Of a stretch of 64,000 nt of DNA, positions 1 through 64,000 are shown piece after piece (positions within the stretch are counted from its first letter, which is position 1; every line of letters begins with the position of its first letter). The stretch covers positions 682,001 to 746,000 of the forward strand of contig NC_016459.1 of the NCBI RefSeq assembly GCF_000226115.1. Direction: 5' to 3'. This DNA is from Thermothielavioides terrestris NRRL 8126 (taxonomy: Eukaryota; Ascomycota; Sordariomycetes; Sordariales; Chaetomiaceae). Under the pieces are notes generated by a model. The model did not search any database. It saw only the letters and a program-made list of their open reading frames with translations, and was not told the DNA's origin. Both the position numbers and the translations under genes were made by a program.

Positions 1-884
1 CGAGCGTGAGACCAACTTTCGCACCCATGGGAACGCGCTCAGCACTGATATTATGACCGCGACGTTGGTAATGATGCCCGTAGCGATGATAGCCGGGTGC
101 TGGGTCGAGCGGTAGATGATGATGTCGACGACTTTGTACACCAGCCAACTGTTGGAGATGGTCAGTTTTGCCCTTCCGAGGGTCATACCGAAGACAGCAA
201 TTCGTTTACTTGCCTGGCGCCAGAGAGCGCGCAACCCGAGTGGATACCCCCGACGTGCTGGAGAATGGAGGTCACGGCCAGCTTCAGCCATAGCGGAGCC
301 CACTAAACAAAGGAAAGGTTCGGTTAGCCTTCGGTAAGTGAACGAACAAAGCCAGCGGAGAGGGGAGAACAGACACTTCGCAGCCCATAAATGGCAATGG
401 TGTACAAGAACCGCATGAACAGCTCATTCCGGAAAAGCACCGCGCAGAGGAGGTTGCCGAGCACGAGCGCGCCGAGGTGGTTTTCTGCGTAGGGGAAGTG
501 GCCGAGCGCGGCGAGTATGATGCCCGTGAGGTTGAGAAGGGTCACGAAGGTGAAGAACTTGCGATACGTGTTGAACCAGAGTCGGAAGAGTACCCATTTG
601 CTGACCTTCCGTTTTGTCGGCTTCTTAGCCGCTGGTTGGGCCGGACGTGGCGAGGCTGCAGTGGCATCGCTGGTCGGGCTTATTAAGGCGAGCTCCTTCT
701 TCTCGTCGACGTGAGCGGAGGCCGGCGACGAGAGCACCGGCAGGCCGGGCGTGCTGTCGTAGATGCCTTTCTCGGCGTCATCCAAGGCTGACGAGGTGAT
801 TGTTGCCCCCGCTGGGAGGGCGTTTTCGTGGTGGGACGCCGACGGTTTTGCAGACATGGCGGCTGTGATGGTTGCTGAGATCAT
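1..884 (-). CDS. TmpA-like integral membrane protein, 5' part (runs off the left edge)
   Basis: The fungal family of TmpA-like multi-spanning membrane proteins (often annotated as NRPS-like or integral membrane protein) is recognised from the block around KWVLFRLWFNTYRKFF and the hydrophobic segments after it. Exon 1 runs 884 to 375 and ends in GLRS. Exon 2 runs 302 to 214 and resumes with WAPLWLKLAVTSILQHVGG. Exon 3 runs 148 to about 17 (WLVYKVVDIIIYRS, then LSAFPWVR). The next intron appears to start at 16. The first intron has donor GTCTGT. The second has a GC donor (CCAG|GCAAGT) and a normal CAG acceptor. The first about 90 residues are Ser/Ala/Pro-rich and probably cytosolic. The start could be Met1 or Met10. 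In Aspergillus nidulans TmpA affects conidiation; a role here is inference from family only. Confidence 0.8.
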
Positions 885-3800
885 ACACAGCGAGGCGGAA
901 CTCTGTGTGTGCGACGAGGCTTGAGCTGGGCAATCAGGCGTGCAAGCTCGCCGGAATCATGAGTCTTAATTGAAAGCGAGAGACTTGACAAGAATCTTCA
1001 GAAACGACCGGAATGTCGGGAGCAACAACCTAGTAGAATGAAGGCTCGTCTTTGGTCTCGATGCTGATGCTGACGGCGGTGGACTAGAGGACAGGATCGC
1101 ACGGTGCTCAAGGGTGTGCCCTTCACTCCGGGATCCCTACGGCGTTCCCTGGCCCAGAGCCGCAGCGGCGGATCCGACGACCGATCGCGAGCTGTGGCCA
1201 AGAAAGAGCAGGCAGAGTCATAGGGCCAGATCTGGGTGCGGATGCTACCTAAGTAGTCATAACGGAACAGAACGGCCTCGAGACGGCGACCCATTGTTTA
1301 AACAATCACGCAGAGTCCCCGTAGCGTGCGGGTCCCCAGCACCCAGGTGGCCTCAGGTAGACAACACATGGCGCCGCCTGATGTACCGACTTCTGCCAAG
1401 GATGGAATAACATGTGTCTCCCGACGGCATCCCCCGGCTTACTCCGAACTGGGTCAAGACGGTCGCTCAGCCGTTTGGGATCGCGCCCAAGACGGATCTG
1501 CCGGGGGACGTTTGTGGGGCGTCTGGGGGCGGGAGAACCATCTAAAGTAGGCAATTGCCGTCTCTGACAGGCTGGGGAGGCTGCCCTACACTACTTGGCC
1601 GCCTCCCCAATTAGGACATCAGGATGCAATTTCTGGCGAAATTGTCACTTGTTCATGCCGCACTGTCGGCCGATCTGTTAACTGATGTCACATGTTCAGG
1701 CCGCTGCTGGCCGGCGTCTCCTTGGCGAGTTGAGGCAAATACCGCATCGAAGCCCCGATTACCCAAATTAACCCCGGATTCTGGCGGACTCTACACATCC
1801 GCGCGGCAACACGTGGAAGAGCACCCGGCGCCCAGATTTTTTAGCCGTCTCATCCTCTGAGTGGCGCAAGGAGGACAAAAACCAGACCCCCACACTGCTC
1901 TGCTCGTCCGGACGAGAGGAGAGGTCGCCAGTAATTAGAAGGTGGCGTGAAGGCGAAACCACCGCCCAAGATCCGCCGAGTTGACACAACTGTTTCCGGA
2001 TGAGCGTGAACTTCATCGCCGAGAGACAGAAAGAGGCGGTGCATCGGGCTACGAACACCCGGTGAAGCCCACCGCGTCAGAGAACCCACGAGGTATATTC
2101 AGGGCAGCTCAAGTCCGCTGCGAGCCGCACACCGGTGGCCAACCTTGAGAGCCAGAGCCCATGGCGGCGCAAGTCGAAGCATATGGGACTGGTCCACGAG
2201 TTCCCCGCTGAATGACATGAACCGGCCGGTCGCCAACCCAGAACACCGTCTCGCCGGGAGATCCCGCCAAAACTCCATGGCCACGGTGCTTCTGCGCCGT
2301 ACCGCCGGCGGGCCAGCTGGATCAGCCTTGCGGCGATCGAACCACGGTAGTTTGCTTGTCCGCCAGTTCCCGCCTCCCCAAACCAGACTTCCTCCCCTGA
2401 ACCGTAAACTCGAGCGATATCCCTCTCCACCTATTGGCCGGCCGCACCACGCCGAGAGAAGTCCGTCGTGCGGAATGACGAAATATGAGCTAGGAGGATG
2501 CAGATGCCTCGTACGGATGATCGGCGCTGCGCCGGAGAATTATCTTGGGCCGGCAATCTGGAGGGTGCATTGGGCGAGGGCACAAGAGTCTCGACACAGC
2601 TCTGAGCCAGGTTCTGCTCACCCCCCACTAATACCCAACCACCGGCGGGGGGGGATGCAAGGCAGCATCGCAGTCCTGTTTTAATAGCAATGACTGGGTC
2701 GAGGTAGCATATCCCACGGGCCGAACAATGCGACGGTAGGAGCGGTCGAGGGATGTCAATGTCGAGTAGCCCCCTCCAACTCTCAGATATCCCGAAGTCT
2801 GAGGTTCGCGACGAGAACAACATCAGCCCAGAATGGGTGCACTCTGGGCAGATCGTGTCAGGCCGCGGAGAATGGTGGTGTCAAGCTGTCAAATTTGCTG
2901 TTCCGCAGCAATGATTGTCGGGCCGCTGATGCCGGCGCCCATTCTCGCTTACTACCTTACGCCGCCCGATGTACCCCCGACTTACCCACACGCCGCGTCC
3001 GCGAGCAAGCTAGCGAGTTCCTTCGGAAGCACTGCCGATCCCCAGACCTGTCAACAGCACCTTATTTAGCGAGACTGTGTCGCTGGTTTCCGGAGCGTCC
3101 AGAGCACTGACATCGCCCTCCGTTGTGTTTGTCATTTGGGTGTCAGTGTAGATACCTCGAAAATCAACACTCGTCAGTTTCTAAGGACATTAGAGAATAA
3201 GCAGTACTGTATACTGCAGAAGTCACCATCCCCGAGCCGAACCAGGTCAATAGGTAGGTTGTTTTGTCCATTCGTGTACTCCGGTGAAATCTCCACTGCC
3301 GGATCAAAACCGGCTGCTGCCGCTATCATCACATATGCTCAAACAAGGTTTAAGATGTAAAGTGCCGCCAAGGGTCCTAGACGTGTGCGGCTCAAATCAG
3401 GATCCGCAGTGGCATGTCGCTCTTGTTCGCAATGGCATTGGATCTGGGTTAGCATCGCATTCCACACCGCCCAGTGGTTAAGCCGATCGGCTGAGCGGAG
3501 AGAGTGGTTGTTGTGTATATGGGACAACCCAAAGCCAACAATCGGTCGTTCCCAATCGTCATTTGGGTTTCTGCACGGTGATCGATTTAGAGCGCCGTAC
3601 CCCAAGGAAGAGATGGATGAGCATGTTCGCAGTTTGGAGATCGGGTAGGTTGGCGGAAGTGCGTCACACAAGGGCAGACCAAGTGCTGAGCGTTTTGGTT
3701 TCCCTCGCATCGCGCTTCTCACTTTCGCCCTCTCTTGGGAGTTGCCTCACGAGTGCTGCATTGGCATTAGCTGGTACTTGGCTTCTGACCTCGACCGTAT

Positions 3801-4085
3801 GTCAGCTCTCTAGCCCTTCTGTTGGGACAATAACCGTGTCATTGCAAACATCGAACAAACCGACCCCGGACATGTCTTGCACAAATTCATGATGCACACC
3901 GGATATTCAACTTTATGTCCAGTATGCTGGATTTTGTCTCTGAGGTTCCGCTTTGTACGCTCCTGAGCATTCAGTGGTGATATGAGCATCATAGACAGCG
4001 CGGGCACGAGGAACTGTGGCGTATCGGCTGATGGTCTCAGCGAAGGCTCTGCCGAGTTAGCGCCAGCTCTGTCAGTTGTTTCATC
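885..4085. other. Intergenic region, no gene recognised
   Basis: About 3.2 kb between the divergent TmpA-like gene and the kinase. Short open frames occur on both strands, but none has a recognisable domain, a sensible intron structure or protein-like composition. The first few hundred bases probably hold the promoter and 5' UTR of the TmpA-like gene. Confidence 0.5.
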
Positions 4086-4290
4086 TGCTTTCTTTTTCCT
4101 TTTCCTTTATCTTTTCCTCTTCCTTTTCTTTCTTTTTTCATTTTCTTATTGTTTAGCTTTCTGTCATTATTTCTTTTCTTTTCTTCTCTTTGTATTTGCT
4201 TTTTTTCTTTTCTTTTCTTTTTTTGTATGGGCTTATTTTGAACTTTCTTTCATTATCTCTTTTTTTCCTGTTTTTCTTTTTTTTCTTTTC

Positions 4291-4321
<31 letters not shown>

Positions 4322-4330
4322 CTTCCCTTC
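4086..4330. repeat. Polypyrimidine (CTTTT-type) low-complexity tract
   Basis: About 245 bp of almost pure T and C on the plus strand, including several CTTTT/TCTTT repeats and a run of eleven Ts near the end. It lies just upstream of the kinase reading frame. It may act as a pyrimidine-rich promoter element or simply be an expanded microsatellite. Confidence 0.8.
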
Positions 4331-4398
4331 TGTGGCAGCTCAAAATACGAAAGTGGGGCCGTGCGCTCATGCCCCGCACACAATCGACTTGACGCATA

Positions 4399-6025
4399 TT
4401 GACACTCAAGTCGAAGCGTTGTGTTTTCCGCTGCCTCTTTAAAACAGACCTGAACCGCCGAATGGGCTCACACGTTTCGTCCCTTCGCCGGCGCCCGGCA
4501 TTCTCATCCAACCCGGGCGCCGAGCCAGACCTCGCTGGTGTATTGCCGTCCAGTCCAAGGGAACAGTCCCCGCCGAGAGTGTTTCCGTCATCGGGCTTTC
4601 AGCTCATCGAGCGCTCGGTGAAGCTAGAAGAAGAGACTTACGCATAGTACTCGGTAAAAGACTTCTACCCGGCCGCCATTGGTGAGATCCTCAACGGCAC
4701 ATATCAAGTTGTTGCCAAACTGGGCTATGGCACCGCCTCCACCACCTGGCTGTGTCGCGACCTACGGAACCATCGCTATGCCACTCTGAAAATCTACGCC
4801 TCGCGCCAGCCCCAAACCAACCGCGAGGTCGCGGCCCTGCGTCACATCAACGCGGTCCTGGCCGCATCTGCGCCCGTCAAGCATGGAGGCGCCACCAGCA
4901 TTCGCACCCTCATCGACCAGTTCGAAATTCCACGCTCGAAAACAACGTCGAGGGCTAATCTCTGCCTCGTCTTCGAACCCCTGGGCATGTCGCTAGCCGA
5001 TGCTAGGAAGCGGATGTTCGGTGGTCGAATGCCCGTTGATATCGTCAAAGGGGTCATCTTTTGCCTTTTACAAGCGCTCGACTTCCTTCATCGCGAGGCC
5101 AATATGGTCCATGGAGGTACGCCACCACGCAACCGTGCTGGCACCGTCCCAATGGGCCATTGCTGATGTAATGAACATGGCAGACATCCAAGAAGACAAC
5201 ATCTTGTTCGCCATCCCGCGAAAGGCCGAACTAAAAAAGGTCGAGGAAGCCGAGATGGCCGAGCCAAGCCCCCGCAAAGTCTTCAAGACTCACACCATCT
5301 ACTCCTCGCGTCCGCTAGAGCTGCAGCCCACAGTACCGGTGCTGTGCGACTTTGGCGAAGCACGATTTGGAAGCGAATCTTACGGCGAGCACGTGATGCC
5401 CGATCTTTACCGAGCACCAGAGATAGTGCTGCGCATCGAGTGGGACGAAAAGATAGACATATGGGCGCTGGGCCTGATGGTGAGTCTGTCTGCCCGTGGC
5501 AATTCTCTCTGTTTGCAAGGGCCAACGGGTTGACACAAGTGCGGCCTGAAGATGTGGACGTTGGTGGAGGGAACGAACTTGTTCACCGACAACAGAGGCG
5601 GCCGTTGGGTGTCCGCCTTGCCTCATATGGCCCGCATCGTCAGCCTCCTAGGGCCACCCCCGATAGACCTGTTGAAAGGCTGGGACGCGTCGCCAGTAAC
5701 ACGCCGGTATTTTGATAAGACGGGTTCGTACATACACATTTAATCCATACCCATTGCCGCGGGCCGACTTTGTGTCGCCGAGTTTTGGTTTAAACTGATC
5801 ATGACTTTAGGACAATTCAAAAAAAGACATTTGGTCACTGAGACGTCTTTGGAAGCAGAGCTAACAGCGCTGGAGGGGGAGGCCAAGGCCGACTTTTTGC
5901 GCTTCCTAAGGCGCTTGCTTCAATGGGACCCGGTGAAGCGGCCCTCCGCCCACGAACTGCTCGAGGACGCATGGTTGGCACCCCCAGATTATTCCGAGTC
6001 GATGGGTCGGAGAGGATGGAGATAA
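4399..6025 (+). pseudogene. SRPK-type serine/threonine protein kinase with an in-frame TAG
   Basis: The gene encodes a fungal SR-protein-kinase-like protein of about 466 codons. Visible parts are the N-terminal FPSSGFQLIERSVKLEEETY, the glycine loop KLGYGTAST, the VAIK-like lysine (ATLKIYA), a catalytic loop reading VHGDIQEDNILF with Asp and Asn present, DFGEA, the APE motif (YRAPEIVL) and the C-terminal QWDPVKRPSAHELLEDAWL. Introns are 5117-5183, 5480-5551 and 5724-5810, all GT-AG, and they join the frame perfectly. The only defect is a TAG at 4645-4647, between EEETYA and YSVKDFYPAAIGEIL, inside a stretch that is continuous in relatives. TGG to TAG is the change RIP would make. An upstream intron ending at this TAG is possible but would remove conserved sequence. 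The true start is uncertain. Confidence 0.75.
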
Positions 6026-8493
6026 CTTAATACCGAGCAAGCTGGCCATTATCGGGATGCCGACCAGGTTCCCATTGGGTCTTCTTCCGCCGCCGCCTCT
6101 CTTCGTCCCCGGCTAGGTCCGGCAACAACAGGTGACCGTTGCTACTAGCCGAACCATCTTGAATATTACGGACGTGTAGGCCGTCCCACATGCCGGTGTC
6201 GATGGGTGAAGGGCCACCTAGCTGTGCTCAGAGTCAGAAACTTGGAGATGTCGAACAGCGTCCCCGGAAGCGTGCCCGGTAACCTGGAGGACGGGGCAGA
6301 TTTCGAGGCAACGCCCGGCTGCGTCTCGGGTCGCATGGTACCCTCGGCCGAAGACAAGTGGTCCTGCGAGAACATCGTCCACATGGGCGTGGTCTTCTTC
6401 CCCGCCGAAGAATCCGTTGGGTTGGAGAGGACCGAGGCTGTCCTGGCCGCAGTGGAACTGCCGGCTCTGCTACGGATGTTGGCGGCCCACAAAGGCGGGT
6501 TACGATAGTACCAAGAGAGATTGTTCGACAGGCCCCCGCTGACGGTGCTCGTGGGGACGGGCTCGTCGCTGAAGGTCGGAATCGGCCAAGGGACAGCGGC
6601 GGTGATGCTACCGGCAGCGTGGAGGTGCTGTGTCTGCAGACCCTTGATCGTAACGGTGTGCACCGTTGCTTCCGGGATCCGTCCTCCAGCCCCGGACACT
6701 GCCGGCTAGGTTACGCAGCGTTCTGCCCAGCTTGGTCACCCAGCTCCTCTCGCCGCCATCCGTTGCCGATACGCCGTCAAAGCAGGCCAGCAGCGCTTGT
6801 AGGAGGGCAACGTCGTCACCTGCGTCACCGTGATACTTCTCGTTGCCCTGCCACCGCGCCTCACCCTCGGTCTCGTCCTGGCGGGGCCGGGGAGGGGGCT
6901 CTGTCAAGGCCTAAGTTGTGCCGGGTGATGATGAAGAGTGTTGCGGGGGGAGAATCTGCTCCAAGTCGGTGCAGCGGAAGTGCTGCCGGTGCGTGATCCG
7001 GTGCCCACTGATAGAAAGGCGAACGGGAGGATGGTCAGGTTGTAAGCGTATCCGAGGGACTGGTGGGCTTTGTTGCGGGAGACAGGAAGCGGGACGACGG
7101 GGACGCTGATGACAACGGTTCAGTTTCGCCCCGAGAGGAGGACGATGTCGACAGGGTGAACATAACACCGAGAAGCTTGTTCGCCCTGCAGACCAAGTCT
7201 TCGCTTGGCGGAGACGCACAGGCCGTGGGAACCAAGAGGCAGTAGAGCCGAGCGTCCTGGAGCAGACGTTCCGAGATGCGACCGAGTGCGTCGCCGCTAT
7301 ACCGACGTTCTATTGCGCACATGCGAGTTAGGACAAAGGCGATGTGCATCGAGAACCTCTCCACAATCGCAGGTTGTGTAGGAGACGGAGTGCGGGTACG
7401 CCTCCGCCAGCGGGGCCCAGGCAAGGCTGAGTATCGTACCTGATCACAGGTCTGACTCGGCCGGAAGAGACCTGATGCCGTTGACCCGAAGCAGCACGGC
7501 AGGTCCCGCAGCTGACACTCCTAATGGGTCTGGAATCATGTCACGGCGTAGAACGGCGCGATGGCGACTGTGCCACGCTTTACAACACCGAGGCCCAAGC
7601 CGACTTCTTGACGGAGCCGGCCCTCTACGCCTTGCATGAACTCGGCCCAGGCTACCTGCACTCACTGTTGCCTCCTCGTCCGCGTTTGGATCAGCCAATG
7701 CCGTGGTCAATTCGACCGTCATCGCCGCCCAACGAGGGGGCAACGATACGCGCCTGACCGTGAACAGCCCCGCAGGCCGCATTGGGTCTTTGTCCAATAT
7801 CTTTGAGTTCGACCATTGGAACCGTTGCGATGACAACAGGGAATACGATAACCCGCAACACCACTTCCGCCACAGGCCGGGATTGCTGATACAAGGGAAC
7901 TGCTCAAAGCCGTTGCGAGAGGAGGCAGGCGGAGGACAAGATAAGGCATCGCATGACTAGAGGGCAAACATTGCCAAGTCCCGAGGCTACAACGCGTGAT
8001 AATCGGGTAAAATAGTCACAATTCAAGTCTGCTTACCCGACTGGCGGCTTCGGTTTCTTAGTCAGATCGGGCGATTTTGGGGCTCCGACAAGTACCCGCC
8101 AGCTCCTCGCATAGAGTCCGAGAGGTCCAGTCGGAGCTCATCTTCACGACCGATCCCCCATTCTATTCTGCAATGGAACAAGATCGGTCGACGCAGCGAC
8201 GAGAGTGGCCGGTTGGTCCTTGTGCTAAACACCTCCTCAAGTAGCAACCACAACCCAGGAAAAGGCTGCCATCAGGTAAGACAGGAAAGGACATTCACGA
8301 AACGGGGCCACGGAACATAGGCATTGGAAGCCGTCAACAATGAGTGTTGAGTTGGGTGGAATCTGCGCAGGAAGAATCGATGCTGCATTGTGCGGGAGAG
8401 TGCACAGCCAGGTGCCCTCGCAGTTCTCTCCATCTCACCAACGGCTGCCGCCAAAAGGCGTACCGGTATGTACCGTAACACACAACACGTTCT
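6026..8493. other. Possible decayed coding DNA, no intact gene
   Basis: No intact gene is visible. On the minus strand, several short blocks have protein-like composition in different frames: MHIAFVLTRMCAIERRY at about 7,345-7,295, DVALLQALLACFDGVSATD at about 6,825-6,770, and a Ser/Pro-rich block at 6,170-6,700. They cannot be joined by clean introns. The plus strand at 7,700-7,960 also reads without stops. I do not recognise a family, so this is either a degraded gene or chance. Confidence 0.25.
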
Positions 8494-10393
8494 CTACTCG
8501 TCGTCCTCCACGTTGATAACCGTCTTCGTCCACTCGCGAGCCGGGACCTTGCGCTTGAACAAGATGTCGATCTCGCGGTAGGACCGGTTCTTCATCTCGC
8601 GCAGCCAGAAGTAGGCGACGATCCAGCAGAACAGGCCGGTGCCGCCCCAGACGTAGCCGCACCTGCCGCCGAGGTTTGCGCCCTGCAATATTTTCCTTCG
8701 CGTCAGCAAAATATCGCCTCGTCAGCAGAAATCTCAGAAGAGCGAGCGTCCTACCGTCGGGTTGAGCATGTAGCTGCCGAGGAAGATGCAGGGGATCTCG
8801 ACGATGTAGTAGGACGCGCGGCCGATGCCGGTGGTGAGCGGGCGCAGGCGGATGGACGAGGTCTCGCCGATGATGACCCACGAGGCGGGCGCGGGGCCGA
8901 GGGTGAAGAGCACGGAGATGATGAGGCCCAGGGACGCCATCGCCAGCGAGGCGGAGGTGGACTGGCCGACGGAGCCGGCGATGCCGAGCGCGACGAGCAG
9001 CACGACGTTGAAGAACGAGCCCCACAGGTAGATGGTGCGCCGGCCGAGGTAGGTGGTCAGGATCCACGAGAGCATGACGAAGATCATCTGCAGCGCCGAC
9101 GTGATCAGACCCAGGGCGAACGCCGTGTGCACGTCCATACCGGCCTCTGCGCAGCCTCGGGTCAGCAAATGCGGATGCGGGGAGGGGGGAAGGGAAGGGA
9201 AACAGCGAAGGGGGGACGGCTCACGCTCGAAGAAGTAGACAGCCTGGTTGGCGATCAGGTTGCCCGTCAGGTTCTGCGCCGCGTACACGCCGCACACGAT
9301 GAGGGTGCGGTACAAGTCGGTGCCCTTGAACAGCTCCACGAGGTTGGGCTCCTTCTCGGACCTCTCGAGCTCGACGACGCGGCGCATCATGGCGACGGTC
9401 TCGCTCGAATTCAGCTTGGACCTGCGTCCCAGGCGCTCGACCGAGCGGGCCGCTTCTTCGAGACGGCCCTTCCGCACGAGCCACCAGGGCGACTCGGGCG
9501 CGATGAACATGAGGATGGCGAGCGGGGTGGGGAACATCCATTGCAGCGCGATGGGAATCCTGGTTGTGTGCGCCTGCCGTCAGCATTCGAACGGCGGAAG
9601 AGAACGCAGGCCCGCACGTACCTGTAAGCGATGGGACTGTTGTATCCGCTGTACGCGTAGGTGACGGCACCGACGATGATGCTGCCGATGGCCCAGAACA
9701 TCTGCAGCATCTGCGTGGCAGGCGCTCGCAGCTGGATCGGCACGATCTCGCTGCAGTAGGCGGGGGCGTTGGCGATGAAGATGCCCCAGGGCAAGCCCTC
9801 GAGAAGCTGGGCGACGAAGATGACCGGCATCGAGCTGGCGTAGTAAAACGCGAAGATGAAGACGTTCAGAAGCATGAGCGCGAGGATGGTGGCCCAGCGG
9901 TACCCGATCCAGCTGGTGAGGGGGCCCGCGAGGAAGACGCCGATGAGGGCGCCCAGCTGGCCCGACACCTGAAGCGCAGACTGCCACTTGGGCTCGAGGA
10001 CCATGATGTCCTTCGCGGCGTCGTAGACGCCGTATTCGTTGATAAACTCCGGGAGCGCGACGAAACTGCCGATGAGGAAGACGTCGTAGGACTCCATGAT
10101 CTTGAGGGCGGACGGCGTGAGCTTCGATCCTGGCCGGAAGGCATGCCGTGCCGCTAGAAGGGGGCGAGAGAACTCACGATCGTGCAGGACATGACAAACG
10201 CCCAAAAGGTCGCCATCGGGTACGCTCGAACGGCCTCCAGCACCGTCATGTTGTGCTCGGCGTTCTCGGCCTGGACGGCGTCCGCCTTGTAATCGGCGGC
10301 GCGCGCCTTCTCGTCGAGGTCGTAGGCATGGTCGACCTGCGCCTCGACCTCAGCGGTGCCGCTCTGCGGCTTCCCCTCGGTATCGTCACTCAT
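8494..10393 (-). CDS. MFS sugar transporter, alpha-glucoside/maltose permease type
   Basis: A 536-residue major-facilitator sugar/H+ symporter of the plasma membrane. Five exons (10393-10178, 10100-9622, 9559-9225, 9146-8755, 8682-8494) join in frame through GT-AG introns of 62-78 nt. After a charged cytosolic N-terminus of about 60 residues come IIMESYDVFLIGSF, GYRWATILALMLL, a PESPWWLVRKGR motif after TM6, and QNLTGNLIANQAVYFF in TM7. The end of TM12 is followed by LREMKNRSYREIDILF, the equivalent of the PETKGR motif in the alpha-glucoside subfamily. Nothing is truncated. Substrate (maltose, trehalose or a similar alpha-glucoside) is inferred from family resemblance. It has no close metabolic neighbours in the window. 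Confidence 0.92.
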
Positions 10394-12704
10394 GATGATG
10401 GCTGGCGTTTCCCCTGGACAAGCAGCGCGAAGGGTGGGAGGGAGAAGTCAGCAAGAGAGCACGGGGAGCGGCAAGTCATGGGGAAAGCTGCCATCCTGAC
10501 TGCTTTTTGATCCCGTTTGCTGTCGGCCGGTAACGTTACCGTCCCACTTTTGTCTCCATTGGAGGAAATATCCGCCTGGGGTCGCAACGCGGGGCCGCGT
10601 AGAGAACGTCCGGGGTAGAGCCGGCCGAGCGCAACCCAGTCCACCTCCGGCACACATAACCCCGAGCCGTCCCTGGACGCTGATGGGTTCGCGAAGGTCG
10701 CTTAGCCTGTGCGGACCGCATCGAGAAAAGCTCGGTGCTTGGAATCGTGTCGTCTGCCCAGACAGGAGCAGCCACAGGAGGTACGCAACGCCCAGTTGCA
10801 TGTACTCTGATACATACACATAAGACTGAAGCTCTCAACGAGCTAGGTCCAACCGTTCTGACAAGTGAGACTTCCCGTTCTCGGTAAGCACCAAAGTAGA
10901 TCGTGTACTTGGCACAGCGGCCAAGAATGGGACCGTTGTTGCTTGACACCGCTCTCCGCCTTGCTTCGGCCTGGAAAAAGTGCGGGGAGAGTTCTCAGGC
11001 GGTCATGATTGGTGCCCGGTTTATTGGGGGGGCGCTCGGGGAAATGGGGCCCCCTGGGGAACCGGACGCGACGGAGTGGAACCTGGGGTCCTTGAGGAGC
11101 GGGAGAAAGGCGATTGGAGCGCATGAAGCGCTCCAACCAACGGACTGCCATCAGCAAGACCACGGTCCCTTGCCTTGTGGTTGGGGCTTTTTACCTGCCT
11201 AAAGCGTGCAAGTACCCAGGCACGTTCGGTTGGGGCCGCGCTTCCTCAGCCGGATGAATTACCGAAGTGGTTAAGATTGTGCCACCCACAAAGCTTCCCT
11301 GAACCAACGACTGGCTCTTCTCACGTTCATGGGCCTGTTCGTCCACGTCAGGTATACTAGCTCCATGGACCGCAACCTCGCAAGCCGGAAGATCTGTCCT
11401 CGGTGGCTTCATCTCGGCCCATCTGTGGCGCTGCTGACACGTCCTCGGAGGCGGCCCATGATGATGACGTGAGCACGAAACCGGGTTCGGACTGCCTTGG
11501 CGTGGCCGATCGAGAAACTGCTGTGTATCAGGCCATGCGTGGGTTTGGTGGAGGCGGTGGAAGCGTGCATGTCGTGTCGGTTTCGCCGAGAAGGCGGCCA
11601 TCCCGCTGTCGCATGCAGCTCCGTGCCGTCGAAAATCGCCATGTCGATCTCAGTCTATTCCCACACACCAGATAGTTCCTCCACGTGGACAAGCTGGGAA
11701 ACTGGCGTGTTGAAGGTCGTTTGATGCAACTGCTCCACGTTTGATCCTGGCAACCAATATTCCGACACGAGGGTAACAACACCCCGTAAACCTGTTCCTG
11801 GGTTCTTGTAGCCTGGTATTGTGGTGGAGACACTCCTTCTCACATGGTATGAATACATCCATTCGCCCGGCGAAAGCCCCGTCCCAACGGAATGCGCCCT
11901 GCTCGTGCCATGTTCATTCCGTCGCCCTAAATTACACCGAGCATGTGGAGAGACGTTTACGCTGCAGCATGTGAATGTGTTTGGTGCGGCGTACTTAAGC
12001 AAGCAGCTACGCGCTTTCCCCTGACTTACTGAACATACGATTGAGGCCAAATATCGCAAAGAATATCTTCCTCCGTTCCAGCTTGTACATGACATGATCG
12101 GAACATCCTTGCCTTGAACTTGCCGGCACGTGAAGGGCTACTTGTGCCCGCAGGTTGGACGGGAAAGTGAGGTTCGTTCTGTCAACAAGGCGTGGCCCGG
12201 TTCAGCTTCTTCGATACCGGGGGAAATCATGCCTTGACTTACTTCTCATGTTTCTTGCCTCTCCTCTCTCCGCTTGGAGGCAGGCATGCCTAGAGTTAAC
12301 GTGTCCAAAAAAGAGACTAGAAAGACTACCACAAACGGCGCGGGCTGGTAGGTTGAGATGTAACACTTAGAGGCACGTTCCATATTAACACACCATCGAA
12401 CTCCGCGGGATGAGCCACAGTATCAAGGGGGCAAGGCGTGTACCTATATACGGAGCATCGCATTTGTCGGGATGCGACAATACACCCCGGGACTTGGCTC
12501 TCCTCGTCGACCTTCACTCAATGCTGGACCCTAGGCCAATCTCAATGCTAAGGGCATAATCACAGCGAGGGGAGACGCTAGCGACTCTCTGCTCCCACTC
12601 TTCTTACACCGATGCTTTCTTTTTAAGAGTGGCGTTTGATCAGCTCCAATCCCCGGCCCCTGGGCCCTGTTGGATCCCGCGTCGAGCCGCCAGTGCGGGA
12701 ACGC
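10394..12704. other. Intergenic region, no gene recognised
   Basis: About 2.3 kb. It contains the upstream region of the sugar transporter and short unsupported open frames. A block at 12,623-12,704 may be a frameshifted tail of the neighbouring dehydrogenase pseudogene. No RNA gene or repeat was seen. Confidence 0.45.
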
Positions 12705-13262
12705 TCATGATGCGAAGCGCACCAACCCGGCGGCCGTGCCGCGCCAGATGGAGACCCTTGCGCCGCCGATGATGCCACCGACGGCCTGGTTGACAAACAT
12801 GTCGACGCCAATGCACTTGCCTGGTGCGTCATGCCCTGCTTGTACATACGCCACCTCGACGACGTTGCGGTAGTGGGACATGTCCGGTAACTTCATCCTG
12901 CCACAGGGCCGGTTGAACACGCGCGTAGGGGGACGGCCGGGGGCGGCGACTCCCGGGGGTGCGCACCGGCTAGGGGGAGGTCAGTGAAATGACGTGGCGC
13001 GCCGCGCGACTTCGTCCCTCCACCGCGCGATGCCCCCCGCATCCGTCACGTCGAGCTTGAGTACATTCGCGCCGTTGAGCTCGGAGAAGCCGGCGACATT
13101 GGAGGTGTCGCTCGCCGTCGCGAAGACGTGGCAGCCCCGCTCGTGGAAGACTCGCGCGATGCTCCAGCCAATACTGCCGGCGCTGCAGCCAGGAACCAAG
13201 ACGGTCTTGTGCTGCTGGAGAGCACTCAGCATTCGGATGTGGTGAGGATTCGTCTCGTTCAT
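12705..13262 (-). pseudogene. Short-chain dehydrogenase (AYR1-like) with internal deletion
   Basis: The N-terminal part (13262-12981) is a Rossmann fold start: KTVLVPGCSAGSIG matches the TGxSxGxG cofactor loop with Pro in place of Thr, followed by WSIARVFHERGCHVFATA and the LKLDVTD acidic motif. The C-terminal part (12920-12705) reads KLPDMSHYRNVVE and ends in WRGTAAGLVRFAS, as in 1-acyl-dihydroxyacetone-phosphate-reductase-like SDRs. The roughly 130 residues that should lie between, including the NNAG motif and the catalytic Tyr-x3-Lys, are absent. Only about 60 unrelated bases separate the two parts, with a stop after RRATSFH. This is a dead gene formed by an internal deletion. Confidence 0.75.
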
Positions 13263-16200
13263 GGGGGCGCTTGCGCCTTCGGCATTGCGGATGAATTTCT
13301 CACGTCTGCAGCTATGCGAGAGTGTAAAACTTCACTCTCTCTTGCTACCAGGCTCAAGTTCAGGTAAGATGGAAAGCGAATTTTGGCCATTAGTGCGCAT
13401 AAATGGCTGGTGAGTGCCGCCAAATTACACGAGCAGACGAGCAAGCTGTTGAGCTACTAACACTAGACCAGACAGAGCTGTCCGCAAGGACAAGTTGCCA
13501 GCATTGGCCTCACAGATAATCAGTCTGTCATAGATCTATCTGCTCCGCATACAACCGCAGTCAGTGCGCTCCATAGCAGGCCGGGCTTTGGAGGCGTTTG
13601 AACGAATATGGGTGAAACACTGCCTCGCACCGCCTACTCAACCTGGCCACTACGAATCGCGAGGACTGTCGACGCATTGCTACAAGGATATATGAACGGG
13701 ACAGCGAGCTAGGAACCCCAAGCGTGCAGAATACCGCTGGCGCATCATCAAAAGCGGAAGATGCGCATGTCGACGAGCGCTTCCACCGCTTCCGCACCCG
13801 TACTCCTTCCAACACATGATGCCAACTCATTCGCCATCAAAAGTCATACGGCCAACCTAACATATCGCCCCGGGCCATTCAGCTATAGGAGATAATTGTT
13901 CAGCGCTGTCGAAAAGCTGGGGTCCGGGTGCTAAACCAATGACATTCGAAGAACCCGCGTTGCTCATTTCAAAGCCGGACCGGCGGACTTGAATCGTGGC
14001 CCAGGTGGTAACCCATTCGACGACCAAATTGGGTCGTGGGCTCTCCCCGACACCCAGAAACGGCACACCCAGTCCGGCGAGCGGATCCCATCAGGGCTAC
14101 GAACGGCGAAGCCCGGGACATCGCTGATATTCCTGACGAATTGGGGAATAAGCTTCGCTCCTGAAACGGATGCCCACCAAGACAAGACAAGACAAGGTTC
14201 GGACCGAGCTGGCTGTTCACCGGTGTCTCGGCAACCCCCGGGGCCAGGGCCCCGTCGAAACTGCCAGCTAACCTCCTAACCTCGCAAACTTCCTTCGGCT
14301 CAGCCGGCCTGGAGAGAGCCCCTAGCCGACATCGCATGTTTCCAATTCAGACATGTCTGGTGCGTTGGCCGAGTAGGAGTGCTGCTCGGGAGCTGGACAA
14401 GACCAGCGTTTGTCGGATCGCGGATAGCTACAGGCTGCATGCGCGCGCAGGATTGCGAACTGGGCCACTGCCGCATTCTCCTGAGGCGGGAGGTTCATCC
14501 GATGATAGCTACCCGTTCGCTGTAAGTTGGAGATTAGAAAGCTGTCTCAATGTGATCCACATATACAGCCATACAAGATAGCTAGGCGATCTCTGAAGTC
14601 ACCGGGCAGCATCCGAACCATTCTTGACCCGCTCGTCCCATGGTCGCGTTGAAGCCCGAGATGAGAACGCATGATCCATTTGGCCCACCGTGCTGCCCAT
14701 CCATTTGGCCCGGAACGTGTGCGGATTCGAGCTATTGGTGGTCAACCCGCGCATTCAGCCTCGGCAGGGGCGTATAGGCAGTGAACGTTTGGTTCGTTTC
14801 CGGACATTGTCCTCAGTTTCAAGCGATAAAACCCTATGAATCCCAAGCTGGATTATGCACGTGGCACAGGAATGGAAATGGCTCGCTGAAGGGTGACACC
14901 GAGTCAAGATAAGGTCCCATCCAGAGGCAGTCGGCGAGCTGTCAAATTGCCTCCTGTGCCGCACTCGTCTGAAATAGGTATTGGATTACCTCCGTGGGTA
15001 AAAAACAGGCAACGATCACAGCGTATCGGCCGCTGCCAGATCTGGATGGATCCCCTCGGGGGCTGCTTGAATCTGGGGATTTCGACAATGCAGTGAAACG
15101 ACACTGCGGGGTGGGATGGCCGCCTGTGGGTGGACCGTTCATCTTGATCCAAGAAGCCTCAAGTGGTGATGGTGTCCGCGTTCTCTCTCACCTGCCAGAC
15201 AAGTCAGAGCGCCCGGGGAACAGGCAGGTAGGGAAACTAGTCCCACCGCCGGCTTGATCAATCCCGTGCGAAGCACCGCCAATACCCGAAAGCAAAGAAG
15301 GTGAGGTAAGCTTGGAGCCTTGGCACAACAATGATCGGTAGTGTATGCTGCACTGCTGTCAGAGGGGGTGTAAGCCAGGAATGTCACCCTCTTTCAATGC
15401 GGCCTAGTCAGATAGTCTTTCCCTTGCTGCAGTGTATCGGCGAGTTTACCGAACAGGACGAATTGGGGCACATCCCACGTTGCACAAACTGGGGCCTGCA
15501 TCACGGCGCATACGGCATGCGCTCACCCGGCAGCGCCGGAGGTTTTCGAATTCAGCCCGTGAGGGTGGGAGCAACACAAGCCTTGTTGTCCCGTGTTCGG
15601 TGACAATGTATTGTTATGAGACACCGATGGCCATTTGCGTTGACGAAACGCCGCAGCAACTGGGATAATGAAAGCGGGCTGGATCTTGTCAAGGCAGGCA
15701 ACACAATCCATTACCCTTTGATTTGTAGTGTCCTCGCCGCGCAATATTAACTGCTCACCCGAGCCACCGGCCCGCGTCGGACTCCCCGCCTACCTTAACC
15801 TTCCTATTCGCTAGCTGCGGCCTTAAAGTAAGTATCCGCGCCCAGCGCCTGCAGCTTGGCATTGATACCGTCCCCTGAGGCACAAGGTGCGGTCAACAGC
15901 TTGGAGCAAGCATGGCGCAGGAATCTGGCACACAGGAGGTGGCTGCCTCTGCCATCTCTGAGCGAGGAAAGCAAGCAGGAAGAGGAGGCAGGGGGTCATT
16001 TGGCAAGCAACTGGCATGCTGGCCGACCCTCCAGAAAGCTGCAGCCTAATCCATCTTGCTGCCCCGGTGCAGATCGGCCCTAGCGGGACGTAAGTCCGGA
16101 GCAGGGGTGCGCAAAGCCGAGAGAGCGAGCCGAGAGCCAAGGGTGGCGAGAAAGTCCACCCAGCAGGATTTGGCTTGGCATGCAGCGATTGGCGAGCAAC

Positions 16201-17957
16201 GAGACCCCATTTGTATACTATGTAACTACACCACTTGGCCGAAAGCTTGCAGGAGGCTTGGGGAGCGAGCAGCCGAACCGAGCGGCACTACCCCCAACTT
16301 TCGTACCTTGCTCGGTTAAAGCTGGGGGAGTGCGCCACCACAAACCAAGATAATCATGCATCTTTCCGGATAGGACGGAGCCCCAGCTAGGGCGATAGTT
16401 CCGCATGAGGCGAATGCATTTGTTGTGTGATGTTGCTACCACTCAGATTTCGGGGGGAGTGAGACTCATGAGCCATGCGAATGGCCCTCCTCAAATGGAG
16501 GGCGTTGGGCGCCGGGAGGTTCGGAATGACCATCATATACTTGGGGATGGTTAGCCACCGCGTGCGCAACGAACGAGGAACTTGTAGGGCCGATGTGCTC
16601 GAGACCATGCGATCAGTAGGTACTTTATGTATCCGACGAGCTGGCGGGATCAAGCCGGCCGACGTCACCTACCGAAGGAAACATGAAATCAATAACCGTT
16701 GTGACGGAGTAACACAGCGGATCATAATAAAGTCCGAGACCGAAAGGAAAAAGAGACCGAGAGTGGATATGCCTGGTAGGAGCGGAGATTGACGGGCGAT
16801 AAGTTAGCAACTTGAAGGTCTCCTGGCGAGGTGTAAACGTGAGTTACGCCATTATACCATGGGCATTCCCTGCCATATCCGCCGCCCAGTCCCAAGACAC
16901 ACGTGGGTGTCATTGAGCGGCCCGAATGGGGGTGGCTTGCCGCAATGCATATCGGTGCGTGGGCGGTGCCGGAGTATGCCAAGATGCTGCCTCTGGATGC
17001 GTAGCCTTTTTGGCAGGCTCTCAGGGAGGGTGGTCATCGACTAATACTTGAAACGGGGCACAGACGGTGCTTTGTGGATCAACACTCATACACCGAGCCG
17101 CAGTGTAGCCACGGCGTTTGAGGTTCCTCGCTGAATGCAACCTTGAAGGAATTGGAGGGAGAGGCCAAAATAAGCGTAAATGTTGCCAAGCTCCGACTGG
17201 GCCGCCTCGACCCTGTTACCGCGATATCCGTCACCCAAACGTGATCAAGATCGCACGGCTTGCCAAGGTTGACGATCGTTCCGGATTTGGGAAAAGACCA
17301 AAAAGCTTGGGTTGATCGAGCTGCTAACAATGAAGAACAATTGGTGAGCTACCCAATGTTGGAGGATTTCGGGTTCCAGTTCTTTCGGCTTACCCTGAGT
17401 ATTCCGTGGAACCTGAGTGCAGGAAACGGAGAAGGATCGGAACTCATCCAATCGGGGCCTGTCATCCAGGGTTTGAATCTGCACTGCGACCGCGATGACC
17501 TTGATCACGTAAGTCCGATAAGATGGACCGAAGTACCTTGGTTTCCATCCTTAAGGCCTTCGAGTTCTCTGCCGCGCACCATCCTTCCCTCCTAACGAGA
17601 CAGAACTTGGTCTCCTCTCTCCCGAGACAATTCGGCCCATCTCCTGGACGAATACCTGTGCACATACCTAAGACAATTGCTGCAGTGGCAAGTCACATTG
17701 TGTAAAGCCCTGAGCCAGCGGGGGAAGGGCGGTCTCTCGTAAGTGGACCAATCTCTGATCCTTTCCTGCTCTGTGTCGCGAACCTGTCTCAGACTCGACT
17801 GAGTGGATGCGACAGAGGAGGTTGCGCCGTCGAATCTTAAATAGAACGTGCGTGCCCGGGTCGGCCAGCGCAAGCGGCGCCCGCTCGGCTCCCGCCTTTG
17901 ATTTCCTCGCTCTCGGCATAACGGTTCGCCGGTCGATGGGCACCACCAATACGAGTT
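13263..17957. other. Long intergenic region, no gene recognised
   Basis: About 4.7 kb of normal base composition with only short, mutually overlapping open frames on both strands. None shows a domain, a plausible exon chain or a signal peptide. It may include gene relics too diverged to recognise. The last few hundred bases are the upstream region of the AflR-type regulator. Confidence 0.45.
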
Positions 17958-19610
17958 ATGCTCGACAGCGCGGTCCGACAGTCGGTCGGCCACTCGCCCG
18001 GCACCCCGGCACTGCGCAAGTTGCGGGACAGTTGCACAGATTGTGCTAGCTCCAAGGTTAGGTGCAGTAAGGAGAAGCCGACGTGTGCGCGATGTGCCCG
18101 TCGAGGGGTGACGTGCACCTACCTGTTGTCGCGCCGGACCGGCCGTGCCTCATCAAAAGCCTCCAAAGCGGCCCAGGAGCGGGCCCGGATCGGTCCTACG
18201 GGTGGTAGCGTTGGTGGCTCCGGCTCGGCCCGCTCTCCTCCGATACGGGCCAAGACCCCGGCTGGGCCGGGCAGCTCGATTGCTAGGGCAGGCGGCATTA
18301 GCAGCACGGGAAGCGAACAGACCGGGACACACAGGCCGGTGTTACGTGCTGAAACCACTCTCGCGACCCATTCGATCCCGACCATCGCCCACGCCACGGG
18401 AAATGGAGCCTGCCATCAGGGCCCGGATACAGGTCCAAGTTCCGCTCAGGAGGCCGACTTCTGGACGCCCGTCTTATCTCCCAGCGCGCTGATGATCGAC
18501 CCAGCCGGACTCTCGCCGCCATTGACATTGGCTGGTACCGACGCTGGAGACCTTTTCGATATGGGACTCGATTCGCCCATGGCGATCGACTGCCCAGAAC
18601 AGCGAGGGGCAACCTTCCTGCCGCACGGCGGCCCGAGCAGCGCCGACCTCTTCTGTGACATGACTTCGGTCTCGGACCGGGAAACCTTCATCTCGGCTCA
18701 AGCCCCCACAACTTCGGAGTGCAACTGGGACACCCTTCACAATCTGCCCCACAACTGCTTCGCCGTCGTCCTCAACATGCTCAGCCGACTCCTCATCACG
18801 ACGCCTCCGACCTGCGCCTTGTCGGGACGCCTGACGGTACCAATCAGCGCCCCACGCACACCCGAGACCGCTACGACCGACGCACTTCATGCAACCATGT
18901 CACAGAACAGGCAAATAATCCAGTCCCTGACGACGCTCCTCGACTGCCCCTGCTCCCAGGACGAGTACCTCCTCTACCTCATGACGCTGGTCGCGCTGAA
19001 GGTAATGGCGCAGTACACCGCCGTCGCCGCCGCATCAGCTCCAACGGACAACAATAACCCCCACTCCCTTCCAACCCCCTCAAGCCCATCGCCAACAACA
19101 ATGCCGCCGCAGCCGCCCGCAACGCCGATCTCCATGTGGCCCGGTCTCGACCCCGAGTCACCCTCCTCCTCCTCCTCTTCATCACCATCACCACCACCAC
19201 CACCACCATCATCATCATCATTGGCCATGGTGCCGCTCGGCGAGGAGACACAGCAGCACCTGCCCGCGGCGACAGGCGGCTGCCCGCATCGCGCAGCGGC
19301 AGCACCTGCGGCGGGCGCTCGGCTGGTGCTGCCCGAGCTGCAGCGCGTGCAGAGGCTGGTGGAGGCGCTGTGCAAGCGGCTGGAGGGCGTGCGGATGCGG
19401 GCCGGCGGCCGGGCGGCGCCGGGTTCGGGGTCGAGTGGGGTCGGGGAGGAGGACGCGGGGCTGCGGTGCTGTGGTGGGCTGGAGGGGCCGCGGGGCGTGG
19501 AGGCGGCGTTGTTGTTGTCGGTGCCGACGGTTTTTCAGCTGGAGGAGGATCTGCGGAGGGCGGGGCGGGTGCTGGCGAGTGAGACGTTACGGGCTCTGGG
19601 AAGGGGATAG
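17958..19610 (+). CDS. AflR-type Zn(II)2Cys6 transcription factor
   Basis: A 550-residue single-exon nuclear regulator. The binuclear zinc cluster is complete: Cys26, 29, 36, 43, 46 and 53 in C-x2-C-x6-C-x6-C-x2-C-x6-C spacing, preceded by KLRDSCTDCASSKVRC, as in AflR-family secondary-metabolism regulators. The linker is rich in Ser, Gly and Pro. The C-terminal half carries the AflR-like helical region (DCPCSQDEYLLYLMTLVALKV, then LPELQRVQRLVEALCKRL and a final VFQLEEDLRRAGRVLASETL). A microsatellite at about 19,150-19,225 adds Ser and Pro runs, one reason it is longer than classical AflR (about 440 residues). No polyketide or peptide synthase lies within the window, so the target cluster is unknown. 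A retrotransposon sits 198 bp downstream. Confidence 0.88.
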   Translation: MLDSAVRQSVGHSPGTPALRKLRDSCTDCASSKVRCSKEKPTCARCARRGVTCTYLLSRRTGRASSKASKAAQERARIGPTGGSVGGSGSARSPPIRAKTPAGPGSSIARAGGISSTGSEQTGTHRPVLRAETTLATHSIPTIAHATGNGACHQGPDTGPSSAQEADFWTPVLSPSALMIDPAGLSPPLTLAGTDAGDLFDMGLDSPMAIDCPEQRGATFLPHGGPSSADLFCDMTSVSDRETFISAQAPTTSECNWDTLHNLPHNCFAVVLNMLSRLLITTPPTCALSGRLTVPISAPRTPETATTDALHATMSQNRQIIQSLTTLLDCPCSQDEYLLYLMTLVALKVMAQYTAVAAASAPTDNNNPHSLPTPSSPSPTTMPPQPPATPISMWPGLDPESPSSSSSSSPSPPPPPPSSSSLAMVPLGEETQQHLPAATGGCPHRAAAAPAAGARLVLPELQRVQRLVEALCKRLEGVRMRAGGRAAPGSGSSGVGEEDAGLRCCGGLEGPRGVEAALLLSVPTVFQLEEDLRRAGRVLASETLRALGRG

Positions 19611-19802
19611 GGAGGTGTTGCTTGCCTGGGTATGGTTGGTTAGTCGTAGGGTCGCCTGGTGGCTTGTTTTTCTTTCACCTTCAATTGTGTGTTTATGATG
19701 ACCTGGCGTTGGGAACAGTTCGGCAGCTGGATTAGGCCAAACGGTCGGGTGATAGGCTTGGTGGTTTTGAAAGGCAGGATTGGCCGCTCTGGACCAAACG
19801 GG

Positions 19803-19807
19803 GATAG
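19803..19807. repeat. Target-site duplication GATAG, left copy
   Basis: GATAG immediately precedes the 5' LTR. The identical five bases follow the 3' LTR at 26784-26788. Confidence 0.9.
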
Positions 19808-20006
19808 TGTTACGTCAGGGGTAAGGGGCTCAGAGCTTGGCAGAGCGCACTGGCCATAATTTCCCCACTCCTAGATATATATATACCACGCTCTGTTCAG
19901 TCCTTAGCTTTCCTTTATACTAGAACAACGTACTCTCTTTACATTCCGATGCTCTACTACGATCCTATTGTTGTATCTACACCTTATAGCTCGCTATAGC
20001 GTATTA
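19808..20006 (+). repeat. 5' LTR of the copia element
   Basis: 199 bp, starting TGTTACGTCAGG and ending GTATTA (the RIP-altered form of GTGTCA in the other LTR). It differs from the 3' LTR at about 22 positions, all transitions, with no indel. Its outer left half is unmutated and its inner right half is mutated. Confidence 0.92.
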
Positions 20007-20025
20007 GTTATAAGCCTAGATGCTC
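20007..20025 (+). other. Primer-binding site, initiator tRNA-Met anticodon arm type
   Basis: Directly after the 5' LTR the sequence reads GTTATAAGCCTAG. Allowing two RIP changes it is the complement of the conserved initiator tRNA-Met anticodon stem-loop (GGGCTCATAAC). This is the half-tRNA priming mode known for Drosophila copia and Ty5-like elements. Confidence 0.7.
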
Positions 20026-20104
20026 TATAATTGTATATAGTAAATAACCTATAGTAAGCTCTCTCTCTCTCTCTTTCTTATACTCTATATCTTAATATAA
20101 CGAC

Positions 20105-23100
20105 TACTAAGAATAACTTAACCGTTATACTCTAGTCCTATATAGATTAGACTAAGTGGTTTATAGAGCTTAAGATCTTAGCTCTAAGCAACAGTATCTA
20201 GGATAAATACAATTTAGATACTTCCAATGAGCTTTAGGATAAACGATCGAAAGTCCCTATAAAGGAAAATACAATCGAAGAGCTTTATAAGAAGTATACT
20301 AAGGTATTAGATATTCCTTTAGAGTAGGTTGAGCCTTCTACTAAATAAGAGGTTGCTATTAAGCTTAAAGCTATATATAAGGACTACCTTATAATCTCTA
20401 CTATCTAGGAGAGCAAAGTTAAATTGTATTTACTTATTAACTAATAGATTATATACTTTGTCTACTAGCCTCTATTTAACGCTATATATATCACTATCTT
20501 AAACGCTAGCCTTAGTAGCCTCTAGGCCCTTATCTATAAGCTCTATAAATAGCTTATACCTATTAATGCTCTTATAGAGGATATAGCTATTCGCTAATAT
20601 ATAATAGTCTTATAAGAAGCTTATAGAGTAGGTATTAATCTATATAAGTAGTACTATTCTTAGAACAAGGTGTACCTATATATAAAGAGCTTTAATATCC
20701 TAGAGGTTGTTAGACCTAGAGCTTCTAAACACCTTATTGAAGCGGTTGGCTACTAGATTGCCCTAGACTAAGCTCGCTACTAGCTCTTTAAGATCGAGGT
20801 ACTTAAAGCTAAAGGGCGTCCAATTCCTACTCTTAATAAGCTAGGCGTTCGCCTTAGTATTTAGATCAACAACGTCTACTCTAAAGGGCTTGGCTATAGT
20901 GTATTTACCTCTTTAAAAGCAGCTTAAGGCAATAGTTCCTTAGATAGTATAGGCTTTTATAGCTTAAAGCTCTACCTATACCTTTATAAAGCTAATAGCA
21001 AATATAAATAGAAGCTAGTCGACTACTAGTTTCTCTAAATAGTAATTACTAAGGTAGAGAAGGGCTGTTATAAGCTCTTAGAAGTATAGATTACTGAAAT
21101 TAGAGAGTATTTTAACGAACTAAAGTGGTATTCCCTTTAGAAGAGCCTCTAAAAGCGATATAGCTCTAGCTCTATAGAGTAGAGGAACTTTGGCTTAGCT
21201 CTTCCTAATAAGATCGTCTATACTATTATTAACCTAAGCCTCTTTAATAAAGGAGTTTACTACCTATTTATATTTTTAACTACTATTATCTACTAGCTCT
21301 TTTAAAGTATTTTCTTTAATAACTATACTACTCTATATATCGTTAACGATAAAAAGCTCCTAGTACCTAGTACCTTTGTACTATTAGGAGACAGTAACTA
21401 TATAGAAGTAGGTACTACCACTTTCTCTATTTTAGAAAGAGGAGAATATATTATAAAGGGGGTACTAGATAAAGAGTAGGGGAAAGGAACTATAGACCTT
21501 TATTTAAAGAACATTGCTATAGTAGAGGGCTTTTATATCAATATTGTATTAGAAACTACTTTATATATAGCTAGTATCTAGTACTTAGGTTTAGACTACT
21601 CTCTATAATATAGAACATTTAAAAAGAGTATAAAAGTTAAATAGTTAATTTATAAGTTCAATATAGTTTTCCTTTAATTGAAGAACCTTTCCTCTTACTT
21701 TTATACTCTTTAACCTTTATAGAGCTTTATAGGCCTAGTAACAGTAAATACAGTTGTTTATAAAGATAATATAAGGTCGTATATATTATATATACCTCGA
21801 GAGAGAGAAGATACTAAGGAGCTCTAGTATAAGAGATCTAGATATCTAAGTTAAAGAGCTCTTTAGGTATTAGCGTAGAGCGCTAAGAACGTTAAGATCT
21901 AAGGAACGTCAATGATCAAATACGAGATATATACTCTGTTATATACTAGGGAGTATAATACGCTTTATAAGATAGAGTATTGTACTTTACGCCTATTTTA
22001 GTATATCTCCTAGGACCTCTTTTTATTCTCTTCTAGGTTTAATAGATCCTAGTACCTCCTTATAATTAAAGACGAATTCAATGGACGGATCTAGGCTTTT
22101 ATACTCTTTAACAAAGGTTAAATTAAGCTCTTTAATATTGTTAGAGCTTTTAAACGCTAAGTTAAATAGTAATAGGGACTTAACGTCTATAAGATCTACT
22201 AGGACAACGATATAGGAGTCATTATACTAGAAGATTGCTAAGTAATAGCTTACTAGTTTTAGGTATATAACGAAGGTATCGACTTAAAGCTTATACTAAT
22301 ATATACTCTATAGCTAAATAAAGCTTTAAAGTAGGTAAGATAAGTCTTATAGCTAAAGAGTATAAAGATATTTATTACTATAAACCTATTTATAAAGCTC
22401 TAGCTAGAGGAAGTAAAGGTAGTAGCCTTCTTATATTCTATCTCGCCTAGCTATACTTATAGTCTTCGAAGCTTTAACGAAGTACTCTACTTTTAGTTTA
22501 AGAACTACTTTCGCTAATAGGAGCCGACCTTCTACTAAACGTTGACGGCGGATCTACGCCTCGACTAGTCTAGGATCTTTGTATATAGCTATAGAGTATA
22601 CCCTTTAGATAAGGAGCGTAAAACAGGGTATTGGAAAAGAGAATTTAAAGTATAGCTATATAGGCGAATTAGGTACTTAGTTAGGTATAGAGCATCTAAC
22701 ATTTACTATATTTAGATGCCTAAGCTCGATAAGGTCATTGTAACAAAGAATATAACGTTCAACGAAAGGACCTTTTACTATCTAGGTAAAGAAGAGCTTC
22801 TAGCTTAAGAAGTTATTATTATTAAGGAGGTAGTAGAGCATTTAAACAAAGGGGTTAAAGAGACCTAGGACGTTAAGTCGATTCTTTAAACGCTCTATAA
22901 ACTTAAATATAGAGGACCAACGTTTAAGTCTATTATTATTGTAGTTCCCAACTATAAGAGTATATTATTAGGTTAAAACTTAGGGGTAGAGGAAGTATAT
23001 ATATAGGGTAGACTCTTAACCTCTAAGATATTACTAGAACTATAGGCTTAGCTATAGAAAGAGCTTGTAGATAGAGGTAATAATGGAAATAAGGGTCTAG

Positions 23101-25310
23101 TCGATAATTCTAATACTTTTCTAAAGACTAGTAGAGCATCTAGGGATCTTAGGCCGGCTATAGCCATCCTATAAGGCGCTACCTCTAAAAGCGAATATAA
23201 AGCTTCTCTATCTATAGAGCCCCTAGCTCTATAAAGTAAGTATAAGGAGGCGTCTCTATTTATAGAGCCTATAGCTCTATAAAGTAAGGAAGAGGATATA
23301 TTCTACAATACAATAGAATATATAGTAGAGTAAGATGCTTAGCCTATAGGGCCCGAAGCTCTATAAACGTAACCTTCGACTAATAAGCTAGGAACAAGTA
23401 TACTAAAACTATAATATAAGCTTAGGGAGTATCTTATACCTATAAGAAGGAGTATATAGATTTAGAAGCCTTCTATAAAAGTATATAAGAATATAGCTCT
23501 AAGTATAGCTTTAGAGTATATATATATTTTCTTTATTAGGTCGTTGGAAATATAGGAGAACCTAGGGCTAAGGTTCTAGACTAATTACCTAGATCCTACT
23601 CCCTAGGAATACTACAATAGTAATAAGACGCTCTTTCCTACGTTTTAGGAGGGTATTAAAACGCTCTCCTTAGAGTTGTTTTAAACCTTATATACAGTGT
23701 TTACTACTACTACTAGCTAGATGCCAAAGATATATTATAATACTAAGCTCCCCCCTCTTCCAAAGAGCTAGAGAGACTTAGAGAACTACCTATATAGGAA
23801 GGAGCTTAAGGCGGCTATATATAAAGTGATCTATAATCTTATAAGTAAGGGAATATAACAAGAGATTAAACGAGAGTATATAAAAACGAGGCCTTTGCTA
23901 CTAAAATAGGTATTCGACTATAAGCTTAATAAGGATAGTAACCTTAAAAAGTATAAAGTATATATCTATATATAAAGCGATCTATAAAATACTACTAATA
24001 TTACAAATATATATATAGCTACCTTCGCTATATACTCTTTTTACACTATTATAGCGTTTATAGTATACTTTGACTTCGAAGTAAAGTAGTTCAATGTTAA
24101 GTAGGCGTTTCTAAATGTAAAGAGGCTAAATATAGAGTAGATGACTTATAAGCTTCTAAAGAGATTTAAGAAACTAAGGATCTATATAGAGCTTTTAAAG
24201 GCTCTCTATAGGCTAAAGGACTTACTGCTCTTATAGTATAATAAGTTCTATAGTACTTTCAAGGAGCTTAGTATATAGCCCTTTATAGAAGAACCCTATC
24301 TATTCCTCGACCTTAAGAAGAAGATAATCCTTATCTTCTATATCAATGACTTCTTAGTAGTTTACTATTAAGATAACACTATAGCTATAGAACGTATTAT
24401 AAAGGGCATTAAAGTAAAGTACAAGGTATATAAATAGGGCGATATTAAATACTTCCTTAGGATTAGAGTCATCTATACTATAGAATATATAAAATCTAGC
24501 TTATATATAACTAGTATATTAAGAAGATTGTAAAGAAGTATAGTCTCTTTGATATTATAAACGCTCTAGCTATTCCTCTCTTTATAGAGGAGCTTTGTAA
24601 ATTTAAAGGAGAGGCGACCCCTAAATAGGTTAAACTATACTAAGAGTTTATAAGCTTAATCCTCTACTCTATAGTTATAATCTAGCCTAACGTTATATTT
24701 ATAGCTATAAAGCTCTCTTAGTTCTTAACAAATCTAGGACTAAAATATATTAAAGTAGCGAAGCGAGTTATCTAGTATCTATATACTATATATTTCCTTA
24801 GTATATAGTATAGGGGTAGGGTCGTTTACTAGGTGCTCTAGATTATATCCAATATATTATATACTAACGATCTAGATATATAACGCTCTTTATAGAGCTA
24901 TATTATAATGCTCTTTAGTAGATTAATCTCCTAGAAGGCTATATAGTAAGATACTATCACTATATCTTCTATTAAAGTAGAGTTAAAAGCTCTATTAGTT
25001 ATTATAGCTAAGACAATTGCTCTAAAGCGCTTATTTAGGGACCTTGCATTTAAGACTAGAGAGCTTTAGAAGATCTTTTATAACAACTAGTAGACGATTC
25101 GCCTTATAGTAGGAGAGTATACAAAGATTAATACTTACCTATACTATATAGATATTTATAATATATAGCTTTGTTAAAAGTATTAGAACAAGTAGTTCGA
25201 TATACTCTACCTTCCTATAGTATAGATACCTATAGACGGTTTAACGAAGTAGCTCTCGAGATAGAAGTTTAAATACTTTTATACTTTATTAAACCTTTAA
25301 GATATATATT
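20105..25310 (+). pseudogene. Copia Gag-Pol remnant
   Basis: One frame can be followed with many TAG codons. A Gag-like region occupies about 20,105-21,250. A protease-like block with IVNDKKLLVPSTFVLLGDSN is near 21,330-21,400. An integrase core follows at about 22,030-22,220 (IIKDEFNGRI, then DNDIGVI). The copia reverse transcriptase is at about 24,070-24,370: FDFEVK, AFLNVKRL, LLKALYRLKD, EEPYLFLDLKKKIILIFYI and DFLVVY, where the catalytic YVDD has become YIND. RNase H is near 24,970-25,100 (VELKALLVIIAKTIALKRLF). The frame ends near 25,300. All these are established copia Pol landmarks. Confidence 0.85.
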
Positions 25311-25379
25311 AGATAAGAAAAGAGTAGAGGAGTCAACTATCTTCTTTTTAAGGACTATCTACTCCTACTATTTTATACT

Positions 25380-26500
25380 CTCGCTTTATATATTTTAACG
25401 ATTAATAAGCTTTATTATTACTACCTTTCTCCGAAGCTAAAGGATCTTAGCTTATATCTCTAACTACTCTACTAGCTTTATTGTCTATACAACGATCTAC
25501 TCTAGCTCCTAATTATTAACTTGTTTATTGCTCTCTATCTACTTAGAGAGTACCTCCTACACTTTACTTTCTATTAACGCTATAGGTGTAAAACCAAGGG
25601 GGTTATCTAGGGCTCTACCCTAGGCGACTATAGGAACCTTTTACATCTACTCCTATATCTATACCTATTGCTAAGGCTATTGCTCCTCTAGCTCTACTAT
25701 CTCTATATCCTATTGCTCTCCTTCTTCCTTAACCTCCTAGAGATCGTTTAAAAGCGTATAAAGTATAAGGCGAATCTTCTTTATAGTCTACTTAGCTATT
25801 AAAAGGAGGTTATAGAGTAGTAGATAATTAGGACTCACCTTTTAGTCAAAGTTGTTGATAGCTATAATTAGAGTTTATACCTTCTTTATAGTAGAGGGTA
25901 AGATTGGTTTATAGCTATAGTTAAAGCGTTTATAGTACTAGCAATATATACTATAGCTATTATAGTTATAGTAGATTCTATTGTAGAAGCCTATAAGAGT
26001 AGTATATATACAACCTAGGTATAGGATCTTACACTCTATAGTTATTTATAGGGCGTAATTAGAGGGTATATTAGGGTAATATAGCGGTAAGCTAGAAGGA
26101 AGAGCATATAACTTACTTGACTAAGGGACTGTAGCGCTGATTAGAAGAAGGTATAGTAGGCTCTTTAGAAGCGGTATATAGGGTAGTAGGCTCTACTATA
26201 AGCTCTTTAACGCTATTACCCTCCTCTAAAGGAGTAGGCGAAGGTATAGGCGATTTGTCTAAGAAGATATTGAAGTATAAAGGTATAGTAGTCTTATACG
26301 CTCTAGGGAGCTAAGAATAGTAATAGTGATAGTAGTTGCTATATATAAACAAGAGGATATATATAGGAAGAAGGAAGCTTAAGCTCCTATAGGTAGGAAT
26401 TTATACCTCCCTTTAGATCTAGGCGCTCTAATTAGTTAAGACTACGCTTTAGAATTTCTTATAGCCTTATATAACCTACTCCTATATATTCTACTATTCG
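25380..26500 (-). pseudogene. Antisense reading frame inside the copia element, function unknown
   Basis: Downstream of RNase H the sense strand has no Pol sequence, but the minus strand keeps a protein-like frame interrupted mainly by TAG. Readable blocks, in minus-strand order, include ALPSSLPLYYPNIPSNYA, CKILYLGCIYTTLIGFYNR, YYKRFNYSYKPILPSTIKK, LLIAK, TIKKIRLILYALLNDL, a Glu-rich part and LDNPLGFTPIALIESKV. The spacing of Cys with Tyr (Tyr codons often being RIP-altered Cys or His) hints at a zinc-binding segment. No known family is recognised. It is not Gag or Pol. Confidence 0.5.
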
Positions 26501-26584
26501 CAAAGATTTCCTATATTTTAGTTTTTTATAGTATAGTTATTCAACTATATGTACTTAGGCGCTCTATTGAACAACTAGGGAGTA

Positions 26585-26783
26585 TATTACGTTAGGGGTA
26601 AGGGGTTTAGAGCTTGGTAGAGCGTACTGGCTATAATTTCCCTACTTCTAGATATATATATACTACGCTCTGTTCAGTCCTTAGCTTTCCTTTGTACTAG
26701 AACAACGTACTCTCTTTATATTCCGATGCTCTGCTACGATCCTACTGTTGCATCCACACCTTGCAGCTCGCTGTAGTGTGTCA
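26585..26783 (+). repeat. 3' LTR of the copia element
   Basis: 199 bp, aligned without gaps to the 5' LTR. It starts TATTACG (RIP form of TGTTACG) and ends GTGTCA. Here the inner left half is mutated and the outer right half is clean, the mirror image of the 5' LTR. A short purine-rich stretch (ACTAGGGAG) just before it is the likely polypurine tract. Confidence 0.92.
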
Positions 26784-26788
26784 GATAG
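26784..26788. repeat. Target-site duplication GATAG, right copy
   Basis: Exact copy of the five bases before the 5' LTR, showing that the element inserted as a unit and has not been rearranged since. Confidence 0.9.
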
Positions 26789-27503
26789 TTTGGGCCAAAG
26801 GTCTTGAATCCAGATCATGCTTAACTCCCTCCCTTGTCTATTGACCTCTATGATGATGTGCCTAGGAGCTTGGACCAATTGTGGAGGGCAAGAGGAACGA
26901 AGCCCCCTTGTAGGGGCATGGGAGGACTGGCCAGGTCGCTGTACCCTCGTGCGGGCACCGGCGAGTCCGTTCACCACGCTGCTAACAGTCATGTTCCCGG
27001 GCAGCCAAGATTCTTGAGGCGACATGGACTTGACGAACCTGCTCGTCACAATCGCGCTCATGGATGAGCGACTGTCCGACGTCTTGGCCTATCTGTGGCG
27101 GGATCCTAATCCGCGCACCCTGCCACTTTGGACCAGCCTTCCCTCGGAATCGGCCTCAGATGTGAGCAAGGAGAGACGACCAGCAGATGCAATGATTTCA
27201 CCGGTCCAGCCGTTTGGCAGATTCTTGGCACGTATCCGGATTTTGTTAATCATGCAAGGCCGTTTGCCGTTCCGCGCGATCAATATGGCTGGGAGGCCTA
27301 AGCACCGTTCATGAAAGCCAGACGACAGTTTAGAACATTCAACGCTGGGTAGTGGGATGTTGAAATTTCGATGCCCATCCCTTCCCAACTGAGAGACTCA
27401 CAATCCTTCGTGATGAGTTAACCGTTTATTGTTCGCTAGCTGTCTCCTCAACAAGGCGCTTGACGTGCTACCCGTTGACGGTTTTACCTCGCATAGTTAA
27501 ACA

Positions 27504-27544
<41 letters not shown>

Positions 27545-27715
27545 CGACAGTAGCAACTTCTGCACACGCCTCGGCAACACGGACAAGTGTCGGAATATAA
27601 CGGCCATGACCTAAAGTCCCAATGACGGGAAATGGGGTAACCAAAGTTTCTAGCTCAGTGGTTCACAGCAAGTCCCTTGCACATTGACCCTCACCCTCCT
27701 CTATGTACAATAATC
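26789..27715. other. Intergenic region between the retroelement and the dioxygenase gene
   Basis: No gene recognised. Apart from a 36-nt poly(T) run the sequence has ordinary composition, so RIP did not spread out of the element. It includes the 3' UTR of the minus-strand dioxygenase gene. Confidence 0.5.
27509..27544. repeat. Uninterrupted poly(T) run of 36
   Basis: Thirty-six consecutive Ts on the plus strand, or poly(A) on the minus strand. It lies about 170 bp downstream of the minus-strand dioxygenase stop codon. Confidence 0.9.
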
Positions 27716-29571
27716 TCAAGCCCTCGTACCGTTCGTACCATTCTGCTGCGCCAGCTTCTTCTGCCACGGCAGCGGCTCGGTGGCAACCTTCAGCGGGCCA
27801 ACGTCGCCGCCCTCTGCCCGCCGCTGCTTCCACGCGTCGATATCGCGGTGGTCGACCCAGTTGCCGTGCAGGCCCAACTTCAGCTTCAGCGGCAGATGGA
27901 TCACCGCCAGCGGGCCCTTGGCCAGGTGCTGCGCGTCGAAGATGACCACGTCGTTGCGCAGCTCGTCGAGGTGGTTCAGCAGCGCGATCAGGTAGCCCTC
28001 GCCCTCGGCGCCGCCCTCGCGCGGGATGAAGGTCGGCTCCTGGAAGGTCATGGTCGGCCCGGCGAAGTAGACGTCCTCCAGGCCGAACTTGCCCTTCAGG
28101 TCGCGCTGCTCGGCCGCGCCGTTCTGCACCGACCCGCCGGCGTGGTAGTGCTCCTCGGACCAGGTGTAGTGGCCCAGGCAGTTGAACAGGCCCCCCGCAG
28201 GCGGGCCGCACTTCTCGAAGTCGTACGGCCGCGACGGGTCTACGACGGCCTGCCAGAAGTGGCGGTACGGCTTGGTGACGAAGCGGTCGTCGATGCGCGA
28301 GAACTCGCCGTTGGTGAGCCAGGTCAGCGCCGGCTTCACGCGCTCGTCGGCCACCCACACGTCGGCGTCTCCGGCGCCGGGGGTGCGAATGGCTGATTTC
28401 TTCGCCTTGGGGTCAAACACCCAACGCACCGTCGGCGAGGTCAAACGGTTGCGCTTGGCGAAGCCGTCGGGCGGTGTGACGTTCTCGTCGGGCGGGAACC
28501 AGAAGAACACGTTGCCGTCGGCCACGGTCAGGTCGAAGACCACCTCGCCCGACGGGAGCTCATAGCACCCTGCTACATGGCCATGGAAACCTGCGCCCTC
28601 CGTCAGCACCGGTACCAGCCGAGCCAAAACTGTCACAACTTGCTGTGTTGCCACCTACCATTGTCCGCCCTGAACCAGGTGATATCCTCGCTCTTTCCGC
28701 CGCGTCTCGGCACCACGGCGTACCACTGGTCCTCGTTGGGGTCCCAAGCAAACTTGTTCCCGCCGCGCTTCATCCTCTCAAGATCCATCTTGATGGGCGT
28801 CAGCGCCAGCACCAGCCAGTTCTTGCTGATGCCGCAGTCGTGGATCATGCCCGCAAACGGCGCCTTGTACCAGCACTCCTCCGTCTTCTTGCCGTCCCGA
28901 TCGATCGTCCACACCGCCACGTCGACGCTGCAGTCCGAGCCGTCGCCGCCCGCCTCGTAGGCAAAGCACACCATCTCCCCGGTGTCTGGATCAAACTTGG
29001 GGTGCGCCGTGAAGGTCGGGCTGAGGATCTGGCCCTCGAAATCGTACCGCCCCAGCGTCTCGAGCGTGACGGGGTCCATCGCGAAGGGCGGGCCGTCCTC
29101 CTTCAGGGCGAGCAGCACGCCGCGCCAGAAGACGACGTTGGTGTTGCTGGCGGTGCGGATGACGCCCTTGACGCTCTCGTTGTCCGTCCACGGGTTGCGG
29201 TACCGGCCGAACAGGCTGCGGCGGGCGCGCGTCTCGTGCACGTAGCGGTCCGTGTGCACGTAGCGCTGCTTGAGGTCGGCGTGGCCGCCGGAGATGCGCA
29301 CCGCCGTGACGGAGCCGTCGCCGTTGAAGTGGATGTCGTCCTCGAACAGCGGCGGGAACCGGTGGTCCGGCTGCACCCGGAAGAAGGTCCCGTCGATGTC
29401 CGCCGGGATCGTCCCGCTGATCTCCAGGTCGAACACGTCGCCCTCGAACCGGGACGGCTTGTTCATCGACGCGAACACCGGCGTGCGCGGGAAGCGGACT
29501 TTGGATGGGTCGGTCAGCCGGTTGTTGGCATAGTTGGAGATCTCGGCTGCGAGCTCGTGGATGTGCGCCAT
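27716..29571 (-). CDS. Carotenoid oxygenase / lignostilbene dioxygenase family protein
   Basis: A 595-residue non-heme iron dioxygenase that would cleave a C=C bond in a stilbene or carotenoid substrate. Two exons (29571-28659, 28590-27716) join at a Gly codon through a 68-nt GT-AG intron. The four iron-ligand histidine contexts are visible: [32 protein letters not shown] and [10 protein letters not shown]. The conserved [15 protein letters not shown] carries the lysine that contacts the hydroxyl of stilbenes in Neurospora CAO-1. There is no signal peptide, so it is probably cytosolic. Resemblance to lignostilbene/resveratrol-cleaving enzymes suggests aromatic catabolism rather than retinal synthesis; that is inference. 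The SnoaL-like gene upstream lies on the same strand. Confidence 0.88.
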
Positions 29572-30390
29572 GGTTGGGTTGGGGGGGCCGCGCGGGGCCG
29601 GTGGTTACTGGGGATAGATAGATAGGACTAGGAGGGTGGCGGAGAGGGAGACGGGGGTGTAACGGGGATGGGTTTGGATGGCTGCACGGGTGAGATGATG
29701 ATGATAGCGCTGTGATGTGGTCTTGGTGACGGAGAAGGGAGACTTGGGGGCTAAGTAGGTTGCTTGTAGTGTGGGTGCTCAAGCTCGAGGCGAAACGTTG
29801 AGCCTCGGAACAATCTACCGAGAGCCATGTGGCTACCCCGGATCGTCGGGTGGACCCCGCAGCCCGGCGCACGGCATTGTGGATTCGGATAATCGGATGC
29901 GGGCCGGCGGATGGCAGTGGAGTACGATGGCAAACACACCATGATGTACTGTACGTACCCAGTATATGGATATACTGCTTTGATAGGGGTGTCTGAGCTG
30001 GGATGAACCGGGTAAGTGAGTGCGGGGCAGGCCGTGTTTCTCCAACTTTCGGCAATGAAGAGCAAGGGCCTTCGTTGGCTGTGGAAGTGAGGCAAGCTCG
30101 GAGTTCGGCTAAACGACGAAACTGCTCGCCGGGCGACCCGTGGGATGGTCACAGGTCGATGATGAGGCTGCTCATGGGGGTGGGAGAGTGGCAGGGTGAA
30201 GGCCTTGGCAAGAAGGAGCACGCTGACACTCGCCTGGCGAAGCATAGAGTATCTAGTTGCGCAGGTTTGCGGTTTTCAAACGCCAATTCACCCTATTCTG
30301 TGATAATTCCAATGGCATCAAAGAGACTGCAAGTTGGCCCATGCCTCCTCAGCCTGCCGCCCTTTGAACCCCTCAAACTGGCACCCCACG
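29572..30390. other. Intergenic, promoter region of the dioxygenase gene
   Basis: 820 bp between two minus-strand genes. The stretch just upstream of the dioxygenase ATG is rich in TCCC/CCACC and pyrimidines on the coding strand, as is common for fungal promoters. No gene is seen. Confidence 0.45.
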
Positions 30391-31375
30391 CTACTCCGCC
30401 TTGTTCTGAACCAGCTCCGGGAGCACCTTGTCCCCGGGCTTGGACTCGCGCGAGCTGGCACCCGGCCGGCTCTGGCCCTCGGGCAGGGCGAGGGTGAGCG
30501 GCGGGTCGCTCGTGCTGACATCGGCGCCGTACACCGGGGCGCGCAGCGCATCGGGCGCCGTCGGCTTGCCGGTGACCGGGTGGGGATAGTGGAAGGGCAC
30601 GACGCGGGTGTCGGGCCACAGCATCTTCTGCTCGAAGATCTCGTCCGGGCCCAGCGGGTCCTCCGGGTAGGTGACGGTCGGCCAGGGCACGTAGTTCTTC
30701 TTGGTGTGGCTCCAGCCGCTCTCGAAGTTGGCGTGCCAGAAGGGGAAGTAGCGGTACCGGAACAGCTTCCACACGCCGTTCTCCTTGATGTACTCGTTCT
30801 CGTACAGGCCGCCCTCCCACCACTGGCGGTGCCCGCCCGGGTAGTACTCCTCGATGCTCTGGTGGGTGCCGGCCTGCATGAGCGCGCGCATGCGGCACCA
30901 GGCGTGCGTGCCCGTCGCGTCGACGTCGACGATGTCCTGCATCATGATGTGGTCCAGCAGCCAGCCGTACACGGGTCCGTTGCGGCCGTTGACGAAGGTC
31001 GCCTGGAAGCGACCCTTGTAGAGGCGCTTGATGCCCGCCTTGCCGCGGTACCGCGCGCCGAGGAACTCGACGTAGGCGTCGGGGTGATCCGAGAACATGT
31101 CGACCACCTGTGGTGGCCAGCCGGAGTCAGCCCGCTGCCAGGAGGCAGGGCACCCTGATACCGGGCCATGCTTGCTATCTCACCTCGTCGTACAGGCACT
31201 TGTCGAGGTAGTAGCCATACTTGAAGTGCGTCTTGCGGACCTCGGCCTCGTCTGTGTCCAACGCGTCAGCGAGGGTCTTCGGGTCTAGAGAGAACACGAC
31301 CTGCCTGCCACGCGCGAGAGCTCCTTCTGCAAAGCCTGCACCTGCTTCTTGAGTTCGGCAAGTTCCTGCTCCATG
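30391..31375 (-). CDS. SnoaL-like (NTF2-fold) protein with a frameshift in exon 1
   Basis: The protein belongs to the fungal SnoaL-like family (NTF2-type alpha/beta cone, related to aldol cyclases and dehydratases). Exon 2 (31107-30391) is intact: MFSDHPDAYVEFLGARYRG, HAWCRMRALMQAG, QWWEGGLYENEYIKENG, and the family hallmark LWPDTRVVPFHYPHPVTGK. A 77-nt intron (31184-31108) joins it to exon 1, which ends HFKYGYYLDKCLYDE. Exon 1 begins with a coiled-coil ATG at 31375 (MEQELAELKKQVQALQKELS). That start is out of frame with the rest by one lost (or two gained) bases near 31,310, at a GGCAGGCAGG repeat. The exon lengths sum to 908 nt, not a multiple of three. It could be a real lesion or a base-call error. 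Confidence 0.75.
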
Positions 31376-32706
31376 ATTGCTATGTTTGCTGTGCGGTCGA
31401 AGTGTTCAAGGCGCCCCGAGTGTCGAGATGGCTCTCGGAAGAAATGTAACCCTTACGACGCACGCGCAATGACGAGGACTAATAAGGCCGCGGAGGGGAT
31501 GATGAAAGCGGGGAAGCGGCCTGTTGACGAAGCGTCGCAGTCCATAAGGGTCCAAGTCTGGCGCGGGGAAAATCTATGCAGCATGCCCATGCTGACATTG
31601 TGCCGCCGGCAAATGTCTCGATAGCTGTCTACCATGGCCATGTGGGAAGCAGGTTTGGCCGTCCGGTGCGGAGTAGCTGCCGGAAAAAGACCTGCGGCAC
31701 ACTTCCCCCTTCCCCACGTGGAGCGGGAGCTAATGGGTTAATCCAAGTCCGGCCGGCCCCGCCGATCGCCACCAGCCACAGCACGATGCCGGTGAGCGGG
31801 GAAGGCGCTGTCTCATTGGGGCCCGATCGATGGTCACTGTTTAGAAGTGCGACGTTCCCGGGCCGTGATCGTCTCTTTCGAGCCGATGTACCCGAGCACT
31901 GGAGACGGTGGTGACCGGAGTGGGACACAACCGCCGTCTAGGATACCTGGTTCTGGATAGCAATGCAACGATTGTAGCCCTCACCTGAACGCTCCGTCCC
32001 GCCTAACCCTTTGCACTGCAACTCCACTGCAGTAAGTGCCTATGCTTGTCTCTTACCGTCTCGGCCTTCCAACTGTTCTCTTGTTACGGAAGACGAATGG
32101 TGCGCCTCATGTCTGGGCAGAATGTCACGGGCTCGGCCCCCAGCTCCGATATGATGAAGGGTTGCTTGCGTAGACGGTTGGGGAACGGGTCAGAGAAGCC
32201 AGCTGCCGGCGTCGTGGTTCAGCTAAAACGCGCCTGGGTCAGGTGGCGGTTGTTGTTGTTGTGGTGCCACTTGACTGTGTCATGACGGTCTCTAGGCTCC
32301 TACGGGCAGTGTTCTGTGTTGCTGGTGCTTCGAAAATCGTCGAGTCAAACTTCACCTTTCTTGCCCCAGTCTTCGTCAGTGTGTGTGTGTGAGGTACTGA
32401 GAAAATGGCTCCTTTGTCTCAAGCCAGTTCCATGCAAACAAAGATATCCGGAGAACTCTTTTCTTGCACAAGGTGCGACATATTCCTTTGAGGGCGGGAC
32501 AAAAGCATTATGTTCCAGTGGGCCGACGGCGACACAAAGCTTCTCCGTGCCAGATTGCCTATAAAAAAGCGATTCATCTCCCCCTCTCGAACACAACTGT
32601 CACGGGCAACACCACCAGCGCGTTGCCGCATCCGCCGTGGTGTTCTGTAAGCATCACCAAAGACGGGAATTTTAGTATCTTGTCCTCGGAACCTCAGGCG
32701 CTCAAC
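31376..32706. other. Intergenic region, no gene recognised
   Basis: About 1.3 kb between divergent genes. Only short unsupported open frames are present. A GT microsatellite of about 12 nt occurs near 32,378. Confidence 0.45.
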
Positions 32707-33153
32707 ATGCGCGAAGGAAGAGCGGCAAGCCCGCGCGATTCTGCGGTGCCTGCCGCAAACAGATCCCCCCGTTCCCCTGCTGTGTCCCACGCCCCGGTGT
32801 GTTCTTGCTGCTTAGCATACCAGGCCGTGAAGAGCAGAGAACGCGTCCGGCAGGCCCTAGTTCTGGTTCAGGACCATGCCACCACCATCACTGAGCGGTC
32901 CTCCCGGGCCAGGTTCGAAAGCATCATCACGGGGCTGGCTGAGGTGTGCATCCTGTTCGACGATGCAGAGCGCCTGCTTGTGCGAACGAGCAGCAGTTCC
33001 TTTCCCGTTGAAGGCAAACGCTCTGCGTCGGAGCTCGTGGACATCATCCTGGCGGCCGCGGCGAAGAAGCTCGATTGGTTGAACGATGCTTTCCAGGAAG
33101 CACGGAGAGATCAAGTCGATTCCAGACCGCGCCCGAGAGCGACCAACCGTTAA
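32707..33153 (+). CDS. Hypothetical helical protein
   Basis: I do not recognise a family. From the ATG at 32707 the frame gives 148 residues: a basic Ser/Pro-rich start, a CSCC motif, then amphipathic helices (RVRQALVLVQDHATTI, SIITGLAEVCILFDDAERLL, SASELVDIILAAAAKKLDWL) and a charged tail. The composition is protein-like and no other strand competes. The open frame extends upstream to 32464, but that part looks like 5' UTR. There is no signal peptide. It may be a lineage-specific gene or a fragment of a helical domain. Confidence 0.4.
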   Translation: MREGRAASPRDSAVPAANRSPRSPAVSHAPVCSCCLAYQAVKSRERVRQALVLVQDHATTITERSSRARFESIITGLAEVCILFDDAERLLVRTSSSSFPVEGKRSASELVDIILAAAAKKLDWLNDAFQEARRDQVDSRPRPRATNR

Positions 33154-34175
33154 GTAGGTTGCACCATAGGAATGAGTCAGGCGGTGATGCATAGTACTTC
33201 AAGGCCGAAGCCAGCAAGCACGAGCCTTGGGTACGTTGTTTCTCGGAATTCGCTGGAACCACGGTAGAATGTCTTGCTTCTGATGATAGATATACGGTAA
33301 GTAGCCCGAAAATGAAGATTCTGTTTTCGTTGGTTAGTTCCTCTCTCCGTTTGCGAGAAAAACTAGTGTGCCACAACGTTAAATTTGTCACGTTCATTGA
33401 AGCGAAGCTTCAAGATCAGCTCCATGACAGTGGTCGCATACAAGTAGTGCATACACTGTAGGAGAGAAGCTAATCTTCGCTTCATTTTCCAGGCTTTTCC
33501 TCCAAAGTTTTTGTGCAGGAACTGGTCGAGAGGCCCAAGCCATATGACTGAGCGCGGTTTGTCCAGTGTTAATTTCTCTCAAAGTTACCGCAAGGCTTTG
33601 TTTTAAACTTACAGAGGTAGACAGTCACCGTTGGGTACTTTACCATATCCTATCCATCTCTGCCAACCTTGGAAGACACCAGAGCCCTTCAATGGTAAGT
33701 CAGTTGAACCTGTTGGCCTCAACAAGAGCATGGCTTGTGACATTACATAAATCACGAAGTGCGACATGGGACTATCCGAAAAGAACGGCGCTGAGGCCAT
33801 CTTCGCTTCACCTATATACACTTCAGTCCCTAGCTCGTAGTTTTCTTCGGCTAACTGCTGCGCCTCAATGTCGCTCGTCTGTGCCGCAGTAGCCGTGCAT
33901 TCCGTGTTTGATCCTTCGCCTTCCTGTATTGCTGTTCAACGTCTCGTTAGGGGCTTAGGTCCACGGAACGGGCAGGGGCTGCTATTTGGCGCCCAAGAGC
34001 TGGGATCGCCCCATCGTGGAACCGACCGACACACCACCGGATGACGGAAGCACCGCATTTTGCACGACACTCTTGGCAATGGCACAAGTTGCGTTCAAGC
34101 CATTCGTATTAATCACTCAGCTCCGTGCTTCCATCCGTCTTTGCCCTCCGAGCGAACTGGGAATTCTTCGAAACC
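33154..34175. other. Intergenic region, no gene recognised
   Basis: About 1 kb between convergent frames. No supported feature. Confidence 0.45.
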
Positions 34176-35750
34176 TCAAGTGCCATAACCCTTTCTTTGA
34201 ACCTTTTTGTCCGGTGTCCTCCCTTTCCTCCTAGCCCATACGGGTGTATCGCCTGATTCACCGTGGCTCAGATTTTTTTGTCCCTCCTCTTGAGAGCCAG
34301 CAATGGCGGCCTGGCACCCCGTCGCCGCACCCCGTCGCTGAATCTGGGCTTCCACCCTCTTGGCGAACTCTTTCAGCCTCATGCGCCGTAACCCCCGGCG
34401 CCCCATTGGCTGCTCTCCGTCTTGGTCCTCTCGTTGCTCTCCTTCAAGCTGTTGCTGGCCATGCTTTCGCGGCGAGAGAGCATGTGGCTGTCTCCGGGCC
34501 CTCTTGGCGAGAACGCGAGCCCGGTGGGCGACGAAGAGCGGCCTGAGGCTGGGGAAGACGCTGGTGAAAGGGAAGGGGCTGGTGAAGGGGTGGTCAGGCC
34601 GGATAGCGTTGTCGCCGCGCTGCCACACCGGCTTGTTGGTCTTCCGGGCGGTCTTGGCAAGCAAGTCGGCCCGGTCGTGCGGTTCGATGCAGTGGCCCGG
34701 GACCCAGGCGTACTCGACCGACACGAAGATGCCCGACATGTCCCTCAGAAGCTTCAGCTTTGCCTCCTCCTCCTCAAGGCGGCAGAAGAGTTGTTCGAAC
34801 GCGCCGCCATGCTGCCGCGGCCTGGTGCGGCTCCTAGAGATTCCGTCCAGGCACACCTTCGAATCGCTGAAGACTGTTACCGAGACGGAGAGCGGGAGGC
34901 TGTGCGGTCTTCGCGACACGGCTATGCTGGACACCTCCCTTCTGGCCACGACTAGGGACTCGATGATGGCCACCATTTCGCATAAGCTGTTGTCGGCGGC
35001 AACCTCAATCGGCCAACCCAGTCCCATTTCCTCGCCGTGCCAAGGTTCGCCTGGGGCGTAGCGGCGGAAAGAAACACCGTAACCTCCGACAGCTGAGGGC
35101 GACTTAAATGAGGCGTCGCAGAATATCGCCAGTCGGATGTCCTGTGCTGTCGACTGGTAGGCTGCGGCTTCCAACGCTTTCTTGATGGCTGCTTCGTCGG
35201 GGCGGGCTGGGGAGTCTGAGATGCAGAGATACAATTAGCCATCGGCGAACGAGGAAGAGACTGCACTGTCTTATAGATCCGTGGGATATCCGGCGTCAAC
35301 GCGAGCTTTGCCTTGGCCGTCACCGCCGCCAGCGTCAGGCCTCCAGGGCCTGCACGTTCTGGGCCACAGCACCGTCGCGGCTTAAGTCCTCGACTCGGAA
35401 GGTGTACACCTTGCCCGGCTTTCCCTTTCGGCCCCTCGTTGCCATTTGGCCTCAACGAGGGGCCGAAAGGGTTGCCGTGGAGCCGTCTTCGCGACGCGGC
35501 GCTGGCTGGGCCTCCGCCAGGCGGGCCACCGAAACTGGAGCTTTCTTGCCAAGCTGGCTCGTCGATCTGACGCGATTTTGGATTGAGAAAAAAGAGAATA
35601 AATGGTACTTACTCTCGTCAGAACCGGCGCGGGTGCGCCCCTTGTGGCTGCACATCTCTTGGCTCTTTGCTGGCGACCTCGTCGTCGCCGGCTTGGAAAC
35701 TTGTCGTCGTTGCGGAAGAGGTCAAAGCCTTTGTCGCGATGGAAGTTCAA
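34176..35750 (-). pseudogene. RNase H-domain protein gene, broken by frameshift, nonsense and start loss
   Basis: The main frame (35234-34176) carries a complete RNase H-like core: LAIFCDASFKS (first Asp), NSLCEMVAIIESL (Glu), VTVFSDSKVCLDGI (Asp) and YAWVPGHCIEPHDRADLLAK (His and last Asp), then a long basic tail. It starts right after a TAA at 35235-35237. Upstream, in the adjacent frame, comes LALTPDIPRIYKTVQSLPRS, which should run straight into LYLCISDSPARPDE. Restoring the frame needs one base near 35,245 and loss of the TAA. Further upstream a block NFHRDKGFDLFRNDDKF (35750-35613) precedes a perfect GTAAGT donor, and the matching acceptor is at about 35,566, but no ATG precedes it. Such stand-alone RNase H-like genes are common in Sordariomycetes. 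Function unknown. Confidence 0.6.
35423..35471. repeat. Perfect 19-bp inverted repeat with 11-nt loop
   Basis: CCCTTTCGGCCCCTCGTTG at 35423-35441 is the exact reverse complement of 35453-35471, separated by 11 nt. It lies inside the upstream exon of the broken RNase H-domain gene. Confidence 0.95.
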
Positions 35751-37610
35751 AATATATAATTATACGCGGGTCCGCCAGTTTCGGCGCTCACAGGGCAGTG
35801 CATCGACGGCGGCTGCCATTGTCCGGCAGCAAAATGGCAGTGTGCTCAAGTGACAGTTCCAACCCCGGCATAGGGACACCGGGGATGCAGCCTACGAAAC
35901 TCGGGGGGATGCTGTCCGGATCAACACATACAGAGTAATCCGATGAACTGCATGTAGGATCCAGTTCTACATTTACATAGCTGCTTCCCTCTCTTCCAGC
36001 ACTCAGGAGGAACCGTCTCTCCTAAAGGCGGCTGGGAAGTGCCTAAGAACATCGCCATCTTGTATTCAAAGACGAATCAATATCACCAGCACATCCCTGC
36101 ACCCTCAGTCACCGCAACTGGACCATGGTTCTCACTCCAAGCTTGTGAAGAAAGATCAACATCCCTGAATCACAACACTGTGCCTTGGAAACCCGTCGTA
36201 ATGCGCAGTGGGCATTGAGTTAGGTTATGGTTCGCCTCAGGGTCGTCCAGGTGTTACTTAATTACTCCAGCAGTAGCCAACCACGGACGTTGCTGTGCGC
36301 GTGGCAGATCAGCGAATTCTGCGCTGGCAAATCACACTGTTGTGCAAGGCTTTTTGGGGCGACACAATGGCATGTTGGAGTTACACAATAGCCAGTTCGG
36401 TATCCGAGGTCTTCTTGAGCGATATTGGTAGCAGACAGTTGTACCCGCGGCTCTCAAACCCGAGTACGAAGCCTAGAGTCCGCACATCGTGGTGGGCTCT
36501 TCAGTCTTGCGAAGAGAGGAACCCACTCTTGACGCCCTTTTGCTATCCTAACCCAGAAACGATGAGCGGCCAGTCTTGCTGCGCCAAAAACTGTATGCCC
36601 CTCCCCCAAAGTCGAAGATCACACCGCCCGCCCTTCACCTGGCCAAGGACAAGAGGCCCCTTGCACAGGATCCCGACAGGACCGAAAACCAGTTTGGTGC
36701 CAGGTACAGCTGCTGCCGGATGCTTGTATCGGTAGATTGGGGCGTAAGGACAGTGCTCTCTCCTCTTGGTAAAAGCCGCTCTCGGTAACCAGAGCGCGGC
36801 CGTGAAGCTGTTGGGACATGGGCTCCCTGATTGGTCGATGATGGCATGCCAGCGGCGGCATGTAAACTCAATGGCTGTGTTGTTGAAGTTGTCGCCGAGC
36901 TCTGACTGGAGGAACCTGTTCCGTCCGAAACTGCCAACAACGGCGATGAGCTAAAGGTCAAGCCATCTCGCCCAACGCCAGCTGAACAGGAGAGCAGATT
37001 GAATGCCACAACCGAGGTAACAAATCTGAGAAAATGCACGTACGTTGGGGTTGCGGCCTTTCTTCACCCGAACGGCGTTAACCTGCTGCCGAGTGAGGGT
37101 GACATTTTCGGCGGTGAGGGCTTCAAAAGCTCGAATAACATCTTGCCTAATGTTGCGGAAGAAGGCGCGGCAAGAACGGAAATGAGGTGCTGTGGAAGGA
37201 TTTCCTCTAGCTCGTAGTCAGTCAGCAGGTAAGAGTGCAGAAGGCGATGCCTGCAACCGTTCCGGTGAGCGTCCACCCAAGTCCACACAAGTCCACACAA
37301 GCACAAATGGAAGGTAATCTCAACCTTTGCTAGCCACTGCTAACTGCTTGTGGATTAATTACAGGCCCGGCTGCCACTGGCGAACAGTCAAAGCGCTCTC
37401 CCCTCAACTCAAGCCCTGTGTTTGGTGCTTTGTTCTGACAGGTCGTTTGCACCCCCGCGTCGAAAAAGAAGGCGAGAGAACCAACCAGATCACAAGCCCA
37501 GTGACACTTCGCATTCTGGCAGAAGCGTTGCTCTCTACTCTTGACCTTTTGAGCTTCACTTGCTTGCCTCACCCTTTCGACAGGCGGCCGCACACTACAC
37601 ACCATCAATC
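35751..37610. other. Intergenic region, no gene recognised
   Basis: About 1.9 kb with only short overlapping open frames. A tandem GTCCACACAA-like motif occurs near 37,275-37,300. Nothing else is supported. Confidence 0.45.
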
Positions 37611-38405
37611 ATGCCTCGAAAGACGACGACGCCGGAACCACGCGAGGCCGGTGCCAGCAGCGAACTGGCTGCAACTCCGGTTAATCCAGTCTCCGATTTA
37701 GCGCCCCCAAATGCCCACCGACGACGAGGGGTGCCAGGTCAGTTTCCGCCGGTTGAAACTGGGTGATGACTGGCTCTCGCACTACAGGATGGTCGACAGG
37801 TTACCTGAACCAGGCCAACAACAAGCGAATTGGACACATACGCCTGGGTCCCCGTCTGCGGCTCCAATGGCAATCTCGCAGAGCAAGTTCGGGCTCTTGG
37901 CCGCCTCCCATGGGATGACCTACAGCCTGCGGTCCGCGAACGGTTCAACCAGTGGCCCCCCGTTGCAAGACAGCTGTGGGAGTCAGAGCTCCAAGAGCAC
38001 CACGATGCCCTCATCCATCCGCGCCTGGATCTGGCACTATCTGGACGACAACCTGTTCTCATTTGCAGCTTCAGCGGACCTCGTCCGGTTCGCCTCGCCT
38101 GTCTGGGACCACGTGCGGGCCCTCCGCCACCACCTGAGTGGTACGTGCTGGGTGGGCTCTACATGCGCCTTTCCGACCAGAGGAAAATTGCTGACACCCT
38201 GCTCAAGTCTTGCGCGCTGGCCACGGGGACCTGTTCACGGCCAGCCACAGCAGATCGAGGAGGGCCAGGAGGCGGCCGGGAGCCGGGCAGAGGAAGCGGC
38301 CGAGATAAAGAAATGGCAGGGGTGAAGAAGAAGATGAGGAGGCAATTGCCGAAGACGGCTCGTGGTCGAGCCAGGAAAGGAGCGGGACGACGGCGGCGCA
38401 AGTAA
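37611..38405 (+). pseudogene. Decayed hypothetical gene
   Basis: Protein-like blocks lie in the right order but in shifting frames. The start is MPRKTTTPEPREAGASS at 37611. ELDTYAWVPVCGSN, VRALGRLPWDDLQPAVRERF and WPPVARQLWESELQEHHD follow at about 37,830-38,030. Next comes DDNLFSFAASADLVRFASPV in another frame at about 38,040-38,130. WYVLGGLYMRLSDQRKIADT then returns to the first frame, and a basic tail closes the region. A GT-AG intron with donor GTCAGT at 37,735 fits in part but does not restore the frame. Two compensating indels flank the middle block. The blocks together resemble a hypothetical protein; I cannot name the family. Confidence 0.4.
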
Positions 38406-39256
38406 AGGCCAGGAGGAAGATAGACGCTTGAGGAGCCCCCCTCCCCACCTCCTCGCCCTTCTCAAGCATCCACTTTTGTTTTCTTTCTCGCCCTCAACCC
38501 GACATTTTTCTTCTTTTCTCCTATGTTTCCTCCACTCTTTTGACTTTCCTCCCTGTCTTCCCCGCATTCCAGTTTCGTTTCACTTTGTGCACCCCTTTCA
38601 TCATCCTCCGTTCCCCCGTCAGATGCCAAAACATACTCTCCTAGGCCCTGTGCTCTGTGCAGTCACACTCTCTCCTCTACTTCCTGTGCTCCACCGGTAT
38701 CTGGCTGCCGTATCAGGCAGTCACACAATCAATCACCCATGATTGAGATTCTCACACGAAGCCTTCCACCCGTAAAGATTCTCGTAAATCAGATTTTGTC
38801 CTATGTAGAACTCTCCGCTTGGGCACATTGCTCAAGATCGACGGCTCGCCCACCATTTCCGCCCTTTTCCAGCTCAATCTCTCGGGGTCTCCACTGAAGC
38901 CAGATGCAGTGAAGTCCCAGAGTCCCAGCATCGCCGGGAGTAGCGGCATCCTAGCCGCAAACCAAAGGTGTGTTCCCGCGGTGGAGTGAAGTGGGAATGG
39001 ATGCAAAGGAAGGACACCGGTGGTCAGGGGGCCCCGCGATACGAGCCATAAACGCTGGAGTGGTTAGATGTGAGGAAATCCTGCCATAGTGCTGTTCTTC
39101 CTCCCCCCTGGGTGTGGGTGGTCGGCATTGGACCATCGACTGACGTATCGTTTCCGCCTGTTCCACCTAGAGATTCCTGGATCATTACAGGCTGGAAGAT
39201 CTAAACACGCACAACAAGCTGACCGAATCAACCTGTTCCACTCAGGAACCCTATCT
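38406..39256. other. Intergenic region with a pyrimidine-rich stretch
   Basis: About 850 bp. 38,440-38,620 is C/T-rich on the plus strand. No gene recognised. Confidence 0.45.
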
Positions 39257-40376
39257 CTAAAACAACACGCAGTATGCCTTGCAACGCCCCAGCTGATTTC
39301 CGCCCACGGCCTCTGGGCGTCGCAGCGTATAGAACGCCGGCCTGTCCTCGACATGCTGCAGGATCGGCAGCCCCTGTCCGCGCTTGTCCTTGTTGTAGAA
39401 GATCCTTGGCAGCCTCACTCGGATGTCGGTCTCCGCGGACAGTTCTTCGAGTGGCTTCATGATCTCGTTGAATCGTGTGGTAAATGACAGCATCGCGCTC
39501 GGGAAAAAGTCGATCTCGAGCGTTGTGAGGCCCGGCATGCGCTTCAGGAGCGCAACGTGGTCCCAGCCGTCGCCGCGGAAGTAGTTCCCCCTCATCAGCT
39601 GCGTGCAGTACTCGGCGCTGTCGGGGACCATGTGTGCGATCAGGTTGATGGACCGGATGGACGCGATGTTTTCTGGGTTGATCCAATCCAAGAAGGCGCC
39701 AAGTTCGGCAAAGCTGGCGAAGGAGAAGGTGGTAGAGCTGTAGAGAAAGTGGGCAACTTCTTGGTACCTACAACCGTCCTCGTCAGTGTTGCCGGCCTCT
39801 CGGTGCGAGACAACGAGGCGCTCGCTCATACGCAAACTTGCTGGTCCTCATCAAAGATGTCAAGTCCGCCAGTCTGGAACCACTCGACGCGTGACCGCCA
39901 GCGTCCGGGTTCCGGCGATATGTGGCGTCTTCGCATTCGTAATGCCCACAAGTCGGCTGGCAGTTGCCATCGGTGCGCTTCTTGCTCAGTAGACGTCGAG
40001 ACTGCAGCTCGCTCGGCATCTTCCGGCGTGACACGGCCGGGCAGAAGATGTGGTGCCTGGTGCCGGCATCCTGCAGTATCAGGGAGTAGATGATGTGCCG
40101 GATATCAAAGGGGAGGGAGAAGAACAGCGGGACATCGGCCGGCGCAGAGCAGCCGATCTCGATTCTCCGGCGGGCCGGATTGTGTCCTGTGAGATCTGCT
40201 GGCCAGACAATTGGCGAGACAACGGGCGGTGGTGGGTGGGTTCCTGGCGGCGCGGACCGGGCCGGCTGCCGTTTGCGCGGATGGCGGCAGCTCCTGCTGC
40301 GAATCGTCAAGCCCGGGACGCAAGAGACGTTCAGCATTGCGCTCTGTGGGAGGGCGGGAGAACTTGGAATCGGCAT
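39257..40376 (-). CDS. Hypothetical protein, DUF7730-like
   Basis: A 351-residue protein from two exons (40376-39832, 39767-39257) joined at an Ala codon through a 64-nt intron (GTATGAG donor, GTTGTAG acceptor). The fungal pattern is clear: LFFSLPFDIRHIIYSLILQD, then SLMRTSKFAYQEVAHFLYSS, TTFSFASFAELGAFLDWINP and ASIRSINLIAHM. This is the layout of the large family of cytosolic 'LP-x-E/D-I-R-x2-IY' proteins annotated as DUF7730 or F-box-like, whose biochemical role is unknown. The first 80 residues are basic and Pro-rich and may not all be translated. The end (AYCVLF) lacks the usual family C-terminus, so a small truncation is possible. Confidence 0.6.
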
Positions 40377-41624
40377 GGTCGCTGTGCGAAGGTGAAGGTG
40401 AATTTATCTCGAGCTAATGTCGGGTCTCCGGAAATCGGGAACGCTTCGCAGTTAAATACCAGAGACGGGTGCACGAGTTCGCTGCCGATTTAAGTTCATG
40501 TGGGGCGACAGCGCCACGTTGTTGTCACCCGTCATGTGCTGTTCCTGCCTAAGTTGACTGGGTCTCGAGGTTTTGGGCAGCGGAGGTCAGCAGGCAGCCG
40601 CCCAACCGCCCACTGCAGCCTTACTTCCATTGAACAGGAACGGGCAGGCCACCTGCAGTTGAGTCAGATGGAACCGCATTGGGCAACTCAGAACCGGTTG
40701 GGCAACTGAGCCTCGTGAAACCTTCATTTGAGAAAGCTCGCTCTTACTGCACAAGGGTAGGAGCTGCTTTTGTTCACTGGAAGTTATTGAATGCCCCGCT
40801 TCCACTCTGACGGCCAGCATTTACCAGCATTCGAATGTCACAATAACTGCAATATGTAACGCGACAATGGAGGGAACGGCAAGGAGTCGCGTTTCACATG
40901 GCGTATAGGGTCCCCCTTGCCCTTGATGGAAAGGTCGTCATTTTTGGATGAAAACATGGCAAGAAGCTAAATTATTCACAGCACTCAAACTGCGGTTTTG
41001 CACACTCACTTAACGACCCCATCACGTCCAATGTGCTAACAGCAGCAGGGCACTTAAATGCACCCTCGCGAAGATTAATCACCCTGCGCTCCGTTTATGA
41101 TAAAACAATGCAGCAGAAACAGTGTGCATCATAAGACGGCAAAGAAACGGAATAGTCGGCACTGAGCGGGAAGTCGCCATTCTGAGGACCGAGATACCAC
41201 GAGTTCTCTTCTGTAAAGGCAAAGTATTCTCCGCCAGCCGCATAGGTGCCATTGCTCCAGTTAGGTATTCCATCGACGATCCCGGCGAGGAGGGCCGCAG
41301 GCTGCGAACTGCTACTAATCTGCTTGGTATTCATCAGTCTGTTCCATGTTTCGTCCCGGAATTAAAACCATGTGAGCCTGTCGTGTTGTGGCCGCTACTG
41401 ATCCTCTCCTCGCCTTGTTTTTCCCTTTTTTGGACACTCGCCATATGATGGACCTGTGACGTCAATGACACCGTGCCGGCCGTGGGATCCATCGACACGA
41501 GCCAGCTGTTCGTGCAATTTGAAAGCCAAATACATGGCGCACTATACCGTGTAGTCTCCAAACCCCGTCCACCCGGGCAGTTGGCCGGTCTGCTCTGCGT
41601 AAACCGCCCGCGAACCTCGAGCTC
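40377..41624. other. Intergenic, upstream region of the molybdoenzyme gene
   Basis: About 1.25 kb between divergent genes. No gene recognised. It must hold the promoter of the molybdopterin oxidoreductase, but I could not single out an operator. Confidence 0.45.
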
Positions 41625-44600
41625 ATGGATTGTTTCGCAGCCCCTGCGATTCGGACCCGGGATGCAATCGAGGACATCTGGGGTCCCCGGACACCGTACA
41701 AAGACGAATGGCCCACCCGGGTCGATTATGCTCTAGATGAGGAGCCCGAAGCTTGGGTCCAGAGCGCATGTGTGCTGTGCAGGTGCGTTTGGACCGAGCT
41801 CTCTGTTCCTGCAGTTCGTGGAGCGTGGCTGACAAATGGCCGGAACCCGTGAAGCAATGGCTGCGGCCTGGACATCGGCGTCAAGGATGGCAGGGTTGTT
41901 GGGGTCAGGGGCAGGGCTACCGACCGTGTAAACAAGGGCCGCTTGGGGCCGAAGGGCCTGACTGGGTAAGCAGCTTGCTACTGGCCCCGGCGCTGGCTGT
42001 TGCTCACGACCCGCGCACGACACAGGTGGAAGGCAATTCACAGCAAGGACCGCTTGACCTATCCCATGGTGCGGAAGAACGGCCGGCTGGAACGGGCGAC
42101 GTGGGATGAGGCGATGGGCCTCATCGTGGCCAAGTCAAAGGAGTTGCAGAAACACCTCACTAACCACAGCATCGCTTTCTACACCAGCGGCCAGCTGTTC
42201 CTGGAGGAGTACTATGCCCTGGCGCTCGTGGGTAAGGCCGGGCTTCACACTCTCCACATGTGAGAGGATCCCCGTTCACCTACTATGAGACTGGAACAGG
42301 CGGCCTGACACTGTGAACCGGTTCCAGGGACGGAAACACGCGACTATGCACGGCCACGGCCGCCGCCTCGATGCGGGAATCTTTCGGCTCTGACGGGCAG
42401 CCGGGCTCCTATGCTGACATTGACTACACTGATTGCCTCTTCATGGTGGGACACAACACCGCAACGACGCAAACCGTTCTGTGGTCGAGGATCCTGGACC
42501 GTCTGGAAGGGCCACTCCCCCCAAAGCTCGTCGTGGTGGACCCTAGACTGTCCGAGACGGCCCGCAAAGCGACTCTGCACCTGGCGCCGCGGGTGGGCAC
42601 CAACCTCGCGTTGCTGAACGGAATCCAGCACCTCATGTTCAAGAATGGATGGATCGACGAGGATTACGTGTCCAAGCACGTCATCGGTCGAAGCGAATCG
42701 GAGAAGGTGGTCGGTGAGTACGACCCCGACACCGTCGAGAAAGTCACCGGCGTGCCGGTCAAGCAACTGGAAGAGGCGGCGCGCATCATCGGGACGGCGA
42801 AGAGCTTGGTGTCGACGGCGCTCCAAGGCGTGTACCAGTCCAACCAGGCGACCGCCAGCGCATGCCAGATCAACAACATCAACCTCCTGCGGGGCATGAT
42901 TGGCAAGCCTGGCTGTGGGATCCTGCAGATGAACGGCCAGCCGACGGCCCAGAACAACCGCGAGGCCGGATGCGACGGCGAGTTTCCTGGCTTCCGCAAC
43001 CATCAGAACCCAACCCATATGAAGGAGCTGGCAGAACTGTGGAACATCGACCCAATCCACGTGCCACACTGGAATGAGCCGACGCATGTGCAAAACCTGC
43101 TCAACTACATCGAAAGCGGCTCGGTCAGGATGTTCTGGATCAGCGGGACCAACCCGCTCGTCAGTCTGCCGAACTTGACCCGCATCCGCAACCTGTTGAC
43201 GCAGCCCGGCTTGTTTGTCGTGTGCCAGGACATCTACATGACGGAAACCGCCGCGATCGCCGACGTCGTGCTCCCCGCGGCGCAGTGGGGCGAGAAGACG
43301 GGCTGCTTCACCAACGCGGACCGCACCGTCCACATCTCGCACAAGGCCGTCGAACCGCCGGGCGAGTGCAAGTCGGACTTGGACATCTTCCTCGACTACG
43401 CCAAGAGAATGGGTTTCAAGGACAAGGACGGAAACGACCTGATCCCCTGGACGACGCCAGAGGAGGTGTTCGAGGCCTGGAAAAAGGTGTCGGCCGGGCG
43501 GCCGTGCGACTACACCGGACTGAGCTACGAGCGCCTCACGGGGGGGTCGGGCATCCAGTGGCCCTGCAACGAGAAGAATCCGCAGGGCACGGAGCGGCTG
43601 TACACGGACGGCGTCTTCCCCACTGACATTGACTACTGCGAGAGCTTCGGCCACGACCCCGAGACCGGGGCGCCGTACACAAAGCAGCAGTACATGTCCA
43701 TGAACCCAGCGGGCCGAGCCATCCTCAAAGCGTGCCACTACTCGCCGCCGCTCGAGGAGCCGGACGAAGAATTCCCGCTGAGACTCTCGACGGGCCGGAA
43801 GGTCCACCAATTCCACACCAGAACCAAGACGGGCCGGACGGCACTGCAGAAAGCGTGCCCGGAGCCCGAGGTCAGGGTGTCGGAGAAGGACGCCGCCAGT
43901 GCCGGAGTCTCGGACGGCGAGATGGTGATTGTGCGGTCAAGGCGCGGGGCAGTGGAGCTGAAGTGCAGCGTCGGGGGCATCGCCGAGGGGCAGGTCTTCG
44001 TCCCTTTCCACTTCGGGTACTGGGATTCGCAAGACGGGCGTGCCAGAGCGGCGAACGAGCTCACCTTCGGTAAGCACCCAAGGCTACACCACCGCCCAGC
44101 GTGCACTTTGGTTTCAGCGCTCACTCACCCTCCGCGCAGACCGCTGGGACCCCATCTCCAAGCAACCCTACTTCAAGTCCGGCGCCGTGCGGCTCGAGAA
44201 AATCCCCTCGCCAACCAGCACCAACACGAGCACCGGCGCGCCGCACATCCGCGAGCAGCACTCCGACGCCATCCGCAAAGCCGCCGCCAAATCCGCGGCC
44301 GCCACCACCGCCAGCGCGAGCGCGAGCGACCTGGCCGCCGGCCGCGAGCGGCAGCTCGAGCATTGGCTGGGCGAGACGTACGAGACAGCCGCGCAGCTGG
44401 AGCAAATCTACACGACACTGCTGCCGTCGCTGATCGACGACCTCGAGGTGGAGGCCGGCCTGCGCGTGCTGCGGCGCATCGGCGAGGATATGCGGGCCGC
44501 GCTTGCGCCGCACGCGCGGCGTCACGGCTACGATGTGGAGGACCGCCTGCGCAGCGGCAGTAGCAGGCGGCGAGCGGCGCAGGCGCTGCGCGACGCGCTG

Positions 44601-44870
44601 TTCCCGCCCGATCGGGAGAGCGAGACGACCGCCCGGCGCTCGCCCCTCGAGGTTCTCCGCGCCCTGCAGGCGCTGGCCGTGTACCTGGCGCACATCGAAG
44701 TCGGGCTGACGGCGCTGCTGCCGGCCGCGCAGGCGCTGTGGGACGAGGCGTTTGTTGAGGCGGTGATCAAGGCGCAGGGCTGTCTCGACCGCATGCAGGG
44801 CTGGGTGCGGCACCAGGTGAAGGTGCGCAGTCCGCAGACGCTGGTGGTGCCGGTCAGGAAGGAGGAATAG
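41625..44870 (+). CDS. DMSO-reductase-family molybdopterin oxidoreductase (formate dehydrogenase/assimilatory nitrate reductase-like)
   Basis: A 991-residue prokaryote-type molybdoenzyme in five exons (41625-41782, 41855-41965, 42026-42259, 42328-44069, 44140-44870); all four introns are GT-AG, 60-72 nt, and every junction restores the family sequence. The N-terminal iron-sulfur motif is C49-x2-C52-x3-C56; the usual fourth Cys in GRLCxKG is Gly here (NKGRLGPKGL), while the conserved Lys remains. NTRLC with Cys175 matches the Mo-ligating Cys of Nas/Nap-type enzymes, followed by GSDGQPGSYADID. Further landmarks are LFMVGHN, KLVVVDPRLSETA, WISGTNPLVSLPN, DVVLPAAQWGEKTGCFTNADR, LRLSTGRKVHQFHT and FVPFHFGYWD. 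A helical tail of about 230 residues (from about 44,180) replaces a redox domain. No signal peptide or NAD/FAD domain is seen, so the electron partner and substrate are unknown. Bis-MGD and MobA dependence are inferred from the family and from the neighbouring genes. Confidence 0.93.
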
Positions 44871-45521
44871 GTGATGGGAGATGGAAATGGGGTTGTTGAT
44901 GGGGCGATTGGTGTCTGAATGTAGTTGGGCTCGTTGTTATTGTCTGCCGTTTCTGATGCTCCGCTGTTTTGTCGAAGACGACTTAAAGCAGGCCTGAGCC
45001 AGCCAAACCGCTACGCTATCGAATTATTACTGATCTTGCTCGAACGCACCCATGATGAGAAGCTAGAAGGTTGATCTTCCACATAGTCACCCGCTCGTAT
45101 CACAGCCCGACTAGCTATGAGTTGCATGCTTGCTTGCGGTGCTCTGTCCCCGCCAACCAAGGACCCTAGCTATGCCTCTACCAGCCAGCAGCGGATCACC
45201 ACGCCTGAACGCGATTTAGGCACGCTAAAAAGCAGGGTTTGAGAGACATATTCGAACCAAGGCAGTTGCGTCATGATTACGTACGAGAATCGACGAGCAG
45301 ACTCGCGTCCGGTCCGAATCCGGACGCGTCTGGGAAACCGGAATTGCGGCTCTGTGGTGATTCAAGTGAGCGGACGGTGATTACGATTCAACTCGGTCGA
45401 GAAAGTCGATACCTGCTGCGCTGCCGTTTTGGTGGGCCTTCCCAACAGTCCTTGAATTGTCTCCCACCTGACAGCCACTAGACCAGAGTCACACCTCAGC
45501 CTCCTCAACCGTTGGCCTAAG
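44871..45521. other. Intergenic between molybdoenzyme and moeA genes
   Basis: 650 bp holding the 3' UTR of one gene and the promoter of the next, both on the plus strand. No gene recognised. Confidence 0.5.
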
Positions 45522-46868
45522 ATGACACTGTCCTACGCAGCTGGACTTGCAAAAGTCCTTGAGGTTGCTCGCCAACAACACAACACCCGTCAGAAGCCTG
45601 AAGAGAATGTGCCGTTACAGGACGCTATCGGTGGCGTGCCGGCAAGAGCCGTTCTCAGCCCCAGGTCGATTCCGGAGTACGATACTTCGGCCATGGACGG
45701 GTACGCCATCCGCTCCCATGACACGACCACGGCGTCTCCAGACACGCCGGTGGTATTTAGGGTAATGGGCACCGTGGCGGCGGGAGACGAGCCCGAAAAT
45801 GGCTTAGACGCCGGGCCAGAAGACGGGGTACCCCCTTGCGTGGAGATCATGACGGGCGCGATATTCCCCGAGGGCTACGACGCCTGTGTGAAAGTGGAAG
45901 ACACGGTCGCCGTGCGAGGACCTGATGGCCGCTGTGCTGGCTGCATTGCCGTCACGAGACGAATTTTATCAGGCGAAAACAAACGCTTCGCTGGAAGCGA
46001 TATCCGTCAGGGACACGCCGTGCTGAAGCAAGGGGACACCGTCCAACCAGCCCACATCCTGCCCCTGGCATCTCTTGGCGTCGCCGAAGTTCCGTTAGTT
46101 CGGAGAGCTCGCGTGGGCGTATGGTCGACGGGGAAGGAGATGACGAACGGAAAGGCTGGCACCAAGGATGCGAACGGCCCGTATCTCACGGCGGCAATCA
46201 AAGAGATGGGGTTGGAGGCCGAGTTCCTGGGCGTGCTGGATGACGACCTGGCCACTTTACGCAGCCACATCCGCAAGGCAGCAGACGCTGAACGGTACGA
46301 CCTGCTCCTGACGAGCGGCGCAGTGTCGAAGGGCAGGTTCGACTACATTCGGGCCGCCCTGGACGAGATGGGGACTGAGATCATGTTTCACGGGTTGTAC
46401 ATCCGGCCGGGGCATCCTGTGCTTTTCGGCTTGGTCCCCAGCAAGGAAAGCAAGGCAGCATTCTTCGGCCTGCCGGGAAACCCTGGGGCCGCCGCTGCGT
46501 GCTTCAGGCTTCTGACTGTGCCGTATCTCCGAGCACTTCAAGGACAGCCTCAGGAGCAGCCTATTTGGGCGAGCTTACGGCAGAGAACCGACAAGCGGCA
46601 GGACGCGCACAGCTGTGCCTCCAAGCAGAACAGGGACATTTTCCGCCACGGCGTCCTCTCGACGTCACCCAGCGGGGGCCTGTTCGCCGAAGCCAGCAAC
46701 GAGCAGAGCCCCGCGAAACTGGGCCCCTTCCGAGCCGCCAACTGCTGGATTCGGTTCCGGCCCGAGCCCGACTCAATACCCCCCGGGACCGACAGCCTCC
46801 CGCTCGTCGAATGCTACCCCATCTCGCCGACAGGCGCCATCCGCCTCGCACCCTGCCTCCCCAACTGA
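45522..46868 (+). CDS. moeA: Stand-alone MoeA-type molybdopterin molybdenumtransferase
   Basis: A 448-residue single-exon enzyme that would insert molybdate into adenylylated molybdopterin. Motifs are SIPEYDTSAMDGYAI (Asp54 onward; the MoeA SAMDGYA signature), VMGTVAAGDEP, EIMTGAIFPEGYDACVKVED, GVWSTGKEM, LLLTSGAVSKGRFDYI (the GGVSxGxxD loop with its Asp) and FFGLPGNPGAAAACF. The usual fungal housekeeping enzyme CnxE is a larger fusion of MogA-like and MoeA-like domains. This protein is bacterial in size and has only the MoeA part. It lies 650 bp behind the molybdoenzyme gene on the same strand and its last 96 nt overlap the 3' end of mobA on the other strand. It probably serves the neighbouring molybdoenzyme. 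Confidence 0.92.
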   Translation: MTLSYAAGLAKVLEVARQQHNTRQKPEENVPLQDAIGGVPARAVLSPRSIPEYDTSAMDGYAIRSHDTTTASPDTPVVFRVMGTVAAGDEPENGLDAGPEDGVPPCVEIMTGAIFPEGYDACVKVEDTVAVRGPDGRCAGCIAVTRRILSGENKRFAGSDIRQGHAVLKQGDTVQPAHILPLASLGVAEVPLVRRARVGVWSTGKEMTNGKAGTKDANGPYLTAAIKEMGLEAEFLGVLDDDLATLRSHIRKAADAERYDLLLTSGAVSKGRFDYIRAALDEMGTEIMFHGLYIRPGHPVLFGLVPSKESKAAFFGLPGNPGAAAACFRLLTVPYLRALQGQPQEQPIWASLRQRTDKRQDAHSCASKQNRDIFRHGVLSTSPSGGLFAEASNEQSPAKLGPFRAANCWIRFRPEPDSIPPGTDSLPLVECYPISPTGAIRLAPCLPN

Positions 46869-47645
46869 TCTCTCCTCCTCCAACACCCTCCACACCGCGC
46901 GCCACTCCGCAGGCGTATTCGCCCCTCGCAACCTCCCCACCTCATCCCCATCCACACCCACCACTCTGCCGCCCAAATCCCTCACCACCCTCACCGGCCC
47001 GACGCCCTTGCCCTTCCCCTTCCCCCTCCCCACCAACCCCCGTCCTTCCTCCTCCCCCTCCTCCCCTTCCTGGTTCTCCACCCGGCGCCGCAGCTCCCCC
47101 AGCGCCGCCGGCCCCCACACAGCAACAAGCGGCTCGCAGAACCCGTCCGCGTTCCGGAGACACGTCACGGGCGGCGCGTATGCCGCGCATAGCGCCCGTA
47201 GCATGCCCGGCGTCAGCAGCGGGTAGTCGACGGCCAGCACGAGCCAGGTGGCCGCCGGGCGGGCGCGGAAGGCGGCGAGCAGGCCCGCGGCGGGGCCGGC
47301 GGAGCGGGCGGCGGGGTTGGGGCGCGCGTCGCGGAGGAGGGCTATGCTTGGTTTGTTTGGGTTGGGGTTTGGTGCTGATGCCGGCGCCGGCGGGGCGGTG
47401 GTGGGACGGGGAGAAGTGGGCGGTGAGGGTGGGTCTTGGCTTGGGGTGAGGGATTGCAGGAAGCGGTCGAGCGGCGAGTCCTGGGCGAGGGAGATGTAGA
47501 TGGTTGGTGCGTCGGGGCAGGCGCGGGCGAGGAGGTCGAGCTGGTGCTGGTAGAGCGGGCGGCCGTCGGGCATGGGCAGGAGATGCTTTGGCGAGCCCAT
47601 GCGGGTGGACTTGCCGCCGGCGAGGAGGAGGGGGGTGAAGGACAT
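46773..47645 (-). CDS. mobA: MobA-type molybdenum cofactor guanylyltransferase
   Basis: A 290-residue single-exon nucleotidyltransferase that would attach GMP to Mo-molybdopterin to make MGD. The N-terminus has the GTP-binding signature LLAGGKSTRMGSPKHLL (Gly10-Lys20). GPAAGLLAAF matches the GPLAG motif, WLVLAVDYPLLTP the metal-binding D-x-P motif, and EPLVAVWGPAALGELR and RGANTPAEWRAV the C-terminal PLVALW and NTPED motifs. Two low-complexity insertions, a Pro-rich one after about residue 65 and a Gly/Glu/Lys-rich one near residue 195, are absent from bacterial MobA (about 190-200 residues). It is convergent with moeA. The core eukaryotic molybdenum cofactor pathway has no MobA step. Confidence 0.88.
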   Translation of the reverse strand: MSFTPLLLAGGKSTRMGSPKHLLPMPDGRPLYQHQLDLLARACPDAPTIYISLAQDSPLDRFLQSLTPSQDPPSPPTSPRPTTAPPAPASAPNPNPNKPSIALLRDARPNPAARSAGPAAGLLAAFRARPAATWLVLAVDYPLLTPGMLRALCAAYAPPVTCLRNADGFCEPLVAVWGPAALGELRRRVENQEGEEGEEEGRGLVGRGKGKGKGVGPVRVVRDLGGRVVGVDGDEVGRLRGANTPAEWRAVWRVLEEERSVGEAGCEADGACRRDGVAFDEREAVGPGGY

Positions 47646-48403
47646 TGTGTCCAGTCAGTGTGTGTGTGAATGAGCTGGCCGTGGTCCGGAGCGTGGCCCG
47701 CTTGAATGTGCACCGTTGGACATAGTGTGTAGAAGGGCAAGTTCAGATCATGAAAGACTCAAACCCCCGGGCTGTGACGCGTGAAGTGATGCTGGTGGTG
47801 ACGTCATGTTTTCATGTCGTTGCTTTTGTGCAGCGAGATGCTTGAGTAGACCCAATGCGTCAGGCAGGTTCAGCATGCTTTAGCCGTGGCTGAATTATTC
47901 AGCTTCGTGGTAATAATTTGCATCTTGGTTTATTGCAGGCATGAAACGCTTCAGGTGATGGAAGCGAAGTTAACCTCGGGCGCTGTGTTGCCCCTTGGTG
48001 TAATGGAAGCACGGCAACAGCGAGAAAGTTGGAGCTGCCTGAAGTTGGGGTTGGCCGATAACTCCGTGTCCCTCACGGCCGGTTGATGGCTCGGGACTCG
48101 ATCGGGGTTTCACTGGTCAATGGCGATCACCCCCGCCTGGGCGATTTTGCGAGGCTCACTGTGTTTGTGCCGCCGGTATGACCTGGGTATTCACCCGGGC
48201 CAAATCCCCAGAAGGAGGTCAACCAAATGAGGTTACATGCGGCTGCGTTAGTCCCACGGTCCGGGATACAATCTCGGCAACTGGGCTTCAAGCCCGGATC
48301 GCCGAGAGAGTGGTGAATGGATAAAGGAGGCCAGCGACCGAGGGCTCTGGCGAGGAGCTTCCCGGCAGCGAACGATTGGAATCGCGCCATCCGCTCGCCG
48401 GGG
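47646..48403. other. Intergenic, divergent promoter region
   Basis: 760 bp between mobA (minus) and the DUF3237 gene (plus). It probably contains both promoters. No gene recognised. Confidence 0.5.
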
Positions 48404-48980
48404 ATGTTGATCATGAAGCCCTTCTTCACAACACTGCTTTGTTTTTTCGCGTCGGCGGCCTCGGCCGCCAAACACGCAAAGACGCCTGCCGCACCCGGCC
48501 TGACGTACTTGTATTCTCTCAATTGCACGTTGGGACCGTCCATCGCGGTGGGCAGTGGCCCGCATGGCACGCGTACCGTGATTCCCATCACCGGCGGAAC
48601 CTTCTCCGGCCCGAGACTGTCAGGTATGGACACGATCCCTTCCCTCCCCCCGCCGGCTTCCGACTCGCAGCAGCGTAAGCAATCTGACTGCGGTCCCAGG
48701 CAAGGTCCTCGACCTGGGCGCGGACTGGGGGCTGGTCGACCGGAACGGCACCTTCTCGGCCGACACGCGGTATCAGCTGCAAACGGACGACGGCGCGAAC
48801 ATCTTCATCCGCACGAGCGGGCCGGCGCAGCCAGACGGGCATCTGCACCTGCGCATGGAGTTCGAGACGGGTAGCGCCAAGTACTATTGGCTCAACAATA
48901 TTGTCGCGGTTGGCATTCTGACGACGGGGAACGGCTATGTGCTGATTGACGGGTGGCAGCTGGAGAGCCCCAAGGCTTGA
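48404..48980 (+). CDS. Secreted DUF3237 protein
   Basis: A 166-residue protein in two exons (48404-48623, 48700-48980; 76-nt intron, Gly codon split). The N-terminus LIMKPFFTTLLCFFASAASA is a good signal peptide; translation may start at 48404 or 48413. The DUF3237 fold is recognised from the LTYLYSLNCTLGPSI opening, GTRTVIPITGGTFSGPRLSG, VLDLGADWGLVDRNGTFSAD, TRYQLQTDDGANIFIRTSG, and the YYWLNNIVAVGILTTG and GYVLIDGWQL end. The molecular function of the domain is unknown. Secretion and one NGT glycosylation sequon suggest an extracellular or cell-wall role. Nothing connects it directly to the molybdenum genes beside it. Confidence 0.85.
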
Positions 48981-49446
48981 GCTGCTCCTTCGCATCCCCG
49001 ACTCAATCGGAGCGTGGGTGTCGGTGAAATTGCGAGTGACGAAGTATTCGGTGTTTGCTTGGCTAGGTATCTGTCAAAAAGAATCCCCGATGGAGTCTGC
49101 AGTTAGAATCAACGAGCATAGCTGTTCTCAATTCGACACACATTCGAAGTTTGGATCGAGAGAGTTCCCAACATGACTGTGCGCAACAGCGTTGAGGAGA
49201 GGCAGAGCGAAACTCACGAAACGGGAAACAACCTGGAACTTGCTTGTGAATGCTGCGGACCCACTTAACTACCACGTTAGGTAAACCACGCTGGCCAAAA
49301 TTTTGCCCCGCAACCTTGCCTGTGCGCCAAGCCTTCCTTTGTTCTTCAGACATCCGCGATTCTACCGGATCTTCGCCGAGAAGTCGCCAGCGCGGGTTCA
49401 CCCGGAGAGCAGCCGTGAGAGGCAGACGCGTCGAATCAGAACAAGC
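48981..49446. other. Intergenic, promoter of the C6 regulator
   Basis: 465 bp, no gene recognised. The last part is probably the 5' UTR of the transcription factor. Confidence 0.5.
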
Positions 49447-51896
49447 ATGTCGTCCAGCTATCCGCCGCCGCCGCCCGCACCCACCGACGCCTCAACGGCG
49501 ACGGCGACGGCGACAGCGCCGAACTCGGACAACGCCCCGCAGGTCGCGGATGCCGACAGCCAACCCGCGAACGCTCAAGCGCAATACTCGGCCGACGCCG
49601 CTGCAGCTGTGGCCGCGGCAAACCATGGCCTCCAGGCTCTCCAGGCTGCCGTTGCAGCTCCTGCTTCCGTGTCGTCTCCGGGCGATGCCTCGTTGATCGC
49701 CGCTGCGCCGGCTGGCGGTGCGCCCGTCGGCGTCTCTCCTACCCCGAAAGCAACCCGGCTTCGCCGCGCCTGCGACATGTGCAGCCAGCGGAAAGTCAAG
49801 GTGCGTCCCCCCTCCCCCATCCGTCCAGTGTACTTTCGCTACTTCAGCAGATGCGGCATGAACTAATCCTCAGGCTGTGTGGCTTGCAGTGCAACGAGAC
49901 GCAGCCATGCCGGCCGTGCGTCGACCTCAGCGTCGATTGCACCTTCAACCGCGTAATGAAGCGTCGTGGCCCGCCAAACAAACACGCAGAGGCCGCCCGG
50001 GCCGCCAAGCAACAGCGGCTCGAGCCTAACATCAGCCCGGGCCCGCACAACGCAGCCGAGACCCTCATTTCCATCGCCGGCGGCCAGGACGCCCAGCAGG
50101 TTCTCGACGCCGAGTCCATTGCGCCCTGGCCGGTGCTGACGCTGCTGATCGACGACTTCTTCACCTACATCCACCCGCTCGCGCCCTTCCCCCACGAACC
50201 GACCTTCAGGATGTCCTTCACAGCGCGGCAGGACAGGACAAACCGGGGATTCCTGGCGCTGCTGGCCAGCATGATCGGCTGCCTGGTAGCTTCGTTTCCC
50301 CGGACCGCGCGCCTGCACCTCAAGACGCAGCAGCATGGGATGAAGATGTACCCCAAGGCCATCACCCTGATCGACCGCTGCCGCACCGTCGCGCTTGAAG
50401 CCCGCGGTCCGACCTTCTACAGCAGAGACGACATCACGGTCTACGATGCCGCGACTAGCTATTTCCTGGGTCTGGCAGCCGCGTACACCATGCAGTGGAA
50501 GGTGTGCCGCCGCTTCATGGCCGAGTGCATGGCCTTCATCCGGGAGCTAGGGTACCACAAGCCCCGCGACTTGGGCTCCTCCATGTTCGGTGTGACCTAC
50601 CGGGGACCGTCCTTCAACCACGTCGAGGACCAGCTCGGCAAGCGCATCTTCTGGTGCATGTTTGTCGGCCTTCGGTGAGTCTGCTTAGTTGTCGAACAAG
50701 ATCCCCTCGCGACTTTCTCGCTAACACATCCCAGCTCCATGCACCAGCTCGGAAGCCACCACAGCGACGTCGTCCTTCCGCCGCCGACGCCCACTGAGCC
50801 GTACCCAGAGCTCCCTGTGGAGGTGGACGATCAGTACATCCTGCCCCACCAAATCTTGGGCCAGCCAGAAGGCGTTGTCTCCCTTCTCACAGGCTTCAAC
50901 CAGGGCATCAAGATCTACATGACCATGAACGGCCTTGTCAGCGTTGAGGTGTCATATGGGATATCCACGCTGCCGTTCAATGACCAAAAGGCAATGCTAG
51001 AGGAGAGCCTCCAAGCGGTCAAGCAGGTGATGGACGGCCTGCCGCGAGAGCTGACCATTGAGCTGAATGGCGGGGCCGGAAACAGCCAGGCTCACGGCCC
51101 GTCCGGCCTACATCCCGCCGGTCCCCAAGCCGGCGGTTTCGACGACAGCAACGGCGGGCTGCACTACTACCCCATCGGCTTCGCAGGCATGCAACCGCCC
51201 AACCTTCGTCACAAACCGAGCCCCCAGCTCCAACGGCGCCGCCTGCTGCAGTACGAGATTCAGAAAGCCAACATCTACGCGTCGCAGCTCGCCACCCGCT
51301 CCTACTACGTCGAGCGCTACCTCAACCTGCGCGACGCCCACCGCGAGCACGCCCGCGCCCAAGCCGCCCAAGCCGCCCAAGCCGCCCAGGCCTCCTCCTC
51401 TTCCTCCACCACCACCACGGCCGCAGTCGACACCTCCACCAAATCGGTAGCCGCAGCCGCCCGACAGCACGCGGCCGCCAAGCAGCACCCCCACCACCCC
51501 AACCACCCGGCCGACCCCGTCGACGCAAGCATGACGGCCGAGCGCGAGCTCATCGTCCAGCACCTGCTGACCGTGCTGACTTCCATCTCGCAGCGCAGCA
51601 TGGAGCCCAACGGCGCGTCGCTGATCAACAAGATCCGCCAGGTCGCCAGCACCCTCGTCAACGACGACCCCAAGCGCAAGGGCCCCGTCGCCGTCAAGAA
51701 CCAGGAGTCCCTCAGCCGCTTCGTCGAGATCCTCATGCGTCTGGAGCGCGTCCCGCCTGGAGGCGGGCCTGGTGGGGGCGCCGGCGTCGCCGTTGGCAAT
51801 GGGGATGACGAGGAGGTTGAGTTGAGGAGCTGGGCGGATTTGAGGGATTACCAGGTGAGGTTTTTGCAGGGCGGCGGGTTTATGAATTTGCCTTGA
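49447..51896 (+). CDS. Zn(II)2Cys6 transcription factor with fungal-specific TF domain
   Basis: A 766-residue nuclear regulator from three exons (49447-49800, 49890-50674, 50735-51896), all GT-AG. The zinc cluster CDMCSQRKVKCNETQPC spans the first intron, with Cys109, 112, 119, 125, 128 and 135, and is followed by a basic VMKRRGPPNKHAEAARAA linker. The middle homology region is visible as WPVLTLLIDDFFTYIHPLAP, FLALLASMIGCLVASFP, YDAATSYFLGLAAAY, ECMAFIRELGYHKP and LGKRIFWCMFV. An Ala-rich N-terminus and Ala/Gln/His low-complexity tracts at about 51,350-51,500 lie outside the domains. Position next to the DUF3237 and molybdenum genes makes a regulatory link possible but unproven. Confidence 0.9.
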
Positions 51897-52513
51897 CGTA
51901 GTGGGCGGGAGGGCGCGGGTTGGCGGGTGCCGGCTTGGACGTTAAGGTCGGTTGTGCCCGGGTCGGACGGGTGATGATGGCTGTATGAGCTGGGTGGCTA
52001 TTTGCGTTGCTATATACTTTTACTGGCGGAGATTCTCACTCATACCAGGATCGTGGACAGCCGTGTGCTATGCCGCGGTCTGTGTCTTTTGGTCTTCATA
52101 TTCGCCTTAGGTTAATGAAAAGTTGCTCCGGCGGCGTGATACAAACTCCCTATTGCAAAGTCGTCCCTCCCTTGCAATGCCCATGCGATCCGCTTTCTCA
52201 ACTCCTCACCTGGGAGGCATCCTTGACCTCTTTTGCCAACACAAACCGACATGACTTGTTATAATCCTGCTATCCAAACCTCCTGCCTATCCATTCTGAC
52301 AACGGTGTCCCCTCAGAATCCCACGCGGGTGTCCGCGACGTAATTCTGGACAGCGACCCGCTGGCATGCACCCAGCCAAGGGACCTCGCCGCGACAGGAC
52401 CGCCTACAACATCGCGACCGATCCGCGAAGTCATAACCTACCTCTCCCCTCTCCCCCCTGGTGGATGCTGTATCCAACAAACCAAGCCTGGTGACGAGGA
52501 CGGCAGCCCCTTG
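51897..52513. other. Intergenic between convergent genes
   Basis: About 620 bp of 3' flanking sequence, no gene recognised. Confidence 0.5.
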
Positions 52514-54337
52514 CTATTCCTTCGCTTGGTCGTCATTCTCCGCCCCAAGCATCCGCCACCCGCCAACCTTTCCCTCCGGCCACGGTTCGTAGACGCGAAA
52601 CTCAACCTCCACGCCCATCAGTCGAAACCGTTTTCCAAGTTCCTCCTCCTCTGCGACCGACCACCAACGCCCCCCGTCCGCCCCCTTCCCACACCACACC
52701 ACAACCCGCCTCAGCGCCCTCCTCTCCTCCCGGGCACACCACTCTGCCAACGCCCTCATCGCCTCCCCAGCACCCACTCTGCCCCCCTCCCCCATATTCC
52801 CGCCCTCCCCAGATCCCCACCACCCATCCACCACCACCTCCAACCGCTCCAACCCACTCGGCAACCGCACCCGATGCCCTGGACTCACCCCATCCCCATC
52901 ACCGCCTGCCGCCTGCAACCGTGGAGCAGCTGACCTGGCGCCGGCGCCCGGCCCGTCTAGACACTCTCCCCCTCTCCCGACCCCTACACCCCCTACACCC
53001 CCGTCGCTAGCGCCGCTACCGCCGCTACCGCCGTGTGAGAGCGGGCTGGCGTCAAAGAGGGCCCAGATCGGGATATGCAGCGCCCTTAGCGAGGCGAGGC
53101 GCGCCAGCGTGTCGGGCGCGGGACCGGATATCGCTTTGGCTGGCTGGGAGTGCGCAGGCGGGGTGGGTTGGTTGGGTTGGTTGGAGGGAGTAGCGCTGGT
53201 GGTGGTGGTGGTCGTCAGGGAGAGGTACCGGAGGGATCGAGGGAGGAGCATAGCCGGTTGGAGGAGGGTGTTGAGATTGAAAGTGGTGGGTTGGTTCGGC
53301 GTTGTGGCCGTGGAAGGAGGGTTGAAAGGGACAGGGGTGGTGAGGTATATCTCCAGGGTGTGGATGTTAGGGGTGGAGGGGAGCAGGCGGCGGAGCGTGG
53401 GGAGGACGGTTGCGAGTGTTCCTTTGATCCTGACCACCTGCAGGTGTGCTAGGATGGGTGGAGAGATGTTCTCGTTCGCGGCGGCGTTGTTCGTGGCGTT
53501 GCTGGGGGCACAGGGAAGGGTGTCCACGGCGATCTGGCTCCCTGGGCAGGTTTCGAGCTCTAGCTCCTCGACGGTCGGGAGGTTGATCAGCGGCCATAGG
53601 CTCAGTGGCGGCCACGGGTCAGTCGCGGGATAGGCGGCTGTGGCGCATAGGGCGACTTTTCGCAGCGATGGACAGGGGCTGAGGCACGGCGCGACGGACG
53701 CGATATATTCTGGATAGCGGTGCTGGAGCTCGGAACTCAGCCAACGCAGCCCTTGGCTAGCTCCCGGGTAGACAGTCATGCGGAGGGTGTGGATGCTGCG
53801 GAGGTGGCCGAGCAGGGAGAAGAAGACGGACTGGCGGAAGCGAAGGTCGAGGGCCGCCCGGTAGGATTCGTCCGCGAGTTCGCTGGCCATGAGCTGATGG
53901 ATGCTCTTCAGGATGCCGAGGCTAACCCGGCAGTAGTCCAAGTGTGTTGAGAGGCTTTCCACACATTCTACGTCGTAGTCGAGTCGCTCCTTGGAACTGT
54001 GGCAGCCGAGGTTGACATGGCAATGCAGCTCTTCCACAGAGGACACGCAAGCCGGATATCGAACACTGGTCATGAAGAACCGAACCACCGATCCGTGATC
54101 GTGGAGGACAACCCGCCGTAATGCAGCTTGCGTCGTGGCCTTGCTGACTGCCCCAGCCCCGTGGACGACCGGCAGCAGCATCATTATCTCGTGGTAGGAA
54201 TTGTCCGGTTCGTCGTATTGGTACTTGAAGTCCGTTCCAAAACCGCCAGCGACAGCCGCAATGAGTCTCGCCGGGAGAGACTGTGCCATGCATCTCGCAG
54301 TGGCCTGCAGGTGTAAGGGTGATGTTTTGTGCGACAT
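52514..54337 (-). CDS. LRR/F-box-like hypothetical protein
   Basis: A 607-residue single open frame. Near the N-terminus SLPARLIAAVAGGFG resembles the start of an F-box (LPxELxxxV). Leucine-rich, hydrophobic repeats follow: SVEELHCHVNLGCHS, GHLRSIHTLRMTVYPG, CPSLRKVALCATAA, LPTVEELELETCPGS, TPNIHTLEIYLTT and LASLRALHIPIWALF. The C-terminal part, with Gly-rich linkers, ends in FRLMGVEVEFRVYEPW. This architecture is typical of fungal F-box/LRR proteins, which act as substrate receptors of SCF ubiquitin ligases, but the F-box is weak. The start may be Met1 or Met17. An upstream exon ending at a CTGCAG acceptor near 54,310 is possible. Confidence 0.65.
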   Translation of the reverse strand: MSHKTSPLHLQATARCMAQSLPARLIAAVAGGFGTDFKYQYDEPDNSYHEIMMLLPVVHGAGAVSKATTQAALRRVVLHDHGSVVRFFMTSVRYPACVSSVEELHCHVNLGCHSSKERLDYDVECVESLSTHLDYCRVSLGILKSIHQLMASELADESYRAALDLRFRQSVFFSLLGHLRSIHTLRMTVYPGASQGLRWLSSELQHRYPEYIASVAPCLSPCPSLRKVALCATAAYPATDPWPPLSLWPLINLPTVEELELETCPGSQIAVDTLPCAPSNATNNAAANENISPPILAHLQVVRIKGTLATVLPTLRRLLPSTPNIHTLEIYLTTPVPFNPPSTATTPNQPTTFNLNTLLQPAMLLPRSLRYLSLTTTTTTSATPSNQPNQPTPPAHSQPAKAISGPAPDTLARLASLRALHIPIWALFDASPLSHGGSGGSGASDGGVGGVGVGRGGECLDGPGAGARSAAPRLQAAGGDGDGVSPGHRVRLPSGLERLEVVVDGWWGSGEGGNMGEGGRVGAGEAMRALAEWCAREERRALRRVVVWCGKGADGGRWWSVAEEEELGKRFRLMGVEVEFRVYEPWPEGKVGGWRMLGAENDDQAKE

Positions 54338-55974
54338 CCTCCCAGGCGATGGCGCTCTCGATAACGAACTCTCCGGAAATGCCGTAATTTGTAATCAACG
54401 TGTCCAAGACGAAGCGGTCTCTCTCTCGGGGTTTAAGTAGAAAGGCATTGCAAGCAGGCCTTTAATACGCCGGAGGAGTTACCACCAAGACGTCCTTGTC
54501 ACGCCTCAGTTGCAACAACCGTCATCGGCCATTTCACATTCTCAGTCGTCGGGAACAGGGCTGATGATGTGTCATAGCCCATGGGCGTCATACACGTAGG
54601 GTAGCCCGTGTTTCCTGGCTTGTTAAGTTCCGCTGGCACTTGCCATGGAAACTACTCTCACCCAAAGCAAGGGAGGTTGTACATGAGTCTGCCTCGTCTA
54701 CGTTCATGCGAAAGTTCATTCGGAAAGCCTGAAGACTCAATCACATATGGGAACACGTAGCAAGGCGCATGACCGGTAAATCTGACCGTGATGCTCCCTG
54801 TTCGCGCTGAGTAGTGTAACCATATCCCCGTCACGCTGTTGCCGTGGAAAACTCTCGGTCACTTTCCCGCCATTTGAGCTTTATCGGAGGCTGGCGCCAT
54901 TGTCAAGCAATTCACACCAGCCTCATTTTTAATCCATCGCTGCCTGGCTACTACGACGTGGCCGGGTAGTACAATGGGCTGAGAAATTCCTGCTTCTTCA
55001 AGCTCTCATTCCGGCGCGTGGACCGTTTCTTAAAATCCCAGCTCGAACAGAAGTTTTCAACCACGGACAACCTTGCTCACGTGAAAACTTGACGGTGTGG
55101 CCAAACAGACCACGCCGGGAGGGGCCTGGAGCCCAAAGTAGCGTGGGTTGTTGGTTTCATGGTGCGGGCCGGCTCGAGGGCCGCCCGCTCCACGCCGGAC
55201 TCTCTCCCGACCGACGGGCGATGAACATCAGGAACAATGGAGGATCGGATGGCAACTGAGTCACGATATCCTACGTGTCGCTCCAAGTGCCCGTCTGTCC
55301 CTTGAGTAGACTAGGTTGACCGAGGCGCAGTGCAGGGTGTCGGGGAGCAGGGCCCGACACGGTCGTGAGAACGAGACGCGTTCATTCGCGGCGGATGGCC
55401 ATCCAGTCTCCAGAGGTGGCCCGACAAAGCTGGCTAGCGCGTATACTGGGGAGTCATCGATCAAGGCGGATTGTCGGGCAAAACGCAAGGCAAGATGGCG
55501 AACGCAAGATGGCGCACCGCGAGATGGAGATGGTTAGCAGCATCGAGAGATGCGTACCTACGAGAAATATTTAAAGCCAGAGAAAGTACTCATTCTTTTC
55601 TTGATCATGATCAAACAACGTCGGAGCCTTCTGATCGTTCGCAAGCTTGCATCCTCTACTCCAATCTTGACCGCTCTGCCAGGGCGATCAACTACCCACG
55701 CCGTGCCTCCTCCCGCAAGCAGGAGACGGATATCAAGCTTTCGAGCCCCCGTAAAGCTCGGGATTCTCTCAGTTCAAGTAGCGTTGCCCGTCAACAATCG
55801 CATTCTCTTCGGTCCCCGACGACTGTCGTACTAACCTCCGCCCGTCCAGCTCTCAACACCGTTTCCGCAGCCGCCAGTCGTCAGCTCTAAGCAGCCACTC
55901 CCTATCCCGCGCCAACTCCCCTTTTCCGAGCGCGAACGAAAACCAACGCAAAACCCAACACAACAACACCCGAA
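54338..55974. other. Intergenic region, no gene recognised
   Basis: About 1.6 kb between divergent genes. The last 500 bp read openly upstream of the next gene and are probably its 5' UTR. A short tandem of AAGATGGCGnACG-type motifs sits near 55,490-55,530. Confidence 0.45.
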
Positions 55975-56334
55975 ATGTGCCGCGAATACCGCGCTCTGTA
56001 CAGCCGGTGCGGCCACGAGCTGCGCGTGCACGAGTACTGCACCCGCGCGTCCCGAGCGCGCGGGTCGGCGACGCGGCACCCGTGCGAGCCCTTCCGCATC
56101 GTGCCCGGCATCGTGCCCATCGGACTCGACTGCGGGCAGCCCGACTGCGGCTCCCGCCGCCAGGTGGTCAGGCCCCCCGCCCGCCGGAGGCCCGTTCGGC
56201 CCTGTCCGAGGTGCCCCGGGCAGATGGAGCTGATTCGGTTCCGTGTCCCGGTGATTGGGCCCGGTGGACTGAGGAGGGGGATGGTGGAAAGGGAGCGCTG
56301 GGTGTGTGATTGTGGATGGCGGGAGGATCGCTGA
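55975..56334 (+). CDS. Small Cys-rich hypothetical protein
   Basis: A 119-residue basic protein with ten cysteines: MCREYRALYSRCGHELRVHE, EYCTRAS, PCEPFRI, GLDCGQPDCGS, PCPRCPGQ and WVCDCGWRE. The paired CxxC-like motifs suggest a small structural zinc ribbon or knuckle. There is no signal peptide, which argues against a secreted effector. The ATG is preceded by CCCGAA and followed by an uninterrupted frame. Similar short Cys-rich proteins of unknown function are found across ascomycetes; I cannot assign a name. Confidence 0.55.
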   Translation: MCREYRALYSRCGHELRVHEYCTRASRARGSATRHPCEPFRIVPGIVPIGLDCGQPDCGSRRQVVRPPARRRPVRPCPRCPGQMELIRFRVPVIGPGGLRRGMVERERWVCDCGWREDR

Positions 56335-57163
56335 GGGCAATTTCTGGCATCTTGCTTGTTCAGGGGGGGATGATTGTTCTGGCTGGCTGAGGTTGGATGG
56401 CGGCGGAGGGTGCTGGTCTAGGTGCAAGTACCGCGATATTGATGGACGGGCTCGGCGGAATATTCCAATGTGCGGTCTACGGGAATCTGTGTTCACACTT
56501 GGTGTTTGCTGTTTTGAGTCCTCGATTTTTTTTTTTCTATTTTCGATTCTTTTCTTTTCCTTTCTTTCTTTCTCCCCGACGTTCCTCTCTTTCTGTCTCT
56601 CTCACTCTCCCTCTCTCGCGTTTTCGTTTCTCATTCTTTTTCAATCTTTTTCTGGTTACGAGACGGTGATGAACAGATTGGCAGACCTGGATGGGGGAGG
56701 TACAGTGAAAGTGATACAGGCCCCATACACCTAGATTGCGCATCATCTCAAGGCACAGCACACTCAGAGTGAACACAACCCATAAGAAGCTCCTAGATTC
56801 CCCCCTGCTCTCACTGGTGCATTACGAACTGAAGCAAACATCAGCAAGGCAACATCATGGTGTTACCGCTAGACGCGGACAGAGAGGTGCCACTGTAGCA
56901 GACGTGTTATCAACGAGGCACCAGTTTTGCAAGGGGCCATGACGTAAACCCGCATCGAGGGAAGTAGATGGGACGCTCAACCTTACAGCAGGAATATTAT
57001 CATCTTTCTAGTGCGTTCTCCAGGTTATCTATCCGCCAGACCAGTACCAGGTAGGTGGAGATGTGGAACAACTCTCCACCAGTAAGCACAGCGACTAGGC
57101 ATCAAATCTCCCCAGCCCCCTTGACACTTGTTAACCTGTCCGGACCCGTGGCCCCCTATCCCG
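56335..57163. other. Intergenic region with a pyrimidine-rich tract
   Basis: 56,525-56,655 is a T/C-rich low-complexity tract (CTTTT, CTTTC and CTCTC repeats). The rest shows no supported gene. Confidence 0.5.
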
Positions 57164-57467
57164 TCACGTAGCGCTGTTGGGGGACATCCCGACTCCCTTG
57201 CCTACACCCCCATAATCATCCACTTCCTCCTCTTTTTCATCCTCGCACTGGTCCTCAACCTCTGCATAAGGCGTGTTATTGCTGTGGTGTGGCGTTAGTT
57301 GAGGCGGCGGGGGTGTTTTCTTGTCTGCGCGGTTGAATCCGCGGTTCAGGATGAGCCCAAGGGGAATAGGGGTGGTGTAGCCGCGGGGAGGGGTGGCTTT
57401 GAGTAGAACAGTGATGGGCGACGGGGCTGGTTTGGCAGGTGGGTGCCAGGGTGGTGACGCGAGGCGG
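57164..57467 (-). CDS. Candidate terminal exon of an unrecognised gene
   Basis: A minus-strand frame from about 57467 to the TGA at 57166-57164 has strongly protein-like composition: ASPPWHPPAKPAPSPITVLL, RGYTTPIPLGLILNRGFNRAD, TPHHSNNTPYAEVEDQCED and KEEEVDDYGGVGKGVGM. A good intron lies just upstream (donor GTATCA, branch-like CTAAAC, acceptor CCGCAG at 57468). Upstream coding could be MFTAEMAVDGPSCPSTCLC in one frame or a longer frame starting at 57740, but the phases do not agree cleanly with the Cys-rich option. The family is not recognised. The acidic tail suggests a soluble protein. Confidence 0.35.
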
Positions 57468-58250
57468 CTGCGGGTGCGGGTGCAGGTGCAGGTTTAGTGA
57501 TGGTGATGGCGGGCTGTCGCAGTGATACTGTTGTTTTCGCCGCAGAGAACAGGATAGGCGCACAGACAGGTGCTGGGGCAAGACGGGCCATCCACGGCCA
57601 TTTCGGCCGTGAACATTGCTGTGGCAAACACCGTTCCATGATGTCGTGCCCGGAGGTTCGCCGGAGATGACAAGGCTTCGGGCCACTCTTGTAGATGCAG
57701 CTGCGAAGTCCTGTGGTTGGGCAACTGTATTCTTAAGCAATCCATGGGCGTACCGGATCCGCCATACCGGCCTGAGAACCCGCGTCCTGGGGCACCGGCC
57801 GGGATACCGGGGGGGGGGTCACCGATAGCCGCGCCGACACCCGCTCCGAGATCCGGCCGGGTCCATCAGACCGAATACTCCGTACACCCGCTGCGTATCG
57901 GCATCATGTTTGGTCGAGGCAACTGCGAGGGGCACATAATTTGTAGGGCTGAAGGTCCCCGACCGCGATATTTCACACAGGAAGCTGGTCTCCATGATGG
58001 TCGTCAGGCGAAGGTGACGCCGACGCTTCTTGATTCCGCGTAGCAGCTGAAGCAGCGAGGCCCACCCGTGGGACGGCAAAGTCAAATCTTTGCGGACTAG
58101 CGAATGACGTGCTGCCGCACGGTTCTCTCTCTGCGCCGAGCGTCCGTTTCAGGCCGTTGTCTTCACTTTCAAAGACCACAAGTCACTCAACCGTTACAAC
58201 GAGCGCCGGGGTTGCAGTTCTCACCACACTCGCTCACTTCACAACCCACC
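57468..58250. other. Intergenic / upstream exon of the candidate gene and SQR promoter
   Basis: Contains possible 5' exon sequence of the candidate minus-strand gene and the promoter of the sulfide:quinone oxidoreductase gene. Nothing more can be supported. Confidence 0.4.
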
Positions 58251-59627
58251 ATGGCTCCCGGTCGAGTTCTCGCCAGGCAAGCGGCCGGTGCTGCGGCGGC
58301 TGGCCGACATTCACTTACCAAACATACCCCGGCCTCATACCGGAGCTTCGCATCTATCTCACAGTCCCCGGTCAGCCCGGCAAGGAACCACAGGGTTGTT
58401 GTCGTCGGTGGTGGCTCCGCTGGTCTCGCCATCAGCCACCAGCTCCTGCGGTCTGGCAGGTTTGCCCAGGACGACATCGCCATCGTCGACCCGGCAGAAT
58501 GGCACCACTACCAGCCCGGCTGGACGCTCGTCGGCGGCGGCCTCAAGGACAAAGAGCAGCTCAGGCGCCCGCTGGCGTCTCTGGTCGACCCTAAGCTCAA
58601 GCTCTACTCCGAGCCCGTTTCTAGTTTCTCGCCTGACGACAACAGCGTGCTGCTCGGCAACGGCTCCACGCTCACGTACGACCAGCTGGTCGTGGTGCCG
58701 GGCATCAAGGTCGACCTGAATAGCATCAAGGGCCTGCCGGAAGCCGTGTCCAACCCGGACTCCAACGTATCCTGCATCTACACCTACGAGACGGTCGACA
58801 AGACGTTCAAGACCATCCAGCGCCTGCGCGGCGGACAGGCCATCTTCACGCAGCCGGCCGGCGTGATCAAGTGCGCGGGCGCGCCGCAGAAGATCATGTG
58901 GCTGGCGCTAGACCACTGGAAGCGCGCGGGGCTGTACCAACCGCAGCAGGGCGGCAGCTCGTCGTCGCCCATACAGATCGCGTTCGCGACGGGCCTGCCC
59001 GTCATGTTCGGCGTGCCCAAGTACAGCGCGGCGCTGGAGGCGCTGCGGCAGGCGCGCGGCGTCGAGGGCCTGTTCTCGCACGACCTGGTCGAGGTCGACG
59101 GCGAGACGGCCGTGTTCGCGGGCCCGGACGGCCCGGTGCGCCGCCGGTTCGACCTGCTGCACGTCGTGCCCAAGATGGGCGCGCACGCCTTCGTCAAGCA
59201 GAGCCCGCTGGCGAACGAGGCCGGGTTCGTGGACGTGGACGACGCCACGCTGCGGCACAAGCGGTACGCGAACGTGTGGTCGGCCGGCGACGCCAGCAGC
59301 CTGCCCACGTCCAAGACGGCGGCGGCCATCACGGCGCAGGCGCCGGTGCTGGTGCGGAACCTGCTGCGTGCGCTGGAGGGCGGCGCCGAGCCGCACCCGG
59401 GCTACGACGGCTACACGTCGTGCCCGCTGCTGACCGAGTACGGGAAGGTGATGCTGGCCGAGTTCAAGTACGGCGGCGTGCCGCAGGAGACGTTCGCCAG
59501 GTTCGGCTGGGACCAGGCCACGCCCAGGCGCGCCTTCTACCACCTGAAGAAAGACTTCTTCCCGTGGGTGTATTACAAATCGATGGTCAAGGGCACCTGG
59601 GGCGGGCCGAAGGGGTGGATTAATTAA
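58251..59627 (+). CDS. Sulfide:quinone oxidoreductase, mitochondrial (HMT2/SQOR type)
   Basis: A 458-residue FAD enzyme of the inner mitochondrial membrane that oxidises sulfide and passes electrons to ubiquinone. The start at 58251 has a good context (CCCACCATGG) and is followed by an Arg/Ala-rich presequence of about 40 residues. The FAD motif VVVVGGGSAGL is at residues 49-59, with EWHHYQPGWTLVGGG soon after. The two redox cysteines are Cys208 (VIKCAGAPQK) and Cys391 (TSCPLLTEYGKVMLAEF), matching the pair in human SQOR and fission-yeast Hmt2. WSAGDASSLPTSKTAAAI is the second FAD-contact motif. It ends YYKSMVKGTWGGPKGW, as in fungal relatives. It is intronless and complete. The upstream open frame to 58104 is probably 5' UTR. 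Confidence 0.93.
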   Translation: MAPGRVLARQAAGAAAAGRHSLTKHTPASYRSFASISQSPVSPARNHRVVVVGGGSAGLAISHQLLRSGRFAQDDIAIVDPAEWHHYQPGWTLVGGGLKDKEQLRRPLASLVDPKLKLYSEPVSSFSPDDNSVLLGNGSTLTYDQLVVVPGIKVDLNSIKGLPEAVSNPDSNVSCIYTYETVDKTFKTIQRLRGGQAIFTQPAGVIKCAGAPQKIMWLALDHWKRAGLYQPQQGGSSSSPIQIAFATGLPVMFGVPKYSAALEALRQARGVEGLFSHDLVEVDGETAVFAGPDGPVRRRFDLLHVVPKMGAHAFVKQSPLANEAGFVDVDDATLRHKRYANVWSAGDASSLPTSKTAAAITAQAPVLVRNLLRALEGGAEPHPGYDGYTSCPLLTEYGKVMLAEFKYGGVPQETFARFGWDQATPRRAFYHLKKDFFPWVYYKSMVKGTWGGPKGWIN

Positions 59628-61947
59628 TTTAAATTAAAAGCACCTAGTTAGATGGACTAGCACCGAAGAGATTCAGGTTCTCGTCGTTGTTCCGATCTCT
59701 TTTCTTCTGCATCGTATCATCGAGGTGCGTGCGGCTGGGGGGGGAGGGGCAGTCCGGATGGAATCAGAGCAGGCAGGAGCACAGCCGGAGTGTTCGTCTA
59801 ATCTCTCCTTTGCCCAGCCAAAGACCTTGTCAGATCTGAGAGCGGCGGCTCCCACTTTCCCGTGTCTGACCCGGCTGTGAGGCGCCTGCTGGTGTGCTCT
59901 GGGGCCTCTGATGCCGACACCCTCGCGTCTTGAGGCTTTGCTGTCACTCTGCCATAAATGCTCGAAACAAGGCACATTGATAGCTTACCTGCCGTTGGAT
60001 CTGGCGCTTCTCGCCTGACCAACGCCTAGCATACGGTCCCGGATCGAAGCAGTTTCCTCAGCGCCTCGTCCCATCATTGAGCACTGTTTTGCGCTATCAA
60101 CGATGCATCCTCCGGTGCCCGCATGATTTGATCCAGCCTTAGCAGTCTACATCGATCATGGCGTCGGCATACCTGACCAGTTCATTGAGGTGCACGAGCT
60201 TGATTTGGGTAATCGCCACCTAAATTCCCTCCTCATTGTACCCTGCATGATCCCTCTGGGGCCCGATTTCTTCATACCGTCGGCTTCTAATTGTTAGGCA
60301 CTCTTTCCCGACAACGTACTCTCGGCTTCACTCCTTCTGGTAGGCGGCTCGGGGCCTCTGAAGTTTTCCAGAACTTCAGGGTCCCTGTGGCTCTTGGGGC
60401 CCCTGCGGCGGCCGAAATCTCAGGGGCCTTGAACAACCAGGACGAAAAAGATGCGAAGAAGGCATCGGCCTGGCCAAACAAGCGCCACTCAATCGGCCAA
60501 TCAATCCAGTACTGGAATCGAGGCTCACTTGCCCAACCAAGCTGAACACCGAGTAGTGGTACAAACTCGAGGACAACTCAAGAGCAACTGGTCGGTATGA
60601 GGAGGGTTCACGAAGCCGCATTATCATCAGGGTGATCCCTGGCCTTGAGACTCGGCTGACGGACGCCCGCTTGGAACCAGGGGATGGCCGGATTACCGGC
60701 CGGCCTTTACCGGCCCGGCTCCCGAGAACGGGTTATGTTGTATGAAAGTCTTGTTCTACGCCGAGGGTGACGAACATAGGGGCAGACATATGTCCGTGTG
60801 TGTTCCGGTAATCCTGAGCGTTTAAGTCCGCAACGCCTCGCAGATCAGCCAAGATCCAGCCCACCAGACCGACCGTCCGAAAACCCAGTTGACGAAAACG
60901 ACCCCGTAGTCAATATCGGAATACGGCTCAAGCCCAACCGCCGACCCGTCAGCGTTCGCGATATCGTCGTCACCAGCCAGCCTTACCGACCGACCGAAGC
61001 TCAGCCGCGGCCAAACATAGCAGCCGTGACGAGCAACGGCTTCACAAAACATTGGGGTTCCACACAGCTTCCGCGCGACACGCGCACGCCCTCAACGCCG
61101 ACTCAGGATTGGCGGCGACCACAGGTCACGTCCTACACGTTCCTTGCTGCGCAGGGATCGTGGAAACGCCGCGAAGGTGGGTCGGTACTACGCGCAAACA
61201 CCGCTGCTAACTCCGTGCGGGTCAAACAGAGAACCCATCAAACCAGGTTACCAGATGCCAGACAATCTTCACAAAGTCAACTTCAAAGACTCGGCCAATC
61301 ACGGAGTGGACTTCCTGACCATCACCCCCTTGCTGCTTCAAGCAGCTATAGAACTCCTGGTACTATGTATAGACGCCACTGAGAATTTGCTTCGTAAAGA
61401 GGAGTCTGGTGACGTCGTGTTCGCGAAGCCCCTGGAGGCGCTCAGCAAGACTGCCCTGGGCCCGCAGCGATTTTTCTACGGAACATCTCATCCCCGGTTT
61501 GCTGGAAATACGAGGATCGAACATGGAACCATTGCCATGCTCCCTGCTCTGGGCTCCGCAGGCACCAATTGCAGCGGAGGTGAACGTCACCACCTCGCTT
61601 ACTCACCATGCTCGGCACTTCGGCATTGCGCTGACGTCCTATATCCGGCGCACGCATCATTGAAGAGCTTTTGTCTTTGTAATCCGGCTTCCACGATGTT
61701 GGGAGCGGATCGAATACATAGCTCAATCATTGTCACATCGTCTCAGTCAGCGCAGCGTAGACGGAGCTCGAGATAATCCAACTCAAATACATATCTCCGA
61801 TACAAGCTTGAGCCCAAAGGAGTCTCCTTTTTAGGGTCCGTGGTTCCCCGTACTTCAGGCCCCTCGAGCGATCGTCATCAACAACCAATACGACAATCAA
61901 CGCAGCCACTGCTTGGTTTTTCACCCCAAAACACTAGGTAATTATTG
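59628..61947. other. Intergenic region, no gene recognised
   Basis: About 2.3 kb. Open frames of 60-210 codons occur on both strands (for example 60,798-61,382 and 61,144-61,776, plus) but overlap one another and show no family, domain or intron logic. Confidence 0.4.
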
Positions 61948-61989
61948 AGTCCGAGGAATTAAGTCCGAGGAATTAAGTCCGAGGAATTG
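61948..61989. repeat. Three tandem 14-bp units, AGTCCGAGGAATTA
   Basis: Units at 61948-61961, 61962-61975 and 61976-61989; the last ends in G instead of A. They lie 44-85 bp upstream of the reductase start codon. Confidence 0.9.
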
Positions 61990-62032
61990 CCAACGACCGC
62001 GCTGCCACTACTTCAAAACCTGGAACCGCGCC

Positions 62033-63076
62033 ATGGCTTCGCCTGCAGAACAGACCCTGCTGGTAACCGGCGCGAACGGCTTCGTCGCCAGCCACATCCT
62101 CAAGCTGGCCCTGGAGAAGGGCTATCACGTCCGCGGCACCGTGCGGTCCGAGTCGTCAGCAGCTAGCGTCCGCGCCAAGTTTCCCGAGCACAGCGACAAA
62201 CTCTCCCTGGCGGTCGGCCCGGACCTGACGAAGCCGGAGCTGTACGCGCCCGCATTTGCCGGCACGGCCAAGCCCATCACCGGCGTCCTCCACGTCGCCG
62301 CGAACTTCACCCTCAAGGTCGACGACAACCGCCGCGACCTCCTCGACCCAGCCATCGGCGGCGCACGGGGCATCCTCGAGGCCACCGCCCGCTACGGGCG
62401 CGACGTGCGGCGCGTGGTGCTGACCTCCTCCTTCGCCGCCAACATCGACCTGTCCAAGGGCGCCCGGGCCGGGTACACCTACACGGAAGCAGACTGGAAC
62501 CCGGTGACGTACGAACAGGCGGCCGCGCCGGGAGTCGACGGCGCCACGGCCTACTGCGCGTCCAAGGCGCTCGCCGAGAAGGCCATGTGGGACTGGGCCG
62601 CCGAGCACAAGCCGCCGTTCGACCTCGTGTCCATCAACCCGCCGTGGATTTTTGGGCCGCACGTGGGCGGCCTCCGAGACTTGGCGCGGCTGAACGAGTC
62701 CACCGCCGCGCTGCATGCGCTGATCGGTGCCGCGGAGGTGCCGCCGCCGGATTACGCGGGGTTCGCGGATGTGCGGAACGTTGCGGATGCGCACCTTGCC
62801 GCGTTCGAGAAGCCGGAGGCGGGCGGACAGCGGTTCATCGTGGGGCTGCACTTTGATTATCAGAGTGTGGTGGACTCGGTGCGGCGGGAGGTGCCGGAGC
62901 TGAGGGATCGGCTGCCGGTCGGCAAGCCGGGGAAGGTTCCGGAGATGTACGAGCTGGACGGGAGCAAGGCGGAAAGGGTGCTGGGTATCCGCTATATCCC
63001 GCTGGAGCGGTCAATGAGGGATTCGTTTGTCCAGTTTGTCGAAGCTGAGCAGGCACTTGCCGCGGCTTCTGCTTGA
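62033..63076 (+). CDS. Extended short-chain reductase (dihydroflavonol-reductase/Gre2-like)
   Basis: A 347-residue NAD(P)H-dependent carbonyl reductase of the extended SDR class. The cofactor loop is LLVTGANGFVASH (Gly13, Gly16), HVRGTVRSE supplies the basic NADP contact, and VLHVAANFTLKV and VVLTSSFAANI carry the central Ser. Tyr174 and Lys178 form the catalytic pair in AYCASKALAEKAMWDW. INPPWIFGPHVGG and GFADVRNVADAHLAAFEKP are the downstream family motifs. It is intronless, and the start ATG follows CGCGCC. Fungal members reduce methylglyoxal, ketones or secondary-metabolite intermediates; the substrate here cannot be told. Confidence 0.9.
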   Translation: MASPAEQTLLVTGANGFVASHILKLALEKGYHVRGTVRSESSAASVRAKFPEHSDKLSLAVGPDLTKPELYAPAFAGTAKPITGVLHVAANFTLKVDDNRRDLLDPAIGGARGILEATARYGRDVRRVVLTSSFAANIDLSKGARAGYTYTEADWNPVTYEQAAAPGVDGATAYCASKALAEKAMWDWAAEHKPPFDLVSINPPWIFGPHVGGLRDLARLNESTAALHALIGAAEVPPPDYAGFADVRNVADAHLAAFEKPEAGGQRFIVGLHFDYQSVVDSVRREVPELRDRLPVGKPGKVPEMYELDGSKAERVLGIRYIPLERSMRDSFVQFVEAEQALAAASA

Positions 63077-63321
63077 GCATGGTTGTTGTTTATTAAAGCC
63101 TTGTTGGATAAACGTGCGATTATACCTAGTACTACATGATTGCAATTATTTTATCTACGGCAGGCGGGGCAAGCAGGCTTGGGGGAGATTCTAACTGAGA
63201 TACTCTCCTAGAAATGATTGAAAGCTCCCTCAAGTGACACTGATGCGGTGGCACGCAAAAGTAGTATACAGATACAGTGGTGGAATAAGTGATCATGGAT
63301 TCAAAGTAGGGAGGCTCCTAC
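63077..63321. other. 3' flank of the reductase gene
   Basis: Increasingly AT-rich sequence with no gene. Confidence 0.5.
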
Positions 63322-63346
63322 CACTGCCAAGATATTCTTGGCAGTG
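63322..63346. repeat. 25-bp palindrome (11-bp arms, TAT centre)
   Basis: CACTGCCAAGA TAT TCTTGGCAGTG; the arms are perfect reverse complements. It lies at the edge of the AT-rich repeat-like block. Confidence 0.9.
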
Positions 63347-64000
63347 TATAGGGTGCATAGGCTATGCAGGGCTAACCCTACATGGCGCAACCCTAACCTA
63401 GAGCCTGACCTAGATAGGGTCATCATCTATTTATATATATAGGAGTATCTGGTATCAAGTGCTAGGCTATAAGAAAAAAGGCAATGCCCTTACTACGTCG
63501 ATCCTCGAATTGATCCTCCTTCCCAATCTGGTACTTTATTCCTTTTAAATATCCTCCTCCTCGTAGTATCGCGCTGGTTTAGCGCCTTTGCTAGCGTGTA
63601 TACTACACCGTGGATTCGGGGCTGGGCTAGCCACTACAATGGTTAAAGCCGTAGGCGAAGGTGGCTCTGTAATGTGCTTAACTAGCATAGGTGTCTTCTT
63701 AGGCGGTATAGGTTGTAGCGCTATAGGCTACGGCGCTATTATATGCTTAATCGGGGCCACCGGTGTAGGCACCTCCTATAAAGAGTTCCTCGTTGATAGA
63801 GTGGCTAGCACGGACGCCTCTTGTAAGGAGGTCTTTATCGATAGGCTAGCTAGTGTAGACGCCTTCTACAAGGAGGTCCTTGTCGATAGAGTGGCTAGTA
63901 TAGGCGCCTCTTGTAAGGAGGTCTTTATCGATAGGCTAGCTAGTATAGACGCCTTCTATAAGGTCCTCGTCGATGGACCTACCGTAGGTGCTTCCGGCTA
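63347..64000. mobile_element. RIP-affected repeat or retroelement fragment (runs off the right edge)
   Basis: From about 63,350 the sequence turns TpA-rich with frequent CTA/TAG, as in the copia element. TGGTATCAAGTGC at about 63,451 resembles a tRNA-type primer-binding site. On the minus strand a frame reads, with TAG where CAG is likely, through HASKGAKPARYYEEEDI at about 63,545-63,600 and a Ser/Thr/Pro-rich repeat region, like a retroelement polyprotein linker. On the plus strand an ATG at 63639 opens a frame to the window end. The class and orientation of the element cannot be settled from this fragment. Confidence 0.4.
63771..64000. repeat. 45-bp tandem repeat, about 4.5 units
   Basis: Units of 45 bp (15 codons) begin at 63771, 63816, 63861, 63906 and 63951 (partial). 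Units 2 and 4 are nearly identical and units 1, 3 and 5 resemble each other, giving a 90-bp higher-order period. On the plus strand they encode ASCKEVFIDRLASVD-type repeats without a stop. Confidence 0.85.

What the first reader, a model, noticed from the sequence alone, without database searches (positions are those of the whole stretch)
41625..47645. Fungal bis-MGD molybdoenzyme module: oxidoreductase, MoeA and MobA side by side
Seen: a DMSO-reductase-family oxidoreductase with an NTRLC Mo-ligand motif, a MoeA without the MogA domain, and a MobA with LLAGGKSTRMGSPK, in 6 kb. Known: the standard eukaryotic molybdoenzymes (sulfite oxidase, nitrate reductase, xanthine oxidase families) use Mo-MPT without GMP, their cofactor pathway ends at Cnx1/CnxE/gephyrin, and bis-MGD enzymes with MobA are prokaryotic. 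Inference: this is a dedicated bis-MGD enzyme and its cofactor-maturation pair in an ascomycete, probably of bacterial origin and since fitted with four introns. I know of no characterised fungal equivalent.
Basis: partly seen in the sequence, partly recalled or inferred. Interest (0 to 1): 0.95.

Follow-up and report, generated by a model that had tools for sequence, protein, structure and literature searches.

The report
Fungal bis-MGD molybdenum enzyme gene module
A fungal chromosome carries three neighbouring genes that look like a bacterial-type molybdenum enzyme and the two proteins that would finish its special cofactor, a form of molybdenum cofactor that reviews describe as absent from eukaryotes.

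Summary
A 991-aa NapA-like oxidoreductase in five exons (41625-44870), an intronless MoeA without MogA (45522-46868) and a MobA-like protein (47645-46773, minus) lie on a 4.8-Mb fungal contig. In the genome search MobA's family rang only here, and PF00384 only here and in a complex I subunit (NuoG). So this is the only candidate bis-MGD enzyme found, beside an ordinary gephyrin-like protein and a canonical nitrate reductase.

The family is widespread in fungi. The named fungal copies form one clade inside a bacterial family, often on one contig with MoeA or MobA. In some Trichoderma species the oxidoreductase and MoeA (MobA less clearly) share a Coniochaeta-like history, so the genes seem to move together. 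Intron positions are conserved in a second fungal contig; dN/dS is about 0.14.

New details: the fourth Fe-S cysteine is Gly almost family-wide; the Mo-ligand Cys is followed by Thr, not Met (NapA) or His (FDH); the C-terminal 176 aa are a ferritin-like (YciF-like) bundle that many bacteria encode as a separate small gene.

Reviews call the dinucleotide cofactor and DMSO-reductase enzymes prokaryotic only. Bound GMP, substrate and electron donor are untested; nitrate is my best guess, weakly supported.

The parts
41625..44870 (+). Oxidoreductase gene (NapA-like, 991 aa), five exons 41625-41782, 41855-41965, 42026-42259, 42328-44069, 44140-44870
   Evidence: fold match of the relative P0003 to NapA
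41783..41854 (+). Intron 1 (72 bp), inside the Fe-S cysteine motif
41966..42025 (+). Intron 2 (60 bp)
42260..42327 (+). Intron 3 (68 bp), just before the Mo-ligand motif
44070..44139 (+). Intron 4 (70 bp)
41769..41864 (+). Three Fe-S cysteines C49, C52, C56 (CVLCSNGC), split by intron 1
41946..41954 (+). Gly84 where NapA has the fourth Fe-S cysteine, followed by P85 and K86 (RLGPKG)
42347..42352 (+). Cys175 (predicted Mo ligand) and Thr176, motif NTRLCT
44340..44867 (+). C-terminal ferritin-like four-helix domain (176 aa), homologous to a small separate gene beside bacterial relatives
45522..46868 (+). MoeA-like molybdotransferase, 448 aa, single exon, no MogA domain
46773..47645 (-). MobA-like guanylyltransferase, 290 aa, single exon; 3' end overlaps that of MoeA by 96 bp
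47586..47627 (-). MobA nucleotide-binding motif LLAGGKSTRMGSPK

Best explanation
The locus is a self-contained eukaryotic bis-MGD module. The ordinary pathway (a MoaA gene, a gephyrin-like protein) makes molybdopterin. The module's MoeA then takes part in loading Mo into a pool for this enzyme, and MobA adds GMP from GTP, giving bis-MGD (both steps inferred). The oxidoreductase binds bis-MGD with Cys175 on Mo and passes single electrons through an atypical three-cysteine Fe-S cluster to reduce an oxyanion (inferred). Nitrate to nitrite is my best guess (about 0.4). The C-terminal ferritin-like domain is the fused form of a bacterial partner protein, probably for docking the unknown electron donor or holding the apo-enzyme (inferred). 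The oxidoreductase came from bacteria, probably once and long ago, and has since been inherited and at times moved between fungi together with MoeA and perhaps MobA.
For: Domains and gene structure. Fold: best PDB match of the relative P0003 is NapA of D. desulfuricans, target-normalised TM 0.87-0.89 (AlphaFold pLDDT 79.8). Genome search: PF12804 only here; PF00384 only here and in a gene that passes the NuoG cut-off, 659.7 against 470 bits. A gephyrin-like fusion (two MoCF_biosynth stretches, MoeA_N, MoeA_C), MoaA and a five-domain eukaryotic nitrate reductase lie elsewhere. Named fungal rows are one side of a branch, SH-aLRT 100, inside a bacterial family (29 fungal of 59 rows). 23 of 74 named fungal copies share a contig length with MoeA and/or MobA even in lists cut at 120. 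T. ghanense and kin: oxidoreductase and MoeA both group with Coniochaeta, and Trichoderma monophyly is rejected (p-AU 1e-5 and 2.3e-4). dN 0.15, dS 1.11 against L003. [quoted passage not shown] A Curtobacterium plasmid carries enzyme, small gene, HPP, MobA and MoeA together.
Against: MobA and MoeA score far below NCBIfam equivalog cut-offs (MobA 49.7 against 151.85; MoeA 261 against 440). One fungal relative, L003, has a MYND-finger gene and no MoeA in the 2.2 kb downstream, and 51 of 74 named fungal copies showed no partner in the cut lists. Residues that mark nitrate reductases are changed (Cys-Thr, missing fourth cysteine), and six of 13 close bacterial relatives have lost all three remaining Fe-S cysteines. 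The Mo-ligand loop of the model has pLDDT under 50 (residues 171-189). The host already has a normal nitrate reductase. No electron donor found. The tree does not show where MoeA came from. MobA and MoeA were detected beside the enzyme in only 1 of 20 bacterial loci. No expression data.
Confidence: 0.75

Rival explanations
1. Same bis-MGD module, but the reaction is not nitrate reduction: a stress or detoxification enzyme acting on another oxyanion or oxide (chlorate, an N-oxide, a sulfoxide).
For: Mo-ligand neighbour is Thr, not the Met of NapA. The fused domain resembles the stress protein YciF, and a gene with KGG 'stress-induced' repeats lies 1.8 kb from the Modicisalibacter copy. On plasmids the neighbours include genes I read as stress-type (universal stress protein, Na+/H+ antiporters, copper-binding four-helix protein), and no nirB/nirD is named in the gene tables, which are incomplete (searches had no gene table, only hypotheticals). 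The host already has a canonical nitrate reductase.
Against: HPP genes beside 8 of 20 bacterial loci and one formate/nitrite-type transporter gene; best fold match NapA.
Confidence: 0.4
2. A formate dehydrogenase: the cofactor module serves formate oxidation.
For: Best NCBIfam score is Fdh-alpha, 502.6 bits; formate dehydrogenases are the next fold matches.
Against: Below the Fdh-alpha cut-off of 666; no Cys/Sec-His pair; no FdhD match in the genome (the family rang in 8 of 14 control genomes).
Confidence: 0.1
3. The enzyme uses bis-molybdopterin without GMP, like E. coli YdhV, and the MobA-like protein is another nucleotidyltransferase.
For: A nucleotide-free bis-MPT enzyme exists (PMC9103625, abstract start in the listing). 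The window's MobA and three fungal relatives score below every MobA cut-off.
Against: MobA-type features are kept in the window's protein (LAGGKSTRM, VDYPLL, EPL; ANT where the fungal consensus has NVNT), the MobA model outscores the cytidylyltransferase MocA model (49.7 against 23.8 bits), and it is the only family member found in the genome.
Confidence: 0.12
4. Bacterial contamination or a dead gene.
For: Closest non-fungal relatives are bacterial.
Against: A 4.8-Mb contig, four spliceosomal introns conserved in position, many fungal orthologues, purifying selection.
Confidence: 0.01

Closest known systems
Periplasmic nitrate reductase NapA (D. desulfuricans, 2NAP/2JIM)
   Same: Fold over the catalytic part (target TM 0.87-0.89, 31-32% identity), Cys at the Mo site, CxxCxxxC motif and the following Lys.
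   Different: Fourth Fe-S Cys is Gly; Thr in place of Met after the Mo Cys; fused C-terminal helical domain; in a eukaryote.
Bacterial 'nitrate reductases' of Halomonas, Hymenobacter, Deinococcus, Streptomyces, Rhodococcus plasmids and Modicisalibacter (no family name known to me)
   Same: 52% identical (best segment) with a match over residues 11-987 of the fungal P0003 in the isolate Modicisalibacter luteus; same RLGPK motif and Cys-Thr; same C-terminal domain, fused or as a neighbouring gene.
   Different: MobA and MoeA detected beside only 1 of 20 loci; six of 13 have lost the Fe-S cysteines.
MobA (1FR9, 1E5K; E. coli by recall)
   Same: Nucleotide-binding motif and domain family (the fungal relative P0123 was the query).
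   Different: Distant (E 1.6e-5 to 1.2e-4), low-complexity insert in the window's protein, fungal.
MoeA (1FC5, E. coli by recall) / Cnx1 / gephyrin
   Same: MoeA_N and MoCF_biosynth domains; best solved match is MoeA 1FC5 at 162.5 bits against 132.3 for Cnx1 and 130.5 for gephyrin.
   Different: Single-domain, no MogA; a separate clade from the host's own gephyrin-like protein.
YciF/YciE (DUF892) ferritin-like stress proteins
   Different: 9% identity; Foldseek E no better than 8e-3; the acidic and His positions conserved in fungal rows form no evident di-iron site; no Pfam match for the fungal domain.

Membership tests
DMSO reductase superfamily (bis-MGD oxidoreductases) | Molybdopterin, Molydop_binding and Molybdop_Fe4S4 domains over cut-off | tested here: met
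DMSO reductase superfamily (bis-MGD oxidoreductases) | Protein ligand to Mo at the aligned position (Cys175) | tested here: met
   Cys in 54 of 55 family rows, a gap in the other
DMSO reductase superfamily (bis-MGD oxidoreductases) | Bound bis-MGD (GMP released on hydrolysis) | not testable with these tools
   needs protein
NapA/NasC nitrate reductases | NCBIfam equivalog cut-offs | tested here: not met
   NasC 407 against 1100, NapA 341 against 904
NapA/NasC nitrate reductases | Four-cysteine [4Fe-4S] site | tested here: not met
   fourth position Gly in 27 of 29 fungal rows (2 gaps), window included
NapA/NasC nitrate reductases | Cys-Met at the Mo site | tested here: not met
   Thr in 28 of 29 fungal rows (the other row lacks the motif)
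NapA/NasC nitrate reductases | NapA-like fold | tested here: met
   on the model of P0003
NapA/NasC nitrate reductases | Nitrate reduction | not testable with these tools
   needs assay
Formate dehydrogenase | Cys or Sec followed by His; FdhD partner in the genome | tested here: not met
MobA | MobA-like NTP transferase domain (PF12804) | tested here: met
MobA | Curated MobA cut-off (TIGR02665) | tested here: not met
   49.7 (window) and 51.3 to 61.1 bits (three fungal relatives) against 151.85
MobA | LAGGxxxRM and C-terminal NVNT-type motifs (the choice of motifs is recalled) | tested here: inconclusive
   the window has LAGGKSTRM, but ANT in place of NVNT; NVNT is the majority form in the 21-row alignment
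MobA | GTP-dependent MGD synthesis | not testable with these tools
   needs assay
MoeA | MoeA_N and MoCF_biosynth domains over cut-off, no MogA | tested here: met
MoeA | MoeA_C domain | tested here: inconclusive
   not detected at E 0.001 in the window's MoeA; present in the host's gephyrin-like protein, weak in the Curtobacterium MoeA
YciF/DUF892 | Ferritin-like four-helix fold | tested here: met
   (helical-bundle caution applies)
YciF/DUF892 | Pfam DUF892 cut-off | tested here: not met
   no match in the fungal domain; 16.7 bits against 23.7 in a Deinococcus small gene

The most novel reading that the evidence does not exclude
Fungi make the dinucleotide molybdenum cofactor bis-MGD, with their own MobA, for one dedicated enzyme of a family held to be exclusively prokaryotic. 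The enzyme carries a three-cysteine Fe-S site and a fused YciF-like domain, gives fungi a second, cytosolic oxyanion (probably nitrate) reductase beside the classical one, and its genes travel between fungi as a unit.
Probability: 0.65. Interest if true: 0.93.

Novelty: new variant of a known kind. Interest (0 to 1): 0.85.

Why it matters
A review states that all E. [quoted passage not shown] Another paper says that DMSO-reductase enzymes occur exclusively in prokaryotes (PMC4633490, abstract). A survey of 250 eukaryotic genomes searched eukaryotes with human SO, XO and mARC proteins, so by its own method it would not have picked up this family (PMC6147048, passage, section 7). If the cofactor is confirmed, eukaryotic molybdenum biology gains a cofactor form, an enzyme family and a pathway step, testable in culturable fungi, and a candidate for nitrate or oxyanion reduction whose gene is not the classical nitrate reductase.

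Tried and rejected
Nitrate assimilation as the sole explanation: weakened, because the host has a complete eukaryotic nitrate reductase. MoeA as a copy of the host's gephyrin-like gene: no support, the tree puts it in a clade of its own, but with long branches and a weak root, so the source is unresolved. Donor operon with all three genes: only one candidate (Curtobacterium), and its MoeA is just 29% identical to the window's, so co-transfer from that type is unproven; a near copy (L042) is cut by the record's edge right after the enzyme. A NarJ/TorD-type chaperone: no PF02613 match in the genome (rang in 5 of 14 controls), and the C-terminal domain folded as ferritin-like instead. Di-iron chemistry in that domain: no shared acidic/His site evident in fungi. 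Plasmid search with a fungal MobA (P0123): no match at E 1e-5. Plasmid search with the window's MoeA: 182 records, none at 60% identity or more. Papers on fungal NapA-type genes: nothing on point in the listings; only open-licence papers are searched. The shrimp 'molybdopterin oxidoreductase' transfer report (PMC3750580, passages) concerns an iron-sulfur binding subunit in another host.

The Trichoderma groups tested were chosen after searches suggested them, so the p-values are not for a group named beforehand. The MobA tree there had no other Trichoderma to compare, and its key branch (92/89) is not starred. In the oxidoreductase tree the chosen outgroup was not one side of any branch: Aspergillus flavus fell among Sordariomycetes, unlike. 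Row choices: 29 fungal rows (28 listed homologues and the window) and 13 unnamed ones of the 120 listed were put in the tree; P0067 had no contig length and was left out. The outgroup rows L005 and L006 are translations of the matched stretch only.
Full report
What is there. The spliced oxidoreductase reads as one 991-aa frame over five exons, 41625-44870, with the three Pfam domains of the DMSO-reductase superfamily over cut-off. MoeA (45522-46868, plus) and the MobA-like gene (47645-46773, minus) follow, single-exon and tail to tail. The window is C3:682001-746000 of a 36.9-Mb assembly in six contigs, C3 being 4.79 Mb. The best protein match, 97% identical and named Thermothielavioides terrestris (P0001), suggests the species. 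That public model lacks 27 residues that our frame keeps, and the public MobA model is only 163 aa (P0121).

Only one client found in the genome. PF12804 (MobA family) rings only here. PF00384 rings here and at C6:2014428; the latter gene passes the NuoG cut-off and has the complex I ferredoxin-like domains. The ordinary pathway is present: a gephyrin-like frame on C2 with two MoCF_biosynth stretches, MoeA_N and MoeA_C, MoaA on C4, three PF00174 genes, of which one has all five domains of a eukaryotic nitrate reductase (L025). No FdhD and no NarJ/TorD family match was found.

Distribution and history. Of the 120 best oxidoreductase matches 75 carry an organism's name, all of them fungi by my reading. 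In a tree of 59 rows the 29 fungal rows (28 homologues and the window), including Saitoella, the basidiomycete Crassisporium and the chytrid Rhizophlyctis, fall on one side of a branch with SH-aLRT 100, inside a bacterial family. Four of the 13 metagenome rows, of unknown origin, lie within that branch and one is its sister, so 'fungal clade' holds for the named rows. In bacteria the family is patchy: 2 of 151 genomes of the Modicisalibacter family and 3 of 398 of its phylum at E<=1e-200, counting the centre itself. Among 72,556 plasmid records 31 match at E<=1e-100; 20 of these at about 53% identity or more, the other 11 (34-45%) more distant.

Linkage and co-transfer. The partner lists stop at 120, so these are lower bounds; lengths shifted by 1, 2 or 10 bases gave 0 or 1 matches. 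Locus tags are consecutive in Thermocarpiscus (6060-6062), Verticillium, Fusarium coffeatum and F. lateritium. Against this, the fungal contig L003 has a MYND-finger gene, not MoeA, downstream. In T. ghanense and T. longibrachiatum (oxidoreductase) and T. ghanense and T. gracile (MoeA) the genes group with Coniochaeta instead of other Trichoderma (100/98 and 100/98; p-AU 1e-5 and 2.3e-4). MobA of T. ghanense, T. longibrachiatum, T. gracile and T. aethiopicum groups with Triangularia and Coniochaeta at 92/89. In T. ghanense all three lie on a contig of one length. I read this as the genes moving together; the limits of these tests are told under Tried and rejected.

Constraint. All four introns occur at the same codons and phases in L003. 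Between the window and L003 codon-position differences are 17, 11 and 44%, dN 0.153, dS 1.11; the C-terminal 170 codons are looser (58% identical; 29, 27, 42%).

Active site. Against NapA (2JIM) the Mo-ligand Cys aligns, but NapA's next residue is Met and that of the FdhF subunit 7QV7 is His, whereas here it is Thr; NapA's fourth cluster Cys aligns with Gly (query P0104, which shares these residues with the window). Over 59 rows, Gly at that place holds in 27 of 29 fungal rows (2 gaps), 13 of 13 metagenome rows and 12 of 13 close bacterial rows (one Asp); Thr in 28 of 29, 13 of 13 and 13 of 13. The first three cysteines are kept in 28, 27 and 28 of 29 fungal rows, the rest being gaps. In six of 13 close bacterial rows (Streptomyces, Rhodococcus, Georgenia) all three are gone (such as SILHSNGDA). 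So the cluster is probably atypical, and dispensable in some relatives; arsenite oxidase, recalled as a three-Cys [3Fe-4S] enzyme, is the nearest precedent. The Mo-ligand loop itself is modelled poorly (pLDDT under 50 at 171-174 and 176-189).

Function. Nitrate rests on the NapA fold, on names given by annotators, and on HPP genes next to the enzyme in 8 of 20 bacterial loci, two of which (L026, L028) look like one replicon. [quoted passage not shown] Neighbouring stress-type genes and the Thr point elsewhere. I therefore give nitrate about 0.4. The M. smegmatis work (PMC7816997, abstract, passages, sections 15 and 19) reports bacterial assimilatory nitrate reductases that differ in electron donor, NasN using NADPH; no donor is visible here.

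Novelty. Families are known; their combination in a eukaryote, and a fungal MobA, run against explicit statements in print. Databases already list these proteins under automatic names, so sequence existence is not new; in nine searches of open-licence papers I found no description in the listings.

Noticed in passing
L033, L034, L035, L036, L037, L039 (enzyme genes): Plasmid copies in Streptomyces, Rhodococcus and Georgenia have lost all three Fe-S cysteines while keeping the Mo-ligand Cys: a DMSO-reductase-type enzyme that seems to have dropped its electron relay.
   Followed up: partly
P0007, P0097, P0314, P0328, P0166: T. ghanense, T. longibrachiatum and T. gracile carry Coniochaeta-like copies of module genes, unlike T. 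barbatum (oxidoreductase, MoeA) and T. arundinaceum (oxidoreductase).
   Followed up: yes
L003: A 5.4-kb contig filed in a Mucilaginibacter MAG looks like fungal DNA: a five-exon copy of the enzyme and a MYND-finger gene.
   Followed up: yes
window 58101-59624: Pyr_redox_2 protein that by eye looks like a sulfide:quinone oxidoreductase.
   Followed up: no
window 27719-29604, minus: Carotenoid-oxygenase (RPE65) gene split into two frames, and a SnoaL_4 protein at 30394-31179.
   Followed up: no
window 17922-19607: Zn2Cys6 regulator with an AflR domain, perhaps part of a secondary-metabolite cluster.
   Followed up: no
window 48582-48977 and 49983-50675: A DUF3237 protein and a Fungal_trans regulator lie just beyond MobA; whether they go with the module is unknown.
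   Followed up: no
window 34179-35234, minus: Weak RNase H match, below cut-off, perhaps a retroelement remnant or a stand-alone RNase H.
   Followed up: no
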